In this document: positions 1 to 64,000 of the stretch, piece after piece
How the letters are laid out: every line of letters starts with the position of its first letter
Numbering within the stretch: position 1 is the stretch's first letter
NCBI GenBank assembly: GCA_013364255.1
Contig: CP054936.1
Span: forward strand, 558,001 to 622,000
DNA: 64,000 bases
Direction of reading: 5' to 3'
From: Streptomyces seoulensis
Lineage (GTDB): Bacteria; Actinomycetota; Actinomycetes; Streptomycetales; Streptomycetaceae
Notes under the pieces: model-generated
Told to the model about the DNA's origin: nothing
Databases searched by the model: none
What the model saw: the letters and a program-made list of their open reading frames with translations, nothing else
Program-made: the position numbers and the translations under genes

Positions 1-344
1 GCAATAAGTTGGTCACTTCAATTCAAGGTGGGCCTCGAAGGCGCAGGCCTACCCAAGCGCTCCGGCCCGTTCCGCCTTCCGGTTCCTCAGCCCCGGTCCC
101 GGTGACGGCGTCGCACAGCACACCGTCTGAGGTGGCTGTCCTTGATTCTGCACTTGCCCGGCAGGCCGCGCGGAAGTGGTCATTTGGATCGAAATCCTGG
201 ACATGTGCATACGTCAAGAATGAGCCAGGCTCGTGGGCTCACCGGTCGATTGTCGATGGATCCAATAGCGCCTTGCATTCAGAATGCACAGCGGTGCGGA
301 CCCAGGGGGGGCCGCCTGAGACCTGTGAAGGATTCCGAACCTCG
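1..344. other. region upstream of the large secreted-protein gene
   Basis: No separate gene is supported here. The reading frame of the downstream gene is open from base 9, but those residues have no signal-peptide character and the composition looks non-coding. A purine-rich GAAGGA at about 327-332 precedes the chosen ATG at 345 and is the likely ribosome-binding site, with somewhat long spacing. I see no clear promoter or operator. Confidence 0.4.
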
Positions 345-3300
345 ATGTCTGTCTTCCACGTACCCCGACGTGCGTCCCGGCGCCCGTCGTCCAGATCCGT
401 TGCCACCCTTGCAGTCGCCGGGCTAGCCGCAGGGTCGCTGACGGCCATGGCGCCTGCCCACGCGGCATCCCACACTCCGGCCCGCTCATCCCGGGCGGCG
501 TCGCACACTACACAGCCCCAGCCATCCACCCGGCAGTTGAACTCCCTGGAGTCGGCGTCGGCTCGCGCGAAGGCCACGGGCGAGCCGGTAACCGTCGATC
601 AACTCACGGACACGGGCTCGGTCGTGGTGGCCAATCCGGACGGGACCTTCACCCGTACAGATTCCTCCATGCCGCAGCGCACCCTGCAGGACGGGAAGTG
701 GGTGCCGATCGATACCACGCTGGTGCGGCAGCCGAACGGAACCTGGGCCCCCAAAGCGACCATCACGGACGTGGCCTTCTCCGGCGGCGGTGGCGGTGCA
801 CTGGTCACGTTGCACAGCGGCCAGGACAGACTGGCCTTCTCCTGGCCGGGCACCATGCCCACGCCGGTGGTGTCCGGTGACACCGCCACATACCCCGATG
901 TCCTGCCCCAGGTCGACCTTCAGCTGACCGCGGACGCCTCCGGATACTCCTCGGTCCTCGTGGTCAAAACCGCCAAGGCGGCGGCCGACCCACGACTGCG
1001 GCACCTAGCGCTCAACACCGCGTCGGCCGGTGTCAAGCTGGCCACCACGCGCGACGGCGGCACCCAGGCGACGGACGCGCACACCGGCAGGACGGTGTTC
1101 CACAGTGATACCGCGCTGATGTGGGACAGCGCCGGCCAGAAAGCCGTCGGCGCACCCTCGGTTCGCACCACGACCGTGTCATCCGCCCGAGCCGAGCACC
1201 GGGCGGCGGCCAAGGTCGGCAAGCACCGCGCCCAGGTCCGGGTGACTCTCCAATCCGGCAAGCAACTGCTGGGGGTGGCAGAAAATCTGCTCTCGGCAAA
1301 GAGCACCGCCTACCCGGTCTACATCGACCCCGAGTGGAGCGGCCGGCCGTCCCAGCTGGACTGGGCACGGATCTCCGACAACGGATGGAACGTATACAAC
1401 TCTACGTCCACGTCGGGCGCCACCAACGCCCGTGAAGGGTGGGACAACTCCTACCCCGGCAATGGTGAACGAGCGCGCACGTACTACCAGATGAACACCA
1501 GCGGAATCGCAGGCGCTGTCGTCACCCACGCCTCGCTGTATGTGAAGCAGCTCTCCGCCGCTTCCTGCTCCGACACGCCCGCCGCCGTCTACGGCACCGA
1601 CCGTCCCGCCGGGTGGAGCTCGTCCTCGCTGTACTGGGGGCACGAGCCCGGGGGGCGCACCGGCGCACTGGGTACAAACCCGAAGAGTCATGAGGCAGGA
1701 ACCTGCCCGGTGACCGACGGCGCCAACTCCTGGGTCAGTCCGCCATCGCTTGAGTTTGACGTGACGTCGCGTGCGCAGAGTGCGGCGGCCGGCGGCTGGA
1801 AGAGCATGACGCTGATGGTCCAGTCCCCCGACATGAACGACGCCAGCCAGTGGAAGCAGCTCGCCTTCGGTGGCGGTGCCACCATGTCGGTCACCTACAG
1901 TTACCGGCCCAAGCTCATGAAGGGAACCGGCGCTCCCGTCATCAAGCCGTCCATCGTGAGCATGGGCAAAACGATGACCACCACCCACACCCCGACGCTG
2001 TCCGCGCGCGCGGTCGACCCCGACTTGGTCGGCGGCAGCGAGCTGGTGCGCGTCGACTACAACGTCTTCAACTCCTCTGGCACCCTGGTCGGCCAGGGTT
2101 TCGGCCCCAATCTCGATTCCAAGAAGCGCGCCAGGTGGAACACCAATGGCAGTGACTGGACCACACCGAGGCTGCCGGACGGTACGTACACCTGGAAGGC
2201 AACCGCGCAGAACGTGGCTGGCTACTGGGTTGGCTCCGGCTCGGGTATCTGGACGAAGACGCAGACGTTCACGGTGGACACCAGTGCACCACCGGCTCCG
2301 ACGGTCACATCAAGTCAGTTTCCAGCCAAGCAGATCGGCTCCGCGTTCGACGACAAAGGCTCCTTCACGCTGAGCAACAATCACACCAACAACATCACCG
2401 GCTACCTGTTCTCCCTGGACGGCACGCTCGGCAACACGGCGTACAGCAGCAGCGTCGCCAAATGGACCCCGAGCACGAAGATCACACCGGGAAAGGCGTA
2501 CTACGTCAGCTCCGACAACGCCTCCGGCACCGGGACCGCAGTCGTCAACGGCAGCGCCTCCCCCGCCTTCGCCCCTGGAACACCGGGCCCGCACACGCTG
2601 TTCGCCAAGGCCGTGGACCAGGCCGGCTCGACATCTCTCGCTCAGACGTCCTACATCTTCTACGCCGGCACCAGCACCCCGACGTACGCCTACGGCGACA
2701 AGATGATCAACGGCTGGACCGCTACCAACGCGGATAACACGCCGACGACGGTGCCGAAAGCGACGACGACCTCCAAGGGTGGTCAGCTGATCAGCCAGGC
2801 CGCTGGCAGCGGTTATGAATTCGCTGACGGGTTCCAGGCTTTCCTCAACAACAAGAGCAGCACGTCGAAGGTCGCGGCCGGTGACAGTGCGACGTTCAGC
2901 TTCGACATCCCCAAAGACGGTGCCTGGAGCTTCGGCGCCAACCTGACCAGGGCCAAGGACTACGGTATCTACCGATTGGTCCTGGACGCAGGCAAACCCA
3001 CCGAGTCCCTTTTGATCAGCGGCTTCGATGCCTACAACTCCTTCGTCACCACCAGGTTCCTGAACCTCGGCATACCCAAGGACTCAAACGGTCAGCTGCT
3101 CACCCTCAAGCAAGGAGCCCACACCCTCACCCTCACCGGCAAGAACCCCGGCTCCACCGGGTACCAAGCCGGCGTCGACGTGCTGCGGCTGGCGCCGGCG
3201 CTGACCTGCGCGATCAACAATACAAGCGGCTGTCTGAACAACACGGCCACCAGCACCTTCGCTACTACGACCAGCTCAGCCGACGCCGACGGCTCCGGCA

Positions 3301-6300
3301 ACAGCATCAACTCCGGGGACCTGACGAGCACAGCAGGATGGCAGAGCGCCAAGACCGTGACGGTCAACGGTGCCAGCATCATGCTGCCGAAGTTCGGCAC
3401 CGGCACGTACGACAACATGCTGTCCTCCGGACAGACCGTGACCGTCCCGGGCAGCGGCGTGGTGAACACGGGCGACGCGGTGGTCTTCCTCGCCTTCGCC
3501 ACCGGTGGTGCGGCAAGGGAGGCCTCCGGCACCATCACCTACGCCAAGAACAACTGCTTGGACCTCAACGGAGACGCCGCCGACCAGACCTACCATCTGG
3601 ACACCGTGCCCGACTGGCTCAGCGGCTCCACGCCCGCGGCCTCGGTGTCTCTAGTCCACGAGAACCACAGCAACAACACCCAGACCAGCCCCAGCGCCGG
3701 ACCGAAGATCTACGCCATCAGCGTCCCGCTGACCTGCCCGGGCTCGGCCATCAGCAGCATCTCCCTCCCCCTGTTCACCAACGGCGTTCAGGCCGGCCAG
3801 CCCGCTTTGCACATCCTCGGACTGGGCGTCAGGCCACTTTCTGTCACCGGCAGCGGGTCGGGCACCCAACACTGGGTCGGAACCTGGTCCTCCGTATCGG
3901 ACACCTCCAAGGTGCAGCAGTCCGGCGGCACCACCGCCACCGTCACCGGGCAGACACTCCGCATTCCGGCACACGTCAGCATCGGCACCGATGACGGCAA
4001 CGGGGTTCGCATCCACCTGTCCAACGCCATGGGGGCCGCACCAGTGACCTTCGATGCGGCTTCCATCGCTCTCCAGGACGGCACCACGGGCGGCGCCACA
4101 GCAGCTACCGCACCGACCCCAGTGACCTTCGGTGGTGCTGCCTCCGTCACCATCCCAGCAGGCGCAGACGTCACCAGCTCTCCCGTGACACTGGCCGTCA
4201 CCCAACAGGCGACCGTGCTGGTCAGTCTGCAGGTACACGGCGCCATGTCCGCCATGCCCGGTCACTCGACGGCCCGGACACCCATGTGGGTGAGCGACGC
4301 GGCCAACCGAACGGGCGACACCGCAGCCGCCAAGTTCACACAGACGACGTACACCGGCCTCCCGTACCTGGCCGGCATCGACGTCACCACGCCCATTGCC
4401 GCCCCCACCGGCTCCCTGGTCCTCTACGGCGACCAGAGCGTCAATGGGGACACCGCGAGCAGCGATGGTCGGCATCATCTCAGCGACGCCATCGCCGGCG
4501 CCCTCGCCGGTGATCTCAACGGAGACAGCTCCGTGGACTACGGCGTGCTCAATGCCGGTACCAACAGCGACAGCCTGCTGCCTCAGAGCCCCTACAGCGA
4601 AACTCCAGACCACGCGCTCAACCCACTGGATCGCGATGTGCTGGCCCAGAGCAACGTACGTACGGTCCTCATCTCCACCGGCGCCGCCGACCTGCTCAAC
4701 TGCACGAACAGCGCCAACACCTGTGCCACCGATGTCGAGAACGGACTTGCCGAACTCAACAGCCAGCTGAGTTCCTACAGCACCGATGACGGGCAGACCA
4801 ACATTAACGGTCAGTCGGTGACGCAGAGCTCCAACCTCACCGTCTACCTGACCACCATTCCGCCCTTCACCGCCGCCCGCCCCGGCACCGCAACGCAGGA
4901 GGCCGCACGAGAACAGGTCAACAGCTTCCTGCTCGAAAACTACTCGACCCAGACCATCGATTTCGCGGCCGCCGTCTCCACCGACAGCACGGCCACCTCG
5001 TCAACCGTGAAGGCGGCCGACCTCTCAAGTGGTAACCCCTCCGACACCTACTACGCCGACCTCGCCAGCCTGTACCTGAAAGACACCAACACCCAGGTCG
5101 TCAACATCGCCCCGAACATGATCGTCCCCCTCGCCACCGGCAGCGACACCCCCGACGACGAGTGGGAACTGTCCACCGACGGCACCGACCAGCGCGAGGA
5201 CAACCCCTTCACCCCGGTCGGTGGGACAGCCTTCAACGCGGCCGGACCCGACGCGGTCAACACACCGACCGCCGCCACCTCGTTCGACGGCAGCACCGGA
5301 TTCCTGATGAGCGATCACACCGCCGTCAACACTCTCGCCGACTACACCGTCTCCGCATGGGTGAAGCTCGACTCGGCGACCGGTCCCGCCACCGCAATCT
5401 GCGAGGGGACCAGCCAGCACCAGGCGTTCTACATCGGCTACGACAGCAGCAACAACGGCTGGATGTTCCAGACCACAACCACCAACGACGACAGCGCCGA
5501 CTTTCCCACCGCAGAGGGAGACGCCGGCACCGGCGCCCCGGGCACCTGGACACATCTCCTGGTCACCTACACCGCACCGGTGGACGGAGACGACTCCACC
5601 GGCGTGATGTCGATCTACCAGAACGGCACCCTGATGGGCACCGCCACGAATTCAACCCCACAGTATGACTCCGCCATGCCCCTGACCATCGGCGGATGCG
5701 TCAACACCCCGGACGCGAACACGCCATACAATGCCTTCCCCGGCTCCGTCTCCGACGTCCAGGTCTACCCCTACGCCATGGCGGCAAGCGATGCTAGCGC
5801 AGGCAGCCTGATCGTGCCGTCGGGCTGGGACAACGGCATGCCCGAAGACGAATGGAAACTCGCCACAACCGGCACCGACACCGCCTCCCTCAACACGCTC
5901 ACCCCGTCCGGCAGCGTCACTTTCAACACCGACGCGCCCAGCGGACTGTCCGGCAGCGCCACGTTCGACGGCACCACCGGCTTCCTCAAGAGCAAGCAGA
6001 GCGCGGTCAACACACTCGGCGACTACACCGTCTCCGCCTGGGTAAAGATCAACTCTGCACTCGGCACGACCGCTCTGTGCCAGGGCACCACACAACACCA
6101 GGCCTTCTACCTCTCCTACGACAAACCCAGCGCCGCCTGGATGTTCCAAACCACAACCACCAATGACGAAAACGCCGACTTCCCAACAGCCGAAGGCGAC
6201 CCCAACTCCGCACCCGTCGGCACCTGGACGCATCTCGTCGCCGTCTACCGGGCGCCCGTCACCGGAAAATCCGACACCGGCTCGATGGCCCTCTACCAGA

Positions 6301-6488
6301 ACGGCACCCTCATGGGAACAGCCACCAACCTCAGTCCCCAGTACGATTCCGCCATGCCCCTGACCATCGGCGGATGCATCAACAGCGCCTCCGCCACCAC
6401 CCCATACATGGCCTTCCCCGGCTCCGTCGCCGATGTCCACGTCTACCCCCGCACCCTGTCCGCAAACGAGGTCAGCGCACTCAACTAG
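345..6488 (+). CDS. giant secreted protein: Rhs-type N-terminal region, degenerate SGNH-like region, two LamG repeats
   Basis: Predicted 2047 aa. The ATG at 345 is chosen because it begins a good twin-arginine/Sec-like signal: a basic stretch, then a hydrophobic segment ending MAPAHA. Residues of about 60-500 match the region shared by many Streptomyces secreted Rhs/LamG proteins (IDTTL, SWPG, YPDVLPQVDLQ, MWDSAG). The middle holds Ig/CBM-like beta-rich segments. Residues of about 1175-1595 resemble the actinobacterial SGNH/GDSL hydrolase fold (HWVGTWSS start, VLNAGTNSDSLL), but the nucleophile block reads GDQS rather than GDS and the usual DxxH block is not conserved, so it is probably not catalytic. 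Two LamG (concanavalin-like) repeats follow, beginning near 5152 and 5842. The gene uses more A/T at third positions than neighbours, suggesting transfer. Its TAG stop lies within the CTAG target of the adjacent insertion sequence. Likely surface or extracellular binding; substrate unknown. Confidence 0.8.
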   Translation: MSVFHVPRRASRRPSSRSVATLAVAGLAAGSLTAMAPAHAASHTPARSSRAASHTTQPQPSTRQLNSLESASARAKATGEPVTVDQLTDTGSVVVANPDGTFTRTDSSMPQRTLQDGKWVPIDTTLVRQPNGTWAPKATITDVAFSGGGGGALVTLHSGQDRLAFSWPGTMPTPVVSGDTATYPDVLPQVDLQLTADASGYSSVLVVKTAKAAADPRLRHLALNTASAGVKLATTRDGGTQATDAHTGRTVFHSDTALMWDSAGQKAVGAPSVRTTTVSSARAEHRAAAKVGKHRAQVRVTLQSGKQLLGVAENLLSAKSTAYPVYIDPEWSGRPSQLDWARISDNGWNVYNSTSTSGATNAREGWDNSYPGNGERARTYYQMNTSGIAGAVVTHASLYVKQLSAASCSDTPAAVYGTDRPAGWSSSSLYWGHEPGGRTGALGTNPKSHEAGTCPVTDGANSWVSPPSLEFDVTSRAQSAAAGGWKSMTLMVQSPDMNDASQWKQLAFGGGATMSVTYSYRPKLMKGTGAPVIKPSIVSMGKTMTTTHTPTLSARAVDPDLVGGSELVRVDYNVFNSSGTLVGQGFGPNLDSKKRARWNTNGSDWTTPRLPDGTYTWKATAQNVAGYWVGSGSGIWTKTQTFTVDTSAPPAPTVTSSQFPAKQIGSAFDDKGSFTLSNNHTNNITGYLFSLDGTLGNTAYSSSVAKWTPSTKITPGKAYYVSSDNASGTGTAVVNGSASPAFAPGTPGPHTLFAKAVDQAGSTSLAQTSYIFYAGTSTPTYAYGDKMINGWTATNADNTPTTVPKATTTSKGGQLISQAAGSGYEFADGFQAFLNNKSSTSKVAAGDSATFSFDIPKDGAWSFGANLTRAKDYGIYRLVLDAGKPTESLLISGFDAYNSFVTTRFLNLGIPKDSNGQLLTLKQGAHTLTLTGKNPGSTGYQAGVDVLRLAPALTCAINNTSGCLNNTATSTFATTTSSADADGSGNSINSGDLTSTAGWQSAKTVTVNGASIMLPKFGTGTYDNMLSSGQTVTVPGSGVVNTGDAVVFLAFATGGAAREASGTITYAKNNCLDLNGDAADQTYHLDTVPDWLSGSTPAASVSLVHENHSNNTQTSPSAGPKIYAISVPLTCPGSAISSISLPLFTNGVQAGQPALHILGLGVRPLSVTGSGSGTQHWVGTWSSVSDTSKVQQSGGTTATVTGQTLRIPAHVSIGTDDGNGVRIHLSNAMGAAPVTFDAASIALQDGTTGGATAATAPTPVTFGGAASVTIPAGADVTSSPVTLAVTQQATVLVSLQVHGAMSAMPGHSTARTPMWVSDAANRTGDTAAAKFTQTTYTGLPYLAGIDVTTPIAAPTGSLVLYGDQSVNGDTASSDGRHHLSDAIAGALAGDLNGDSSVDYGVLNAGTNSDSLLPQSPYSETPDHALNPLDRDVLAQSNVRTVLISTGAADLLNCTNSANTCATDVENGLAELNSQLSSYSTDDGQTNINGQSVTQSSNLTVYLTTIPPFTAARPGTATQEAAREQVNSFLLENYSTQTIDFAAAVSTDSTATSSTVKAADLSSGNPSDTYYADLASLYLKDTNTQVVNIAPNMIVPLATGSDTPDDEWELSTDGTDQREDNPFTPVGGTAFNAAGPDAVNTPTAATSFDGSTGFLMSDHTAVNTLADYTVSAWVKLDSATGPATAICEGTSQHQAFYIGYDSSNNGWMFQTTTTNDDSADFPTAEGDAGTGAPGTWTHLLVTYTAPVDGDDSTGVMSIYQNGTLMGTATNSTPQYDSAMPLTIGGCVNTPDANTPYNAFPGSVSDVQVYPYAMAASDASAGSLIVPSGWDNGMPEDEWKLATTGTDTASLNTLTPSGSVTFNTDAPSGLSGSATFDGTTGFLKSKQSAVNTLGDYTVSAWVKINSALGTTALCQGTTQHQAFYLSYDKPSAAWMFQTTTTNDENADFPTAEGDPNSAPVGTWTHLVAVYRAPVTGKSDTGSMALYQNGTLMGTATNLSPQYDSAMPLTIGGCINSASATTPYMAFPGSVADVHVYPRTLSANEVSALN

Positions 6489-7592
6489 GGGCTGTTTGAG
6501 GTTCAGATCATGTGGTTGAGGTGAGGTGCTTCAACCACATGAGCGATCCTCGGAGGTGAAGTCCTGCCTCATAGCTTCCAGGGGACTTGTCGTAGCGGGT
6601 GGCGAGCCCCCGCCAGGTCTTGATTTTCTGGAAGCACCGCTCCACGGTGTTGCGCTGCCTGTAGCGGTGCGCGTCGAAGGCGACGGGGCGACCGCCGGCC
6701 GAGCCCTTCTTCCGGCGGTTGGCGGCTCCGTCGTTCCTTTCCGGGATGACTGCGGTGATCCCGCGTCTGCGCAGGTAAGCACGATTGGCCCTCTACAAGT
6801 AGGCCTTGTCGGCGGCCACCGCCCCGGGCCGGGTGCGTGGGTGGCCCCTGGGACCTGCGACGCGAACCCGGCCGAGTACCACCTGGAACTGCGGGGAGTC
6901 CGCCGCTTGGCCCGAGGTCAGCACGAACACCGGTGGCAGTCCCGCAGCGTCGACCGCGGCGTGGACCTTGCTGCTCAGCCCGCCTCTGGACCTGCCGAGC
7001 CCGGCCGCCTTCGCCCGTGCCCGGCGACGCTGCCGTGCTGCGGACCGCTCCCGGTCCGCCCGCGAGCCGCCCGCACCGGGTGCGGGCGGCGGCGCGTCAC
7101 CCGCAGGATCGGTCCCTGCTCCGGCAGCGGAACCCCCTTTTCCTCGGTCAGTGCCTGTTCGAGTGCGTCCAGGGTCTCCCCGGCGACAGCCAGACCTGCC
7201 GATTCGTGATGGGCCCGCACGACCGTGGAAATTCACACTGGCCAGCCCCAGCCCGACCCGCCCCCGTACAGCAGCCTCGGTGATCAGACCGTTCATCAGA
7301 GCCTGGAACACCCCGGCTTTCGACCAGGCGCTCAACCGCGAGTACACCGTGGACCAAGGCCCGTAGCGCTCCGGGACATCACGCCAGCCACTGCCGGTGC
7401 GGAACCTCCACAGCACGCCGTTGAACTGGTCTCGCACCCGCCGAGGCAGCGGACCTGTCGCCGCCACCGGCAGATACCCCTCGATCAACTCCCACTCGGC
7501 ATCCGTCACATCAAAACGCGCCACACGCGAGTTCTACCAGCCCGGACCGGCCCACCATGGAGCGTCGACAAGATCCGAACCCTGAATAGGCC
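6489..7592 (-). mobile_element. IS5-family insertion sequence, degenerate
   Basis: A 1104-bp element with imperfect terminal inverted repeats (about 15 of 21 positions match between 6489 onward and the complement of 7592 backward). It is flanked on both sides by CTAG (6485-6488 and 7593-7596), which fits the 4-bp target duplication known for IS5-group elements. It contains one transposase frame on the minus strand that carries a frameshift and a stop. The left end touches the stop codon of the giant secreted protein; the right end abuts a second insertion sequence. Confidence 0.8.
6508..7524 (-). pseudogene. IS5-family transposase, broken
   Basis: The N-terminus (MARFDVTDAEWELIEGYLP) and the DUF4096-like helix region are typical of IS5-family transposases. 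Three lesions are visible. Near 7226-7235 an extra T shifts the frame just where the first catalytic motif should be (VDSTVVRAHHESAG continues in another frame). The frame is restored further on, by the conserved GLGRSRGGLSSKVHAAVD segment. At 6793-6795 a TAG interrupts the last catalytic block directly after AADKAYL, and the same frame then continues RANRAYLRRRGI and on to a natural stop at 6508. The protein is therefore not expected to be active. It belongs to the element at 6489-7592. Confidence 0.85.
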
Positions 7593-7596
7593 CTAG

Positions 7597-7614
7597 TAGG
7601 GCTTGGTCAGGTTC
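7597..7614. repeat. left terminal inverted repeat of IS701-like element
   Basis: Exact inverted match to 9021-9038. The outer base is adjacent to the CTAG target site. Confidence 0.9.
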
Positions 7615-7661
7615 ACTCGTGAGTGGCGTGTCTGCTTGTCTGTCGGTGCCGTTGTCTTGGT

Positions 7662-8927
7662 GTGACACCTGAGGAGTTGGCCGGGGTCCGTGCGGACCTG
7701 GAGGCTTTCGCGGCGGAGTTGTTCGACGGGTTCTTTCGTGCGGATCAGCGGCGGTGGGGACAGGCGTATGTGCGCGGGCTGCTGCTGGACGGCAGACGCA
7801 AGTCGGTGGAGCCGATGGCGGCCCGGCTGGGTGAGGACGGCAACCGGCAGGCGCTGGCGCACTTCATCACTTCCAGCCCGTGGGATGCGGCGCATGTGCG
7901 GGCCCGGCTGGCCTGGAGGATGCACGAGGTGATCGGCCCGGAAGCCTTGATCGTGGACGACACCGGTTTCCTCAAGGACGGGGACGCCTCGGCGTGTGTG
8001 TCGCGGCAGTACACCGGCACCGCGGGCAAGGTCACCAACTGCCAGGTGGGCGTCTCGGTGCATCTGGCCACCGACCGTGCCTCGGCCGCGGTCGACTGGC
8101 GCCTGTTCGTGCCGGCCTCCTGGGACCCGGCCTCGCCCGAGGCCGATGCGGTCAAGGTCTCCCGCCGCACCCGCTGCGGCATGCCCGACCAGGCCGGGCA
8201 CGTGGAGAAGTGGCAGCTCGCTCTGGACATGATCGACGAGACCCTCTCGTGGGGCATCGACATCCCGCTGGTGGTCGCGGACGCCGGCTACGGCGATGCC
8301 GCCGCCTTCCGCCTCGGTCTGGAGGAACGGGACCTGCCTTACGCGGTCGGTGTCTGCGGCCGGCATACCGCGCATCCGGCCGATGCCCGGCCCGTCCAAC
8401 CGGTCTACGCGGGCACCGGGCGTCCGCCGAAGATGCGGTACCCCGGGCCTGCGCGCAACGTGAAGGACCTGGTCATCGCGGCCGGCCGGGCGGCGGCCCG
8501 GCCGGTGTCCTGGCGGGAGGGGTCCCGGCCGGGCAAAGGCCGCAGTGGCCTCAAGCGCATGTACTCGCGGTTCGTCGCTCTCCGCATCCGCCCGGCCGGA
8601 CGCGGCATCCGCAAGGTCGTCGAGGATCCGGAGCTGCCCGAGCGGTGGCTGCTGGCCGAGTGGCCGGCCACCGAGCCGGAACCGGTGCAGTTCTGGCTGT
8701 CGAACCTGCCCTCCGGCATGCCGCTGGCCACTCTGGTGCGGCTGGCCAAACTCCGCTGGCGCATCGAACACGACTACCGCGAGATGAAACAGGCCCTGGG
8801 CCTGGCCCACTTCGAAGGCCGCACCTGGACCGGCTGGCACCACCACGTCACCCTCGTCTCGGCCGCACACGCCTTTTGCACCCTGCAACGACTGGCCCGT
8901 CACCCAAAAGACGCGGCGCGGGCCTGA
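7662..8927 (+). CDS. IS701-family transposase, probably C-terminally frameshifted
   Basis: About 421 aa from the GTG at 7662 (MTPEELAGVRADLEAFAAEL, the usual start of the family; the frame is open from 7623). DDE residues are visible: the first D in VDDTGFLKDG, the second D in VADAGYGDAAAF, and the E in LRWRIEHDYREMKQALGL. The frame stops at 8927 after HPKDAARA, but the adjacent frame continues GLSLYQVIRELQTLLATWAG to about 9028, which is the normal end of this family. A single-base indel between about 8880 and 8927 is likely. All catalytic residues lie upstream of it, so activity may or may not be kept. Confidence 0.8.
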   Translation: MTPEELAGVRADLEAFAAELFDGFFRADQRRWGQAYVRGLLLDGRRKSVEPMAARLGEDGNRQALAHFITSSPWDAAHVRARLAWRMHEVIGPEALIVDDTGFLKDGDASACVSRQYTGTAGKVTNCQVGVSVHLATDRASAAVDWRLFVPASWDPASPEADAVKVSRRTRCGMPDQAGHVEKWQLALDMIDETLSWGIDIPLVVADAGYGDAAAFRLGLEERDLPYAVGVCGRHTAHPADARPVQPVYAGTGRPPKMRYPGPARNVKDLVIAAGRAAARPVSWREGSRPGKGRSGLKRMYSRFVALRIRPAGRGIRKVVEDPELPERWLLAEWPATEPEPVQFWLSNLPSGMPLATLVRLAKLRWRIEHDYREMKQALGLAHFEGRTWTGWHHHVTLVSAAHAFCTLQRLARHPKDAARA

Positions 8928-9020
8928 GCCTCTACCAAGTCATCCGCGAACTCCAGACACTCCTCGCCACCTGGGCCGGCGCCTGCCCCACCTGCCACCG
9001 CGACATACCTAAACCGATAC

Positions 9021-9038
9021 GAACCTGACCAAGCCCTA
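9021..9038. repeat. right terminal inverted repeat of IS701-like element
   Basis: Exact inverted match to 7597-7614. CTAG follows at 9039-9042. Confidence 0.9.
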
Positions 9039-9101
9039 CTAGGGCCTGCTGTCGGGGCAGGGAAAGACCGGCGGCTCAGGGCGGTTGGACCGGGCCGGGC
9101 A

Positions 9102-9138
9102 GGGGCGGGCCCGGGCACTTCCCGTCCGGGCCCGCCCC
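9102..9138. terminator. strong GC hairpin after the VOC gene
   Basis: A perfect 13-bp stem (GGGGCGGGCCCGG at 9102-9114 with its complement at 9126-9138) and an 11-base loop. It lies directly downstream of the minus-strand VOC gene, with no long T run, as is common in Streptomyces. Confidence 0.6.
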
Positions 9139-9141
9139 TCC

Positions 9142-9546
9142 TCACGAAGCCGTCGGCGATTGCTCCGGGCTGCCGTAGGGACGTGTGATGATCTCCATGC
9201 CGTGCCCGGCCGGATCCATGAAGTACAGGCCGCGCCCGCCGTGGTGATGGTTGATCTCTCCGGGCTGCTTGAGGTGCGGATCGGCGTAGTACGTGATCCC
9301 GGCCTGCCGGATGCGCCCGAAGGCGGCGTCGAACTCCTCGTCGGAGACCAGGAACGCGTAGTGCTGCGTGACGATCGACTCCGCGGGGACGGACGCGAAG
9401 TCCAGGGTGACCCCGTTCGCGGTGGTCACGGGGATGAACGGGCCCCATTCGGTCCCGGTCGCCAGCCCCAGTACGTGCGCCAGGAACTCGGCCGACTCCC
9501 GTTTGTCCCGGGCATGGACGATGGTGTGATTCAACTCGACTGACAT
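9142..9546 (-). CDS. VOC (glyoxalase/bleomycin-resistance fold) protein
   Basis: 134 aa from the ATG at 9546 (MSVELNHTIVHARDK), preceded by GGAGG; the frame is open further upstream but without family similarity. Two beta-alpha-beta-beta-beta modules are apparent, with the metal-site positions plausibly H in NHTIV, H in TQHYAF and E in HGMEIITRP. The GRGLYFMDPAGHGMEI motif is typical of VOC dioxygenase/lyase-like proteins. Substrate cannot be named. It is a single gene with its own terminator, immediately beyond the two insertion sequences. Confidence 0.75.
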   Translation of the reverse strand: MSVELNHTIVHARDKRESAEFLAHVLGLATGTEWGPFIPVTTANGVTLDFASVPAESIVTQHYAFLVSDEEFDAAFGRIRQAGITYYADPHLKQPGEINHHHGGRGLYFMDPAGHGMEIITRPYGSPEQSPTAS

Positions 9547-9788
9547 AGGTGGAGAGCCTCCGCAAGGCACCTCACGGCACCTCCATGCCTCACCCGACCG
9601 GTGACCGACACGCGATGCGTGCACACGATCCTAGACAGCGGCGCTCACGCCGTCGAGGCATCCTCCGACACACAGACCTCTTCCGGCCACGACGTCCTCC
9701 TGTCCTGGCGTCCGCGCCCTACGACGGCGAACCCGGCGAAACGGCGCGGCCGGCGAAGCACTCCCGCCCGGCCGGCCGGGGAAGCCGC

Positions 9789-10094
9789 TCAATGGCCCGC
9801 GGTGGCGGGAAGGTCGTCGGCGTGGGTGTCGGCTATGAGCTCGGCGAGGGTGAAGTGGGCCTCCTCCACGGACATCCGGTTGTCGACGCGTACGAAGTAT
9901 CCGCGTTCGGAGACGCGGAAGACCTGCCTCCTCTGACGTCGGCGCCCCGCTTCGCTGAGAGCCTCCGCGAAGGTGTCGACGATGCGCAGCATCGCGGCCA
10001 GGGCTTCGGCCTCGGTCCCTTCCAGTTCGCGGTGGACGCCGTACCGGAAGGCTTCCGCCTGGCCCTCGGCTCGCAGGACGATCCATCGGGGCAC
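9789..10094 (-). CDS. hypothetical small protein
   Basis: About 101 aa if started at the GTG at 10094, which has a GGAGAA sequence a few bases upstream; the frame is open to 10358 but the upstream part reads like non-coding DNA. No recognised domain. The protein looks alpha-helical and charged, with segments EAEALAAMLRIVDTFAEAL and MSVEEAHFTLAELIAD. No operon partner. Start and reality are both moderate inferences from composition and codon use. Confidence 0.4.
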   Translation of the reverse strand: MPRWIVLRAEGQAEAFRYGVHRELEGTEAEALAAMLRIVDTFAEALSEAGRRRQRRQVFRVSERGYFVRVDNRMSVEEAHFTLAELIADTHADDLPATAGH

Positions 10095-10452
10095 GATGTT
10101 CTCCACTCCGTGAGACGGCGTGAGCCGGAAGGCCACGCCGGTCCGTCTCTCCGGCGCCCGATCTGGCACCGACCCGATGATCTTGGCACGGAGAGTCTTC
10201 CGAGGGGTGGTCGATGCGAGCCCCGCTGCCCCTTCCTGCCTGCGGCCGGATCCTCGGGCCTCCCTGGTTCCGGGCGCCCCACTTGAAGTCGGTGAACTGC
10301 CGGGTGGTGACGAAGCAGATTGCGGGCCTTGAACGGCGACTCGAAGCCGGGTTTCCACCCCTTCAGGGGGTCGAGAGGGAGTAGGCGCCCGGCTGGGAGG
10401 CGTCGGCCAGCGGCCCTCGTCGAGCGGGGACGCACCTCCCTGAGGCAGCCGT
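10095..10452. other. intergenic stretch without a supported gene
   Basis: About 360 bases between the small hypothetical gene and the anti-sigma-type kinase. Open frames here are antisense or extensions of neighbours. I see no convincing gene, operator or repeat; the start-proximal end should contain the promoter of the 9789-10094 gene. Confidence 0.4.
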
Positions 10453-10947
10453 CTAAAGGGGCGGGCGGCCGCTCAGGGAGCCGCCGGGGTCGTCGGTCAG
10501 GGCGAGGCGGGCGGTGACGCGCTTGCCGACCGGCTCGCGCCGCGCCTCGAAGCCCTGGGCGACGGCCATCACTATCTCCAGGCCGTGCTGCCCGACCCGG
10601 CCGGCGTCCGCGGCCCGCGCGACGGGCAGCACCGGATCGCGGTCCCACACCGAGACCTCCACCATGTCGCCGATGACGCACAGGTCGAGCAGCGCGGGGC
10701 CGGGCGCGTACTTGCGGGCGTTGGTGACCAGCTCGCTGACCACCAGCTGCGTCAGGTCCATCGCGCGCCGGGAGACGGTCAGGCCGTGCCCGTCCCGCAC
10801 CCGGGCGAGGAAATCGGCGGCCAGACGGCGGGCGTGGGCGATGTCGGCGCCGTCCCCGTCCAGGGTGACCGTGGTCTGGATGGCCTGCTCGTCCGGCGTG
10901 ACGCCGTCCTGATCCACCGGCACTGATTCCAATGCTGCCGCCTTCAC
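10453..10947 (-). CDS. RsbW-like anti-sigma/serine kinase (HATPase)
   Basis: About 164 aa from the GTG at 10947, preceded by a GGGGGA; the longer frame to 11070 lacks domain features. It has the GHKL ATPase layout: N-box ELVTNARKYAPG and the G-box VGQHGLEIVMAVAQGF. Proteins of this class bind a sigma factor and phosphorylate a STAS antagonist on serine. A STAS gene lies divergently at 11112, so the two probably form a partner-switching pair. It is strikingly similar to the kinase at 30795-31439, including the ELVTNARKYAPGP and VGQHGLEIVMAVAQ segments. Confidence 0.8.
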   Translation of the reverse strand: MKAAALESVPVDQDGVTPDEQAIQTTVTLDGDGADIAHARRLAADFLARVRDGHGLTVSRRAMDLTQLVVSELVTNARKYAPGPALLDLCVIGDMVEVSVWDRDPVLPVARAADAGRVGQHGLEIVMAVAQGFEARREPVGKRVTARLALTDDPGGSLSGRPPL

Positions 10948-11111
10948 TCCCCCGTCGGCACCCCGCGCGCCTGCCCGCCTCCACGCGGCACACGCCCGCA
11001 CCCCCTCCCCCGGCTGCCCGGCGGCATCAAGGGCGTCGCCCGCACCGTTCAGGGCAGCGCTGCGGGCCAAGGTCTTGATGTGCCAGTATCACCCACATGC
11101 CCGAAGGACAT

Positions 11112-11486
11112 ATGACAGAGACACAATCTGCTGATCAGTCACCGCGCCCTGACGTCGGGCTGTCGGTCACCGCCACCACCGCCGACGGCATCCACGTCCT
11201 GACCCTGGCCGGGGAGATCGACCACCACACCGGCGACACCCTGCGCCGGGCCCTGGACGTCGAGGCCACCGGCCCCGTGCGCATCGCGGTCGACATGGGA
11301 CAGGTGACCTTCATGGACTCCAGCGGCATCAACATCCTCATCAACGCCCATCACGCCGCCGCCGCGACAGGAGGCTGGCTGCGTCTGGCCGCACCCGTAC
11401 CCGCCGTCCTGCGCACCCTCCAGATCGTCGGGATCGACGAGGTCATCGACTGCCACCCCACCCTCCCCGACGCCCTCGACCACTGA
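11112..11486 (+). CDS. STAS-domain anti-sigma factor antagonist (RsbV-like)
   Basis: 124 aa from ATG 11112 (MTETQSADQ), preceded by GAAGGA. A single STAS domain, with the phospho-acceptor loop FMDSSGINILINAHH; the serine pair after the Asp is the expected target of the partner kinase. Divergent from the RsbW-like gene at 10453-10947, with about 160 bases between them that must hold both promoters. It closely resembles the STAS protein at 30385-30747 (EIDHHT/ELDHHT; DSSGINILINAHH/DSTGLTVFINAHH). Confidence 0.85.
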   Translation: MTETQSADQSPRPDVGLSVTATTADGIHVLTLAGEIDHHTGDTLRRALDVEATGPVRIAVDMGQVTFMDSSGINILINAHHAAAATGGWLRLAAPVPAVLRTLQIVGIDEVIDCHPTLPDALDH

Positions 11487-11579
11487 CCGCCCGCAGGTGT
11501 GGGACGGGCGGCTTCGCCCCTCCCCACGGCTGGGCCGCCGCCGTCCCCCGGCGTGCCGCGCCCGGGGCGGGGGCCGGCC

Positions 11580-12122
11580 TCAGCCGCGGTCCAGGCCCCA
11601 GGTCTGCAGGGCGAAGGGCCGTCCCTTCTCCTCGCCCGTGATCAGGGGCACGTCCAGGAGGCTGAAGCCCGCCTTGGTGGCGACCGCGACACTGGCCGTG
11701 TTCTCGGCCTCCAGTTCCAGGATGACCCGCTCCGCGCCCAGGTGCTCGAAGGCGTACGCCGCCATGACGCGCACCGCCCGTGCCGCCAGGCCGCGGCGCC
11801 GGTGCGCCGGGCCGATCGCGTAGCCGAGTTCGGTGCCCTCGGGGGCGCGCCGGACCATCACCTCGCCGAGGGGTGCGCCGCCGTCCACGGTGACGGCGAG
11901 CAGCATGGCCGTGCCCTCCGCACGCAGCCGCCGGTCCTTGTCGAGGCGGGCGCGGGCGGCCTGCTCGTCGAACGGCGAGACGAGCGGGGTCCAGTACGCG
12001 ATGTCGGGGTGGTCGAACAGCGCCGGCATGGCCGGGAGGTCCGTCTCCGTCCAGTCCCGCAGGACGAGGCCCTCCCCCGCGAGCCGGATCCGCTCGGGGA
12101 ACGGGGACGTGGCGCTGCTCAT
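11580..12122 (-). CDS. GNAT N-acetyltransferase (RimJ/RimL-like)
   Basis: 180 aa from ATG 12122 (MSSATSPFPERIRL). It has the RimJ/RimL pattern: GLVLRDWTETDLPAMPALF at the start, the acetyl-CoA loop AHRRRGLAARAVRVMAAYAF and the ENTASVAVATKAGF segment. It probably acetylates an amine or a protein N-terminus; substrate unknown. A 70-base direct repeat and a long inverted repeat lie upstream, between it and the MarR gene transcribed in the same direction. Confidence 0.75.
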   Translation of the reverse strand: MSSATSPFPERIRLAGEGLVLRDWTETDLPAMPALFDHPDIAYWTPLVSPFDEQAARARLDKDRRLRAEGTAMLLAVTVDGGAPLGEVMVRRAPEGTELGYAIGPAHRRRGLAARAVRVMAAYAFEHLGAERVILELEAENTASVAVATKAGFSLLDVPLITGEEKGRPFALQTWGLDRG

Positions 12123-12200
12123 GCTGAAGGACCTCCCTGGCCTGTTCGAACGAGGCAGGATAACCGGCCCGCGGGTGAGGCGGCGTCGCTGTTTCCCCGG

Positions 12201-12270
12201 ACCGGCGGGCGAGACGACGCCGGTACGTCCGGGACCGGCGGGCGGCGAGACGACGCCGGTACGTGCCGGG
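12201..12270. repeat. two-copy direct repeat upstream of the GNAT gene
   Basis: Copy one 12201-12233 and copy two 12234-12270 share the core GAGACGACGCCGGTACGT; copy two has three extra bases. It lies within 150 bases upstream of the GNAT start, so it could be a duplicated regulatory site or a simple tandem duplication. Confidence 0.6.
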
Positions 12271-12326
12271 GCCGGGGCCGTCAGCTCCCCGGCGTCCGGG
12301 ACGCCGGGGAGCTGACGGCCCCGGCC
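12270..12326. terminator. 28-bp perfect inverted repeat overlapping the end of the MarR gene
   Basis: Arms 12270-12297 and 12299-12326 are perfect complements with essentially no spacer, making a cruciform-capable palindrome. The stop codon of the minus-strand MarR gene (12281-12283) lies inside it, so the last residues of the protein are encoded by the stem. Best explained as that gene's terminator, though its length is unusual. Confidence 0.6.
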
Positions 12327-12739
12327 TTCCCCTCGCCCCCGAGCTTGCGCAGCAGTCCCAGCAACGCGTCCCGCTCGGTCGCCGTCAGCGCCTCGAAGCA
12401 CTCCGCGAGGACCGCGTCGGCGACCTCGTGGCCGGCCGCGAGCATCCGTTGCCCTTCGGGGGTGAGGTGGTGTTCGATGCGCCGGCCGTGCCCGGGGCGC
12501 CGGTCGACGAGCCGCTGGGCCACCAGTCGCCCGGCGAGCGTGCCGAAGGCCTGCTCGCTCTGGAACGTCGCCGCGGCCAGTTCCCGCGCGCTGGCGCCCG
12601 GCGTGCGGCTGATCGCCCGCAGCGCGTCCCACTGCGCGAGCGTGCTGCCGACGGACGCGAGGCGGCTGTCCAGCGCCCGGTGCTGACGGTACTGGACGGC
12701 CTTCACGGCCCTTCCGAGGATCTGCAGTTCAACGGCCAT
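12281..12739 (-). CDS. MarR-family transcriptional regulator
   Basis: 152 aa from ATG 12739 (MAVELQILGRAVKAVQYRQH). Winged-helix layout: SVGSTLAQWDALRAI, recognition region SARELAAATFQSEQAFGTLAGRL, and wing RRPGHGRRIEHHLTPEGQ, then the C-terminal dimerisation helix TATERDALLGLLRKLG. Divergent from the alpha/beta-hydrolase at 12804 with only 64 bases between starts, so it very probably represses that gene and itself. The last codons overlap a long palindrome that acts as terminator. Confidence 0.85.
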   Translation of the reverse strand: MAVELQILGRAVKAVQYRQHRALDSRLASVGSTLAQWDALRAISRTPGASARELAAATFQSEQAFGTLAGRLVAQRLVDRRPGHGRRIEHHLTPEGQRMLAAGHEVADAVLAECFEALTATERDALLGLLRKLGGEGKAGAVSSPASRTPGS

Positions 12740-12803
12740 GCCGGCCAGACTAACATCACGACCAAACTTGCTTATATAAACATCCTTAGTTACTGTCCTC
12801 GGC
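12740..12803. promoter_or_regulatory. divergent promoter/operator region between MarR and hydrolase
   Basis: A 64-base gap that is markedly AT-rich for this genome (CTTGCTTATATAAACATCC is its centre). It must hold both promoters and probably the MarR operator, though no perfect dyad is visible. Confidence 0.5.
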
Positions 12804-13583
12804 ATGACGACCCAGCAGATGATCACCGCGTACGGCCCCGCCGACGGCCGCCCCGTCCTCGTCCTGCACGGCGGCGGCGGGCCGGCCACCGTCGACCCGA
12901 TCGCCGAGCACCTCGCCGCGACCGCCCGCGTCCTGCTCCCCACCCACCCGGGCTGGAACGGCACGCCCCGGCCCGACGACTCCACCCGCGTCGCCGACCT
13001 GGCCGCCGCCTACCTCCGCCTCCTGCGCGAGCGCGACCTCGTCGACGTCCTGGTCGTCGGCTCCTCGCTCGGCGGCTGGATCGCCGCGGAGCTGGCGACC
13101 GCCGACGACGAGGGCCGGATCAGCGGCATCGCCCTGATCGACGCGGTCGGCATCGAGGTCGACGGCGCACCGGTGCGGGACTTCTTCGCCCTGGACGCGC
13201 GGGGCGTGGCCGCGTACGCATACCACGACGCGGAGCGCTTCTACGTCGACCCGGCGACCGTCCCGGCCGAGCGACGCGCCGTGTTCCAGGCCAACATGGA
13301 GAGCCTGCGCCGCTACTCGGGCGGCCCCGCCATGAGCGATCCCGCGCTCCGGCCCCGCCTCGCGGCCGTCACCGTCCCCACGCTCGTCCTGTGGGGCGAG
13401 AGCGACCGCATCGTGACCCCGGCCTACGGCGAGGAGTACGCCGCCTCGTTCGCGGACGCCCGCTTCGAAGTGGTGGCGGAGGCGGGACACTTGCCGCACC
13501 TCGAACAGCCGGAGCGCACCTTCGCCCTGCTCGACGACTTCGCCGCGCGGACCACGCGCGACTCGGCTCAGCCGGTCCCGTAG
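12804..13583 (+). CDS. alpha/beta-hydrolase
   Basis: 259 aa from ATG 12804. Catalytic triad is visible: nucleophile Ser in VVGSSLGGW, Asp in WGESDRIV, His in AGHLPHLEQ; the HGGGG oxyanion-hole segment is near residue 19. Similar to meta-cleavage product hydrolases and related esterases, but the substrate cannot be named. Divergent from a MarR regulator, which suggests induction by a small aromatic or similar ligand. The 3' end overlaps that of the convergent flavin monooxygenase by 16 bases. Confidence 0.8.
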   Translation: MTTQQMITAYGPADGRPVLVLHGGGGPATVDPIAEHLAATARVLLPTHPGWNGTPRPDDSTRVADLAAAYLRLLRERDLVDVLVVGSSLGGWIAAELATADDEGRISGIALIDAVGIEVDGAPVRDFFALDARGVAAYAYHDAERFYVDPATVPAERRAVFQANMESLRRYSGGPAMSDPALRPRLAAVTVPTLVLWGESDRIVTPAYGEEYAASFADARFEVVAEAGHLPHLEQPERTFALLDDFAARTTRDSAQPVP

Positions 13584-14797
13584 TCGGGGTAGTCGGGCAG
13601 CGCCAGCCCGGAGTGCGCCGCGCGCCCCTCCTCCGCGCCCGCCGTCACCAGGGCCCGCGCCGTCGCGCCGGCGTCCCGCAGCACCCTGTTGCGGGCCTCC
13701 AGCTGCTCGCGCGTGGTCGGCGTGACCACGGTGCCGCCGCCGGTGGCCAGCGCCTGGTTGCGCTCCGCGAAGGGCCGCATCCGGCGTTCGTACGCGGCGA
13801 ACGCCTCCGCGTGCCCGGCGTGCGTGGCCAGCTCCCCGGCCAGGACGTACGCGCCCACCAGGGCGACGCTCGATCCCTGCCCGGACAGGAACGAGGTGGC
13901 GTGCGCGGCGTCGCCGGCCAGCGCCACCCGGCCGTGCGACCACTTGGGCAGGTGGATCTGGCTGACGATGTCGAAGAACAGGTCGTCGGCCTCCCGCATC
14001 GCCGCCACCAGGCGCGGCAGGTGCCACACCCGCTCCGGGAAGCGGCTCGCCACCAGGTCGCGCTGCGCCCCCGCATCGCGGAACGCCTCGAAGGGCGGCG
14101 TGGCGCGGGTGAAGGTGAGGAAGCCGTGCACCCGCTCGGACGGTTCGTGGGCGTACAGGACCGCGCTGCGGCCCGGCTCGTTCCAGATCACGCCCTCGTG
14201 GCCGAGCCCGAACTCGTTGGGCAGCGTGAAGCCCGCGAAGACGTGCCCGAGGTAGTGGTGGAAGGGCTCCTCCGGGCCGAACACCAGCCGGCGCGTGTTC
14301 GAGTGCAGTCCGTCGGTCCCGATGACCAGGTCGAAGCTGCGGCGGCCGCCGCCCGCGAACTCGACGTGCACGGCGTCGCCGTCGTCGTCCAGGGTGGCGA
14401 TGGAGTCCCCGAAGAGGAACTCGACCCGGTCGCGCAGCGGCGTGTACAGCGCGTCGGCCAGGTCGCCGCGCCGGATCTCCAGGTCGAGGCCGGCCGCGCC
14501 GCCGGTCATCTGCTCGGGCGAGAGCGAGCCGACCGCCGTGCCGGCCGCGTCGACGAAGGTGATGCGCTGGGTGTCGACGTGCGCGGCCCGCAGCCGCGGC
14601 AGCAGCCCCATGCGGTCCACGACCTCGCGGGCCGTGCCGCGGATGTCGATGGCGTAGCCGCCGCCGCGCACGGCCGCGGCCTTCTCCACGACGGTGACCT
14701 CGAAGCCGTAGCGGTCGAGCCAGTGGGCGAGCGCGGGACCGGCGATGCTCGCCCCGGAGATCAGGACGCGGCGGGCGGGGCGTGAAGTGGGGTGCAC
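13568..14797 (-). CDS. FAD-dependent aromatic-type monooxygenase
   Basis: 409 aa from GTG 14797. The Rossmann motif is near the N-terminus (VLISGASIAGPALAHWL), followed by the E that binds ribose (VVEKA), the DG motif VIGTDGLHSNTRR at mid-protein, and the GD motif VALAGDAAHATSFLSGQGSS, placing it in the p-hydroxybenzoate hydroxylase/TetX-like group A flavoproteins. It would hydroxylate a small aromatic or similar compound using NAD(P)H and O2. Divergent from a MarR gene at 14923 with two palindromes in the gap, so it is probably under that regulator's control. Confidence 0.85.
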   Translation of the reverse strand: MHPTSRPARRVLISGASIAGPALAHWLDRYGFEVTVVEKAAAVRGGGYAIDIRGTAREVVDRMGLLPRLRAAHVDTQRITFVDAAGTAVGSLSPEQMTGGAAGLDLEIRRGDLADALYTPLRDRVEFLFGDSIATLDDDGDAVHVEFAGGGRRSFDLVIGTDGLHSNTRRLVFGPEEPFHHYLGHVFAGFTLPNEFGLGHEGVIWNEPGRSAVLYAHEPSERVHGFLTFTRATPPFEAFRDAGAQRDLVASRFPERVWHLPRLVAAMREADDLFFDIVSQIHLPKWSHGRVALAGDAAHATSFLSGQGSSVALVGAYVLAGELATHAGHAEAFAAYERRMRPFAERNQALATGGGTVVTPTTREQLEARNRVLRDAGATARALVTAGAEEGRAAHSGLALPDYPDYGTG

Positions 14798-14825
14798 GGC
14801 GTCGAAGCCTCTCCGTAAAGATGCG

Positions 14826-14836
14826 TACCTTAGGTA
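14826..14836. promoter_or_regulatory. palindromic MarR operator, monooxygenase side
   Basis: TACCTTAGGTA, a dyad of TACCT and AGGTA with a one-base centre, 29 bases upstream of the monooxygenase start. The same half-sites recur at 14891-14907. Confidence 0.7.
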
Positions 14837-14890
14837 TCCTTGTTCGGGCCGCGCGGCAGTGGCCGACGCGAACCGTCCCCGTCACTATAG

Positions 14891-14907
14891 ATACCTAACT
14901 CAGGTAT
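14891..14907. promoter_or_regulatory. palindromic MarR operator, regulator side
   Basis: ATACCTAACTCAGGTAT, an inverted repeat of ATACCT and AGGTAT with a five-base spacer, 16 bases upstream of the MarR start. It shares half-sites with the palindrome at 14826-14836. Confidence 0.75.
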
Positions 14908-14922
14908 GTAAATGGAGGTGTC

Positions 14923-15429
14923 ATGGCCCCCGAGTCCCCCGGGGCGTCCGAACCGGAGACTCCCCACTCCGCCCTGCTCACCGTGCTGCCCCGGATCACC
15001 CAGCTCAGCGCCGCCTTCAGCAAGGGCCGCCTGGCCGACCGTGCCGTCGAGGCCGCCGGTCTCACCCTCGACCGGCCCGCCATGGGCGTCCTGGTGTCCC
15101 TGCGCACGGCCGACGGCGCGCTCCGGATCGGCGAGATCGCCGAGCGCATGCAGGTCGTCGGACCGCACATCACCCGCCAGGTCCAGGCCCTGGAGAAGCG
15201 CAGCCTGGTACGGCGCGTCGCCGACCCCCTCGACCGCCGGGCCAGCCTCGTCGAACCGACCGAGGCCGGCCGGGAGGCGGCCGACCGGTACGTCGCCTCG
15301 ATCCTCGGCTGGTTCGCCGACGCGATCGCCGACTGGCCCGGGCAGGACCGCGACGACCTCGCCCGCCTGCTGACGCGCCTCGCCGACGACGTGACGGCCC
15401 GGCTGGCCCGGCTGGACGACGAGGTCTGA
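14923..15429 (+). CDS. MarR-family transcriptional regulator
   Basis: 168 aa from ATG 14923, preceded by GGAGG. Winged-helix: RIGEIAERMQVVGPHITRQVQALE as the recognition region and the wing VADPLDRRASLVEPTEAGRE, which contains the conserved D-x-R. Divergent from the flavin monooxygenase. The two palindromes in the gap (14826-14836 and 14891-14907) are the likely binding sites, giving autoregulation and repression of the monooxygenase until a ligand binds. Confidence 0.85.
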   Translation: MAPESPGASEPETPHSALLTVLPRITQLSAAFSKGRLADRAVEAAGLTLDRPAMGVLVSLRTADGALRIGEIAERMQVVGPHITRQVQALEKRSLVRRVADPLDRRASLVEPTEAGREAADRYVASILGWFADAIADWPGQDRDDLARLLTRLADDVTARLARLDDEV

Positions 15430-15562
15430 CGACACCCGAGGGCGACCGAGGGCGACCGACGACGACTGAGGACGGGGCCCCCGGTCCCGACGCCGGCGCC
15501 GGGGCCGGGGCCGGGGCCGGGGGTCTCGCCTCAGTTGCCGGGTACGGGCCCGGGCCCCGGCG

Positions 15563-16303
15563 TCACCTCAGGTGCCGGGTGAAGAAGTGGGCCGCGGCGT
15601 CGCCCGCGAACCGCGGGACGCCGGTGTGCCCGCCCAGGTGGGCGTGCAGGGACTTCTCCGGGGAGCCGAAGGCGTCGAACAGGTCCAGGGACGCCTGCCG
15701 GTCGTTGCCCTCGTCGTCCCACTGCAGCAGGACGTGCAGCGGAATGGCGACCCGCCGGGCCTCCTCGACAAGGGCGCGCGGGACGAGGCTCCCGGCGAAC
15801 AGGACGGCGGCCGCGATGCGCGGCTCGACCACCGCCAGCCGGATCCCGATGGAGATCACTCCCCCCGAGTAGCCGACGGGACCGCCGACTTCGGGCAGCG
15901 CCAGGAGCGCGTCCAGGGCGGCCCGGCATTCCGGGACCGCCTTGTCGACCAGCGGGAGGACGAGCGCGTCGACGAGTTCGTCGCCGACCGGCTCGCCGGC
16001 CCGCATCGCCCGGCGCAGGTCGGCGCGGGCCTGTTCGAGGGCGGCCCAGCGGGGCCGGTCACCGCTCCCGGGGAGTTCGACGGTGGCCGCGGCGAAGCCG
16101 TCCGCCGCCGCGTGCCGGGCCCGTTCCGCCAGCCGGGGACGCATCTTGCGCAGTCCGAGCGGGGGGTGGCCGAGCAGGATCAGCGGCGCCGGTGCGAACG
16201 CCGACGCGGACGCGGGCGTCCACAGGATGCCGGGAAGGTCGCCGAGGGTGAAATCGCGCTCCAGGACGCCGTCTTCGAGGCGCTGTTCGGACGTGAAGTG
16301 CAT
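15563..16303 (-). CDS. alpha/beta-hydrolase, dienelactone-hydrolase-like
   Basis: 246 aa from ATG 16303 (MHFTSEQRLEDGVLERDF). Nucleophile Ser in GYSGGVIS (a variant of GxSxG), Asp in LLQWDDEGNDRQ and His in HLGGHTGVP complete a plausible triad. Similar to dienelactone hydrolase/acyl esterase-like proteins; substrate unknown. Single gene, followed by a GGGGCC-rich stretch near 15497-15528. Confidence 0.75.
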   Translation of the reverse strand: MHFTSEQRLEDGVLERDFTLGDLPGILWTPASASAFAPAPLILLGHPPLGLRKMRPRLAERARHAAADGFAAATVELPGSGDRPRWAALEQARADLRRAMRAGEPVGDELVDALVLPLVDKAVPECRAALDALLALPEVGGPVGYSGGVISIGIRLAVVEPRIAAAVLFAGSLVPRALVEEARRVAIPLHVLLQWDDEGNDRQASLDLFDAFGSPEKSLHAHLGGHTGVPRFAGDAAAHFFTRHLR

Positions 16304-16542
16304 GATCGTGCCTTTCGGGAATGCTCAGGAACGGCGCTCCCGGGCGACCCGTCGCCCGACCGTGACCCCAGGGGGAAGCACCCATGTCGATACTGCGTTC
16401 ACGGGTACCACCTCCTCGTCCTTCGGCACGGCCTCCGGGAACGTAGCAGCGGCCGCGGAGGTCCGCCAAACGGTTTTTCGCGGGGCTCCGGAAAGGCGGG
16501 CGTGCCGGTCGTCTTGTCGAGCGTCCACCCCGTCGACATGCT

Positions 16543-18315
16543 GTGAACATGACATTCCTGAGACGTCTGTTCAGCGCTGCGGACCCGCGGGCGGGCTCGG
16601 CGGCGTCGCGGCGCGGCGGCCGGCAAAGAGCGCTCACCCTGGCCCCCGTCGTCGCGATGACGGTGGCCGCCACCCTCACCGCGACGCCGGACGCCGGGGC
16701 CGCCGTGCCCGCGGCGCCGCCGGGCTTCACCCTCACCTGGAGCGACGACTTCAACGGCGCGTCCGGCACCGGCATCGACCAGAGCCTGTGGAAGTACGAC
16801 ACCGGCCCCGGCAGCAGTTTCGGCACCGGTGAGATCGAGACCATGACCAACAGCACCTCGAACGTCTCCTACGACGGCCAGGGTCATCTGGTGCTCCAGG
16901 CCCTGCACTCCGGTTCCGACCCGCGCGGCGGATGGACCTCCGGGCGCGTGGAGACCCAGTCGGCGTCGTTCGGCGCCCCGGCCGGCGGCGTCGTGCGCAT
17001 CGAGTCCGTCCTCCAGCAGCCCAACGTCACCACCGCCAACGGCGCGGGGTACTGGCCGGCGTTCTGGATGCTCGGCGCGCCGCTGCGCTCCGGTGTGACC
17101 TGGCCGAAGTCCGGCGAGATCGACATCATGGAGGACATCAACGGCCGCAGCTCCGACTTCAGCACCATCCACTGCGGCGTGAACCCGGGCGGGCCGTGCA
17201 ACGAGTCGACCGGCATCGGTTCGGGTGAACGCCCCTGCCCGGGCTGCCAGACCGGCTTCCACGACTACGCCGCCGAGATCGACCGCTCGGTGTCGCCGGA
17301 GCAGGTCCGGTTCTACCTCGACGGGAACAACTTCTACACCGTCAGCGCCGATCAGGTGGACGCGACGACCTGGTCCGACGCGATCGACCACCCCTTCTTC
17401 ATCATCTACGACCTGGCGATCGGCGGCGGCTTCCCGGACGCCTTCGGCGGCGGCCCGAACGCGGCGACGGTCTCCGGCGGCAAGCTGGTCGTCGACTCGG
17501 TGGCCGTCTACAACAAGGCGCCCGGCTCCGGGGGCGGTGGCGGCGGTTCGGTGAGCGGTCAGACGATCACCGGTCCCGAGGGCAAGTGCGTGGACGTGGC
17601 CGGCGACGACACCGGCGGCGACGGCACCGCGGTGCAGCTGTGGGACTGCCAGCAGGCGGCCAAGGACCAGCACTGGACCTGGAGCGGCCAGACCCTGCGG
17701 ACCCTCGGCAAGTGCCTGGACATCGCCGGCGGCAACAGCGGCGCGGGGACGCCGTTGCAGCTCGCCACCTGCAACAGCGGCGGCTACCAGTCGTGGGTGC
17801 GGCAGCCGGACGGCTCGTTGCGCAACCCGGCCAGCGGCCGGTGCGTCGACTCGCCCTCGGGCGCCACCGCCAACGGCACCCGCCTCCAGATCTGGGACTG
17901 CAACGGCTCCGGCGCGCAGAAGTTCGCCATCGGCACCCCGATCTACGGTCCTGGCGGCAAGTGCGTGGACGTGGCCGGCGACGACACCGGCGGCGACGGC
18001 ACCGCGGTGCAGCTGTGGGACTGCCAGCAGGCGACCTCGCTCGACCAGAAGTGGACGTGGAGCGGCCAGACGCTGCGCACGCTGGGCAAGTGCCTGGACA
18101 TCGCCGGCGGCGTCAACGCGGCCGGTACGAAGCTCCAGTTGGCCACCTGCAACGGCGGCGGCTACCAGAACTGGGTGGTGAACGCCGACGGCTCGATGTC
18201 CAACCCGACCACCGGCCGGTGCGTCGACTCGCCCTCGGGCGCCACCGCCAACGGCACCCGCCTCCAGATCTGGGACTGCAACGGCGCCGCCGCCCAGAAG
18301 TTCGCCCTGGCGTGA
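16543..18315 (+). CDS. secreted GH16 endo-glucanase with two ricin-type lectin domains
   Basis: 590 aa from GTG 16543 (an ATG at 16549 is an alternative). A basic N-terminus and hydrophobic segment to about residue 50 form a signal peptide with twin-arginine character. The GH16 domain covers residues of about 58-325, with the catalytic motif GEIDIMED near residue 190 (nucleophile and acid/base glutamates present), so it should cleave beta-1,3- or beta-1,3/1,4-glucans or similar. A glycine-rich linker near 330 leads to two ricin B-type beta-trefoil units of about 125 residues, each with GKCVDVAGDD, QLWDCQQA and GKCLDIAGG repeats. Those lectin units would anchor the enzyme on polysaccharide. 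Confidence 0.9.
   Translation: MNMTFLRRLFSAADPRAGSAASRRGGRQRALTLAPVVAMTVAATLTATPDAGAAVPAAPPGFTLTWSDDFNGASGTGIDQSLWKYDTGPGSSFGTGEIETMTNSTSNVSYDGQGHLVLQALHSGSDPRGGWTSGRVETQSASFGAPAGGVVRIESVLQQPNVTTANGAGYWPAFWMLGAPLRSGVTWPKSGEIDIMEDINGRSSDFSTIHCGVNPGGPCNESTGIGSGERPCPGCQTGFHDYAAEIDRSVSPEQVRFYLDGNNFYTVSADQVDATTWSDAIDHPFFIIYDLAIGGGFPDAFGGGPNAATVSGGKLVVDSVAVYNKAPGSGGGGGGSVSGQTITGPEGKCVDVAGDDTGGDGTAVQLWDCQQAAKDQHWTWSGQTLRTLGKCLDIAGGNSGAGTPLQLATCNSGGYQSWVRQPDGSLRNPASGRCVDSPSGATANGTRLQIWDCNGSGAQKFAIGTPIYGPGGKCVDVAGDDTGGDGTAVQLWDCQQATSLDQKWTWSGQTLRTLGKCLDIAGGVNAAGTKLQLATCNGGGYQNWVVNADGSMSNPTTGRCVDSPSGATANGTRLQIWDCNGAAAQKFALA
17581..18308. repeat. long in-frame direct repeat encoding the two ricin domains
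   Basis: The stretch from 17581 recurs from 17956, an offset of 375 bases, with long identical blocks to the end of the gene. One additional codon is present in the second copy. The near identity points to recent duplication or ongoing gene conversion. Confidence 0.85.
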
Positions 18316-18498
18316 GCTTTTGGGCGTCCGCCGAAGGGACCGGGCAGGGCAGGAGGTGTTTGTCCAGGTTCCGTAACGGAGCGCGCGGTGCGCAACGAGC
18401 GGGGCGGCCGGCCCCTCTGGGTGGACAGCGGGGCGCATCGGGCGCCTCGTACCGGGGTCGGGTCTCGCCGCCTGCGCGGACCCGAGGAAGGAACGTCC

Positions 18499-18921
18499 AT
18501 GACCAGGACGAAGAAGACCGGGATGACGGCACGGGGCGGCCGGGCGGCGGTGATCGGCGCGCTGGGTCTGGCGTCGGTGGCGCTGGCGGCGGCGCCGGCG
18601 TTCGCCAAGGGCTCCGTGGAGATCTCGGCGCCGCGCACCGCCCAGGTCGGCAAGACCATCACGGTCACGGCGCACGGCGGCGACGACAGCGCCGGCTATC
18701 TGCACCAGTTGTGCCTGGAGGAGAACGGGTTCGGCGAGGGGTGGCACCAGGAGACGTGCAGCGCCGCCGTGCGGGGCGACGCGAAGGTCACCGCGAAGGG
18801 CACCTCCGCGCGCCGCGGCGACCTGCGCTTCCGTGCGGTGCTGTACGGCCTGACCAGCAAGCACGACCAGAAGCCGGTGCGCCTGCACGCCTCCGACGTG
18901 GTGACGGTGCACGTCCGCTGA
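18499..18921 (+). CDS. small exported protein of unknown function
   Basis: 140 aa from ATG 18499, preceded by GAGGAAGGA; the frame is open from 18388 but the signal peptide starts here. Positively charged start, hydrophobic core and AFA cleavage site, then an Ig/beta-sandwich-like region (VEISAPRTAQVGKTITVTA) ending DVVTVHVR. Two cysteines (LCLEEN and TCSAAV) may form a disulfide. Family not recognised. A strong hairpin terminates it. Confidence 0.7.
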   Translation: MTRTKKTGMTARGGRAAVIGALGLASVALAAAPAFAKGSVEISAPRTAQVGKTITVTAHGGDDSAGYLHQLCLEENGFGEGWHQETCSAAVRGDAKVTAKGTSARRGDLRFRAVLYGLTSKHDQKPVRLHASDVVTVHVR

Positions 18922-18926
18922 GCGGA

Positions 18927-18970
18927 GCGCGGCCGCGGACAGCGGATACGACGGCTGTCCGCGGCCGCGC
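18927..18970. terminator. bidirectional hairpin terminator
   Basis: A perfect 17-bp stem (18927-18943 with 18954-18970) and a 10-base loop, between convergent genes ending at 18921 and 18990. Confidence 0.75.
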
Positions 18971-18989
18971 GGCGCGCTGGTCCGCCGGA

Positions 18990-20093
18990 CTACCCGGGGG
19001 CGGGTGCGGGGTGCGGGCGTACGGCGCCTTCGGGGCCGCCGATCGTCACCGCGCCGCGGAAGCCGTCCGGCGCGAGGGTCGCCATCGTGTCGAGCGACGC
19101 GTCGGCGACGGGCAGCAGGTGTGCGTCGACCCAGGTGTCGCCGGTGGCCGCGTGGGTCCAGGGGTCCTCGATCACGACGGCGCCGGGGACCGCGCCGTGG
19201 CAGAGCACCCAGTGCGGGACGTCGAAACCCTGCATCGCGGCCAGCGAGATCAGCAGCAGCACCTGGTCCCGCCGCCCGATCGCGGTCCGGATCCGCGCCA
19301 GGGGCAGGGGGCGCGGGTCGATCGGGACACCGGTCCGTTCGGCGTCCGTCCGGGACGCGCGCTGGAGCAGGGCGCGCCACTCCTGTTCGTCCCGCGGGTA
19401 GTGGTCGAGCAGGACGGGGCGGTCCGTGTCGAGGTGGACCGTGACGGGGGACGCCGGCCAGGCCCGGCGCACGGCGACGCCCAGCCCCACCGGCTCGCAG
19501 GCGGGGAAGTTGGTCGCGTCGCGCCACAGCGTCAGCTCACGTTCCCGGTCCAGGGCCTGCGGCGGCAGCGCGCCCGCGTGCGCCTGCGCGACCAGCGCGG
19601 TGACGGCGCCGCACGTGAAGTGCGTGCTCTGGCGGTAGTACGGGGGCTCCGCCACCGGCTCGTCCCCCAGCCAGCGGACGTAACCGGTGCCGGGGCCCGC
19701 CGCGTCCTCGGCCTCCGCGCGGGCGGGACGCAGCGGGGTGAAGCCGGCGGCAGCGGCGGCCTCGGGACTCGCCGTCCATCCTTCCCACTTGACCTGTGCG
19801 AGCCCTTGGCGGCGGGCGTGGGCGACCACCGCGCCGACGGCGGCCGGCACGTCGCCGACCGCGTCGACGATCTTCAGATAGGAGGTGTGCGGGCGGGCCG
19901 TCACCAGGGCCGCGGCGGCCCAGTCGCCGCCGTCGCCGTCCGGGACGGCCACGAGGCGAGGGGCGTGGGGCAGGCGGTCGGCGGTGCGCCAGCGCTCCAG
20001 GACCTCCGGGGGGCCGATCCTCGGCAGCGCGGGCGGCGGTGCGTCGGACGCGAACGGGACGACGACGTGGTGGTCGGCGGTGCTCTTCTTCAC
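18990..20093 (-). CDS. C39-like cysteine peptidase-fold protein of a siderophore-uptake locus
   Basis: 367 aa from GTG 20093. The N-terminal half has a GNAT-like pattern (GDWAAAALVTARP, SPEAAAAAGFTPLRPA). The C-terminal half has the C39/papain-like core: Cys in QSTHFTCGAVTALVAQA and His in VPHWVLCHGAV, then Asp in VIEDPW. Proteins of this architecture occur beside iron-chelate transporters in Streptomyces; the exact job is not established, and cleavage of a siderophore peptide or of a modified peptide is only a guess. It lies 55 bases downstream of the permease gene and is probably in its operon. Confidence 0.6.
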   Translation of the reverse strand: MKKSTADHHVVVPFASDAPPPALPRIGPPEVLERWRTADRLPHAPRLVAVPDGDGGDWAAAALVTARPHTSYLKIVDAVGDVPAAVGAVVAHARRQGLAQVKWEGWTASPEAAAAAGFTPLRPARAEAEDAAGPGTGYVRWLGDEPVAEPPYYRQSTHFTCGAVTALVAQAHAGALPPQALDRERELTLWRDATNFPACEPVGLGVAVRRAWPASPVTVHLDTDRPVLLDHYPRDEQEWRALLQRASRTDAERTGVPIDPRPLPLARIRTAIGRRDQVLLLISLAAMQGFDVPHWVLCHGAVPGAVVIEDPWTHAATGDTWVDAHLLPVADASLDTMATLAPDGFRGAVTIGGPEGAVRPHPAPAPG

Positions 20094-20148
20094 GGGCGGT
20101 TCCTGCTGTCGCGGCGGTCTGTGTGCTCTCGGTGGTCCGGCGTCCCCG

Positions 20149-22341
20149 TCATGCGCGGGAGCGCCGCAGCACCCAGATGAAGTACGGGGCGCCGACCAGG
20201 GCGACCATGAGGCCGGCCGGCAGCTGGGACGGGGCGACCAGGGTGCGGCCGAGGGCGTCGGCCACGCAGACCAGCAGCGCGCCGAGCAGCATCGCGACCG
20301 GGATCACGCGGACGTGCCGGGCGCCGACCAACGACCTGGCCAGATGCGGCGCGACGAGCCCCACGAAACCGACGACGCCGACGGCGACCACGCTGAGCGC
20401 GGCGAGCACCGCGGCGATCGCCAGCGCGGCGAAGCGCACGCGCTGCGGGCGGACGCCGACGATGCGCGGGGTGTCCTCGTCGACAGCGAGCAGGTCGAGC
20501 CGGTCGCGCAGGGCGAGCAGCACCGGCAGCGCGAGCGCCAGGGCCGCCGCGACCGGTACGACGTCGGGCAGCGTGCGGCCGTAGGTGGTGCCGGAGAGCC
20601 AGGTGAAGATCCGGGGCGTGTTCCACGGATCGGCGCGCAGCAGCAGGAACGTGGTGACGGAGCTGAGGCCGTACCCGCAGCCGATGCCGATCAGGACGAA
20701 CCGGTCGGGCAGGAAGCCGCCGCGCCACGACAGCAGCGCGATCAACGCGAAGGTGGCCAGCCCCGTGCCGACCGCGGCCGCGACGAGCAGCGGCCGCCCG
20801 CCGGACAGGCCCGAGGTGACGACGGCCGCCGCCCCCAGACCGGCGCCGGCGGTGATGCCGAGCACGCCGGGCTCCGCCAGCGGGTTGCGCACCGCGCTCT
20901 GCACGGCGCACCCGGCCAGTCCGAGCGCCGCGCCGGCGACGATCGCGGCCGTCACCCGCGGGACCCGGTCGTCCAGCGCCTGGCCGATGAGGTCCGGGGC
21001 CGCGCCCTGGAGCCAGAGCGCGACGTCGCCGGTGCGCAGCCAGAGGCTTCCGGCCAGGACCGCGACGAGGGCCGCGCCGGCCAGCAGCGCCGCCGCGCCG
21101 CACACGACGAGGACGAACGCGCGGCGCGACCGTACGGCGACCCTGGTGGGCGGCGCCTGCCGGGGACCGCCGGTGTCGCGGAGGCGGAGCGCGAGGACCA
21201 CGATCAGGACGGAGCCGAGCAGGGCCGTGGGCACGCCGGTCGGGATGGCGGCGGCGCCGTCCGCGCCCTGCACCGCGCGCAGCGACGCGTCCGCGAGCAG
21301 GACGAGCAGCGCGCCGAGCAGCCCGGCCGCGGGCACCAGGAGCAGGTGCCGGCGCAGCGCCCGGACCCGTCCGGCGAGCAGGCGGGCCAGTACGGGCGCG
21401 CCGAGGCCGACGAAGCCGATCGGGCCTGCGAGGGTCACCGCCGTGGCGGTCAGCAGCACCGCGCAGAGCACGGCGGCGACGCGGGTGGACCGGATCGGCA
21501 CGCCCAGGCCGGCCGCGGCGTCGTCGCCGAGGCCCATCACGTCCAGTCTCCTCGACAGCGCCAGGGCGGCGCACAGCACCACGGCCACCAGGGGGAGGGC
21601 CCGCGTCGAGGCGTCGATGTTCAACTGCGCGAGCGAGCCGCTGCCCCACGCGAAGAGGCCGGTGGTGTTCTGGCGGAACAGGACTAGGAGCATCGACGTC
21701 CCCGCGTCCAGCGCCATCGCGGTCGCCGACCCGGCGAGGATCAGCCGGGTGCCCGCGGTGCCGGCGGCCCGGCCCGCCAGGAGCAGGACGAGAGCCGCGG
21801 CGGCCAGTCCGCCCGCGAAGGCCACGGCGCCCGACGCCCACAGCGGGACGGTGAGGCCGGTGGCCGCGACGACCGACAGGGTGAAGTAGGACCCGGCGGT
21901 GACCGCGAGCGTGTCCGGGGAGGCGAGCGGGTTGCGGGTGACGGACTGGAGCAGCGCGCCGGCGCAGCCGAGGGCGAAGCCCACCGTCACGCCCGCGAAC
22001 AGCCGCGGCAGGCGCGAGCCGGTGAGGATCTCGCCGACCGGCGCCCCGCCGCCGTCGTCGCGTCGCCCGGCGAGGTGGCGTACCAGATCGCCGACGCCGA
22101 CGCCCGACGTCCCCTGGGTCAGGTGCCACAGGCCGACCAGGACGGTGGCGGCCAGCAGGACCGCCAGGACGGCCGCTCCGGCGGGGCCGCCGCCGCGCTC
22201 GGCGCGCCGCGGCAGGTCCCCCCGGGGCGCCGTGTCCGACGGGGGCGCCGTGTGCGTCCGGGGCGCCGTGTCCGACGAGGGTGCCTTGTCTGTCCGGAGC
22301 CCCGTGTCCGTCCGGGGCGCCGCCTTCTGCCGGGTGCTCAC
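20149..22341 (-). CDS. fused FecCD-type iron-siderophore ABC permease (two permeases in one chain)
   Basis: 730 aa from GTG 22341. It consists of two BtuC/FecCD permease units in tandem, each with about ten membrane segments. Each half carries the hallmark segment before the EAA-like loop: GCAGALLQSVTRNPLASPDTLAV near residue 110 and GCAVQSAVRNPLAEPGVLG near residue 470. This arrangement is like FhuB. A proline/threonine-rich hydrophilic stretch precedes the first helix. The start overlaps the stop of the receptor gene by four bases (GTGA), so the two are translationally coupled. Confidence 0.9.
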   Translation of the reverse strand: MSTRQKAAPRTDTGLRTDKAPSSDTAPRTHTAPPSDTAPRGDLPRRAERGGGPAGAAVLAVLLAATVLVGLWHLTQGTSGVGVGDLVRHLAGRRDDGGGAPVGEILTGSRLPRLFAGVTVGFALGCAGALLQSVTRNPLASPDTLAVTAGSYFTLSVVAATGLTVPLWASGAVAFAGGLAAAALVLLLAGRAAGTAGTRLILAGSATAMALDAGTSMLLVLFRQNTTGLFAWGSGSLAQLNIDASTRALPLVAVVLCAALALSRRLDVMGLGDDAAAGLGVPIRSTRVAAVLCAVLLTATAVTLAGPIGFVGLGAPVLARLLAGRVRALRRHLLLVPAAGLLGALLVLLADASLRAVQGADGAAAIPTGVPTALLGSVLIVVLALRLRDTGGPRQAPPTRVAVRSRRAFVLVVCGAAALLAGAALVAVLAGSLWLRTGDVALWLQGAAPDLIGQALDDRVPRVTAAIVAGAALGLAGCAVQSAVRNPLAEPGVLGITAGAGLGAAAVVTSGLSGGRPLLVAAAVGTGLATFALIALLSWRGGFLPDRFVLIGIGCGYGLSSVTTFLLLRADPWNTPRIFTWLSGTTYGRTLPDVVPVAAALALALPVLLALRDRLDLLAVDEDTPRIVGVRPQRVRFAALAIAAVLAALSVVAVGVVGFVGLVAPHLARSLVGARHVRVIPVAMLLGALLVCVADALGRTLVAPSQLPAGLMVALVGAPYFIWVLRRSRA

Positions 22342-23402
22342 TTCTTGTCGAGTACGTCGACGTACGCGTCGATCGCCTGTTCGCAGGAACGCGGGCCGCC
22401 GGCGCCCCAGACCCGTGCGGGGAAGGCGTGCGCGCGGCCTTCCTTCACGGCCGGGATGGTCTTCCAGATCGGGTTCTTCGCCAGGGCCGCCACGTATCCC
22501 CCGGCGCCTTCGTCGTTGGCGTAGAAGAGGTTGGCGTCGCCGACGGCGGTGAGTCCCTCGACGTCGGTCTGGGCGAGGCCGTAGGCGGGGTCGACGCCGC
22601 CGTCCCCGTGTGCCTTGTTGACGGCGTCGGTCCAGGCCGGCCGCATGCCGAGCTGCTCGCCTATCTCGGTGAACAGCGCGCCCTCGCCATAGGGCCGGAC
22701 GGTGAGGTTGCCGCCTTCCAGCCATCCGTCGAAGAACAGGAAGTCCTTGGTCGGCAGGTCGGCGTCGGCGACCCGCCGCTTGGCCTTCGCGAGGTGGTCG
22801 TCGAACTCCTTGAGCACCTGGCCGGCGCGCTCGGTGCGTCCCGTCGCCTTGCCGATCATGCCGAACACGTCGCGCATGTTGCCGATCGGGTCCTTGGGGT
22901 TCGCGCCCTTCGTGGCCATCACGGGGACGCCCCGCTTCTCCAGCTTCGCGATCATCTCGTCGTCGGCGGCGAACGCCTCCACGACGATCAGGTCGGGCTT
23001 CGCGGCGTAGAGGGTGTCGAGGTCGGGTTCCTCACGGGTGCCGATGTCGGTGACGCCGGCGGGCAGCTTCTCCGCGCTGACCCAGGTGCGGTACCCCTTC
23101 GCGTCGGAGACGGCGGCGGGGGTGACGCACAGGGTCATCGCGTCCTCGATCTGCTGCCATTCCAGGACCGCGATCCGCCGGGCGGGCCTGTCGAGCTTCA
23201 CCGTGCGGCCCACGCCGTCCGTGAAGGAGACCGGCTTCGTCGACGTGGCCGTGGTGTCCTGGGCGCAGCTCTCGGACACGGGCGGAGCTCCGGCGGCGCC
23301 GGTGGCCTCGGGCTTGTCGACGGCGGTCGTGCCGCAGGCCGTCGCGGCGAGGGCGAAGAGCCCCGCGGTGGCTGACGCCGCCAGGCGGTGGGCACGGTTC
23401 AT
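22338..23402 (-). CDS. iron-siderophore ABC transporter substrate-binding lipoprotein
   Basis: 354 aa from ATG 23402, preceded by GAGGAA. A lipoprotein signal peptide ends at LAATAC; the Cys is the lipid-modified residue. The mature region has the FepB/FecB (class III) fold: RRIAVLEWQQIEDAM, the LYAAKPDLIVVEA segment, and YVDVLDKK at the end. Captures ferric siderophores outside the membrane and passes them to the permease at 20149-22341. Transcribed after the ATPase gene. Confidence 0.9.
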   Translation of the reverse strand: MNRAHRLAASATAGLFALAATACGTTAVDKPEATGAAGAPPVSESCAQDTTATSTKPVSFTDGVGRTVKLDRPARRIAVLEWQQIEDAMTLCVTPAAVSDAKGYRTWVSAEKLPAGVTDIGTREEPDLDTLYAAKPDLIVVEAFAADDEMIAKLEKRGVPVMATKGANPKDPIGNMRDVFGMIGKATGRTERAGQVLKEFDDHLAKAKRRVADADLPTKDFLFFDGWLEGGNLTVRPYGEGALFTEIGEQLGMRPAWTDAVNKAHGDGGVDPAYGLAQTDVEGLTAVGDANLFYANDEGAGGYVAALAKNPIWKTIPAVKEGRAHAFPARVWGAGGPRSCEQAIDAYVDVLDKK

Positions 23403-23471
23403 GGAGGTTCCTCTTTCTTGCATGCGTGCGTTCGTGCGTTCGCGCCTCGCCTCGCGGCGAGGGTGTGCGCT

Positions 23472-24341
23472 TCAGGCGGGGTGGCGTCCGAGGGGGTCGA
23501 TCCGGAGCCGGCCCGTGCGGGGGTCGATCTCGACCTCGACGCGGATGTCGTAGACCTCGCCGATGTTGTGGGCGGTCAGGACGTCGGCGGGGGCGCCCGC
23601 CGCGTGCACCCGGCCGCCCCGCATCAGGACCAGCGTGTCGGCGACGCGGGAGGCGTGGTCGAGGTCGTGCAGCACGATCCCGACCGCGATGCCGTGGTCC
23701 TCGACCAGGTCGCGCACCAGGTCGAGCGTCTCGATCTGGTAGCGCAGGTCCAGGTGGTTGGTCGGTTCGTCCAGCAGAACGACTCCGGTGTCCTGGGCCA
23801 GGCAGGCGGCGAGCCAGACGCGCTGCATCTCGCCGCCGGAGAGTTCCCCGACCGGCCGGCCGGCCATCTCCCGCACGCCGGTGACGCCCATGGCGTGGTC
23901 GACGGCGTCGCGGTCCCCGTCGGTCGGCCCGGCGAAACCGCGCCGGTGGGGGTGGCGGCCGAAGGCCACGACCTCCGCGACCGTCAGTCCTTGCGGCGCG
24001 GGCCTGGACTGGGAGAACAGCGTGACCTCGCGGGCGAACCGGCGCGCGCTGAGCAGGGCCGCGTCCCGCTCGGGTCCTCCGTCGGCGGCGCCGAGCGTGA
24101 CCCGGCCGCCGTCCAGCCGGTGCAGGCGGCACAGCGCGCGCAACAGGGTGGACTTCCCGCTGCCGTTCGGCCCCACCAGGGCGGTGACCCGGCCGGCCGC
24201 CAGGGCCAGCGAGACGCCGTGGACGACCGGGACGCCGCCGTGGCGCAGCACGAGGTCGTGCCCGTGCAGGGCGGGCGACGGCGTGCCGGGGGCGGGACCG
24301 GCCGCCGGGCGGCCGGCGGGACGGGACGGGCTCGTGAGCAT
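23472..24341 (-). CDS. iron-siderophore ABC transporter ATPase
   Basis: 289 aa from ATG 24341. Walker A GPNGSGKST, the Q-loop SQSRPAPQG, the signature LSGGEMQRVWLA, Walker B VVLLDEPTNHLD and the H-loop VLHDLDH are all present, in FecE/BtuD order. Energises uptake through the fused permease. It is the first gene of the uptake operon; a candidate iron box lies about 115 bases upstream. Confidence 0.9.
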   Translation of the reverse strand: MLTSPSRPAGRPAAGPAPGTPSPALHGHDLVLRHGGVPVVHGVSLALAAGRVTALVGPNGSGKSTLLRALCRLHRLDGGRVTLGAADGGPERDAALLSARRFAREVTLFSQSRPAPQGLTVAEVVAFGRHPHRRGFAGPTDGDRDAVDHAMGVTGVREMAGRPVGELSGGEMQRVWLAACLAQDTGVVLLDEPTNHLDLRYQIETLDLVRDLVEDHGIAVGIVLHDLDHASRVADTLVLMRGGRVHAAGAPADVLTAHNIGEVYDIRVEVEIDPRTGRLRIDPLGRHPA

Positions 24342-24454
24342 CGGGGAGTCCGGGGGGTCGGAGGGACACGGGGCTGCGGCACCCTCCGTCCGGCCGCCCG
24401 CGACCGGGCAGCGCAGTCTCCCCCGCACGGACGACGCCGTGCGCGGCGAACAAG

Positions 24455-24473
24455 AACTAAGGGTTGCCTAACT
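24455..24473. promoter_or_regulatory. candidate iron box (DmdR/IdeR-type) upstream of the siderophore uptake operon
   Basis: AACTAAGGGTTGCCTAACT is an imperfect dyad resembling the actinobacterial iron-box consensus, with TTAGG- and CCTAA-like halves. It sits in an AT-richer stretch directly upstream of the ATPase gene. Repression by a DtxR-family regulator when iron is plentiful would be expected. Confidence 0.5.
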
Positions 24474-24587
24474 CCGTGCAGGCTATAGTCCGCTCGCCAT
24501 GTCGACAATCAGGAGTTCTGGACACGTGATGCGGGATTCCGGACACCGCCGGGACGCGGTCCGCGCCGGGTCGGGCCTGACGCGACG

Positions 24588-25487
24588 TCAGGCAGCGTCG
24601 CTCCGGGAGTCGTTCGGGACGGCCGGGTCGTCAGGGCCGACCGGGTCGGTCGCGGGGGTGCGGTCGGCGGCGTCGAAGAACGCGCCCGGCGTGGTGCCCA
24701 TGACCCGCCGGAAGGCCGCGATGAAGGTGCTGGGCTGCGCGTAGCCGAGCGTCTCGGAGACGGTCAGCACGTCGCATCCCTCGGACAGCAGCGTCAGCGC
24801 CCGGTGCACGCGCAGCAGTTGCCGCCACTGTGCGAACGACAGTCCGGTCGTCTGGCGGAACGCCCGGGTGACCGTGCGCTCGCTGATGCCCAGACACCCC
24901 GCCCAGTCCTCCAGCGAGCGGCCGTCGGCGGGATCGTCCAGCAGGGTCTCGGCGATCACGTCGATCCGCGCGTCGCCCGGCAGCGGCAACGCGAACTGGC
25001 GGTGCGAGGGGCTCAGCACGTCGAAGACGACCGCTTCCGCCCGTGCCCTGGCCGCCGCGTCGAGATCGGTGCGGGAGAGATGGGTCAGCAGCGACTCCAG
25101 CAGCGGTGTCATGGCGACCGCCTGCGGCCGCTCGCCGGCGAACGGCGTGCGGGCGGGGTCGAAGAAGGCGTCGTGGAACCGGGCGCCGGCCGTCGCCCGG
25201 CCCGCGTGCACCACTCCGGCGGGCAGCCACAGGCCGTGCCCCTCGCACACGGTGAAGACGTGGTCGGCCACGCGGGAGGTCAGCGTGCCCCCGCGTACCC
25301 AGACGAGTTCGTGCAGGAGGTGCGCGTGCGGTGCCCACTCCGTGGGAACGGCGGGCACGTGGAGTCCGGCCGTGATGACGTGGGCGGCCTCGGCGCGCGC
25401 GGGCAGCGCGGCGGCCGTGCGCACTTCGGTGCCCTTCTCGCGCCGCCACATCCCGGGATTCGCGGCACCACGGGACGAACGGACCAT
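24588..25487 (-). CDS. AraC-family transcriptional regulator
   Basis: 299 aa from ATG 25487 ([14 protein letters not shown]). An N-terminal cupin-like sensing domain ([36 protein letters not shown]) precedes two helix-turn-helix units: [20 protein letters not shown] and [28 protein letters not shown]. Such regulators often control iron-siderophore uptake genes, fitting its position upstream of the ABC transporter operon. The C-terminal 25 residues are acidic and proline-rich. Confidence 0.85.
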
Positions 25488-25550
25488 GCGCGGGAGTCTA
25501 TCGGGGGCCTTCGGGCCCACGGCGGACAGGGGGGCGCCCGCCGCCGCCGG

Positions 25551-25877
25551 TCATTGCCGGCCGGGGAGGCCGCCCGGGGCGTCGGGGTCGTCCGTCGCGT
25601 GCACCGTGGCCAGATCGGCGAGACCGGAGATCGTCAGGACCGGCGTCAGCAGCGGGGAGGCGATCAGTTCGAGCCGGTCGGCGTGGGCGAAGAGCACGCT
25701 CAGCCCCGCGCTGTCGAGGTACTCCACCTCGGTCAGGTCCAGGACGAGCGGGCCGGGGGTGTCGTCGAGTGCCTGGGCGAGGGCGCCGATGTTGCTCATG
25801 TCGATCTCCCCGGCGGCCGTCAGCCGGGGGCGGCCGTCGGCGCACCGGCCGGGGACGAGGGAGAGCGGGGTGGTCAT
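25551..25877 (-). CDS. STAS-domain anti-sigma factor antagonist
   Basis: 108 aa from ATG 25877, which overlaps the stop of the preceding sensor gene by one base (TGATG), so translation is coupled. STAS domain with the phospho-acceptor loop [19 protein letters not shown]; the Ser after the Asp is the likely phosphorylation site. Its natural kinase partner may be the C-terminal HATPase of the upstream fusion protein, and its phosphatase the SpoIIE domain of the same protein. Confidence 0.85.
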
Positions 25878-28800
25878 CAGGCGATCCTCATGTGCATGTC
25901 GACGATGGTTCCGGACGGGCCAGGAGTGATGGTGACGTGCTGCATCAGGGCACGCATCAGGGCGACACCGCGACCGCGGTGGGCGTTCAGCTCGGGCTGC
26001 GGGGGCTTCCACTGTCCGGTGTCCGCGATGGTCAGGTGCAGATCGTCGACCAGGGCCTCGGCCCGCAGCCGGACGATCTCGCCGGGCGCGTGGCGGTGTC
26101 CGTGCTCGACGGCGTTGGCGCACGCCTCGCCGGCCGCGACCAGGATGCTCTGCACGGTGCCGGGCGGCAGGTCGCACTGGCCGAGCCAGCTGCGCAGCGC
26201 CTTGCGGACGGGCGCGAGCTGGGAGGACTCGGCCGGGAAGGAGACCTCCAGCGGGGCGGGGTGACGGTACAGCAGCAGGGCGACGTCGTCGTCGTACCCG
26301 TCCGCCGGGGCGAGGCGGTCCATGACCTGCGTGGCGAGGTCGTCGACCGTGGCGTTCCGGCCGTCCTGGACCGCTTCGCTGGCCTGGCCGATACCGGCGG
26401 TCAGGGGGCGGCGCCGGCGCTCGACCAGTCCGTCGGTGTACAGCAGCAGGGTCGCGCGGGCCGGCAGCAGGCACTCCGCCTCGGGGCGGGCCGTGCCGGG
26501 ACGGACCGCGAGCGGGATGGACCGCCCGTCCTCCAGCAGGCGGGTGGTGCCGTCGGCGTGGGTGACGATGCCCGGCGGGTGCCCGGCGCTGGAGTAGGTC
26601 AGGCGGCCGGTCCCGGGGTCGAGGACGCCGCAGAAGACGGTGGTGCACGGAGCGCCGGGGATGCCGGCCGCGAAGTGGTCCAGGGCCATCAGGGTCTGGG
26701 CGGGGCCGGCGTCCTGGAGCAGCAACGCACGGCAGGCGCTGCGCAGTTGGCCCATGACGGTGGCCGCTTCCAGTCCCCGGCCCACGCAGTCGCCGACGAC
26801 GATCCCGATCCGGCCGTCGGGCAGCGTGATCGTGTCGTACCAGTCGCCGCCGACCTCCAGCGGCTGGGTGGCCGGTTCGTAGCGCACGGCGAAGCCGTCC
26901 GGGAGCCGGGAGGGGCCGAGGATGGCGCGTTGCAGGGCGAGGGCGGTCTCCCGCTGCTGGTCGATCTGGTGGGCGCGGGACAGGCCCTGGGCCAGATGGC
27001 CGGACAGCAGCGACAGCAGCAGCTGGTCCTCGCCGGTGAACGGCCGGTCGTCGCCGAGGTCGATCCACAGGGCGAGCGGGCCCTCGGGGTGTTCCAGCAG
27101 GATGCCGGCGCCGGTGTGGTCGGCGACCGGGGTGAGCTGGGCCTGCTCGCGCAGGTCGGTGAGCGCGCGACGGCGCTCGGCGGTCAGGTCCTGCCAGGCG
27201 GAGGCGTCGGTGGCGGTGAGCGACGGCGTGTCCCCGTGCTGGAACACGGCGGCCAGCACGCACCGGGCGCGCCAGAGGGTCCGCAGCTCGCCCAGTGCCG
27301 CCGAGAGGGCCTCCGGCAGGCTGGTGGCCCGGGACAGGACGGTGGCCAGCGCGGCCAGGGCGCTCTCGCGCTGGATGGCGTAGTGCTCGGCGGTCACGTC
27401 GCGGAAGGTGCCGACCGTGACGGCGCGGCCGCTGTCGGGGTCCTGGGCCTGGGCGAAGGTGGCGGTCACCCACAGCCGGTGCCCGTCGCGGTGCTTGACG
27501 GGGATGGTGTACGAACCCCGGGCGGAGGTCCGCAGCCGGTCGAACGCCTCGCTCACCAGCCGGTGGGCCTCGTGGTCGGTGTCCGCGTCCGGCCACCACG
27601 GGTGGATCGGCGCGTAGGGCAGGCCCTCGGGTCCGTAGCCGAGGATGTCGGTGAACGCGGTGTTGGTCTCGATGACGGCGCCGGTGTCGTCGCAGACGAA
27701 GAACGCCTCCTGGAGGGAGTCCACCAGCGCGGTGCGCCAGCGTGCCTGGTGACCGCGCAGCCTGGCCAGTTCCACGTTGGCGCGCACCCGGGCGAGGAGT
27801 TCGGCCGCGGCGAACGGCTTGACGAGGTAGTCGTCGGCGCCCGCCCGCAGGCCCTCGATGGACGCCTCCTGACCGGCCCGGGCCGACAGCAGCAGCACCG
27901 GCACGGCGGCGGTCCGCGCGTCGGCGCGCAGCGCCGCCACGAGTTGCAGTCCGTCCACGCGCGGCATCATCACGTCGCTGACCACGAGGTCGGGCACGTT
28001 CGTGCGCAGGACGTCCAGGGCTTCCTGGCCGTCGGCGACGGCATCGACCTCGTAGCCGGCGCCGGTCAGGATGCGGGTGAGGTACTCGCGCATGTCGGCG
28101 TTGTCGTCGACGACCAGCACCCGGGCCCGGGCGGCCGGGCCCGGGACGTGGGCGGCGCCGGTCTCCCCGGCCGGCTGCGTCACGCCGTCCGCGCCGTCCG
28201 CGCCGGCGGCGGCGCCGGGGTCGGCGGGCAGCCAGCGCAGCGCCTCCTGGAGGTAGGGGTCGGCGGAGGCGGAGACGGCGCCCGCGGGCGTGTGCGGGGC
28301 GACCGCCTCGGGCGGCAGGTGGGCGGCGCCGAAGGGCAGGCTGATGGTGAAGCGGGTGCCCTCGCCCTCGGTGCTGTCGGCGGTGATGGTGCCGCCGTGC
28401 AGGCCGACCAGTTCGCGCACCAGCGCCAGCCCGATGCCGCTGCCCTCGTTGGAGCGGGAGCGGGCGTTCTCGATGCGGTGGAACCGCTCGAACAGCCGGG
28501 GCAGTTCGGCCGCCGGGACGCCGATGCCGGTGTCGGTGATCGTGACGACCGCCCGGCCGTCCCGCTCGCCGGTGGCGACGCGGACGGAGCCCTCGAAGGT
28601 GAACTTCAGCGCGTTGCTGAGCAGGTTGAGGACCACCTTCTCCCACATGCCGCGGTCGAGGTACACGGGCCGGTCCGGTGCCGCGCAGTCGACGTGGAAG
28701 TCCAGTCCGGCGCGGTCGATCGCGGACCGGAAGACGCTGGCCAGCTCGCCGGTGACGGTGGCCAGGTCGACCGGTTCGTAGCGGGCCTGCATCCGGCCGG

Positions 28801-30052
28801 CCTCGATGCGGGCGAAGTCGAGCAGGGTGTTGACCAGCTTGCCCAGCCGCAGCCCGTTGCGGTGGATGACGTCCAGTTCCTCGCGCACGTGCTCGTCGGA
28901 CGGGGCGAGCCGGGTCCGCAGTTCCTCGACCGGGCCCATGATGAGGGTGAGGGGGGTGCGGAACTCGTGGCTGATGTTGGAGAAGAAGGCGGTCTTCGCC
29001 CGGTCCAGCTCGGCCAGTTCCTCCGCGCGCCGCTGCTGGGCCTGGTAGCTGCGGGCGGAGGCGATGCCGGTGGCGAGCTGTCCGGCGGTCAGCTCGATGA
29101 AGCCGCGGTAGGCGTCGTCCAGCGCCCGGTAGCGGTTCAGAGCGGCCACCAGGAACCCGTAGGGGGTGTCGCCCTGGCGCAGCAGCGGCACCACGAGCGC
29201 CTGCGTGGGCGGCTCCGGCCAGGCGCCGCCGGGCAGCTCGGCGAACGGCGCGCCGTCGAGCCGTACGAGCGTCGCCTCGGAGCGGGACAGCGCCGCCGCG
29301 GGCCACACCGCGTCGGGGTCCTCGAAGGCCACGGCGGCGGGGGCCGCGGGATGTCCGCCGGGCAGTCCGGTGGCGGCCGCCAGCCGGGCCGTGCCGTCGT
29401 CCTCCAGCAGATAGGTCAGGGTGAAGGGCAGGTCGCTCTGGTTGCGGTCGAGCTGCCGCCCGGCGAAGAGGAGCATCTCCTGCTCGGTGCGGATCACGCT
29501 CGGGTCGGAGCCGAGGTCGCGCAACGTGGCCATGCGGCGCTCGCCGATGACGCGTTCGGTGTCCTCGCTGACCACGCAGAGCATGCCGACGACCTGGCCC
29601 TCGTCGTCGCGCAACGGGCTGTAGGAGAAGGTGTGGTAGCTCTCCTCGGTGTAGCCGGAGCGCTCCAGGAACAGCAACAGCGCCTCGTCCCAGGTCGCTT
29701 CCCCGGTCCTGAGCACGGTGTCGATCCGGGGGCCGATGTCGTCCCAGATCTCCGCCCACACCTCGCCGGCCGGACGGCCCAGCGCCCACGGGTACTTCTG
29801 GCCGAGGGTGTCGCGGCGGTAGGCGGCGTTGCAGAAGAACGTCAGGTCCGGTCCCCAGGCCATCCACATCGGGAAGCGCGAGGACAGCAGGATGCTCACC
29901 GTCGTCCGCAGGCTCTGCGGCCAGCCGGACGGCGCTCCCAGCGGTGTCGCCGCCCAGTCCACCCGGGCGAGGTCACGGCCCACCACCGCGTCGGCCGCGA
30001 ACAGCTCTTCCGCCGCCGGTGGTTCGTGCTCAGCGTTCTCGGGCCGCGCCAC
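25877..30052 (-). CDS. giant hybrid: PAS/GAF histidine kinase + receiver + PAS/GAF + SpoIIE phosphatase + anti-sigma kinase
   Basis: 1391 aa from the GTG at 30052, preceded by AAGGGGAAG; the frame is open to 30325. Domains in order, rough residues: PAS-like sensor 20-170; GAF 170-330; dimerisation/phospho-acceptor helix near 364 ([16 protein letters not shown] present); ATPase with [13 protein letters not shown] and [12 protein letters not shown] 460-590; receiver from 644 with DD pocket and phospho-Asp near 692 ([12 protein letters not shown]) and LVKPF; PAS near 790; GAF 880-1040; PP2C/SpoIIE from about 1060 ([26 protein letters not shown]); C-terminal RsbW-like ATPase from about 1274 ([14 protein letters not shown]). 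It thus joins two-component signalling, a phosphatase and an anti-sigma-type kinase in one cytosolic chain. No membrane segment is seen. It overlaps the STAS gene downstream. Confidence 0.9.
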
Positions 30053-30384
30053 GCGACTTCCCCTTCGTTCGTTCACGGCCGGTCGCCTGCCCCGGCCCTC
30101 ACCCGTGTCCACGTCCTGTACGCGACTTCCCGCGGAAGGACTCGATCCGGTGTTCCCACGGGTCCGCGTGGCTTCGCCGGCCTGCCGGCCGACGCCGAGG
30201 CCGCCACGGGGAGTCCGGTCTTCCGCTGCCCGAAAGTCCCGGTGCCGCTCTCTGCGAGAGCGGTGCGACTCCGTAGGATAGACGAGCTGAACCGTGCACT
30301 CGACCGGCCCAGCGCAAGCCAGCACCGCGTGCCACGACCCCGGCGCGAGGACGCTTCGTAGAACCCCGCGGGACAGGAAGCCCA

Positions 30385-30747
30385 GTGACCGACACAGATC
30401 GCACCCTCACCGTCACCCCACAGCCCCACCGCGCCGGCCTCGTGGTGCTGAAGGTCGCCGGTGAACTGGACCATCACACCGCTCCCTCCCTCCGTCAGGC
30501 GATCGACGACGTCCCGTACGCCGCCGGCGTCGCGGTGATCCTCGACGTGTCGGAGCTGCTCTACTGCGACTCCACCGGCCTGACCGTGTTCATCAACGCC
30601 CACCACCGGGCCGAGGCCGCCGGCGCCGTGCTCGGCATCGCGGGCCTGCGGGACGACCTCGGACGTGTGTTCAAGATCACAGGGCTCGACCAGTTCTTCA
30701 CCCTCCACGCCGACGTCGAGGAGGCCGTCGCCTCCGCGCTCGGCTAG
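30385..30747 (+). CDS. STAS-domain anti-sigma factor antagonist
   Basis: 120 aa from GTG 30385, with AGGAAG upstream. One STAS domain, the phospho-acceptor loop LLYCDSTGLTVFINAHHRA. The region between it and the divergent hybrid kinase (30053-30384) should hold both promoters. Convergent with an RsbW-like kinase whose gene ends at 30795; the pair probably interacts. Confidence 0.85.
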   Translation: MTDTDRTLTVTPQPHRAGLVVLKVAGELDHHTAPSLRQAIDDVPYAAGVAVILDVSELLYCDSTGLTVFINAHHRAEAAGAVLGIAGLRDDLGRVFKITGLDQFFTLHADVEEAVASALG

Positions 30748-30776
30748 CGCGCCCGTCCGCGGGGCGGACGGGCGCG
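30748..30776. terminator. hairpin between convergent STAS and kinase genes
   Basis: A perfect 13-bp stem (30748-30760 with 30764-30776) and a GGG loop, between genes ending at 30747 and 30795; probably a terminator for both. Confidence 0.7.
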
Positions 30777-30794
30777 GGCGGCGGGCCGCGCGCC

Positions 30795-31439
30795 TCAGGG
30801 CGTGCGGCGCCCGGCCACGGGTGCGCCCGGGGCGTCCGTCAGGGCGATGCGGACGGTGACGCGCTTGCCGGTGCGGTCCCGGCGTACGTGGAAGTCCTGG
30901 GCCACGGCCATGACGATCTCCAGGCCGTGCTGTCCGACCCGCCGGGCGTCGGCGGTCCGGGCCACCGGCAGCACCGGCTCGCCGTCGCACACCGCCACTT
31001 CCACCAGGGCGCCGACGACGCGCAGTTCCATCCGCACCGGGCCGGGCGCGTACTTGCGGGCGTTGGTGACCAGTTCGCTGACCACCAGCCGGGTCATGTC
31101 CATCGCCCGCGCGGAGACCGGCAGTCCGTACTCGTCCCGTGCGCGGGCGAGGAAGTCGGCGGCGCGGTGGCGGGCCTGGGAGATGCAGCTGCCGTCGCCG
31201 TCCAGGGCGACGACGTCCCGCAGGGGCCCAGGGCCGGCCGCGGCCCTCAGGGGCCCGGGCGCGGGCCTCCCCCTCAGGGGTTCGGGACCGGTCGTGTCCC
31301 GTAGGGGTTCGGGAGCGGTCGCTTCCCGTAGGGGCTGGGGAGCGGTCGCTTCCCGCAGAGGTTGGGGAGCGGTCGCGGCCCGGATGGGTCCGAGGCCGGT
31401 CGCGCCCTCACCGTCGAAGACTGGTCGCACCTGTCGCAT
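30795..31439 (-). CDS. RsbW-like anti-sigma/serine kinase with nonapeptide repeats
   Basis: 214 aa from ATG 31439, preceded by GGGGGA. C-terminal GHKL ATPase: N-box ELVTNARKYAPG and G-box VGQHGLEIVMAVAQDF. The N-terminal 75 residues carry about six tandem nine-residue units of the type ATAPQPLRE (residues about 20-74), absent from the paralogous kinase at 10453-10947. They may form an extended linker or docking segment. Convergent with the STAS gene at 30385-30747 and 82 bases downstream of the SpoIIE-type gene, so it is probably in the same transcript. Confidence 0.8.
   Translation of the reverse strand: MRQVRPVFDGEGATGLGPIRAATAPQPLREATAPQPLREATAPEPLRDTTGPEPLRGRPAPGPLRAAAGPGPLRDVVALDGDGSCISQARHRAADFLARARDEYGLPVSARAMDMTRLVVSELVTNARKYAPGPVRMELRVVGALVEVAVCDGEPVLPVARTADARRVGQHGLEIVMAVAQDFHVRRDRTGKRVTVRIALTDAPGAPVAGRRTP
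31215..31385. repeat. 27-bp tandem repeats encoding a nonapeptide
   Basis: About six in-frame copies, best preserved between 31300 and 31385 (units such as GGGGAGCGGTCGCTTCCCG), encoding the [A/T]-[A/G]-P-x-P-L-R units of the kinase at 30795-31439. Copy number could vary between strains. Confidence 0.75.
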
Positions 31440-31521
31440 GGCGTTTCCCCCGTTCCACGCACTCCGTGTACCCGCCACGCGACCGCGCACGCCGGCGCAC
31501 CGCCCCGGTTCGCCACATCGG

Positions 31522-33747
31522 TCACGGCGCACCGGCCGTGGCGCCGGTGGCGGTCAGGACGAGCGCCGCCTGGTCGTCGTCGCCGTCGTGGCCCGCCGTG
31601 AAGGAGCGCACCGCCCCGGTCACCGCGGCGACGACGTCCCGCGCCGCGGGCCGGGGCCCGACGCGGGCCAGGACGTCGGCGAGGCGTTTCTCGCCGAACT
31701 CCTCGCCGTCGCCGCCGCGTGCCTCGGTGATGCCGTCCGTGTACAGGAGCAGGCTCTCGTGCGGGGCCAGGCGCAGACGGTGCGTGCTCACCCGGGGGTC
31801 GCGGGCCACGCCCAGCAGCAGGCCGGCCGCCTCGACGGCGTGGACGCTCCGCTCGGCGCCGAGGACCAGCGGGAGGGTGTGGCCGGCGCGGACCAGCTCG
31901 ATCTCCAGGCCGTCCGGGGTCGGGGTCAGATGGCCGTGGACGAGCGTGACGAAGCCCGTTCCGTGGCTGGGCGGACGGTCGAGCAGCGCCTTGTTGACGG
32001 CGTTGACGACCGCGTCCGGCCCGGGCAGCAGCGGGGCGATGGCGCGGGCGGTGTGCCGCACCAGGGCGGTGGTGGTGGCCGCGACGGCCCCGCGCCCGCA
32101 GACGTCGCCCAGCATGAAGGCCCACCGGCCGTCCTCCAGCGGGAAGACGTCGTAGAAGTCGCCGCCGATGTCGAGCCCTTCGCCCGCGGGGTGGTAGTGC
32201 GCGGCCATGTCGACGCCGGGCACCTCGGGCAGGTCGGGCAGCAGCAGGCCGGCCTGGAGGTCCCTGGCCAGCGCCACCCGCTGGGTGTACTGGCGGGCGT
32301 TGCGCGCGGCGGCGGCCGCACGGCGGGCGAGTTCCTCGGCCAGGGCGACCCGGTGACCGTCGAAGGCGTGCCCGCCGGTGCTCAGCAGGGTCAGGGTGCC
32401 GAACGCCTTCCCGCGCTCCAGCAGCGGCGCGCACAGATAGCCGGTCACCCCCAGCTCCTGCCAGGGGCCCGGGCCGGTGGGGGTGCGCCGGGCCACCTCG
32501 GTGGTGCCGGACGCCAGCACCCGGGCCACGGCGTCGTCGGCCGCGTCGTAGACGGGGATGTGGGAGGAGAGCAGGTCCCGCCGGCGGTCGGTCGGGGCGG
32601 CGACGGCGATGCGCCGGACCCGGCCCGACTCCATGACGTCGATGGCGCACAGCGGCGCCAGCGCGGGGGCGCAGGCGTCGGCGACGCGCTGGAGCGTCTG
32701 GCCGTAGTCCAGGTCGGAGGCCAGGGCGGTACTGGCGTCGAGGAGGAAGGCGAGGTCGTCGCGGGCCGCCCGCGCGCGGGTCTCGGCGGCCAGCCGTCCG
32801 CGCTCCGCCCGGTGCCGCTCGATGGCCAGGGCGGCGGTGCCGGCGAAGACGCGGGCCAGCGCCAGGTCGCTCGCCTGCGGGGCGCGCGGCGTTCGGTGGT
32901 ACGTGGCGAAGGTGCCCAGCAGGCCGCCGTCGCGCGCGAGGATGGGCGTCGACCAGCAGGCGCCGAGACCGGCCTTGTCCGCCAGGTGCCGGAAGTCGTC
33001 CCAGAACGGGTCGGTGCCGATGTCGGTGACGACGACCATCTCGCGCCGGTGCGCCGCGGTGCCGCAGGAGCCGACGCCCTCGCCGGTCGCGATGCCGTCG
33101 ATGGCCTCGTTGTAGAAGTCGGGCAGGCTCGGGGCCGCGCCGTGCCGCAGGTGGCGTCCGTCCTCGTCGGCGAGCAGGACCGACACGAGCACCTGCTCGG
33201 GGGCGAGTTCCTCGATGGCGCGGGCCATGCCCTCCAGGACCTCGGGCAGCGGCGCCTGGCGGGCGATCTGCTCCAGCAGCGCGCGCTGTTCGGCCAGCAG
33301 TCGCTGAGCCTGCTTGACCTGGGTGGTCTCCACCCCGATCACGCGGACGCCCATCACGTTGCCGCCGGTGTCCCGGCGGGGCTCGTAGGTGAAGTCGAAG
33401 AACGCCTCGCGGGCGTCGGCGCCGGCGCCCAGCATCACCCGGGCGTCCCGGCCGGAGTACGGCACTCCGGTGCGGTAGACCCGGTCCAGCAGTCCGAGGA
33501 AGCCCTGCCTGCCCAGTTCCGGCATCAGGTGCCCGAGCGGCACGCCCAAACGGTGGCGCCCCTCGCCGCCGATCGCCGCGAAGAACGCCGTGTTGGCCGC
33601 CTCCAGCATGTGGGCGGGTCCCGCCAGGGACGCGAAGACGGCCGTCGACTGACCGAACAACGCCCGAAGATCGCTTTCCGTCCCGCTGTCGGCCCAGTGG
33701 CCGGCGCCTTCCGCGTCGGGGAACCTCTCCCCTGCCACGCCCGTCAT
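31522..33747 (-). CDS. PAS/GAF-containing PP2C (SpoIIE/RsbU-like) phosphatase
   Basis: 741 aa from ATG 33747 (the frame is open to 33918). PAS-like region 25-150 (FDFTYEPRRDTGGNVMGVRV); a short coiled coil near 155 (QAQRLLAEQRALLEQIARQ); GAF 165-320 (CGTAAHRREMVVV, CWSTPILARDGGLLGTFATY); a second GAF 350-490 (GYLCAPLLERGKAFGTLTLL); PP2C/SpoIIE 510-735 with metal-site motifs GGDFYDVFPLED, GDVCGRGAVAA and YTDGITEARGG. Predicted to dephosphorylate STAS antagonists when a signal binds. It lies upstream of the RsbW-like gene. Confidence 0.9.
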   Translation of the reverse strand: MTGVAGERFPDAEGAGHWADSGTESDLRALFGQSTAVFASLAGPAHMLEAANTAFFAAIGGEGRHRLGVPLGHLMPELGRQGFLGLLDRVYRTGVPYSGRDARVMLGAGADAREAFFDFTYEPRRDTGGNVMGVRVIGVETTQVKQAQRLLAEQRALLEQIARQAPLPEVLEGMARAIEELAPEQVLVSVLLADEDGRHLRHGAAPSLPDFYNEAIDGIATGEGVGSCGTAAHRREMVVVTDIGTDPFWDDFRHLADKAGLGACWSTPILARDGGLLGTFATYHRTPRAPQASDLALARVFAGTAALAIERHRAERGRLAAETRARAARDDLAFLLDASTALASDLDYGQTLQRVADACAPALAPLCAIDVMESGRVRRIAVAAPTDRRRDLLSSHIPVYDAADDAVARVLASGTTEVARRTPTGPGPWQELGVTGYLCAPLLERGKAFGTLTLLSTGGHAFDGHRVALAEELARRAAAAARNARQYTQRVALARDLQAGLLLPDLPEVPGVDMAAHYHPAGEGLDIGGDFYDVFPLEDGRWAFMLGDVCGRGAVAATTTALVRHTARAIAPLLPGPDAVVNAVNKALLDRPPSHGTGFVTLVHGHLTPTPDGLEIELVRAGHTLPLVLGAERSVHAVEAAGLLLGVARDPRVSTHRLRLAPHESLLLYTDGITEARGGDGEEFGEKRLADVLARVGPRPAARDVVAAVTGAVRSFTAGHDGDDDQAALVLTATGATAGAP

Positions 33748-34031
33748 ACGTCCCGGCCTTCGCTCACCGTGCCATCGGATGCTCCGCGAGACGCGGCGCG
33801 GCCGCCCCGCCCGCTCATGTCGTACGCGTCGTCCGCACCCGCGTCGGTGACGTCGGCCCGGAACACTCCGTACCCTCCGTACACTCCGTCTCCTCCCCTT
33901 GCCCGACCAGATTCTCATGGCGGATCGGAGTCCGGAGAACCGGAGGGCGAGGACCGGTCCGTACGGCGTGCGGCACGCCCCGCACGAGGCGGGCGGCGCG
34001 CCGCGGAACGGTCCGGGCGCGCCTCACCGGC

Positions 34032-34874
34032 TCAGTCGGTGCACAGCATCCCGTCGCGCAGGCGGGCGAGCATACGGCTGATCAGACGGGACACGTGCAT
34101 CTGCGAGATGCCGAGGCGTTCGCCGATCTCCTTCTGGGTCAGCTCCTCCACGAACCGCCAGTGGATGATCTGCCGGTCGCGTTCGTCGAGTTCGGCGATC
34201 ATCGGGGCGAGGGCGTGGAAGTCCTCGACCAGACCGAGCGCGGCGTCGTCGTCGCCGATGAAGTCGGCCAGCGCCGCCTCGCTCTCCTCGCCGCCGCCCA
34301 GGGCCGCGTCGAGCGAGGCGGACTTGTAGCCGTTGGAGGCCAGGCGGGCCTCCACGACCTCGTCCTCCGGCAGGCTCATCAGCTGGGCGAGTTCCCGGGT
34401 CGTGGGCGTCCGGCCGAGCCGGCTGCGCAGTTCCTCGGTGGCGCGGGCCAACTGCACGCGGGCTTCCTGGAGTCGCCGGGGCACGTGCACGGCCCAGGAG
34501 GTGTCGCGGAAGAAGCGCTTGATCTCCCCGACGATGTACGGCACCGCGAAGGAGGTGAACTCCACCTCGCGGGACAGCTCGAACCGGTCGATCGCCTTGA
34601 TCAGCCCGATCATGCCGACCTGGACGATGTCCTCCATCTCCTCCGGGCCGCGGCTGCGGAAGCGGCCGGCCGCGAAGCGGACCAGGGACATGTTCATCTC
34701 GATCAGCGTGTTGCGCGCGTACTGGTGCTCGGGCGTGCCCTCCTCCAGCACCGTCAGCTGGTCGAAGAACAGCTTCGACAACTCCCGCGCGTCCTTGGGA
34801 GCCACCTTGGTCGGATCCGCGATCCGCGGTACGTCCACGATGCGTTCGGTGGTCTGCACGGTCGCCGCCGCCAT
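34032..34874 (-). CDS. SigB/SigF/SigG-type alternative sigma factor
   Basis: 280 aa from ATG 34874, preceded by GGGAGGGAC. Region 2 is clear: MEDIVQVGMIGLIKAIDRFE then VEFTSFAVPYIVGEIKRFFRD. Region 3 is RTPTTRELAQLMSLPEDEV, and region 4 has the helix-turn-helix LTQKEIGERLGISQMHVSRL. There is no region 1.1. This group is regulated by anti-sigma kinases and antagonists, which are abundant around it. The gene follows the phosphatase gene at 34936-36606 by 61 bases, so sigma factor and phosphatase are probably co-transcribed. Confidence 0.92.
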   Translation of the reverse strand: MAAATVQTTERIVDVPRIADPTKVAPKDARELSKLFFDQLTVLEEGTPEHQYARNTLIEMNMSLVRFAAGRFRSRGPEEMEDIVQVGMIGLIKAIDRFELSREVEFTSFAVPYIVGEIKRFFRDTSWAVHVPRRLQEARVQLARATEELRSRLGRTPTTRELAQLMSLPEDEVVEARLASNGYKSASLDAALGGGEESEAALADFIGDDDAALGLVEDFHALAPMIAELDERDRQIIHWRFVEELTQKEIGERLGISQMHVSRLISRMLARLRDGMLCTD

Positions 34875-34935
34875 GATGTCCCTCCCAGTCGATCGACCTC
34901 GCCCCTGTCGGTCCACGGGCTGTCGTTGCCGACGG

Positions 34936-36606
34936 TTACCCGCGTTCGCGGTCCTCACTCCCCCCGTCCCGCGTCGAATTCGCCGGGCCGGGCACGCTGA
35001 TGGCGACGACGGCCATGTCGTCGTGCCGGCCCGACCCCAGCCACTGGGCGGCGAGCATCTGCACCCGCTCCACCACGGCCTCCGCGGGGATCCCCGCGCA
35101 GTCGGCCAGCGCCCTCCTCAGGCGGTGCTCCCCGAACAGTTCGTCACCGAGGCGACCGCCGCGCGCCTCGGTGATGCCGTCCGTGTACAGCAGGCACGTC
35201 TCGCCGGGGTTCAGCACCGTCTCGACGGTGTGGGCGGACACCTGGGGGAACGCGCCGACCAGGGTGCCGCGGGTGGGCACCTCCTCGACGGCGCCGTCGG
35301 CGCGGACGACGAGCGGCGGCAGGTGGCCGGCGCTGGTGAGCCGCAGCCGTGCCTGGTGGGCGCGGCGGCGCACGGAGGCCAGGACGAGGGTGGCGAAGCG
35401 GGTGTGGTGGGAGGAGAGCAGGGCCCCGTTGAGCAGGTCGAGCACCCTTTGGTGGTCGTCGGCCAGGGGCAGCAGGGCGTGCAGGGTGTTGCGGATCTTG
35501 CCCGTGAGCACCGCCGCGTTCAGCCCCTTTCCCGCGACGTCCCCCAGCACGACGAGGGTCTCCTGCTCGGGGCCGGCACCGGGGTGGACGTCGTAGAAGT
35601 CGCCCCCGATCCGCTCGCGGTCGCCGGCCGCTCGGTAGCGGCCGGCGTAGTCCACTGCGTGGACGCGGGTCAGGGACGGCGGCAGCAGCTCCTGCATCAG
35701 GGTGGCGGTGATCGTGGCCTGCTCGGTGTAGAGGCGGGCGGCCGAGAGGGCGGCGCCGACCCGGGCCGCGAAGAGCCGGGCGAAGACCTCCTCGCCCTCG
35801 GTGAACACCTGCTCGGTGCTGGAGCGCAGCAGGATGAGGGTGCCGGCGGGCACCCCGTGCCCGGGCAGCGGGGTGACGATCACCGAGCCGACCGGTCCGG
35901 CGAACCCGTCGGGGATCACCCAGTCGGGAAGGTCGGCGGGGTTCAGCCAGCGCGCCGGCACCGGCGGGAATCCCTGGAGCGCCTCGGTCAGGCCGGGGAC
36001 GCTGCGGGTGTCGATCGGCCGCATGACCTGCGTGACCGGTTCGCCGCGCCGGGCGAAGGTGAGGGGGTGGTGCCGCCCTTGCGCCGGGGCGACCAGGACG
36101 GCGGCCTCCGCGAGGTGTTCGGCGGCCAGGGCGGCGGACACCTCCATGCAGCGCGGCACGTTCAGCGTCGACAGCAGGGTCGAGGACGCGTCGGACAGGA
36201 CGTCGGCGCGGTCCCGGGTGACCTTCAGGGCCGTCTCGGCCAGGCGGCGGTCCGTGTCGTCGACGAGCCACCACACCACGTCGCCGTCGGCGCAGGCGGT
36301 GGGGTGCGCCTCGAAGACCCGGTCGCCGATGCTCCCGAACGGGGGGCGGTCCTCGCCGGCGCGCGAGCGGGCGAGGACGCTCAGGTGCGCCTCGGACAAC
36401 CAGGAGGGCGCCGTCTCGCGCAGCCAGCCACGGCTGGGCTTGTCCGGCAGGAGCGCTCGGGCGGCCTCGTTGAGACGCACCAGGCCGCCGTGCCGGTCGA
36501 TCACCAGCACGGGACAGGGGGCGTCATCCCACGTGGCGCCCACCGTGAGGTCGGCGCTGCGCGGGCGGACGGGCGAACCGCGGGAAGCAGACACAAAGAC
36601 AGGCAC
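34936..36606 (-). CDS. PAS/GAF-containing PP2C (SpoIIE/RsbU-like) phosphatase
   Basis: About 556 aa from the GTG at 36606; a GTG at 36594 or upstream in-frame GTGs are alternatives. PAS 25-125 (PCPVLVIDRHGGLVRLNEAARALL); GAF 145-300; PP2C/SpoIIE from about 320 with GGDFYDVHPG, GDVAGKGLNAAVLTG, YTDGITEARGG and the final GRHDDMAVVAI. Likely dephosphorylates a STAS antagonist to release the sigma factor encoded immediately downstream. Confidence 0.88.
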   Translation of the reverse strand: MPVFVSASRGSPVRPRSADLTVGATWDDAPCPVLVIDRHGGLVRLNEAARALLPDKPSRGWLRETAPSWLSEAHLSVLARSRAGEDRPPFGSIGDRVFEAHPTACADGDVVWWLVDDTDRRLAETALKVTRDRADVLSDASSTLLSTLNVPRCMEVSAALAAEHLAEAAVLVAPAQGRHHPLTFARRGEPVTQVMRPIDTRSVPGLTEALQGFPPVPARWLNPADLPDWVIPDGFAGPVGSVIVTPLPGHGVPAGTLILLRSSTEQVFTEGEEVFARLFAARVGAALSAARLYTEQATITATLMQELLPPSLTRVHAVDYAGRYRAAGDRERIGGDFYDVHPGAGPEQETLVVLGDVAGKGLNAAVLTGKIRNTLHALLPLADDHQRVLDLLNGALLSSHHTRFATLVLASVRRRAHQARLRLTSAGHLPPLVVRADGAVEEVPTRGTLVGAFPQVSAHTVETVLNPGETCLLYTDGITEARGGRLGDELFGEHRLRRALADCAGIPAEAVVERVQMLAAQWLGSGRHDDMAVVAISVPGPANSTRDGGSEDRERG

Positions 36607-37028
36607 GCATCGCGCGTACCTCACCACCCTTCCGCTCTGGGCGAGGAGAAGCCTCGTAGCAACCGTCCCGCACCCACTTCGCCGATGCAAGGCGCCCGCA
36701 GAACCCGCATACGGCCGTCACACTTGCCGCACAGATCGAACGGGGCGCCAACCGAGCGGGAACGGAGCGGGAACGGGGCGGCGGCGCGGGGCCGTTGGGC
36801 GGTGTCACGGCGGTGCGGCGGTCACCCGGTCCAGCGAACCGTCGCCGAGGCGTTCGCCGTGCGGCGGGGCGACGAGGGGCGCGGGCCGCTCGGCCGGGGC
36901 GCCTCGAACGACCCGGACGGCGGCCCGGCGCGGGTCGCGCGCGACGGCATGTCCGGCCGGGCGCCGGGGTGTTCGGGGTGTTCCGGGTGTTCCGGGTGTG
37001 CGGCGGGTTCGGGGTGGTCGGGCGTTCC
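36607..37028. other. intergenic region with 9-bp tandem repeats
   Basis: No gene is supported in these 422 bases. The stretch next to the methyltransferase stop carries four 9-bp units GGGTGTTCG/GGGTGTTCC at 36967-37002. The opposite end should hold the promoter of the phosphatase/sigma operon. Confidence 0.5.
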
Positions 37029-37634
37029 TCAGCGGCGGTGGACGCTGACGGCGTAGCCGCCGCCGTCGTAGGGGGCGGCGTCCCAGGTGGCGAAGCGGTC
37101 CACGAGGGTGAGTCCGGCCGCGGCGCAGTGGTCGTCGTACTCCGGCAGCGTGATGCCGGGCGGCACCGGCAGGTGGGCCCGGTCCAGGCCGAAACCGGCG
37201 ACCAGCAGACCGCCCGGGCGCAGGGCCGCGGACAGCCGCCCGACCACCGCGGCCTCGGTGCCGGGGGCGAGCAGCGGGAAGATGTTGCCCGCGGCGACGA
37301 CGAGGTCGAAGTCGCCCGCGACGCCGAGCCGGGCCGGCTCGAACGCGGCCAGGTCGGCGTGGAACCACGGCAGGTGCGGCGCCTGCTCGCGCGCCACCGC
37401 CAGCATCGACGCGTCGAGGTCCACCCCGACGCAGTCGTACCCGAGTTCCGCGAGCCGGATCATGACCCGTCCGGTGCCGCACCCGGCGTCCAGCACCCGC
37501 GCTCCGGCCGGCACCAGGGCCGCGCAGAACCGTGCCTCGCCGTGCACGTCCTCGCCGCCGCGGGCCAGGGCCGCGAACCGCGCGGCGTACTCTTCCCCGG
37601 ACGTGGCTCCGGTCAGCTCGTTCCAACGGCTCAT
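37029..37634 (-). CDS. class I SAM-dependent methyltransferase
   Basis: 201 aa from ATG 37634 (MSRWNELTGATSGEEYAARF). Motif I RVLDAGCGTGRVMIRLAE and the acidic residue of motif II (VGVDLDASML) are present, followed by DFDLVVAAGNIFPLL. Small soluble methyltransferase; acceptor unknown. Single gene. Confidence 0.85.
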   Translation of the reverse strand: MSRWNELTGATSGEEYAARFAALARGGEDVHGEARFCAALVPAGARVLDAGCGTGRVMIRLAELGYDCVGVDLDASMLAVAREQAPHLPWFHADLAAFEPARLGVAGDFDLVVAAGNIFPLLAPGTEAAVVGRLSAALRPGGLLVAGFGLDRAHLPVPPGITLPEYDDHCAAAGLTLVDRFATWDAAPYDGGGYAVSVHRR

Positions 37635-37727
37635 GCGCCCGACTATAGGCCGGGGCGTGACCGCTCGGAGAAGGCGGGCGGGCGGACCGGCCGGCGACAG
37701 GACGGCCGGGCGGATGCGGGAGCCGTG

Positions 37728-38300
37728 TCAGCGGACGACGTCGAACACGTTCTTCTGCAGGCCGTTGGCGTAGACCTCGTGCTCGACCAGCTTCAGCTTC
37801 TGGGTGTCCTTGTCCGTGGCGCTGAACAGGCGCTTGCCCGCGCCGAGCAGCAGCGGGAAGACGAGCAGGTGGTAGCGGTCGATCAGGCCGGCGTCCGAGA
37901 GGCTCCGGTTCAGGGCGGCGCTGCCGTGGACGATGATCGGGCCGCCCTCGGTCTCCTTCAGGGCGGCGACCTCGTCGAGCGAGCGCAGGATCGTCGTCTC
38001 GCCCCAGTTCGTCACCAGGTCGCCCTCGGCGAGGGTGGTGGAGACGACGTACTTCGGCATCGCCTTGTAGTCGGCGAAGTCCGCCATGTCCGGCCACACC
38101 TGGCTGAACGACTCGTAGCTGGTCCGGCCCAGCAGCATCGCGGTGGCTTCGCTCTGCTCCCGGCCCTTGAGCTCGAACGCCTCGGGGAGGAACGCGACGT
38201 CCTTGAAGGTCCAGCCGGAGTTCCGGTAGCCGGGCTCGCCTCCCGGGGCCTCCACGACGCCGTCGAGCGAGATGAAGGCGGTGCTGATGAGGGTGCGCAT
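37728..38300 (-). CDS. dihydrofolate-reductase-fold protein (RibD C-terminal type)
   Basis: 190 aa from ATG 38300 (MRTLISTAFISLDGVVEAPGG). Typical segments: AMLLGRTSYESFSQVWP, KYVVSTTLAEGD, GGPIIVHGSAALNRSL and LIDRYHLLVFPLLLGAGKRLF. Binds NADPH and reduces an unknown substrate; this group is common in actinomycetes and not usually true folate reductase. Confidence 0.85.
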   Translation of the reverse strand: MRTLISTAFISLDGVVEAPGGEPGYRNSGWTFKDVAFLPEAFELKGREQSEATAMLLGRTSYESFSQVWPDMADFADYKAMPKYVVSTTLAEGDLVTNWGETTILRSLDEVAALKETEGGPIIVHGSAALNRSLSDAGLIDRYHLLVFPLLLGAGKRLFSATDKDTQKLKLVEHEVYANGLQKNVFDVVR

Positions 38301-38557
38301 GAAGGGTTCCTCGGTGTCTCGTGGCGGTTCTCGCGGGTCGGGCCGGTGCACGCCTCGACCGCTCCCGCGGCCGCGGCGCACCGACCATGAGCTGTGACCG
38401 CCGATCACGGAGGAACTCATCGGTCCGCGCCCGCTCTCTTCCCGCCGTCTCGGCGGACGTATCGGCGGGGGGCTCTCCGTGCCGGGGCCGACGACGTCCG
38501 GTGCGCGGCCGCGTCCTTGCCGGCGTCCGGTCGGCCCTGCTCGATAGCATGCGGCGC

Positions 38558-38995
38558 ATGGCCATCACCTTAGAGAACGTCGGCATCGCCGTGCGCGACA
38601 TCGAGGCAGCGATCTCCTTCTTCACCGATCTCGGCCTCACGGTCGTCGGCCGTGACACGGTCAGCGGTGAGTGGACCGACACCGCCGTCGGCCTCGACGG
38701 CAATCACGCCAAGATCGCGATGCTCCGGACGCCGGACGGGCACGGCCGCCTGGAGCTCTTCGAGTACCTCCACCCCGAGGCGATCGAGTCGGAGCCCACC
38801 CGCCCCCACGAGATCGGCATGCATCGCGTCGCGTTCAAGGTCGACGACATCGACGCGGCCCTGGAGACGGCCGCGAGACACGGATGCCGTCCGCTGCGCG
38901 GCGTGGCCAACTACCAGGACGTCTACAAGCTCACCTACGTCCGCGGTCCCAGCGGCATCATCGTGATGCTCGCCGAGGAACTGAAGAGGAGCTGA
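38558..38995 (+). CDS. VOC (glyoxalase-like) protein with a TTA codon
   Basis: 145 aa from ATG 38558 (ATG 38549 is three codons upstream in frame). Two VOC repeats with probable metal ligands H/E in the strands NVGIAVRD, GRLELFEYLHPEA, GMHRVAFKVDD and GIIVMLAEEL. Its fifth codon (38570-38572) is TTA, the only leucine TTA I noticed, so translation may depend on the rare bldA tRNA in Streptomyces. Substrate unknown. Confidence 0.8.
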   Translation: MAITLENVGIAVRDIEAAISFFTDLGLTVVGRDTVSGEWTDTAVGLDGNHAKIAMLRTPDGHGRLELFEYLHPEAIESEPTRPHEIGMHRVAFKVDDIDAALETAARHGCRPLRGVANYQDVYKLTYVRGPSGIIVMLAEELKRS

Positions 38996-39011
38996 GTGTT
39001 CCGGCGTCGCG

Positions 39012-39278
39012 TCAGAACTGCAGGACGAGCATCCACACGACGCCGGCCAGGAACAGCACTCCCGACACCCGTTGCACCGCGTACCCCTTACGGGTGGGCT
39101 CGGTCGCTTCGGGGTTCTTCACCCATCCCCGCTGGAGCCGGCTGTTCAACCGCCACAGCAACTGCGGCCGTATGACCTGCACCAGTCCCATGACGAGGAG
39201 CAGACACAGAATGGGGATGAGGACAGGACCGGACGTACCGCCTTCGGACGCCGTCCGCACTGTCATACCGTGATCCAT
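39012..39278 (-). CDS. small two-helix membrane protein
   Basis: 88 aa. Two hydrophobic segments, PVLIPILCLLLVMGLVQVI near residue 18 and VSGVLFLAGVVWMLVLQF at the C-terminus, flank a basic stretch (WRLNSRLQRGWVKNPE). Family not firmly recognised. It ends within 17 bases of the end of the VOC gene at 38995. Confidence 0.55.
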   Translation of the reverse strand: MDHGMTVRTASEGGTSGPVLIPILCLLLVMGLVQVIRPQLLWRLNSRLQRGWVKNPEATEPTRKGYAVQRVSGVLFLAGVVWMLVLQF

Positions 39279-39329
39279 GTCCCACGGATTCCCTGATAGG
39301 CCGTCAGGAAACGTCGCACGGCCGCGCGT

Positions 39330-40307
39330 TCAGCGCCAGGGGTCGAGGGCGTGCTTGCCGCTGGTCCGGCCGGCTTCGAGCTGACGCAGCACCGCCGGGC
39401 CCTCGGCCAGGGGATGGACGTGCGGCTTGCCGGGCGGGTACACGCCGTGGGCGATGAGGGTATCGATCTCGGCGAGCAGCGACCGGTGGAGCGAGGGCGC
39501 CGCGGTCGCCAGCGCGCCGATGTGCAGGCCCTTGATCTGCACCTGATGGGTGAAGATCAACTCGTGGGTGGTCACCGTGGCCTCGCCGGACGCGGCGCCG
39601 AAGACGACGACGCGTCCGGTGAAGGGCTTGGCGACCGACAGGCTGGTCTCGAACGTGGCCCGGCCCACCGATTCCAGGACTAGGTCGACGCCGCCCGTCA
39701 GGCGGGCGATCTCCTCGGCCAGGTCGGGGCGGCGGCTGTCCAGGACCTCGTCGGCGCCGAGCGCCTTGACGGTGTCGTGCTTGGCCGGTGACGCCGTGGC
39801 GATCACCCGCGCGCCGTAGTGGCGGGCGAGGCGGACGGCGGCCTGCCCCACGCCGCCGGCCGCGGCGTGCACGAGGACCACCTCACCCGCCTTGATCTCG
39901 CCCAGCGGCTTCAGCGCGGCCAGGGCGGTGGCCCAGTTCAGCACCAGGCCGAGCGCCTCGGCGTCGCTCCAGCCGGCGGGCACCGGGAGCACGCCCGCGG
40001 CCGGCATCGTCATGTACTGCGCGAAGGCGCCGGGGCCGGTGCCGACGACGCGGGCGCCGGGCGGGAGCGGGCCCTCGATGTCCGGGCCGGCGCCCACGAT
40101 CTCGCCCGCGGCCTCGAAGCCCGCCGGGTAGGGCGCCCGCGGGCCTCCGCCGTACGTTCCGTGCGTCTGCGTCACGTCGGCGAAGTTGACCCCGGCGGCG
40201 CCCACCCGGACGAGGTACTCGCCGGGCCCCGGGACCGGACGGGGCCGATCGGTCGTCAGGGTCAGGTCCCCCGGGCCCCGGTGCGACCGCTGGACCAGTG
40301 CTCGCAT
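39330..40307 (-). CDS. zinc-free quinone oxidoreductase / MDR alcohol dehydrogenase
   Basis: 325 aa from ATG 40307 (MRALVQRSHRGPGDLTL), which follows the MerR stop by eight bases. A start at 40373 (MEITEIMETTEI) is possible and lies just downstream of the MerR-type promoter, giving 347 aa. NADPH-binding motif AAAGGVGQAAVRLARHYGA is near residue 155; the GANFAD-like segment AGVNFADVTQTHGTY and the SVGRATFETSL region are those of NADPH:quinone reductases. No structural zinc cysteines. Reduces quinones or enals; likely induced by the MerR protein. Confidence 0.85.
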   Translation of the reverse strand: MRALVQRSHRGPGDLTLTTDRPRPVPGPGEYLVRVGAAGVNFADVTQTHGTYGGGPRAPYPAGFEAAGEIVGAGPDIEGPLPPGARVVGTGPGAFAQYMTMPAAGVLPVPAGWSDAEALGLVLNWATALAALKPLGEIKAGEVVLVHAAAGGVGQAAVRLARHYGARVIATASPAKHDTVKALGADEVLDSRRPDLAEEIARLTGGVDLVLESVGRATFETSLSVAKPFTGRVVVFGAASGEATVTTHELIFTHQVQIKGLHIGALATAAPSLHRSLLAEIDTLIAHGVYPPGKPHVHPLAEGPAVLRQLEAGRTSGKHALDPWR

Positions 40308-40314
40308 CGTCCGC

Positions 40315-40785
40315 TCAGCGCTGTGCCGCTGCCCGTCGATCTCCGTCGTCTCCATGATCTCTGTGATCTCCATGGGTCGAACGTAGAAGCCTGACACTGG
40401 TGTCAAGGTCAAGCGGCGGCCGGAGACCGGTGCCGTCGGCCTGCCGGAGGTAGGCGTCGAGCGCCGCCTGCTGCTCGCCGAGCGCGGCGATGCGGGCGGC
40501 GAGCCGGTCGCGGTAGTCGCGCACCTCTTGCAGGAACTCCGCGCACACCACGTCGGCGCCGGCGTCCGGCGGATCGGTGAGGCCGGGCAGGACCTCCCTG
40601 ATCAGCCGCACGGGCAGCCCGGACTCCAGCAGCGAGCGGATGACGAGCACCCGGTCGACGGTGGACTGGCAGTAGTCGCGGAACCCGTTGCCGAACCGGC
40701 CGGGGACGATCAGGCCCTCGTCCTCGTAGTGCCGTAACGAGCGCGCGCTCACACCGCTGGCACGCGAAGCCTCACCGATCTTCAT
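40315..40785 (-). CDS. MerR-family transcriptional regulator
   Basis: 156 aa from ATG 40785 (MKIGEASRASGVSARSLRHYEDEG). Winged helix-turn-helix at the N-terminus and a coiled-coil dimerisation helix (FLQEVRDYRDRLAARIAALGEQQAAL). The frame runs on past the helix for about 35 residues, through the promoter-like dyad at 40392-40405, to a stop at 40315. That tail (rich in HGDHRDHGDD) is unlike the family and may be an accident of the overlapping promoter. It probably activates the oxidoreductase gene downstream. Confidence 0.85.
   Translation of the reverse strand: MKIGEASRASGVSARSLRHYEDEGLIVPGRFGNGFRDYCQSTVDRVLVIRSLLESGLPVRLIREVLPGLTDPPDAGADVVCAEFLQEVRDYRDRLAARIAALGEQQAALDAYLRQADGTGLRPPLDLDTSVRLLRSTHGDHRDHGDDGDRRAAAQR
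40392..40405 (-). promoter_or_regulatory. MerR-type operator within a promoter
   Basis: TGACAC and GTGTCA flank a two-base centre. On the minus strand this dyad lies between a TTGACC (-35-like) and TCTACG (-10-like) separated by 19 bases, the over-long spacing typical of MerR-activated promoters. It lies inside the 3' end of the merR reading frame and upstream of the oxidoreductase. Confidence 0.65.
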
Positions 40786-40825
40786 GTTCACGGCCAACGT
40801 CCGGGACCACGGCGATGTTCCGGCG

Positions 40826-41818
40826 TCAGCGGCACAGGACCTGGATCTTCCGGCCCTTGCCGGCCTGGAACTGCCGCAGGGCCTCGGCGTAGTCGGCCAG
40901 CGGCAGCCGGTCGCTGATGAAGACGTCCGGGTCGAGCACGCCGCCGGCGAACAGTTCGGCGGCGCGTTCGTAGCTGTGCAGGACCGCCATCGAGCCGGTG
41001 ATGGTGATCTCCTCGTGGTAGATCCGGTACGGGTCGATGGTGGCCCGGGTCGCGTAGTCGGCGACGCCGAACTGGAGATACGTGCCTCCCTTGCCGACCC
41101 GGCCCAAAGCGTCCTGGATCGCCTGGGCGTTGCCGGTGGCGTCGATGACCACCTCCCAGCCGCGCGGGCGGTCGAGGGCGTCGGCGGAGGTCGCCGCGTC
41201 GGTGCAGCCGAGGGTGCGGGCGGTGGCGAGCCGGTCCGCGTTGACGTCGACCATGTCGACCGTGGCCGCCCCGGTGCGCTTGGCCAGCTCCAGCATCATC
41301 AGGCCCATGGTGCCCGAGCCGTAGATCAGCACATGGCTGGCGAGGGCGCCGCGCAGGATGTCGTAGCCGCGCACCGCGCAGGACAGCGGTTCGATGAGGG
41401 CGGCGTCCTCGGTGCGCACGTGTTCGGGGAGCTTCACGCAGTTGGCCGCGGGGGCGACCGCGAACTGCGCCGCGCCGCCGGGGACGGTGACGCCGATGGC
41501 GTTCCAGCGCTCACACATGTTTCCGCGCCCGATACGGCAGTAGTGGCACGTGTGACAGTGCAGGGAGGGGTCGACGGCGACCCGGTCGCCGACGGCCAGG
41601 CCGCGGACCCCGGCGCCCAGCGCGACGACCTCGCCGGCGAACTCGTGCCCGGGGACGATGGGCAGGGTGGGCGCGAACTCGCCCTGGAGGATGTGGAGAT
41701 CGGTCCCGCACAGGCCGCAGGCCGCGACCTCGACCACGACCTGACCGGGGCCGGGCGCGGGGTCGTCGACGGTCTCGACGCCGACCTGGCCGGGTGAGCT
41801 GATGACAGCGGCTTTCAC
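40826..41818 (-). CDS. zinc-dependent MDR alcohol/polyol dehydrogenase
   Basis: 330 aa from GTG 41818, which overlaps the permease stop by four bases. Catalytic zinc site CGLCGTDLHILQ and GHEFAGEV; structural zinc cysteines in HCHTCHYCRIGRGNMC; NAD-binding segment YGSGTMGLMMLELAK. Family members oxidise sorbitol, mannitol, xylitol or threonine. Its place at the end of a sugar-import operon suggests it oxidises the imported polyol. Confidence 0.9.
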   Translation of the reverse strand: MKAAVISSPGQVGVETVDDPAPGPGQVVVEVAACGLCGTDLHILQGEFAPTLPIVPGHEFAGEVVALGAGVRGLAVGDRVAVDPSLHCHTCHYCRIGRGNMCERWNAIGVTVPGGAAQFAVAPAANCVKLPEHVRTEDAALIEPLSCAVRGYDILRGALASHVLIYGSGTMGLMMLELAKRTGAATVDMVDVNADRLATARTLGCTDAATSADALDRPRGWEVVIDATGNAQAIQDALGRVGKGGTYLQFGVADYATRATIDPYRIYHEEITITGSMAVLHSYERAAELFAGGVLDPDVFISDRLPLADYAEALRQFQAGKGRKIQVLCR

Positions 41819-42699
41819 TTGACTGCTCCAAGGGACAGGCCCTGGACGAGTTTGTCCTGGGCGGCGAATCCGGCGACGAGGACCGGCAGGGAGACGCAGA
41901 CGGCGGCGGCGCACACCTTGGCCAGGAAGAGGCCCTGGCTGGTGACGAAGCCGGTGAGGAACACGGGCGCGGTGCCGGCGACGACGCCGGTGAGCACCCG
42001 TGCGAAGAGCAGTTCGTTCCAGCTGAAGATGAAGCAGATCAGCGAGGTGGCCGCGATGCCGGGGGCGACGACCGGCGCGACGATCCGGGCCAGGACGGTG
42101 GGCAGTCCGGCACCGTCGATGGAGGCCGCCTCAAGGATCTCGACCGGGACCTCGGCGAGGAACGAACGCATCATCCACACCGCGATCGGCAGGTTCATCG
42201 AGGTGTAAAGGACGACGAGCAGCGCGATGTTGTCGAGCAGGCCGGTGTCGCGGGCAATCAGATAGACCGGCAGCAGTCCGGCCACCGCGGGCAGCATCTT
42301 GGTGGACAGGAAGAAGAACATGACGTCCGTCCACTTGCGCACCGGCTTGATGGACAGCGCGTAGGCGGCCGGAATGGACAGCACCAGCACCAGGAGCGTC
42401 GAGAGGAGGCTCGCGGAGAGCGAGTTGATCAGCGGCGGCCAGGGGGAGACGCCGGTGCTCGCGCCGAAGAACTCCCGGTAGCCCTGGAGGGTCAGCGGCG
42501 CCGCGAGGCTCGGCGGGTTGGTGGCGGCGTCGGACTCGCCGTGCAGCGAGGTGAGGACCATCCAGGCCACCGGGAGGAAGAACACGACGCCGCAGAGCCA
42601 GGCCAGCAGACCGAGTGCGCCGCGCCGGCGGCGGGCCGCGGCGCCGGGGCCGTACGGGGCGCGGGGGGCGGTGGTGCGGGGGGCGAGGGTCGCGGCCAT
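41815..42699 (-). CDS. carbohydrate ABC permease (MalG-like)
   Basis: 294 aa from ATG 42699. Six predicted membrane segments and the EAA loop EILEAASIDGAGLPTVLARIVAPVVAPG. Start overlaps the stop of the partner permease by one base and its stop overlaps the dehydrogenase start, so the operon is tightly coupled. Confidence 0.9.
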   Translation of the reverse strand: MAATLAPRTTAPRAPYGPGAAARRRRGALGLLAWLCGVVFFLPVAWMVLTSLHGESDAATNPPSLAAPLTLQGYREFFGASTGVSPWPPLINSLSASLLSTLLVLVLSIPAAYALSIKPVRKWTDVMFFFLSTKMLPAVAGLLPVYLIARDTGLLDNIALLVVLYTSMNLPIAVWMMRSFLAEVPVEILEAASIDGAGLPTVLARIVAPVVAPGIAATSLICFIFSWNELLFARVLTGVVAGTAPVFLTGFVTSQGLFLAKVCAAAVCVSLPVLVAGFAAQDKLVQGLSLGAVK

Positions 42700-43661
42700 C
42701 AGCGCGTCTCCTCTCGGAGCAGGGTCGAGACCGTCCGGAGCGCGAAGCTGCCGACGAGCAGGGAGCACAGGACGACCAGGACGCCCTCCGCGGAGGCCTG
42801 CCCGTAGTCGTGCGCCTGATAGAAGGTCTCGTAGACGGCGTAGGGCAGGTTGGCGGTGTCCAGGCCGCCGCCGGTGAGGGTGAAGACGGCGTCGAAGTTC
42901 TGCACCACGTAGATGCCGCCGAGCAGCGCGGCCAGCTCCAGATAGCGGCGCAGGTGCGGGAAGGTGAGGTAGCGGAAGACCTGCCAGGTGCTCGCTCCGT
43001 CCACGCGGGCCGCCTCGACGGCGTCCAGGGGGCGGCTCTGCAGTCCGGCCAGCAGGATCAGCATCATGAACGGCGTCCACTGCCAGATCAGCGACGCCTC
43101 CACCGACAGCAGCGGCAGCGAGGACAGCCAGTCGGGCTGCGGCGGGTCGTCGCTGCCGAACAGGCTCCACAGCCAGGTCAGCGAGCCGTTGATCAGCCCG
43201 TAGGTGGCGTTGTACAGCGCGTGCTTCCACAGCAGCGCGGAGGCCACCGGCACGACGAGGAACGGTGTGATCAGCAGGGTGCGGACGATGCCGCGGCCGC
43301 GGAAGCGGCGGTCGAGCAGCAGGGCGAGCGCCAGGCCCAGCACCAGGCTGACCAGCACCACGGTCACCGTGAGCGTGACGGTCGTCAGCAGGGCGGAGCG
43401 CGACTCCGGGTCGGTGACGGCCTCCTGGTAGTTCCGCAGGCCCGTGAAGGCCCGGTCGTCGGGGTCGAGGGCGTTCCAGCGCATGAACGAGATCGCCACG
43501 GTGCCGACGAACGGCAGCTGGGTGACGACGATCATGAAGACGAGGGCCGGCAGCAGCGGGGCCCGCCGGGCCCACGTCCCACGGGCCCGGCGCGGGCGTG
43601 CGGAGCGTCGCGCGGTCCGCGGTGTGCGGGTGCGCCCGGTGAGCGAGGGTGTGAGGGTCAT
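42699..43661 (-). CDS. carbohydrate ABC permease (MalF-like)
   Basis: 320 aa from ATG 43661. Six predicted membrane segments, EAA loop DAVEAARVDGASTWQVFRYLTFPHL. Pairs with the permease at 41815-42699; no ATPase gene is present, so a shared MsiK-type ATPase encoded elsewhere probably drives it. Confidence 0.9.
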   Translation of the reverse strand: MTLTPSLTGRTRTPRTARRSARPRRARGTWARRAPLLPALVFMIVVTQLPFVGTVAISFMRWNALDPDDRAFTGLRNYQEAVTDPESRSALLTTVTLTVTVVLVSLVLGLALALLLDRRFRGRGIVRTLLITPFLVVPVASALLWKHALYNATYGLINGSLTWLWSLFGSDDPPQPDWLSSLPLLSVEASLIWQWTPFMMLILLAGLQSRPLDAVEAARVDGASTWQVFRYLTFPHLRRYLELAALLGGIYVVQNFDAVFTLTGGGLDTANLPYAVYETFYQAHDYGQASAEGVLVVLCSLLVGSFALRTVSTLLREETR

Positions 43662-43743
43662 CGTGTGTCTCCGCTGTGCTCCCGTGTCCGCAACCCGCCT
43701 GGCAGGGTGGGGAGTCCGGGAACGTCGGGGGGATCGGGAGGGG

Positions 43744-45108
43744 TCACTTGTCCGCGTGCCGGGCGGCGACCTTCTCGGCGAGTGCCTGACTCGTCCTCAG
43801 CGCCTGCTCGACGCTGGTCCTCCCGGCGATGGCGGCGCTGATCTGCTGGGAGACCTGTGTGCCCAGGTCGGTGAACTCGGGGATGCCGACGAACTGGATG
43901 CCGGGGGCGGGGCGGGGCTGCACGCCGGGGTTGCCGGGGTCGGCGGACTTCAGGGCGTCGGCGGTGGCCCCGGCGAAGGCGGACGCCGCTGCGACGTACT
44001 GCGGGTTGGCGTAGGTGGAGGCCCGCTTGCCCGCCGGGACCCGGGACCAGCCGAGCTGCTTTCCCACCAGCTCCTCGTACTTCTTGCTCGACGCCCAGGA
44101 GATGAACTTCCAGGCGTCGTCCTGGTTCTTGCTCGCCTTCTGCAGGCCCCAGGCCCAGGTGTAGAGCCAGCCCGAGCTCTTGGTCCGGTCGACCGGCGCG
44201 GGCGCGTATCCCATCTTCCCGGCCACCGGCGACCCGCCGGCTTCGAGCGACCCGGCGGCGGAGGTGGCGTCGTACCACATGGCGACCTTGCCCTGCTCGA
44301 CGTCGTTGAGGCACTCGGCGAACCCGGACTGCGGGGCGCCCTTCTCCCCGTGGGCGCGCACGAGGCCGACGTAGAACTTGGTCGCCCTGATGAAGGCGGG
44401 GCTGTCGACCTGGGCCTTCCAGTCCTTGTCGAACCAGGTGCCGCCCATGGTGTTGACCACGGTGGTCAGCGGGGCCATCACCTCGCCCCAGCCCGGCAGG
44501 CCGCGCAGGCAGATGCCCTTCATGCCGGGTTCGGCGCCGTCGGCCTCGGCGGCGAGGGCGGCCACCTGCTGCCAGGTGGGGTGGGCCGGCATGGTCAGCC
44601 CCTTCTTCGCGAAGACGTCCTTGCGGTACATCAGGAAGGACGACTCACCGTAGAACGGCTCGGCGTACACCTTGCCGGACACCGTCAAGGACTCCCGCAG
44701 GGCGGGCAGGATGTCGTTCTGCTGGAAGGCGGTGTCCTTCCGCGCGTACCCGCTCAGTGGGGCGAGCCAGCCGTTCTGGGCGTAGATCGGCGTCTCGTAG
44801 TTGCTGATCGTCGCCACGTCGTACTGGCCGGCCTGGCTGGAGAAGTCCTGGCTGATCTTGTCGCGGACGTCGTTCTCCGGCAGCACCGTGAAGTTCACCT
44901 TGATGCCGGTCTCCTTGGTGAAGTGAGCGGCCGTCAGCTTCTGGAGGTCCGCCATCTGCGGGTTGTTCACCATCAGTACGTTGAGGGAGTGCGCGCCGGA
45001 GCCGCCCTGCGCGCCGCCGGCGCCCGCGCACGCGGTGAGCAGGGCGCCGCACACGGCCAGCGCGCACAGCGGCACGGCGGTGCGTGGACCGGTCGGTCGT
45101 GAAGTCAT
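43744..45108 (-). CDS. carbohydrate ABC transporter substrate-binding lipoprotein
   Basis: 454 aa from ATG 45108. Lipoprotein signal (LCALAVCGALLTACAG). The mature part has the extracellular solute-binding (family 1) fold: ITKVNFT-like strand IKVNFTVLPENDV, YDVATISNYETPIYAQ and WKFISWASSKKYEELV. Likely binds a polyol or sugar, judged by the dehydrogenase in the operon. Confidence 0.9.
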   Translation of the reverse strand: MTSRPTGPRTAVPLCALAVCGALLTACAGAGGAQGGSGAHSLNVLMVNNPQMADLQKLTAAHFTKETGIKVNFTVLPENDVRDKISQDFSSQAGQYDVATISNYETPIYAQNGWLAPLSGYARKDTAFQQNDILPALRESLTVSGKVYAEPFYGESSFLMYRKDVFAKKGLTMPAHPTWQQVAALAAEADGAEPGMKGICLRGLPGWGEVMAPLTTVVNTMGGTWFDKDWKAQVDSPAFIRATKFYVGLVRAHGEKGAPQSGFAECLNDVEQGKVAMWYDATSAAGSLEAGGSPVAGKMGYAPAPVDRTKSSGWLYTWAWGLQKASKNQDDAWKFISWASSKKYEELVGKQLGWSRVPAGKRASTYANPQYVAAASAFAGATADALKSADPGNPGVQPRPAPGIQFVGIPEFTDLGTQVSQQISAAIAGRTSVEQALRTSQALAEKVAARHADK

Positions 45109-45164
45109 GATCGTCCCTTTCGTGAACTGACGGGTGGGGGCGGCGAAGGGCGAGGAGGAGGTGC

Positions 45165-45248
45165 GGGGGCCGTCGGACGGTGGTGGGGGCGTCGGACGGT
45201 GAGCGGGAGGGGGCGTCGGACGGTCGGTGGCGGGGGGCGTCGGACGGT
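45165..45248. repeat. four direct repeats upstream of the sugar-binding-protein gene
   Basis: Four copies of GGGCGTCGGACGGT (one reads GGCCGTCGGACGGT) at about 20-25 base spacing, 57-140 bases upstream of the lipoprotein start. They are a candidate operator array for the DeoR-type regulator encoded next door, or a simple repeat. Confidence 0.6.
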
Positions 45249-45331
45249 GCGTTGCGGCCGTGCGGGCACGGCGGTGTCGCCGTACGGCTTCGGCGGGGCC
45301 GTACCCGGCGGGCGGGGGCGGGGCGAGCGGG

Positions 45332-46093
45332 TCAGACCCGGTGGACGCGGGGTCCCATCAGTGAGTAGCGGTGCGCCTCGGCGCTGGACAGTCCGGTGTC
45401 GGTGACGACGGCCTCGAAGTCACCCACCTCGGCGAAGCGGCAGAAGCTGCTCGCTCCGAACTTGCTGTGGTGGCCCATGAACACGCGCCGTCGCGACACG
45501 GCCAGCGCCTTGGCCTTGACGTCGGCCACCACCGGATCCGGGGTGGTCAGGCCCAGCTCCCGGGAGATGCCGTTGGATCCGATGAAGGCCAGGTCGATCA
45601 CGAACCGCCCGAGCATGGCGCAGGCCCAGGAGCCCACCGTGGCCAGGGTCCGCGCCCTGACCCGGCCGCCGAGGAGCAACACGGTGAGCTGCGGGGAGTC
45701 CACGATCGCGGCCGCGGTGGACAGGGACGCGGTGACCACGGTCAGGGGCCGGTCGCCGGGGAGGAGCGCGGCGAGGAGCTGGGGGGTGTAGCCCTCATCC
45801 ACGAACACGGTCTCCGCGTCACCGAGAAGCCTGACCGCCTCCGCGGCGATCCGGCGCTTGTCCTTGACGTGCAGGGTCTCCCGCTCGGTGAGGCCCGTCT
45901 CGAAACCCGCGCCCTCGACGGGGTAGGCGCCGCCGTAGGTGCGGCGGAGCAGGCCCCTGCGTTCCAGGACGCCGAGGTCGCGCCGGATGGTCTCCGGCGC
46001 GACGGCCAGGTCCGCGGCCATGGTGGTGACCTGGACGCTTCCCTGGTGACGCGCGAGCGCGAGGATCCGGCTCTGCCGCTCCGCGGCGTTCAT
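45332..46093 (-). CDS. DeoR-family transcriptional regulator of the sugar operon
   Basis: 253 aa from ATG 46093 (MNAAERQSRILALARHQGSV), preceded by GAGG. The N-terminal winged helix (VQVTTMAADLAVAPETIRRDLGVLERRGLLRRTYGGA) has the DeoR signature; the C-terminal DeoR sensor domain (TVFVDEGYTPQLLAAL, IDLAFIGSNGIS, KFGASSFCRFAEV) would bind a sugar phosphate. It precedes the ABC transporter genes and likely represses them. Confidence 0.9.
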   Translation of the reverse strand: MNAAERQSRILALARHQGSVQVTTMAADLAVAPETIRRDLGVLERRGLLRRTYGGAYPVEGAGFETGLTERETLHVKDKRRIAAEAVRLLGDAETVFVDEGYTPQLLAALLPGDRPLTVVTASLSTAAAIVDSPQLTVLLLGGRVRARTLATVGSWACAMLGRFVIDLAFIGSNGISRELGLTTPDPVVADVKAKALAVSRRRVFMGHHSKFGASSFCRFAEVGDFEAVVTDTGLSSAEAHRYSLMGPRVHRV

Positions 46094-46407
46094 CGCACTC
46101 ACCTCGGCTTCCGTACGACCGGTCCGGGCACGGTGCGCCCGGTCCTGACGCACATTTATACCGGCCGGTCCTCACCGGGGATGGGCCCGGAGCGGGCCGG
46201 AAGCTGCCCGATGTCGCCCGGGCCGACGGCGCGGAGCCGCTGTTCAGGCGCGTACGGCGGGGATCTCCTCCGTGCCGTTGCCCGTGTGCGTCGCCTCGGC
46301 TGCCCGGTTCGGGCGTCCGGCGGACCGGGGGCGCGGCCGCGTCACCGCCCAGGCACGGCCGCCGCGGCCGGGGCGGCGCGGCCCGGCCTGCCTGATCGGT
46401 CCGACCG
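46094..46407. other. intergenic region between DeoR and TetR genes
   Basis: About 314 bases that hold the DeoR promoter and the 3' flank of the TetR gene. Apparent open frames are extensions of neighbours. No clear operator or repeat was seen. Confidence 0.4.
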
Positions 46408-47088
46408 CTACGCGCGGGGCGGCGAGCAGGCGACGTCGGGCACCGCCGTGGCCGCCGGCGGCAGGTCGGACCCGGGGGCGGCGTCCTCGTCGAGCCCGCG
46501 GGCGGTGTGCACGCGCAGCAGGCCCTCGATGCCGCGCAGGAGGGTCTCGCCGGCCAGGACGGGATCGCCGAGGTAGCCGGCGCTCATCGCGCCGTCGCGG
46601 AGCATGACGAAGTGCCGGCCGGCGTGCTCGGCGGAAGCGCCCGCGATGTCGGCGAACAGTCCGGTGACCGTGCGCAGGAACCACTCGCGGTGTCGCACGA
46701 CGGCCCGGTGGACCGGATGGTCGGGGCTCGGGAACTCCGCGGCCGCGTTGAGGAAGGCGCATCCGCGGTAGCCGGGCGAGCGGATCTGCTCGACCAGGGA
46801 CGCTCCGATGCCCCGCAGGACGTCGCCGGGCGGTGCGTCCGTGGCCGTCAGCGCGTCGATCTGGGCGCGGATCGCCTGGTCGACGCCGTCGAGGTAGGCG
46901 ACCGCCAGGTCCTCCTTGCTGGGGAAGTGGCGGTAGAAGGTGGCGTTGGTGACCTTCGCCTGGGCCACCAGCCGGTCGACGCCCACCGTGTGGATGCCGT
47001 GCGCGTAGAAGAGCTGACCGGCGGTCGCCAGGAGCCGCTCCCGGGCCGCGGAGACTTTCCTGCCGGTGCCTGCTGCCGTCGGTGTCAT
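46408..47088 (-). CDS. TetR-family transcriptional regulator
   Basis: 226 aa from ATG 47088 (MTPTAAGTGRKVSAARERLL; ATG 47097 is a close alternative). N-terminal helix-turn-helix FYAHGIHTVGVDRLVAQAKVTNATFYRHFPSKEDL; the C-terminal ligand-binding domain is of the YcdC/TetR-C type (GYRGCAFLNAAAEFP). Its start is followed upstream by two matching palindromes, so it probably represses itself and the divergent membrane protein. Confidence 0.9.
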   Translation of the reverse strand: MTPTAAGTGRKVSAARERLLATAGQLFYAHGIHTVGVDRLVAQAKVTNATFYRHFPSKEDLAVAYLDGVDQAIRAQIDALTATDAPPGDVLRGIGASLVEQIRSPGYRGCAFLNAAAEFPSPDHPVHRAVVRHREWFLRTVTGLFADIAGASAEHAGRHFVMLRDGAMSAGYLGDPVLAGETLLRGIEGLLRVHTARGLDEDAAPGSDLPPAATAVPDVACSPPRA

Positions 47089-47105
47089 ACCGGCCATCGT
47101 AACGG

Positions 47106-47119
47106 AGAGAACGGTCTCT
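47106..47119. promoter_or_regulatory. TetR operator 1
   Basis: AGAGAACGGTCTCT, a dyad of AGAGA and TCTCT around ACGG, 18 bases upstream of the TetR start. Confidence 0.8.
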
Positions 47120-47157
47120 CTTGTGTGAAGGGTGCGGGATGTGCCAGGCTGCCGAAA

Positions 47158-47175
47158 AGAGAGAACGGTCTCTCT
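47158..47175. promoter_or_regulatory. TetR operator 2
   Basis: AGAGAGAACGGTCTCTCT, the same dyad extended to seven bases on each side, about 50 bases from operator 1 and upstream of the membrane-protein gene. Two copies of one palindrome between divergent genes is strong evidence for a TetR site. Confidence 0.85.
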
Positions 47176-47230
47176 ACCCATGACTGAGCGTCGCACCGCT
47201 CGCACCCGCACCCAACCCCTGGAGGAACCC

Positions 47231-47809
47231 ATGGAATCCATGGAACCCACGGCATTCGTCGGCTCCGCCGAGCACGCCGGCGTCGCGCCCGCCCTGCGCC
47301 GCCTGTATCTCGTCCGCTTCGGCTTCGCCGCCGTCTGGGCGGTGCTCCTCGTGCTGTCCGGCTCCGACCTCACCACCGGGGCCAGGCTGCTGCTGTTCCT
47401 CTATCCCGCCTTCGACGTGGCCGCCGCCGTGGTCGACGCCAGGTCGGCGCGCACCGCCGCCGGGCCGGTCAAGGGCCTGTACGCCAACATGGCCGTCAGC
47501 GCGCTCGCCGCCGTCGGCGTCGCCGCCGCCGGCGCCTCGGGCGTCGCCGACGTGCTGCGCATCTGGGGCGCCTGGGCGGTCGTCTCCGGCCTGGTCCAGC
47601 TCCTCGTGGGGGTGGCGCGCCGATCGATGGGCGGCCAGTGGGCCATGATCGTCAGCGGTGGCATCTCGGTGCTGGCCGGTGCGTCCTTCCTCCGGAGCGC
47701 CGCACAGGACACCCCGTCGCTGACCTCCCTCGCCGGCTACGCCGCGCTCGGCGGACTCTTCTTCCTCGCCTCGGCACTCCGCCTGTCCCGCTCGCACGGC
47801 GGGGGCTGA
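47231..47809 (+). CDS. polytopic membrane protein, HdeD/DUF308-like
   Basis: 192 aa from ATG 47231, with GGAGGAA immediately upstream; an ATG at 47180 is possible but has no such site. About five to six hydrophobic segments (FGFAAVWAVLLVLSG, ALAAVGVAAAGASGVADV, WAVVSGLVQLLVGVA, MIVSGGISVLAGASFL, LAGYAALGGLFFLASAL). Divergent from and probably repressed by the TetR protein; such pairs often protect against a small molecule, but function is not known. Confidence 0.75.
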   Translation: MESMEPTAFVGSAEHAGVAPALRRLYLVRFGFAAVWAVLLVLSGSDLTTGARLLLFLYPAFDVAAAVVDARSARTAAGPVKGLYANMAVSALAAVGVAAAGASGVADVLRIWGAWAVVSGLVQLLVGVARRSMGGQWAMIVSGGISVLAGASFLRSAAQDTPSLTSLAGYAALGGLFFLASALRLSRSHGGG

Positions 47810-47941
47810 CGCGCGTGCCCGGTGCGGTGCGGGGCCGGTCGCTTTTGGCGGCGGTGTCGGTCCGTCGCGGGAAGCGGGCCGGCCCGGGCCGGCGCGGTGG
47901 CGTCTCCCGGAGGGTCGCGTGCGGCGGGCCCTCCCCGCGGG

Positions 47942-49210
47942 TCAGTGCGGCAGGCCCTCGCGGCGGGTCATCCCGGCGCTGAGGACGTCGCCGGACTGGT
48001 CGTCGACGAGGAGCATCGCGCCGCCGCCGCGGTTCTCCTCGTAGGCGTCCGGGGCGACGGGCTGGGCCGTGCGGACCCGGACGGTGCCGATGTCGTTGGC
48101 CCGCAGTTCGGCCGGTCGCGCGGTGGCCGCCAGGGTGCCGATGTCGGTGCGGTCCACCAGCTCGGTGACCATCGCCCGGACCACCCGGGTGCCGTGCCGC
48201 AGCAGGACCCGGGCGCCGGCGCCGAGCGGCCGGTCGGCGAGGTGGCAGACCGTCAGGGCGAACTCGTCCACCGGGGTCGGCGCCGCCTCGGCCGGGGCGA
48301 TCAGGTCGCCGCGCGCCACGTCGAGCTCGTCGGCGAGGAGCACGGTGACCGAGTCCCCCGCGACGGCGCGGTCGACCGGCCGGCCGAGCCGGTCGAGGCC
48401 GGTGACGGTGGTGCGGTGCCCGGCGGGCAGCACCACCACCTCCTGGCCGACCGCGAGGGCGCCCGACTCCAGACGCCCGGCGTAGCCGCGGTAGTCGGGG
48501 TGCTCCGGGGTGCGGGGCCGGATCACGTACTGCACCGGGAGCCGGGCGGCCGCCGCCGTCTCCACGACCGGCGCCTCCTCCAGGTGCCGGAGCAGGGTCG
48601 GCCCGTCGTACCAGGGCATCCGCTCCGAGCGGTTGACCACGTTGTCCCCGTGCACCGCGGAGATCGGCACGGCGACGGCCGACGCCGCCCCGAGCCGGGC
48701 GCACAGGGCCGCGAACTCCTCGGCCAGGCCCCGGAAGGTGTCCTCGTCGTAGCCGACCAGGTCCATCTTGTTGACCGCGAGCACCACCTCGGGCACCCCG
48801 AGCAGCGCGGTCACCGCGAGGTGCCGGCGGGTCTGCTCGACCAGGCCGTGGCGGGCGTCGAGGAGGATCACGGCGAGCTGGGCGGTGGAGGCGCCGGTGA
48901 CCATGTTGCGGGTGTACTGCACATGGCCCGGGGTGTCCGCCAGGACGAAGCGGCGGCGGGCGGTCGCGAAGTACCGGTACGCCACGTCGATGGTGATGCC
49001 CTGCTCCCGCTCGTCCCGCAGCCCGTCGGTGAGCAGGGCGAAATCGGCGCCGTCGTGGCCGCGCCGGTGACTGGCCTGCTCGACCGCCGCCCACTGGTCG
49101 GCGTAGATCGCCCGGCAGTCGTGCAGCAGCCGTCCGACCAGCGTGGACTTGCCGTCGTCCACGCTGCCGGCGGTGGCGAGCCTGAGCAGCCCGCCCGTGA
49201 CGGTCGTCAT
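47942..49210 (-). CDS. cysN: sulfate adenylyltransferase large subunit (GTPase)
   Basis: 422 aa from ATG 49210, overlapping the cysD stop by one base. EF-Tu-like GTPase: P-loop GSVDDGKST near residue 14, DTPGHVQYTRNM, and NKMDL; then beta-barrel domains. With CysD it makes APS from sulfate and ATP, driven by GTP hydrolysis. It is the last gene of a ten-gene overlapping unit; with the sulfotransferase in the cluster it probably serves specialised metabolism rather than cysteine synthesis. Confidence 0.95.
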   Translation of the reverse strand: MTTVTGGLLRLATAGSVDDGKSTLVGRLLHDCRAIYADQWAAVEQASHRRGHDGADFALLTDGLRDEREQGITIDVAYRYFATARRRFVLADTPGHVQYTRNMVTGASTAQLAVILLDARHGLVEQTRRHLAVTALLGVPEVVLAVNKMDLVGYDEDTFRGLAEEFAALCARLGAASAVAVPISAVHGDNVVNRSERMPWYDGPTLLRHLEEAPVVETAAAARLPVQYVIRPRTPEHPDYRGYAGRLESGALAVGQEVVVLPAGHRTTVTGLDRLGRPVDRAVAGDSVTVLLADELDVARGDLIAPAEAAPTPVDEFALTVCHLADRPLGAGARVLLRHGTRVVRAMVTELVDRTDIGTLAATARPAELRANDIGTVRVRTAQPVAPDAYEENRGGGAMLLVDDQSGDVLSAGMTRREGLPH

Positions 49211-50118
49211 CAGAAGTACCCCTCGCGTTTGCGGTCCTCCATGGCGGCGTCCCCGACCCGGTCGTCGGCACGGGTCGCGCCGCGCTCGGTGAGTTCGGAG
49301 GCGGCCACCTCCGCGATCACGTCGTCGACGGTGCGGGCCGCCGACTCGACCGCCCCGGTGCAGGACATGTCCCCGACGGTGCGGTACCGGACGGTGCGCT
49401 CGGTCAGTTCCTCGCCCGCGCGTGGGCCGCCCCAGTCGCCCGGGGTCAGCCACATGCCGTCCCGGCGGAACACCGGGCGCCGGTGCGCGTAGTAGATCTC
49501 GGGCAGTTCGATGCCCTCGCGGGCGATGTACTGCCACACGTCCAGCTCGGTCCAGTTGGACAGCGGGAACACCCTGAGGTGTTCGCCGGGACGGTGGCGG
49601 CCGTTGTAGAGCGACCAGAGTTCGGGGCGCTGCCGGCGCGGGTCCCACTGGCCGAACGCGTCGCGCAGCGAGAACACCCGCTCCTTGGCGCGGGCCTTCT
49701 CCTCGTCGCGGCGCCCACCGCCGAACACCGTGTCGTGGCGCCCGTCGGCGATGGCGTCCAGCAGGGGGAGCGTCTGGAGCTGGTTGCGGGAGCCGTCGGG
49801 GCGTTCCTGGAGCCGGCCGTCCGCCAGGTACCCGGGCACGGACGCGACGGTGAGACGTATCCCGTGCTTGTCCACCACGCGGTCGCGGTGCGCCAGCACC
49901 TCCGGGAAGTTGTGGCCGGTGTCGACGTGCAGCAGGCCGAACGGCAGGGGGGCGGGGGTGAAGGCACGGAGCGCCAGGTGGAGCATGACGATCGAGTCCT
50001 TGCCGCCGGAGAACAGCAGCACCGGACGTTCGCCCTGGCCCACGGCCTCCCGGAAGATGTGCACGGCCTCGGCCTCCAGCAGGTCGAGCCCGGTGCGCAC
50101 CTCGGCGGTCACCGTCAT
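49210..50118 (-). CDS. cysD: sulfate adenylyltransferase small subunit
   Basis: 302 aa from GTG/ATG region at 50118 (MTVTAEVRTGLDLLEAEAVHIF). PP-loop ATP pyrophosphatase motif FSGGKDSIVMLHLA near residue 36; HVDTGHNFPEVL, FGGGRRDEEKARAKERVFS and NWTELDVWQYI are all as in CysD. Forms APS with CysN. Overlaps cysC by four bases. Confidence 0.95.
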   Translation of the reverse strand: MTVTAEVRTGLDLLEAEAVHIFREAVGQGERPVLLFSGGKDSIVMLHLALRAFTPAPLPFGLLHVDTGHNFPEVLAHRDRVVDKHGIRLTVASVPGYLADGRLQERPDGSRNQLQTLPLLDAIADGRHDTVFGGGRRDEEKARAKERVFSLRDAFGQWDPRRQRPELWSLYNGRHRPGEHLRVFPLSNWTELDVWQYIAREGIELPEIYYAHRRPVFRRDGMWLTPGDWGGPRAGEELTERTVRYRTVGDMSCTGAVESAARTVDDVIAEVAASELTERGATRADDRVGDAAMEDRKREGYF

Positions 50119-50645
50119 GCGAGCCCCCTCTCCCGCAGGGCGGCGTGCACCTGCGCCGCCGTCCCGGCGGGGGCACAGCCGCGGGTGTCCACGGTCAACT
50201 CGGGTTCCTCCGGCGGCTCGTAGGGGTCGTCGACGCCGGTGAGCCCGGTCAGCTCGCCGCGCGCCCGGCGCGCGTAGAGCCCTTTGACGTCGCGCTGCGC
50301 GCAGGTGTCGAGCGGGGTGGCGACGTACACCTCCAGATAGGGGGTGCCCGCGGCCTCGTGGGCGGCGCGCACCTGGCGGCGCGCCTCGGCGTAGGGGGCG
50401 ATGACCGGCACCACGGCCAGGACGCCGTTGCGGGCCAGGAGCTGGGCGAGCCAGCCGACGCGGCGTACGTTCTCGATCCGGTCCTCGCGGCTGAAGCCGA
50501 GGCCGGGCGACAGGTGCGCGCGGATCTCGTCGCCGTCCAGCACCTCCACGCGGCGGCCGGGGCGCAGCCGTTCGGCCAGGGCGCGGGCGATCGTCGACTT
50601 CCCGGCGCTGGGCAGACCCGTCAGCCAGACGGTGGCGCCGTTCAT
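50115..50645 (-). CDS. cysC: adenylylsulfate (APS) kinase
   Basis: 176 aa from ATG 50645 (MNGATVWLTGLPSAGKSTIARAL). P-loop GLPSAGKST; DGDEIRAHLS, FSREDRIENVRRVGWLA and the lid region KGLYARRARGELTGLTGVDDPYE are diagnostic. Phosphorylates APS to PAPS, the donor for sulfotransferases. Overlaps both neighbours by four bases, placing PAPS synthesis in the same transcript as the amino-acid-building genes. Confidence 0.95.
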   Translation of the reverse strand: MNGATVWLTGLPSAGKSTIARALAERLRPGRRVEVLDGDEIRAHLSPGLGFSREDRIENVRRVGWLAQLLARNGVLAVVPVIAPYAEARRQVRAAHEAAGTPYLEVYVATPLDTCAQRDVKGLYARRARGELTGLTGVDDPYEPPEEPELTVDTRGCAPAGTAAQVHAALRERGLA

Positions 50646-51742
50646 CGCACCACCCGCATCCTGGTCCTGGCCGGGGGCGCGGCGAGTTCGCGCAGGGCGG
50701 CGGTGAGCACCGCGATCCCGCGCAGATAGTCGGCGATCATGATGTGCTCGTCGTCCGCGTGGTCGAGTCTGCTGTCGCCGGGGCCGTAGGTGGCCATCGG
50801 CACGTCCCACACCTCGGCCAGGGTGTTCATGTCCGAGGTGGCGGTCTTCACCTTCATGGTGGGCCGGGCGTGCTGGTCGCGGATGGCCACGGACAGCGCC
50901 CTGACCACCTCGCTGCCGCGTCCGGCGTGACAGGCGGCGACCGAGTTGACCACGGTCAGCTGCCCTTCGGGACATCGGGAGCGCAGCGATTCCACCAGGC
51001 CCTCGGAGTCGAAGCCGGGCGGAGTGCGGATGCTGAACTCGGCCTCGGCGGCGACCAGATCGCCGTTGAAGGAGCACAGGGTGGCGCCGGGCCGGTCGAA
51101 GGAGCCGTGGTCGGCGTCCGGGCCCAGCAGGTCCAGCAGCTCCCGCCAGGCCGCGGCGGCCAGTTCGGTCGCCTTGGGCTCGGGGTTGCTGGGGTGGGTC
51201 GCCGGACGTTCGACGCGGTAGCGGAGGTCCAGCTTGCCCTTGTAGCCGAGGACCACCGTCGACCAGCCGCTCGGCTCGCCGACCACCACGTAGTCCGGCC
51301 GCGGCATCTCCGCCCTGATCCGCATGGCGCCGCGGGAGCAGGGCGTCTCCTCCTCGACCGCGCCGACGACCACGATCCGGCCGGGGTGGTCGGCCAGTGC
51401 GGCGGCGGCGCAGATCATCGTGGCCAGCGGCCCCTTGGCGTCCACCGCCCCGCGGCCGTAGAGCCGGCCGTCCTCCGAGCGCACCGGCACCTCGCCGGGC
51501 ACGGTGTCCAGGTGCGAGAGGAGCATCACCACCGGTCCGTCGCCGTCGCCGATCTCGCCGATCACGTTGCCGACGCGGTCGATGTAGGACTGGAATCCGA
51601 GTTCCTCCAGGGCCTTCACCAGATAGTCGGCGAGGTCGGCCTCGTGGTACGAGGGCGAGGGGATCTCCAGCATTCTGCGCAGCACGCCGAGGGCGGTGGT
51701 CTCGCTGACCGAACCGTCCTGCCCCTGGTGCACGAGCTTCAT
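50642..51742 (-). CDS. M20 metallopeptidase, LysK-like (release from amino-group carrier)
   Basis: 366 aa from ATG 51742. M20 motifs: SHLDTVPGE, GRGAVDAKGPLATMI, catalytic Glu in VGAVEEETPCSRGA, metal-ligand region VVVGEPSGWSTVVLGYKGK, and the C-terminal His in RLDHADDEHIMI. The GRGAVDAKGPLA and GEPSGWSTVVLGYKG segments are those of LysK/ArgE-type hydrolases. Predicted to hydrolyse the bond between the finished amino acid and the C-terminal Glu of a LysW-type carrier protein. Overlaps the kinase upstream by four bases. Confidence 0.85.
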   Translation of the reverse strand: MKLVHQGQDGSVSETTALGVLRRMLEIPSPSYHEADLADYLVKALEELGFQSYIDRVGNVIGEIGDGDGPVVMLLSHLDTVPGEVPVRSEDGRLYGRGAVDAKGPLATMICAAAALADHPGRIVVVGAVEEETPCSRGAMRIRAEMPRPDYVVVGEPSGWSTVVLGYKGKLDLRYRVERPATHPSNPEPKATELAAAAWRELLDLLGPDADHGSFDRPGATLCSFNGDLVAAEAEFSIRTPPGFDSEGLVESLRSRCPEGQLTVVNSVAACHAGRGSEVVRALSVAIRDQHARPTMKVKTATSDMNTLAEVWDVPMATYGPGDSRLDHADDEHIMIADYLRGIAVLTAALRELAAPPARTRMRVVR

Positions 51743-52617
51743 CGGTTCACCTCCTCCTTGCTCCGGGTCTCCAGGGTGATCCGGGTCCCGGCCCCGGCGA
51801 CCGCGGCGCCGACCGGGCGGGCGGCCCGGCCGTCGGCGATCCGCACGGTGGGGACTCCGGCGAGCAGTGCCTCGCGTGCGGCGGCCAGTTTGACCGCCAT
51901 CCCGCCGCCGGTGTGCGGCACCGGTCCGGACGCGGTCAGGGCGCACTCGGCGAGCAGCGAGCCCTCGTCGTCCGGGTCGTCGAGCACTCCCGGCGCTCCG
52001 GTGAGCAGCAGGAGCGCGTGGGCGCCGAGGGCGGCCGCGACGGCGGCGGCGGCCCGGTCGGCGTTGACGTTGACGGGGTGTCCGTCCTCGTCCAGCGCGG
52101 GCGGGGAGAGCACCGGTACGGCGCCGTCGGCGAGCAGCCGGCCGAGCACCGCGGTGGACACCTCGGTGATCCGGCCGCTGTGGTCGTCGCGCACCACCAT
52201 GGGGCGGCCGTCCACCAGGGCGCGCAGGCTGCGCTTCCGCCTGGCGAGCAGGGTGGCGCCGTCGAGTCCGGTGAGGCCGACGGCGACGGCGCCGGCCGCG
52301 TTGATCCGGGCGACCAGCCGGGGCTTGACGGCGCCGGCCAGGGCGAGCAGGACCACTTCCAGGGTGGCCGGGTCGGTGTGGCGGCTGGTGACGCCGCCGG
52401 GGAACTCCAGGGTGCGCAGCGGTGTCCCGAGGCGCTCCGCGAGCCGTTCGATCTCCGCGGAGCCGCCGTGCACGAGGACGACCGGACGGCCGGCGCGGGC
52501 GTAGTCGGCGATGTCGTCGGCGACCGCGTCGAGGTCGACGGAGGCGTTGCCGCCGACCTTCACGACCAGCGGCGCGGCCGGGTCCGAGGGGGCGGGCGGC
52601 CGAAGGGGTTCGGGCAC
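51739..52617 (-). CDS. LysZ-like amino-acid kinase (carrier-bound glutamate kinase)
   Basis: 292 aa from GTG 52617, preceded by GGGAGA. AAK-family kinase: PLVVKVGGNASVDL near residue 17, VLVHGGSAEIERLAERLG, GLTGLDGATLLARRKRSL, and NVNADRAAAAVAAALGA. The family is that of LysZ and acetylglutamate kinase; the RHTDPATLEVV segment is LysZ-like. Predicted to phosphorylate the gamma-carboxylate of glutamate held on an AmCP. Confidence 0.85.
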   Translation of the reverse strand: MPEPLRPPAPSDPAAPLVVKVGGNASVDLDAVADDIADYARAGRPVVLVHGGSAEIERLAERLGTPLRTLEFPGGVTSRHTDPATLEVVLLALAGAVKPRLVARINAAGAVAVGLTGLDGATLLARRKRSLRALVDGRPMVVRDDHSGRITEVSTAVLGRLLADGAVPVLSPPALDEDGHPVNVNADRAAAAVAAALGAHALLLLTGAPGVLDDPDDEGSLLAECALTASGPVPHTGGGMAVKLAAAREALLAGVPTVRIADGRAARPVGAAVAGAGTRITLETRSKEEVNR

Positions 52618-52637
52618 GGGTGTTCTCCCTTGGGACG

Positions 52638-53660
52638 TCACGGGTGCAGCCCCGGGAAGCCGAGTCCGGTCCGCTCCGGCCAGCCCATGCGCACGTTCAT
52701 GGACTGCACCGCGCCTCCGCCGCCGCCCTTGACCAGGTTGTCCAGCGCGCCGATCAGCAGGGCGTGCCGGGCGGCGGGGTCGACGGCGAAGCCGACGTCG
52801 CAGAAGTTGGAGCCGGAGAGCAGCTTGGGCTCCGGGTAGCGGTACTGGCCGCGCTTGTGCGCCACGACCCGGACGAACGGCTCGTCCGCGTAGTGGCGCC
52901 GGTAGGCGGCCCGCAGCGCGCGCTCGTCCGCCCCGTCGGCCAGCGCGACCCGGCACAGCACCTGCACGCCGCGCACCGCCTCGACGCCGGTCGCCGTCAT
53001 CCGCGTCGGCAGACCGGTCGCCTGGGCGATCTCGGCCTCGTGGCGGTGGCCGTGCGGTGCGAACACCCGGAGGGCGCCGCTGCGTTCGGCGTGCAGGTTC
53101 TCGGCGCCCGCGGAGCTGCCGGAGCCGCTCGAACCGGTCCTGGCGTCCACCGTCACCTCACCGGTGACCAGGCCCTCCACGGCGGCCGGGTGCAGGGCCA
53201 GGACGGCGGCCGTGGCCATGCAGCCGGGCACGCTGATCCGGTCCGCGCCGATCAGCTCCTTGCGGTGCAGTTCCGGGAGGCCCGGTGTGAAGGAGGCCAG
53301 CTCACCGGGGGCGGTGTGCTCCACTCCGTAGTACGCGGCGAAGACCTCGGGGTCGCGCAGCCGGAAGTCGCCGGAGAGGTCGATGAGCAGGTCCGTGAGG
53401 GCGGCGAACCGGCCCAGCCGGCCCATGCTCTCGCGGTGCGGCACGGCCGTGAACAGCACGTCGCACCGGCCGAGCCGGTCCGGCTCCACGAAGGTCAGGT
53501 CGGTCAGACCGCGCAGGTTGGGGTGCGCCCCGTCGACCCTGCGGCCGGCCAGGGTGCGCGAGGTGGCCGCCACCAGCTCCACCTCGGGGTGGCCCAGCAG
53601 GATGCGAATCAGGTCCCCGCCGATGTAGCCGGCGCCGCCGACCACCGCGACCCGGGTCAC
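52638..53660 (-). CDS. LysY-like N-acyl-gamma-glutamyl-phosphate reductase
   Basis: 340 aa from GTG 53660. NADP-binding VVGGAGYIGGDLIRILL at the start; active-site Cys in ISVPGCMATAAVLAL; GTDARTGSSGSGSSAG-like loop (VDARTGSSGSGSSAGAEN); C-terminal GALDNLVKGGGGGAVQSMNVR. Matches the LysY/ArgC family. Reduces the carrier-bound glutamyl phosphate to the semialdehyde, the acceptor for the next carbon-transfer step. Start overlaps the LysX-like gene's stop by four bases. Confidence 0.88.
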   Translation of the reverse strand: MTRVAVVGGAGYIGGDLIRILLGHPEVELVAATSRTLAGRRVDGAHPNLRGLTDLTFVEPDRLGRCDVLFTAVPHRESMGRLGRFAALTDLLIDLSGDFRLRDPEVFAAYYGVEHTAPGELASFTPGLPELHRKELIGADRISVPGCMATAAVLALHPAAVEGLVTGEVTVDARTGSSGSGSSAGAENLHAERSGALRVFAPHGHRHEAEIAQATGLPTRMTATGVEAVRGVQVLCRVALADGADERALRAAYRRHYADEPFVRVVAHKRGQYRYPEPKLLSGSNFCDVGFAVDPAARHALLIGALDNLVKGGGGGAVQSMNVRMGWPERTGLGFPGLHP

Positions 53661-54523
53661 CACCGCCGCCTCCCCAGCACCACGTCGATCAGCGCGTCGG
53701 CGACCGACGTCCGCTCCCCCAGCGCCCGTTGGAGTCCGGAGAACTCCAGCCCGGCGTTGACCTCCAGCACCTGCGGCCTCCCGTCTGCGTCCTCGATCAG
53801 GTCGACTCCCGCGATCCGCGCGCCGACCGCTTGTGCCGCGGCGAGCGCCAGCGGCCCGAACTCCTCGGCGTCCTCGCACAGTTCGACGTGCGCGCCGCGG
53901 GCCACATTGGTGCGCCAGCCGTCCGAGCGGCGGTACACCGCGCCGATCACCTCGCCGCCCGCGACGCCCACCCGGATGTCCCGGCCGGGCTTCTCGACCA
54001 GTTCCTGGACGTACACCACGTGCGACTGGGGCGAGGGCAGCGCCGCGACGTACTCGAGCACCGCCTCCGCGGCCGCGCGGTCCATGATCCTGGTGACCAG
54101 CCGTCCCCAGGAGCCGACCAGCGGCTTGATGACGGCGGGCCCGCCCAGTTCGTCCAGCGCGTCGAGCGCCGCCTCGGGGGTGAGGGCGAGCACCGTGCGC
54201 GGGGTGGGCAGCCCGGCGCGGGCCAGCGCGACGCTGGTGCGCCACTTGTCCCCGCACAGGGCGGTCGCGGCGGCCGAGTTCACCACCTCGTGTCCGGCGG
54301 CCTCCAGCAGTTCGGCGCCGTAGCAGGCCCGGGTGTGGGAGATCTCCCGGTTCAGCACGACGGGCAGCGGGCGCGGCCGGCCGGGGTGCGCGGAGCCGCG
54401 CAGGGTGCGGGCGTCGAGCTGCACCCAGGGCACCGAGCGGCGCTCCAGCGCCTCGAACAGCCGTTTCTCCTCGGCCCGTACCCGGGAGACCAGCACGGCG
54501 ACCTCGGGGACCTCGTACGTCAT
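53657..54523 (-). CDS. LysX-like ATP-grasp ligase (loads amino acid on carrier protein)
   Basis: 288 aa from ATG 54523. RimK/LysX signature regions: [66 protein letters not shown], and [16 protein letters not shown] (Mg/ATP site). The NRxxSHTRA and [12 protein letters not shown] stretches are those of LysX rather than RimK. It should ligate the alpha-amino group of glutamate to the C-terminal glutamate of an AmCP. Streptomyces makes lysine by another route, so this homologue points to specialised metabolism. No AmCP gene adjoins it. Confidence 0.88.
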
Positions 54524-55851
54524 GAGGCGCCCGCCATGCGGGCCACGACGTCCAGGTTCGCCCACAGCTTCTCGATGCCGTCGGCGTACCGCTGGAGCGC
54601 CTCGCCGGCGTCGGGGTTGAGGTGGCGCTTCTGGAGGGTGAGGGAGTCCTCGACGACGGCGCGGGTGACGGGCAGGTCGCCGTTCTCGGCCGGCGGCCCG
54701 TCCAGTGCCGCCCAGGGGTGGCCTGAGCCGAAGCCGACGCGGTCCTGGAAGACCTTCTGTTCGGACAGCGGCATCAGCTGGTAGCGGGAGACCGGCACGC
54801 CCTCGGCGCGCAGCAGCCGGTGCACCGCGGCCCGGAACGCGCCGGGGGTGACCTCCTCGGGCAGGCCGGCCGCCCGCGGGTCGAGGCGGAAGCGCAGGAT
54901 GTGCCAGGCGTGCGTGCTGCCCTCGGCGACGGTCGGGACGGTCAGGCCGGGCAGTTCGGCCAGGCGCGCGAGGAACGCCTCGACGTTGCGGGTCCGGTCG
55001 GCCTCGTAGCGGTCGAAGCGGTCCAGCTGGCTGAGGGTGAACGCGGCCTGCACGGAGCTGAGTTTGTGGTTCCAGCCGAGCCGGTAGGAGACGTAGTCGC
55101 GGTCGCGGCCCGGCTCCATCACCTCGCCGAACTGGCGGCCCATCCGTGCCGCGCGGGCCACCTCCTCGTCGTCGGTGACCAGCAGTCCGCCCTCGCCGCA
55201 GGTGGGCAGGTTCTTGGTGACCTGGAGGCTGAACACCCCCGCGCGTCCCAGACCGCCGACCGGGCGGCCCCGGTAGCGGGCGCCGTGGGCCTGCGCCGCG
55301 TCCTCCAGTACGGCGAGGCCGTGCCGGTCGGCCAGTTCGCCGAGGGCGTCCATGTCGGCCGGGTGGCCGTGCAGGTGGACGGGGAGGATCGCGGCGGTGC
55401 GGGGGCCGATCGCGGCGCGCACCGCCGCCGGGTCCAGGGTGAAGGTGACCGGGTCGACGTCCGCGAAGACCGGTACCGCCATCTGGTGGACGGGGGCGAG
55501 CGCGCTGGCGATGAAGCTGAGCCCGGGCACGATCACCTCGTCGCCGGGGCCGACGCCGAGCGCGGCCAGGGCGAGCTGGAGCGCGGTCGTGCCGTTGGAG
55601 GTGCCCACGCACCAGCGGGTGGCGCAGCGGTCGGCCCACGCCCGCTCCAGCCGGCTGACGGGCGTCTCCCCGTCGGCGTTGGAGACCAGCGACTCACCGT
55701 CCAGGGTGTCCAGTACGGCCTTGCGGTCGTCGTCCGTCACCACCGGCCAGGGCAGGTTGCGCAGGTCGCGCGGGACGGCGGGGCGGCCGCCGAGCGCGGC
55801 CAGGCGACGCGCCTTGGCGTCGGCGGCGGGGGCGGTGTCGGCGCTGCTCAC
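54520..55851 (-). CDS. PLP-dependent DegT/DnrJ/EryC1 aminotransferase
   Basis: 443 aa from GTG 55851. Fold type I; PLP-Lys in [51 protein letters not shown], and the aspartate in [13 protein letters not shown]. Family members transaminate keto sugars or ketones. In this setting it may aminate the ketone made after transketolase action, giving the second amino group of the DADH-type intermediate. Overlaps both neighbours by four bases. Confidence 0.85.
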
Positions 55852-56876
55852 AGGGCCCTCCAGGCATCGTGTACCGCGGCGACCCCGCGATGGTAGGCCT
55901 CCTCCAGGCGGGCGGCGTGCCCGTGCAGTTCGCGCAGCGCGGCGCGGGGGTCGGGGTGGCCGTGGGCGGCGCACAGCCGGACGCCGGTCCAGGCGTGCGC
56001 GACGGCCTCCACCCGGCGGCCGGCCTCGCGCAGCTCCGGGACGTCGTGCTCGACGCCGAGGCGGCGCAGCAGTTCGCCGTGCAGGCCGGCCTGGGCCTGC
56101 ATCCCCCAGCCGAACGGATACGCGTCGCGCAGCGCGCCGGGTTCGCCGGCGGCGGCGCCCTCGCGCAGGTCGTCCAGGAAGCGGCGCAGACCCGGCAGTC
56201 CGGTCCAGTCGCCCGCCGGGCCGCGTTCGTCGCCCTCGGCGAACCGCTCGCCGTCGGCGGCGAGCGCCCGTTTGAGGAGTCCGCGGTCCAGGGGCGGCAG
56301 TTCGTCCACGGTGACCGTGAGGTAGCGGCGGTCGATCCGCGAGTCGCTGAAGAACGCGTCCTGCTCGTCGCTGGGGTTCGCCGACTCCCAGGACCTGCGG
56401 AAGGCGGCGGCGTCGATCACCCCGGAGAACGCCGGGGGCATGGCGTCGGAGACGGTGACCGTGCCCGCCGCCGGGTCCACGTCGTGGACGACGATCAGGT
56501 GTGCGGCGTGCACGTCCCCGTAGGCCGGCCGGAACGGCAGGTGGAAGTTGTCCACGGCCGCGACGGGGAGCATCCCCCGGCCGGTCAGCCCGGCCAGCTC
56601 CGCCAGCGGGTCGTCGTCGGCCGCACGGTGCCAGCGCGAGGAGATGCCGTGGTACGGGGCGATGCTGCGGGCCACGTCGTCGGGGTGCGCCCCGGCGAAG
56701 TAGAACTCCTCCGAGCGCACGTCGCCCGGCCGGAAGCGGAACTCCCAGTGCAGGCCCAGCACGTCGAGGGGTGCGCCCCCGGCGCGGGCGATGTTCTCGG
56801 CGAGGGTGGCCCACAGGCAGCTGATCACATCGCGGTACCACAGGCCGGCGGCGGTGGGCAGGAGGGCGGTGGTCAC
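55848..56876 (-). CDS. BtrH-N/C39-like protein, proposed aziridine-forming partner
   Basis: 342 aa from GTG 56876. The N-terminal half resembles the BtrH N-terminal/DUF4872 (C39-papain-like) group: [18 protein letters not shown] near residue 13 with a cysteine in the expected place, [45 protein letters not shown] with the catalytic-type His, and [14 protein letters not shown]. The C-terminal half is helical. BtrH itself is an acyltransferase, so acyl transfer or a non-catalytic role are both possible. I infer it works with the protein at 56873-57511; the pair recalls AziU2/AziU3 of azinomycin, but that homology is unchecked. Confidence 0.6.
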
Positions 56877-57511
56877 CGGTCACCGTCCGGGGCGGCCGGG
56901 CCCACCGACTCCAGGGTGAGCGCGAGCACGTGCAGGGCGATGTGCCGCGGCAGGCGCACGCCGTGCAGGGTCGCGATCCGGGTGACCGGCACCCGCTGCG
57001 ACCACAGCACCGCCGCCACCCCCTGCTGGACGTGGTGCGGGTAGTGCATCACCGGGGTGCGGGCGGCCTCCCGCTCGCCGAAGCGGGCCGGAGCGGCCCA
57101 GAAGTCGGAGACGCGCACCGCCTCGAAGTCGACCTCGCCGTCGGCGAAGTGCAGCGCCAGCTCGCTCTCCACCCGTCGCTCGCCGGAGGCCAGCAGGTGG
57201 ATCCAGTCGTAGCGGCCCTCGGGCAGCGGCAGGTACTGGCCCGCGCAGCGGATGTTGTCGCCGTCCGCGGTGGTCTGCGGGAACCGGTACGGCACGTCGC
57301 CGACGACGAGTTCGCCGCCCGGGGCGGGCAGGTGCTCGGCGGGGAAGGAATTGCGCCAGACGTTGAACCGGCCCGCGCCGGTCTCCCCCACCGCGGAGAC
57401 TGCCCGGTTGTTCCAGTGCTTGTCCAACCGGACCGGCAGGAAGCGCTTGACGGCGTGCAGCGCCGTCTCCCCGCCTCCACCGGCCGGACGTTCGATGGCC
57501 GAGGCTGTCAC
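56873..57511 (-). CDS. beta-sandwich-like protein, proposed AziU3-type aziridine-forming enzyme
   Basis: 212 aa from GTG 57511, preceded by GGAGAT; the longer frame to 57583 is not supported. No transmembrane or signal segment. Beta-rich, with segments [36 protein letters not shown] and [17 protein letters not shown] that look like a carbohydrate-binding-type beta-sandwich. It is the first gene of the ten-gene unit and overlaps the BtrH-like gene by four bases, so the two products probably form a complex. An azinomycin-like AziU3 role is inference from context. Confidence 0.55.
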
Positions 57512-57817
57512 CCGATCTCCGTCCACGGTCGTCCTCCGCGCCCGGCCGACCGGATCGCAACCGCGGCGCCCTGATGCCAGCACGCTACGGGCCGGCGGTC
57601 ACCCGCACGTCCGCTCGAATGAGGAGCGCCGCCGGTCCGCCGCGTTGACCCTGCGAGCGGCCGGATCAACGCCGTGACTACAGCCGTTGACGGCCGCGTA
57701 ACGAGGACGATGACGAGGCCGGACGACGGGGCCGCGAAACCCCCGGGGCCCCGTCCGCGCCGGACGCGATGGCCCTACGATCGGCCGCACCGTCGTCCCC
57801 ACCTGGAAGGGCAGCCG
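57512..57817. promoter_or_regulatory. divergent promoter region inside the biosynthetic cluster
   Basis: 306 bases between the ten-gene minus-strand unit and the sulfotransferase gene. No protein gene is supported; I looked here for a small LysW-type carrier gene (acidic, ending EDWGE) and found none. Promoters for both directions must lie here. Confidence 0.55.
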
Positions 57818-58564
57818 ATGACCGACCGAGAACCCTCCCGTATCCTCGCCCTGTGGAGCGCCCCGCGCTCCCGCTCGACCGCCTTCCTCCGGATGATGGC
57901 GGAGCGGGGCGACTACACGGTGGTGCACGAGCCGTTCTCGCACGTCGCCGACTTCGGCAAGGCCGACGTCGCGGGACGGGCGGTGCACAGCGAGTCCGAA
58001 CTGATCGCCGCGCTGCGCGAACTGTCCGCGCGGACACCGGTGTTCTTCAAGGACACGACCGACTTCCACTACCCGGGGCTGCTCGCCGACACGGAGTTCC
58101 TCGCCGAGGCCGAGCACACGTTCATCATCCGGCACCCCGCGGAGATCGTCGCCTCGCACTACGCGCTCAACCCCGCCCTCACCCGGGACGAGATCGGCGT
58201 CGCCCGGCTCGGCGAGATCCACGACGCGGTGGCGGCGCACACCTCCCGGACCCCGGTGGTGGTGGACTCCGACGACCTGCTCGCCGCGCCCGAGGCGACC
58301 GTGCGCGCCTACTGCGCGGCCGTCGGCATCGACTTCCGCGCCGAGGCGCTGAGCTGGCAGCCGGGGCTCCGCGAGGAGTGGCGCTCCACCAGCGCCTGGC
58401 ACGAGTCGACCAGCCGTACCAGCGGCTTCACCAAGGTGGCCTCCTCGTACGCGGACACCGTGGACAACAACCCGCTGCTGGCCGAGTTCGCCGACTATCA
58501 TCTGCCCTACTATCTGGCGCTCAAGGCCGACCGGATGCCGGTGCCGGGGGTCTCGGGCCGCTGA
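57818..58564 (+). CDS. PAPS-dependent sulfotransferase family protein
   Basis: 248 aa from ATG 57818, preceded by GGAAGG. The 5'-phosphosulfate loop is near the N-terminus (LWSAPRSRSTAFLRMM), and the 3'-phosphate region is IIRHPAEIVASHYALNP near residue 105. Such proteins transfer sulfate from PAPS to a hydroxyl. With cysDNC and the DADH-forming genes in the cluster, it likely sulfates a hydroxyl that is later displaced to close an aziridine ring. Followed after 20 bases by the ureohydrolase-like gene. Confidence 0.8.
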   Translation: MTDREPSRILALWSAPRSRSTAFLRMMAERGDYTVVHEPFSHVADFGKADVAGRAVHSESELIAALRELSARTPVFFKDTTDFHYPGLLADTEFLAEAEHTFIIRHPAEIVASHYALNPALTRDEIGVARLGEIHDAVAAHTSRTPVVVDSDDLLAAPEATVRAYCAAVGIDFRAEALSWQPGLREEWRSTSAWHESTSRTSGFTKVASSYADTVDNNPLLAEFADYHLPYYLALKADRMPVPGVSGR

Positions 58565-58584
58565 CGAGACGACCGGGAGAGCCC

Positions 58585-59514
58585 GTGGCCGCAGAGATCG
58601 CACTGCTCGGTGTCCCGTCCTGCGCCGGGACGCACGGCCCCGGTCAGGAGAAGGCCCCGGCGGCCCTGCGGGCGGCGGGACTGCCCGAGCGGCTGGCGGC
58701 GGCCGGGTGGAAGGTGACGGACCACGGGGACCTGCCCGTGGTCCCGTTCCGCACCGACCCGGCCCGCCGCGCCAGCCAGAACCTCGACCGGGTGGTGGAG
58801 GTCGTCGAGGCGGTCGCCGTCGCGGTGGGCGGGATCATCGACGCGGGCGCGCTCCCGTTGGTGATGGGCGGCGACTGCACCGTCACCCTGGGCGTGGTCG
58901 CGGCCCAGGTCGCCCGGCGGCCGCGGACCGGACTGCTGTACTTCGACGGCGACCTGGACCTCTCCGTCCCGGAGACGACCCGCTCGGGCGTCCTGGACAC
59001 GATGGTCCTCTCCCATCTGCTCGGCGAGGGCGCGCCCGAGCTGTACCGGGCGGGGCCGCGCACACCGCTGCTGCCGGCCTCGGCGATCGTGGCGTTCGGG
59101 CACGAGCCGGCGGAGCTGGGCGCCCCGGCCCGTGAGCGGATGGCGCGGCACGGGCTGCGCGCCCACCCGTGCACGGAGATCACGGCGCCCGGCGCGGACC
59201 CGGTGTCGGCGGCCCGGGCGGCCCGCGAGGAGCTGACCGCCGGCCACGACGGTTTCCTGCTGCACTTCGACGTCGACGTCATCGACTCGGTGGACTTCCC
59301 GCTGGCCAACTTCCCGCACTTCAACGAGGGGCTGCCGTTGGACGTCGCACGGGACTGCCTCACCGAGCTGTGCTCGGCCGCGCACCTGGCCGGGCTGGTC
59401 GTCACCGAGGTCAACCCGGACCGCGACCCCGGCGGCGACCTGGTCCGCACCCTGGTGGACATGGTGACGGGCGCACTGGAGAGCGCCCTGGACGCACGCG
59501 AGCGCGGGGCCTGA
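58585..59514 (+). CDS. ureohydrolase (arginase/agmatinase) family protein with altered metal site
   Basis: 309 aa from GTG 58585. Arginase-fold segments: PLVMGGDCTVTLGVVAAQ near residue 91, LLYFDGDLDLSVPETT near 114, FLLHFDVDVIDSVDFPLANF near 226 and LVVTEVNPDRDPGG near 273. The last two keep the DxD metal ligands and the Glu. The normal His of GGDHS is Cys here, and the His of DAHxD is Asp (DGDLD), so two of the classic manganese ligands differ. It may hydrolyse a different guanidino or amide compound, or not be a hydrolase. Convergent with the acetyltransferase gene, 3 bases apart. Confidence 0.8.
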   Translation: MAAEIALLGVPSCAGTHGPGQEKAPAALRAAGLPERLAAAGWKVTDHGDLPVVPFRTDPARRASQNLDRVVEVVEAVAVAVGGIIDAGALPLVMGGDCTVTLGVVAAQVARRPRTGLLYFDGDLDLSVPETTRSGVLDTMVLSHLLGEGAPELYRAGPRTPLLPASAIVAFGHEPAELGAPARERMARHGLRAHPCTEITAPGADPVSAARAAREELTAGHDGFLLHFDVDVIDSVDFPLANFPHFNEGLPLDVARDCLTELCSAAHLAGLVVTEVNPDRDPGGDLVRTLVDMVTGALESALDARERGA

Positions 59515-59517
59515 ACC

Positions 59518-60114
59518 TCAGCGCGCGTCCCGGTCCGCCGGCCGCAGCCGCATCCGCATCACGGGCCGTTTCGGGGTGCGCCGGGCGACCTCCTCGAAGC
59601 CCTCGGCGGCGAGCAGTCCGACCAGCCCGTGGTAGGCGGCGTCCGTCGGCACGGGCCCCAGCGCCTCGTCGACCGGATACGCCTCCAGCACGGCGGCGCC
59701 CCGGCTGCGGGCGTGTTCGACGGCCGCCCGCACCAGTTCGCGCGCGACGCCCGCGCCCCGGTGCCGGGGGTGGACGTAGAGGCAGACCAGCGACCACACC
59801 TCCGTGTCGTCCACCGGTTTGGTGACCGGGGAGCGGTCCAGCCGGGAGTACTCGGCGCGCGGGGCGACCGAGCACCAGCCGGCCGGTTCGCCGTCGCGGT
59901 GGACGACGAGTCCGGGCGCGCGCCCGCCGTCCACCAGTTCCTTCAGCGCCCGCCGGTTGCCCTCGCCCCACTCGGTGCGCCGCTCCTGGGGCGTCTGCCG
60001 GAAGAACATGCACCAGCAGCCCTTGACCGATCCGCGCTGCCCGAGCAGCGTCTCGACGTCCGCCCACGCGGCGGGGCCGGCCACCGTGGCCGCCGCCTTG
60101 CCTGGTTCGCTCAC
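59518..60114 (-). CDS. GNAT N-acetyltransferase, candidate self-protection gene
   Basis: 198 aa from ATG 60114 (MSEPGKAAATVAGPAAWAD). The subgroup with GSVKGCWCMFFRQTPQERR near the N-terminus, then the acetyl-CoA motif VHPRHRGAGVARELVRAAVEHA. Embedded in the cluster, it could acetylate a pathway amine or the finished product for self-resistance; neither is shown. Upstream of it, 54 bases away, ends the hydroxylase gene in the same orientation. Confidence 0.75.
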   Translation of the reverse strand: MSEPGKAAATVAGPAAWADVETLLGQRGSVKGCWCMFFRQTPQERRTEWGEGNRRALKELVDGGRAPGLVVHRDGEPAGWCSVAPRAEYSRLDRSPVTKPVDDTEVWSLVCLYVHPRHRGAGVARELVRAAVEHARSRGAAVLEAYPVDEALGPVPTDAAYHGLVGLLAAEGFEEVARRTPKRPVMRMRLRPADRDAR

Positions 60115-60168
60115 GGCTTCCTCCGCGCCTGGTTTCGCTGCCCGCAGGGCAGGCTACCGGGGCCGGGT

Positions 60169-61143
60169 TCAGGAGACCGCCTTCGCCACCCGTTCGAGGG
60201 GGAAACGCTGCTCGGCGACGACCGGGCCGCGCTGGAAGCCGAGCTGGGCCGCGTAGAGGTCCTCCGGCACGCCCCGCACCACCACGGTGGGCACCGCGGA
60301 CTCGTCGAACTCCCAGGTGACGCCCGCCGGTTGGCCCACCACGGAGAAGGTGCTCCCGGCCACCCGCTCCAGCGCGCAGGCCGGTTCGCCGTTCAGTCCG
60401 ACGACCAGGCGCCCGTCCCGCGCGGTCAGCTCGGCGACCGCTCCGTCGACCAGAGACTCCAGGCCCTTGCCGCCGCCGAACAGGGGCATCAGCTGGTTCG
60501 GCAGCAGGAAGCCGCCGGTGAAGCGCTCCAGCGCGGCGTCGTCGCGGGGCAGCGGCGGCCGGTACGCCGAGATGCCCGTGCCCTCCTCGCGCCAGCGCGC
60601 GACCAGCTCGGGCGGGAAGAGACCGAGCACGAAGTCGTTGATCAGCACGTCGATCACCAGGTGCACCCGGGTGACCTCGCTGTCGTTGCGCAGCCAGTGG
60701 CGCTTGGAGAAGTCGCCCCACCACAGCTCGCCCGGCTGCCAGCGCATCCGCTCGCCGTCGACGACCATGACCACGTCCGGGTGGGTCCGGATCGGCACGT
60801 GCAGCCGCACGGAGCCGAACTGGGGGTTGCAGCCGGCGTCGTTGTGCTCGCCGATGTCGGCGCCCGGCGGCAGGGTGAGCAGCCGGACCATCAGCTTGGG
60901 CACGTCGAGGCCGGCCAGCAGCTCGGCGAGGTAGGGGGCGTGGTCGAGCGCGGGGGTGGGCCGGAAGGGTTCGAGCTGGGGGGCGGGGCCGCTGCCGCCG
61001 CCCTGGGCGTAGAGGTCGACGCCGGTCCACTCGCCGTCGTGGTACGGGCCTGGCTGCGGGGCCTGCGGGAGGGTGCGCAGCCGGTCGAGGTCCTCCGCCA
61101 GGCGGGCGGGGTCGTAGGTGCGGGGCAGCCGAGCGGAAATCAC
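60169..61143 (-). CDS. aspartyl/asparaginyl beta-hydroxylase-like Fe/2-oxoglutarate oxygenase
   Basis: 324 aa from GTG 61143. The N-terminal 190 residues match the Asp_Arg_Hydrox fold: LPPGADIGEHNDAGCNPQFG, VRLHVPIRTHPDVVMVVDG, MRWQPGELWWGDFSKRHWLRN and TRVHLVIDVLIND, with two candidate iron-binding His. An extra C-terminal part of about 130 residues (from PPLPRDDAALERF) has no recognised domain. Likely hydroxylates an amino-acid side chain, free or carrier-bound. Start overlaps the transketolase C-subunit stop by four bases. Confidence 0.8.
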   Translation of the reverse strand: MISARLPRTYDPARLAEDLDRLRTLPQAPQPGPYHDGEWTGVDLYAQGGGSGPAPQLEPFRPTPALDHAPYLAELLAGLDVPKLMVRLLTLPPGADIGEHNDAGCNPQFGSVRLHVPIRTHPDVVMVVDGERMRWQPGELWWGDFSKRHWLRNDSEVTRVHLVIDVLINDFVLGLFPPELVARWREEGTGISAYRPPLPRDDAALERFTGGFLLPNQLMPLFGGGKGLESLVDGAVAELTARDGRLVVGLNGEPACALERVAGSTFSVVGQPAGVTWEFDESAVPTVVVRGVPEDLYAAQLGFQRGPVVAEQRFPLERVAKAVS

Positions 61144-62105
61144 AGGACGTCAACTCCCTTGTGCCAGGCGAGCGCGGTCTCGTACACCCGCTCGTCGGTG
61201 ATGCCGTAGTGGGCGAGCAGTTCGTCGTGGCCGCCGACCCGGTCGCAGAACCGGTCGGGCACGCCGATCCGGCGCAGCGGCACGGGGCAGTGCTCGGCGA
61301 GCGCCTCGGCGACGGCGCTGCCCAGGCCGCCGATGACGCTGTGGTCCTCGACGGTGAGCACCCGGCCGGTGCGTTCGGCGGCGGCCACCAGGGCCGGCAC
61401 GTCGAGCGGTTTGACGGTCGCCATGTCCAGGACGGTCGCGGCGAGGCCGTCGGCGGCGAGCCGGTCCGCGGCTCCGAGGGCGGCGAGCACCGGCTGCGGT
61501 CCGCAGGCCACCAGGGTCACGTCCCCGCCCTCGCGCAGGACGTCGGCCCGGCCGAGGGCGAACGGCCGGCCGGCCGGGCCGACGGGGGCGGTGGCACGTC
61601 GTGCGAGCCGTACGTAGCTGGGGCCGGGGAGGCCGGCCAGCAGCGGGACCAGCCGGGCGGCGGTGGCCGAGTCGCTGGGGACGACGACCGTCATGTGGGG
61701 CAGGGCCCGCATGACGGCGATGTCCTCCAGGGACTGGTGGGTGGGCCCGAAGTGGCCGCCGGAGAGGCCGCCGTGGGTGGCGGCGATGTGCACGGGCAGG
61801 TTGTTGTACGCGATGTCCACCTTGACCTGCTCGCCGGCGCGCAGGGCGGCGAAGGAGGCCATGGTGTGGACGAAGGGGACCTTGCCGGCGGCGGCGAGGG
61901 CCGCGGCCGTGGTCATCATGGTGGCCTCGGCGATGCCGAGGTCCACGTAGCGCTCGGGGTGGGCGGCGCCGAAGCCCTGCGCGACGCCGCCCATGTCGGA
62001 GTCGCAGCACCAGATCCGGGGATCCTGTCCGGCGTGCTCGGTGAGGGCCTGGCGGAAGGCGTCGCGGCCCGTTGCCGCGGCGAGGTCCTGCGGGTGGGCG
62101 GTCAT
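61140..62105 (-). CDS. transketolase, C-terminal subunit
   Basis: 321 aa from ATG 62105. Pyrimidine-binding and C-terminal domains: RYVDLGIAEATMMTTAAALAA with the catalytic Glu, THGGLSGGHFGPTHQSLED and VLTVEDHSVIGGLGSAVAEAL. Pairs with the N-terminal subunit upstream (overlap four bases). Predicted to transfer a two-carbon ketol unit to the carrier-bound semialdehyde. Confidence 0.9.
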   Translation of the reverse strand: MTAHPQDLAAATGRDAFRQALTEHAGQDPRIWCCDSDMGGVAQGFGAAHPERYVDLGIAEATMMTTAAALAAAGKVPFVHTMASFAALRAGEQVKVDIAYNNLPVHIAATHGGLSGGHFGPTHQSLEDIAVMRALPHMTVVVPSDSATAARLVPLLAGLPGPSYVRLARRATAPVGPAGRPFALGRADVLREGGDVTLVACGPQPVLAALGAADRLAADGLAATVLDMATVKPLDVPALVAAAERTGRVLTVEDHSVIGGLGSAVAEALAEHCPVPLRRIGVPDRFCDRVGGHDELLAHYGITDERVYETALAWHKGVDVL

Positions 62106-63025
62106 CGGTCCTGCTCCGTCCTCGACGCGGCGGCGAGGGCCTTGAGGGCCCGGTGCCTGAGGGTGGGCGACAGCAGGGCGTAGTGGCTCTTGGCGCGGTT
62201 CTCCAGGAACGGCACTCCCCTGCCCTTGACGGTGTCCGCGAGCAGCACGGTGGGGACGCCCGGCTCGGCCGGCGGCTCGCGCAGTGCGGCGCTCAGCGCG
62301 TCCAGGTCGTGGCCGTCGATCTCCACGGCCCGCCAGCCGAAGGCCCGCCAGCGGTCGGCCAGGTTGCCCCGGTGCGAACTGCCGTTGATCTGGAGGCGGT
62401 TGCGGTCCACCACGGCGGTCAGGTTGTCGAGGCCGAGTCGGGCCGCCGAGTCGGCGGCCTCCCACACGCTGCCTTCCTGGAGTTCGCCGTCACCGAGCAG
62501 GACGTAGGCCCGGTTGTCCCTGCCGTCCCGCCGGGCGGCCAGGGCGAGTCCGAGTCCCAGGGCGAGTCCGTGGCCGAGCGAGCCGGTGGGGAACTCGACG
62601 CCGGGCACCGTCCGCAGCGGGTGGCCGCCCAGGCGGCTGCCGCTGCGGGCGTAGGTGTCCAGCTCCTCGACGGGCAGGAAGCCGCGCTCGGCGAGCACCG
62701 CGTACAGGCCGGCGGCGGCGTGGCCCTTGCTGAGCAGGAAGTAGTCGCGTCCGGGCCACTCGGGCTCCTCGGGCCGCACGCGCAGCACGTCGAAGTAGAG
62801 CGCGGTGAGGATGTCGGCGGCGGACAGCGCTCCGCCGATGTGCGCCCCCTCGGGGCTCGCCGCCATGGCGACGATGTGCTGCCGTACGCGCAGCGCCCGC
62901 TCGGCGAGCGGAAGACCGGTGCGGGCGGTCGCCGTGGCGGCCGGATCGGTCACCGTGGCGGCCGGCTCTGCGGCGGCCGGATCGGTGGTGGCCGGGTCGG
63001 TGGCGGTCTGGTCGGTGGTGGTCAT
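62102..63025 (-). CDS. transketolase, N-terminal (thiamine-diphosphate) subunit
   Basis: 307 aa from ATG 63025. A Thr/Ala-rich 35-residue leader precedes the domain. TPP motif GDGELQEGSVWEAADSAARL with the trailing Asn in VVDRNRLQING; also FLLSKGHAAAGLYAVLAE and EFPTGSLGHGLALGLGLAL. Works with the subunit at 61140-62105. Overlaps the NRPS stop by four bases. Confidence 0.9.
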   Translation of the reverse strand: MTTTDQTATDPATTDPAAAEPAATVTDPAATATARTGLPLAERALRVRQHIVAMAASPEGAHIGGALSAADILTALYFDVLRVRPEEPEWPGRDYFLLSKGHAAAGLYAVLAERGFLPVEELDTYARSGSRLGGHPLRTVPGVEFPTGSLGHGLALGLGLALAARRDGRDNRAYVLLGDGELQEGSVWEAADSAARLGLDNLTAVVDRNRLQINGSSHRGNLADRWRAFGWRAVEIDGHDLDALSAALREPPAEPGVPTVLLADTVKGRGVPFLENRAKSHYALLSPTLRHRALKALAAASRTEQDR

Positions 63026-64000
63026 CGGGCACCGCCGGGGGTGTCGGGGTCGGTCGCCCGGGCCAGCAGCTCGGCGAGCGCGGGCACGTGCGGGGGTCGC
63101 ATCATGGTGTAGTGGTCGCCGGGGACGTCGTGGATCCGCAGCGGCCGGTCGAGCAGCCGCTGCCAGCCGGTGACCGGGCTGTGCGGCTCCTCGGCGGCGC
63201 GTACGGCGGTCAGCGGGCCGTCCCACGGTGTGAGCGGATACCCGCGCACCGCCCTGACGTTCGCGTTGAACACCGCCATCAGCCGGGAGAGCTGGCCGGT
63301 CGCGGTGTCCGGGGGCAGGACGTCGGCGGCGGCCGCCCGGGACAGCAGCTCCTCGGTGAGCCGCTCCGGCGGCACCGTGCGCAGCTCGTCCGGGTCGATC
63401 TCCAGGCGCCGGTCGGCGGCCCGGCCCAGTTCCCAGCCGAACCAGGCGGCGAGGTCGGCCTCGTCCGCCTGCTCCAGACCGTTGTCGAGGTTCGGCGGGC
63501 CGCCGTCGAGCATGGTGAGCGAGGCCACCTCGCGCCCGGTCCCGCGCAGCCGCTGGGCGACGGCGTAGGCGACCACACTGCCGACGCAGAAGCCGACGAG
63601 GTGGTACGGGCCGTGCGGCTGCACGCCGACGATGGCGTCGAGATAGTGCTCCACCGCCTCCTCCAGCAGGTCCACCGGGTGCTGTCCGGCGTCCAGGCCG
63701 AAGGACTGGAGGCCGTACACCGGCTGGTCCTCGGGGAGGTGCCGGGTCAGGTCGAGGTAGCTGAGGGCGTTGCCGACCGCGGGCGGCAGGCAGAACAGCG
63801 GCGGCCGGGAGCCGGCGGCCCGGATGGGCACGATCGGCGACCAGGCGCCGGACGGGCCGGTACGCAGCTCGGCGGCCATCCGCTCGACGGTCGCCCCGCT
63901 GGCGAACAGCGAGGAGAGCGGCAGCTCGCGGCCGTGCTCGGCGGCCACCCGGGACAGCAGCCGCACGGCGCGCAGCGAGGTCCCGCCCAGGTCGAAGAAG
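63022..64000 (-). CDS. NRPS C-terminus: carrier domain and thioesterase (partial)
   Basis: The gene runs off the window at its 5' side; about 325 residues are seen. First comes the end of a peptidyl-carrier domain with its phosphopantetheine site FFDLGGTSLRAV (the Ser is the attachment point). A type I thioesterase follows: nucleophile position in LVGFCVGSVVAYAVAQRL, where a Cys replaces the usual Ser; Asp in LTMLDGG; His in VPGDHYTMMRP. It would release the finished peptide. The last gene of the second minus-strand unit's upstream end, coupled to the transketolase genes. Confidence 0.9.
   Translation of the reverse strand, partial: FFDLGGTSLRAVRLLSRVAAEHGRELPLSSLFASGATVERMAAELRTGPSGAWSPIVPIRAAGSRPPLFCLPPAVGNALSYLDLTRHLPEDQPVYGLQSFGLDAGQHPVDLLEEAVEHYLDAIVGVQPHGPYHLVGFCVGSVVAYAVAQRLRGTGREVASLTMLDGGPPNLDNGLEQADEADLAAWFGWELGRAADRRLEIDPDELRTVPPERLTEELLSRAAAADVLPPDTATGQLSRLMAVFNANVRAVRGYPLTPWDGPLTAVRAAEEPHSPVTGWQRLLDRPLRIHDVPGDHYTMMRPPHVPALAELLARATDPDTPGGAR

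Follow-up and report, generated by a model that had tools for sequence, protein, structure and literature searches.

A PAPS-supply gene set ends an operon of a probable aziridine peptide cluster in Streptomyces seoulensis

Introduction

The question raised by this locus is why a cassette of primary metabolism should end an antibiotic-type operon. The genes concerned, cysC, cysD and cysN, encode APS kinase and the two subunits of sulfate adenylyltransferase. They lie in a 64,000-nucleotide stretch of the Streptomyces seoulensis genome, referred to throughout as the window. We think it very likely that they are a biosynthetic module, supplying PAPS within an AmCP/NRPS cluster whose product would be an azabicyclic peptide with an aziridine, and that sulfate serves as a leaving group. 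Such a module would explain the arrangement, by sustaining PAPS for the step that builds a reactive ring. A ring of this kind alkylates DNA in azinomycin.

The PAPS genes end a string of overlapping genes

Genes of the cluster are listed in Table 1. Ten of them form a string, running from 57511 to 47942, in which all nine junctions overlap; eight overlaps are of 4 nt and that between cysD and cysN is of 1 nt. The PAPS genes are the final three, as an earlier reading of the DNA (hereafter the sequence-only reading) had claimed. Note that its title gave the order cysD, cysN, cysC, whereas the order of transcription is cysC-cysD-cysN. All three reading frames are open and intact (minus strand, 50645-47942). 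We infer that the ten genes share a single transcript. A scan for sigma-70 promoters and terminators, which gave a single terminator-like site (2.1 expected) and nothing resembling a promoter, has no bearing on the transcript either way.

Table 1. Genes of the cluster within the window, with positions, strand and supporting matches.
Gene product	Position	Strand	Matches and remarks
CysN, sulfate adenylyltransferase large (GTPase) subunit, 422 aa	47942..49210	-	TIGR02034 and 1zun_B; last gene of operon
CysD, sulfate adenylyltransferase small subunit, 302 aa	49210..50118	-	TIGR02039 and 1zun_A; 1-nt overlap with cysN
CysC, APS kinase, 176 aa	50115..50645	-	PF01583 E 1.7e-56, TIGR00455; 4-nt overlaps with lysK-like gene and cysD
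LysK-like hydrolase (release from carrier)	50642..51742	-	NF003367 [LysW]-lysine hydrolase, above cut-off
LysZ-like kinase	51739..52641	-	NF010659 [LysW]-aminoadipate kinase, above cut-off
LysY/ArgC-like reductase	52638..53660	-	TIGR01850, above cut-off
LysX-like ATP-grasp ligase (attaches amino acid to AmCP)	53657..54523	-	PF22626 and PF08443; TIGR02144 252.8 bits, below cut-off of 275.6
DegT-type aminotransferase	54520..55851	-	PF01041 E 1.9e-87
AziU3 homolog, subunit of aziridine-forming pair	55848..56876	-	PDB 7wuw_C AziU3 E 7.1e-77; 8gs1_B Azi29 E 5.8e-77
AziU2 homolog, partner subunit	56873..57511	-	PDB 7wuw_A AziU2 E 9.7e-52; 8gs1_A Azi28 E 8.6e-52; first gene of operon
Predicted sulfotransferase, PAPS-dependent type	57818..58564	+	PF19798 E 4.9e-18; divergent from operon
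Arginase-family protein	58561..59514	+	PF00491 E 4.2e-29; below NCBIfam arginase cut-off
GNAT acetyltransferase	59518..60114	-	PF00583 E 1.1e-12
Aspartyl/asparaginyl beta-hydroxylase-family protein	60169..61143	-	PF05118 E 5e-18
Transketolase C-terminal half (two-carbon transfer)	61140..62102	-	PF02779, PF02780; start approximate
Transketolase N-terminal half	62102..63025	-	PF00456 E 1.7e-45; start approximate
C-A-T-TE NRPS, 3' end of gene	63022..64000	-	two further NRPS genes lie beyond window

CysD, CysN and CysC exceed the NCBIfam cut-offs of TIGR02039 (433.9 vs 396.6 bits), TIGR02034 (515.9 vs 336.1 bits) and TIGR00455 (187.6 vs 138.7 bits) respectively. Each falls below the cut-off of a narrower model; these are the equivalog models PRK12563 for CysD (399.1 vs 413) and PRK05124 for CysN (487.4 vs 590), and PRK00889 for CysC (203.3 vs 244). 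By sequence, the nearest solved structures are 1zun_A for CysD (E 2.1e-74), 1zun_B for CysN (E 5.6e-107) and APS kinases for CysC (top match 2yvu_A, E 1e-49). Read by eye, CysN contains GSVDDGKST, DTPGH and NKMD, and CysD contains SGGKDS, all of which we take to be nucleotide motifs. CysC has the P-loop GLPSAGKST and a DGD motif, presumably those of an APS kinase, and keeps 64 of the 67 columns conserved in relatives.

The sequence-only reading called this an AmCP operon. The name suits the LysX, LysY, LysZ and LysK types, AmCP-modifying enzymes that the operon does encode. It does not extend to the carrier itself; no AmCP/LysW match above chance was found within the 64-kb window, and the gene lies past the window edge, some 26 kb upstream of cysC (equivalent window coordinates 76700-76536). 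Its product exceeds the Pfam cut-off (PF21344) but is below both NCBIfam LysW cut-offs. Two further NRPS genes and an MFS exporter also lie beyond the window, and the cluster has four adenylation domains across three NRPS genes. Components of an azinomycin-type AmCP pathway found here are homologs of AziU2 and AziU3, AmCP with LysX-, LysZ-, LysY- and LysK-like enzymes (LysX below the TIGR02144 cut-off), and a split transketolase, aminotransferase and NRPS. The compound made by a pathway of this type would carry a 1-azabicyclo[3.1.0]hexane.

A Pfam search with the AziU2 homolog gave no family. The 29 TAL-effector repeat chains that it also matched in the PDB (whole-chain E 9.8e-21 or weaker; query residues ~5-49, with no single stretch passing) were dropped as repeat artefacts. 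The GNAT acetyltransferase has a possible role in tailoring or self-resistance. Self-resistance of the AlkZ type (PF06224) was discarded, the two matches in the genome both being megabases from the cluster.

A separate cys locus carries cysH

CysDNC is the initial part of reductive sulfate assimilation. The window genes might, on that basis, feed this route, for cysteine or for a thio group of the product. We regard this as highly improbable. A separate cysN-D-C-H-sirA locus is present at 7.14 Mb of the genome, which answers a question put in the sequence-only reading, namely whether a second cysDN/cysH set exists. Hence, the window genes are not the genome's only sulfate-assimilation genes; had they been, and had their loss caused cysteine auxotrophy, the claim made there would have been refuted. 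PF01507 has three matches in the genome: the window's cysD, plus the cysD and cysH of the 7.14-Mb locus (these last two named by reading). The cluster has no PF01507 match except cysD, and no sulfite reductase was found among the cluster genes searched against Pfam; a sulfite-reductase-like gene accompanies cysH at 7.14 Mb. The window genes do not, in other words, have the linked cysH and sulfite reductase of an assimilatory cysteine operon. Since cysH adjoins the other cys set, cysteine assimilation was rejected as their role.

The divergent gene is predicted to encode a sulfotransferase

The gene divergent from the operon had been read as a PAPS-dependent sulfotransferase, and at the level of family and fold this holds. 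Its product exceeds the PF19798 cut-off and is the genome's only match to PF19798, in a search limited to that family. Aligning the window protein with 35 of 54 distinct homologs revealed a conserved loop, together with R105 and S113, and we take these to bind PAPS. Comparison with PDB sequences gave one chance match only, to an antibody (E 0.0096). The predicted model has a pLDDT of 94. Sulfotransferases account for 32 of its 37 Foldseek matches at E ≤ 0.001 (top E 5.8e-6, modest TM-scores), and the remaining five are Fap7-Rps14 chains. Hence, the modelled fold is sulfotransferase-like; PAPS is the predicted donor of the enzyme. The adjacent sulfotransferase, the separate cys locus and the AziU2/AziU3 homologs heading the operon together support the earlier claim of a sulfation step in the pathway.

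Most AziU3 genomes examined have linked PAPS genes

At least 27 of 392 genomes from the genus have AziU3, with the best five candidates per genome scored. In 22 of these 27, a complete or partial CysDNC set is on the same contig and within 50 kb of AziU3 (distance 2.7-48.7 kb); the survey range was widened after copy positions were seen, and the 50-kb limit was set afterwards. A first pass, covering up to 20 kb each side in 26 genomes, gave nine linked modules (10/27 counting the window). A second pass took further stretches for 15 genomes, mostly where copies had been located, and 12 gave a linked set. At the search threshold, no CysD was found in three AziU3 genomes (G076, G200 and G102). 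A named scan of loci, with flanks of up to 10 kb, detected at least two of CysC, CysD and CysN in at least 17 of the 78 loci listed. The AziU3 alignment comprised the window protein and 19 of the other 26 from the survey.

A homologous sulfotransferase occurs in 25 of the 27 AziU3 genomes, the window's included, and is mostly in the same cluster; that of G102 is on a separate contig. This bears on the fate of the sulfate. The enzyme might make a stable sulfate ester, retained in the final product, as happens with PAPS modules in the adipostatin and notonesomycin clusters (excerpts of PMC12135136 and PMC7081687). We consider this very unlikely here, since the same operon encodes AziU2/AziU3 homologs and the sulfotransferase so regularly accompanies AziU3. 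More probably, sulfate is lost again when the aziridine closes, as a transient leaving group, and is not retained by the product.

Linkage has exceptions. G359, a single gap-free contig, has AziU3 and the sulfotransferase, with the nearest CysDNC 347 kb away. At locus L165, of Actinocrispum wychmicini, no cys gene was present in the 21 kb examined, about 5 kb of which is past LysK; arginase, hydroxylase, GNAT and sulfotransferase genes are shared with the window cluster. Hence, the PAPS module is not essential to the cluster architecture. Note that the word 'dedicated', used of the module in the sequence-only reading, rests on linkage; host PAPS could also serve. At least two CysC matches were found in 26 of 27 AziU3 genomes compared with 27 of 80 genomes without AziU3 (Fisher p 3.4e-9, uncorrected for shared ancestry; for the 80, every candidate was scored, fragments and one broken copy were included, and the tally was made by hand from tables). 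The extra CysC matches of those 27 genomes, which occur without AziU3, weigh against our reading.

Linked copies lack a single origin

Such observations could mean that the cluster carries its PAPS module as a passenger, redundant or decaying, with the host's other CysDNC set giving enough PAPS and the cluster copy adding little. G359 and L165 fit this description, as does the host's second CysC. So does the nearest relative, G170, whose cluster CysC is without the DGD motif, has an altered P-loop and, judged from these residues, looks decayed; its dN/dS of 0.35 is also the highest of the ten operon genes (next 0.32). The window CysC, unlike that of G170, has both motifs, and each of the three window genes fits its family with motifs kept. 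Furthermore, dN/dS against G170 is well below 1 (cysN 0.22, cysD 0.14, cysC 0.35).

The ancestry of the linked copies also argues against a passenger. AU tests reject a single origin, on trees that were quick searches with few well-supported branches and that were restricted to copies spanning 85% of the query. Copies that were unlinked received the label 'other' and were taken for housekeeping genes, with cysH adjacency read in the window's genome only; the two unlinked copies of G359 were split between 'other' and 'unresolved'. Two identical CysD proteins of G370 were merged under the cluster label. The AU tests excluded rows labelled unresolved and three long rows (L176, L191 and L232). The lack of a single origin suggests repeated recruitment of linked PAPS copies and, hence, a benefit. 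Similarly, the PAPS cassette of adipostatin raised di-sulfated products, not mono-sulfated ones, in the excerpted account of PMC12135136. Taking both sides together, we find passenger status unlikely, if not negligibly so.

Proposed pathway and its meaning

For the reading that we prefer, PAPS supply for aziridine formation, a pathway can be proposed in which the substrate and the order of steps are presumed. LysX/Z/Y-like enzymes, the split transketolase and the aminotransferase would build an amino-acid intermediate on AmCP, probably from glutamate. CysDN would make APS from sulfate and ATP, and CysC would convert APS to PAPS. The divergent sulfotransferase would transfer the sulfuryl group to a hydroxyl of the intermediate. 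The AziU3/U2-like pair would then allow a neighbouring amine to expel the sulfate by an SN2-like step, yielding the aziridine and free sulfate; this displacement chemistry is proposed by analogy with work on relatives. Released sulfate could re-enter CysDN, and such recycling is a testable idea. The PAPS module would act as an ATP-driven activator of the hydroxyl, its leaving group, sulfate, being recyclable, and sulfur need not remain in the product.

That PAPS genes occur with an azinomycin-type aziridine pathway is already known in kind. What is new here is the survey of AziU3 genomes and linked PAPS sets. A linked set is usual for the AziU3 clusters examined, whereas sulfation clusters are generally without one, according to the excerpted text of PMC12135136. 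Hence, a linked PAPS set may serve as a simple marker when cryptic aziridine compounds are sought. We also lean, if only slightly, towards a broader proposal. PAPS modules would have been recruited repeatedly and independently to AziU3/U2 clusters, and a second CysDNC beside AziU3 would be the general rule, one by which genome mining could find cryptic aziridine alkylators. The window cluster would be a distinct branch (arginase, Asp/Asn hydroxylase, GNAT, four adenylation domains). Its product would be an azabicyclic tetrapeptide not described so far, and sulfate would cycle as a leaving group, much like a catalyst, within one cluster.

Comparison with known systems

The azinomycin B cluster of Streptomyces sahachiroi resembles that of the window in its AziU3/U2 homologs and its CysC/D/N-like set, there AziH1-3. 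An excerpt of PMC7081687 likens the PAPS genes of its own cluster to CysC, D and N and to AziH1-3. In Table 1 of PMC4257720, the part of that paper used here, a sulfate adenylyltransferase large subunit has Azi10 of S. sahachiroi as its closest relative. Excerpts of PMC9570651 describe how, in azinomycin formation, an intermediate receives a sulfate that the neighbouring amine displaces. In contrast to azinomycin, the window cluster has four adenylation domains in three NRPS genes, with arginase-family, GNAT and Asp/Asn hydroxylase-family genes, a contrast with no gene-by-gene comparison behind it.

The pathways of vazabitide A and ficellomycin (S. ficellus) are compared here with the window cluster through published descriptions. 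We take Vzb10/11, of vazabitide A, to be AziU3/U2 homologs. For ficellomycin, Yue et al., in 2020, reportedly disrupted genes for sulfate adenylyltransferase, APS kinase and a sulfotransferase. The likeness to vazabitide A is in AmCP-type carrier chemistry, as cited in the excerpted PMC9570651, and that to ficellomycin is in sulfation followed by intramolecular cyclisation to the aziridine (excerpts of PMC8713700 and PMC12559475).

The adipostatin (adp) cluster, in the excerpts of PMC12135136, has CysC-, CysD- and CysN-like genes in the same order, again at the end of a biosynthetic operon, and its genome holds two other PAPS sets besides the cluster cassette. There, the sulfotransferase is inside the operon and the sulfate is kept. 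In the window cluster, however, the sulfotransferase gene diverges from the operon, and the product probably loses the sulfate.

The cysC, cysD and cysN genes end a ten-gene operon

The genome holding the window spans 8.35 Mb in two contigs, one of which carries the window at bases 558001-622000. The window CysC, CysD and CysN proteins exceed family-level cut-offs, while cut-offs for narrower models are not reached. Among solved structures, CysD and CysN are matched by the CysDN pair 1zun, and CysC by APS kinases. The corresponding genes are the last of ten, running co-directionally from 57511 to 47942, with all nine junctions overlapping (by 4 nt in eight cases and 1 nt in one). Beyond cysN, the next predicted reading frame is convergent and 132 nt away. 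The sequence-only reading had cysDN and an APS kinase ending an 'AmCP operon'. Their terminal position is correct but the operon does not include AmCP, the LysW-type amino-group carrier protein, which lies outside the window. Note that the genes at 40826-46153 (zinc-type dehydrogenase, transporter permease, solute-binding protein and DeoR-type regulator) resemble an operon for taking up a sugar or polyol, and are probably unrelated to the cluster.

Sulfate activation genes at the end of the operon
Gene	Coordinates	Strand	Comment
cysC	50645-50115	minus	uninterrupted reading frame
cysD	50118-49210	minus	uninterrupted reading frame
cysN	49210-47942	minus	uninterrupted reading frame

The window module had been described as dedicated. 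A second cysDN/cysH set is present at 7.14 Mb. PF01507 detects three loci across the whole genome, of which one is the window cysD and the others lie at 7.14 Mb. Genes at the latter place, named by reading it, are cysN, cysD, cysC, cysH and a sulfite-reductase-like gene; ABC transporter genes and a substrate-binding protein, named likewise, are alongside. Genome-wide, cysD and cysC each have two matches. The window copies are only 77% (CysD) and 67% (CysC) identical to the others. Hence, they do not result from recent duplication.

A probable aziridine-type cluster with a sulfotransferase

The two genes at the operon head encode AziU3 and AziU2 homologs, although Pfam assigns BtrH_N to one and no name to the other. 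In azinomycin biosynthesis, as described in the review PMC9570651, an intermediate is sulfated and a neighbouring amine then displaces the sulfate to give an aziridine. AziU3/U2 is termed, functionally, an aziridine synthase in another review, PMC12559475. Around the window homologs are LysX-, LysY-, LysZ- and LysK-like enzymes and a DegT aminotransferase. The cluster also has a split transketolase, AmCP and three NRPS genes (domains A-T-C-A-T, C-A-T and C-A-T-TE).

A genome-wide search for PF19798, the one sulfotransferase family covered, matched the divergent sulfotransferase and no other protein. Among 36 aligned sequences (the window protein and 35 relatives) P16, R17, R19-T21, K78, D79, R105 and S113 are invariant. 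The predicted structure has a pLDDT of 94 and, in a fold search, sulfotransferases were 32 of 37 matches at E <= 0.001, with modest TM-scores. The top match was the curacin sulfotransferase, for which sulfate is likewise a leaving group. With a sulfotransferase of the PAPS-dependent type divergent from the operon, and AziU3/AziU2 homologs at its head, the sulfation step proposed earlier is supported. The likeliest role of cysDNC is to supply PAPS for a transient sulfate that would be expelled on aziridine closure.

Linkage of AziU3 and CysDNC in other genomes

Among 392 genomes of the genus, at least 27 have AziU3, counting that of the window. In 22 of the 27, AziU3 shares its contig with a whole or partial CysDNC set 2.7-48.7 kb away; partial sets at contig ends (G163, G076 and G200) are included. 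Of the remaining five, G102 has CysC on another short contig, together with AmCP, LysX, LysY, LysZ and the sulfotransferase. Genomes G002 and G320 have AziU3 on short contigs and cys sets on others. In G041, a 75.7 kb contig carries AziU3 and a different one has three cys sets. Genome G359 is a single contig with no linked module; the nearest set is 347 kb from AziU3. A homologous sulfotransferase is found in 25 of the 27 genomes searched, and not in G041 or G320.

Of the 27 genomes with AziU3, 26 have at least two CysC matches, compared to 27 of the first 80 without (Fisher p 3.4e-9, ignoring ancestry). At least four AziU3-negative genomes (G040, G067, G068 and G079) have two CysC copies 225-375 kb apart on one contig (e.g. 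G067:C1:2124681 and 2372653). Perhaps these mark a further locus, common in the genus, that uses PAPS.

A wider contig search found AziU3 at 78 loci, from many actinomycete genera, among the matches listed. Within stretches of up to 10 kb either side, AziU2 is present at 77 of these 78 listed loci, a sulfotransferase at 45, and at least two of CysC, CysD and CysN at 17. Two Micromonosporaceae loci (L176 and L191) have far more divergent AziU3-adjacent CysD (62-65% identical) and CysN (53-55%), with no separate CysC seen in the stretch examined around AziU3. Three Mesorhizobium plasmids (NZ_CP050298.1, CP050294.1 and CP006583.2) gave partial AziU3-like matches, 35.5% identical over 44% of the query, possibly reflecting merely a shared BtrH_N domain.

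History of the linked copies

Cluster-linked copies do not all group together in the CysC tree (59 rows) or the CysD tree (53 rows). AU tests rejected a single linked clade for CysC (p 0.008; 29 of 51 rows linked) and CysD (p 2e-8; 26 of 44). Some linked copies are nearest to unlinked ones, assumed to be housekeeping; for example, the two sets of G303 are 94.7% alike over 2031 bases. In both trees, the window copies pair separately with those of its nearest relative, G170, with good support and on a long branch. The simple reading is that the module was recruited more than once. Gene conversion could also be a source of part of this pattern. In G370 (loci L093 and L109), cluster and other cysD genes share 99.3% identity across 909 bases, against 85-88% for flanking matches; this looks like conversion between the biosynthetic gene and its primary-metabolism counterpart.

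Loci with an altered module or none nearby

Some loci, G359 above among them, suggest that the module is not strictly required. The G170 operon has the same ten genes as the window. CysC is the least conserved protein (75% identical), while the other nine are 82-93% identical. This CysC (G170:C1:120221-120733, in locus L064) has lost five residues, including the DGD motif, and has a changed P-loop. Of 67 conserved columns, it deviates at 12, compared to 3 for the window protein, and it is probably a decaying APS kinase. At Actinocrispum wychmicini locus L165, which shares arginase, hydroxylase and GNAT genes with the window, no cys gene was found in the 21 kb examined, of which about 5 kb lies beyond LysK. 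Since modules elsewhere are up to 49 kb away, L165 may have a distant one. Host PAPS may be sufficient in some strains.

Streptomyces sp. NRRL F-6131 has two AziU3 loci. The first, L164, also shares arginase, hydroxylase and GNAT genes with the window. Matches to the sulfotransferase, transketolase, aminotransferase and LysZ were not found in its 21 kb, but all four are at the second, L212. Enzymes may be shared in trans.

Comparison with known systems

Sulfation clusters generally lack a dedicated PAPS cassette, according to PMC12135136, yet two of six compared there had a partial or complete one. In the adipostatin cluster, such a cassette raised the di-sulfated, but not the mono-sulfated, product (same paper). 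We found no survey of AziU3-CysDNC linkage in the mainly open-access literature searched. According to PMC7081687, the notonesomycin genes nbc9-11 are similar to CysC, D and N and also to the azinomycin genes AziH1-3. Table 1 of PMC4257720 gives S. sahachiroi Azi10 as the closest relative of the large sulfate adenylyltransferase subunit, and S. lavendulae MmcV as that of the small one. Hence, AziU3/U2 clusters with a PAPS set are already on record.
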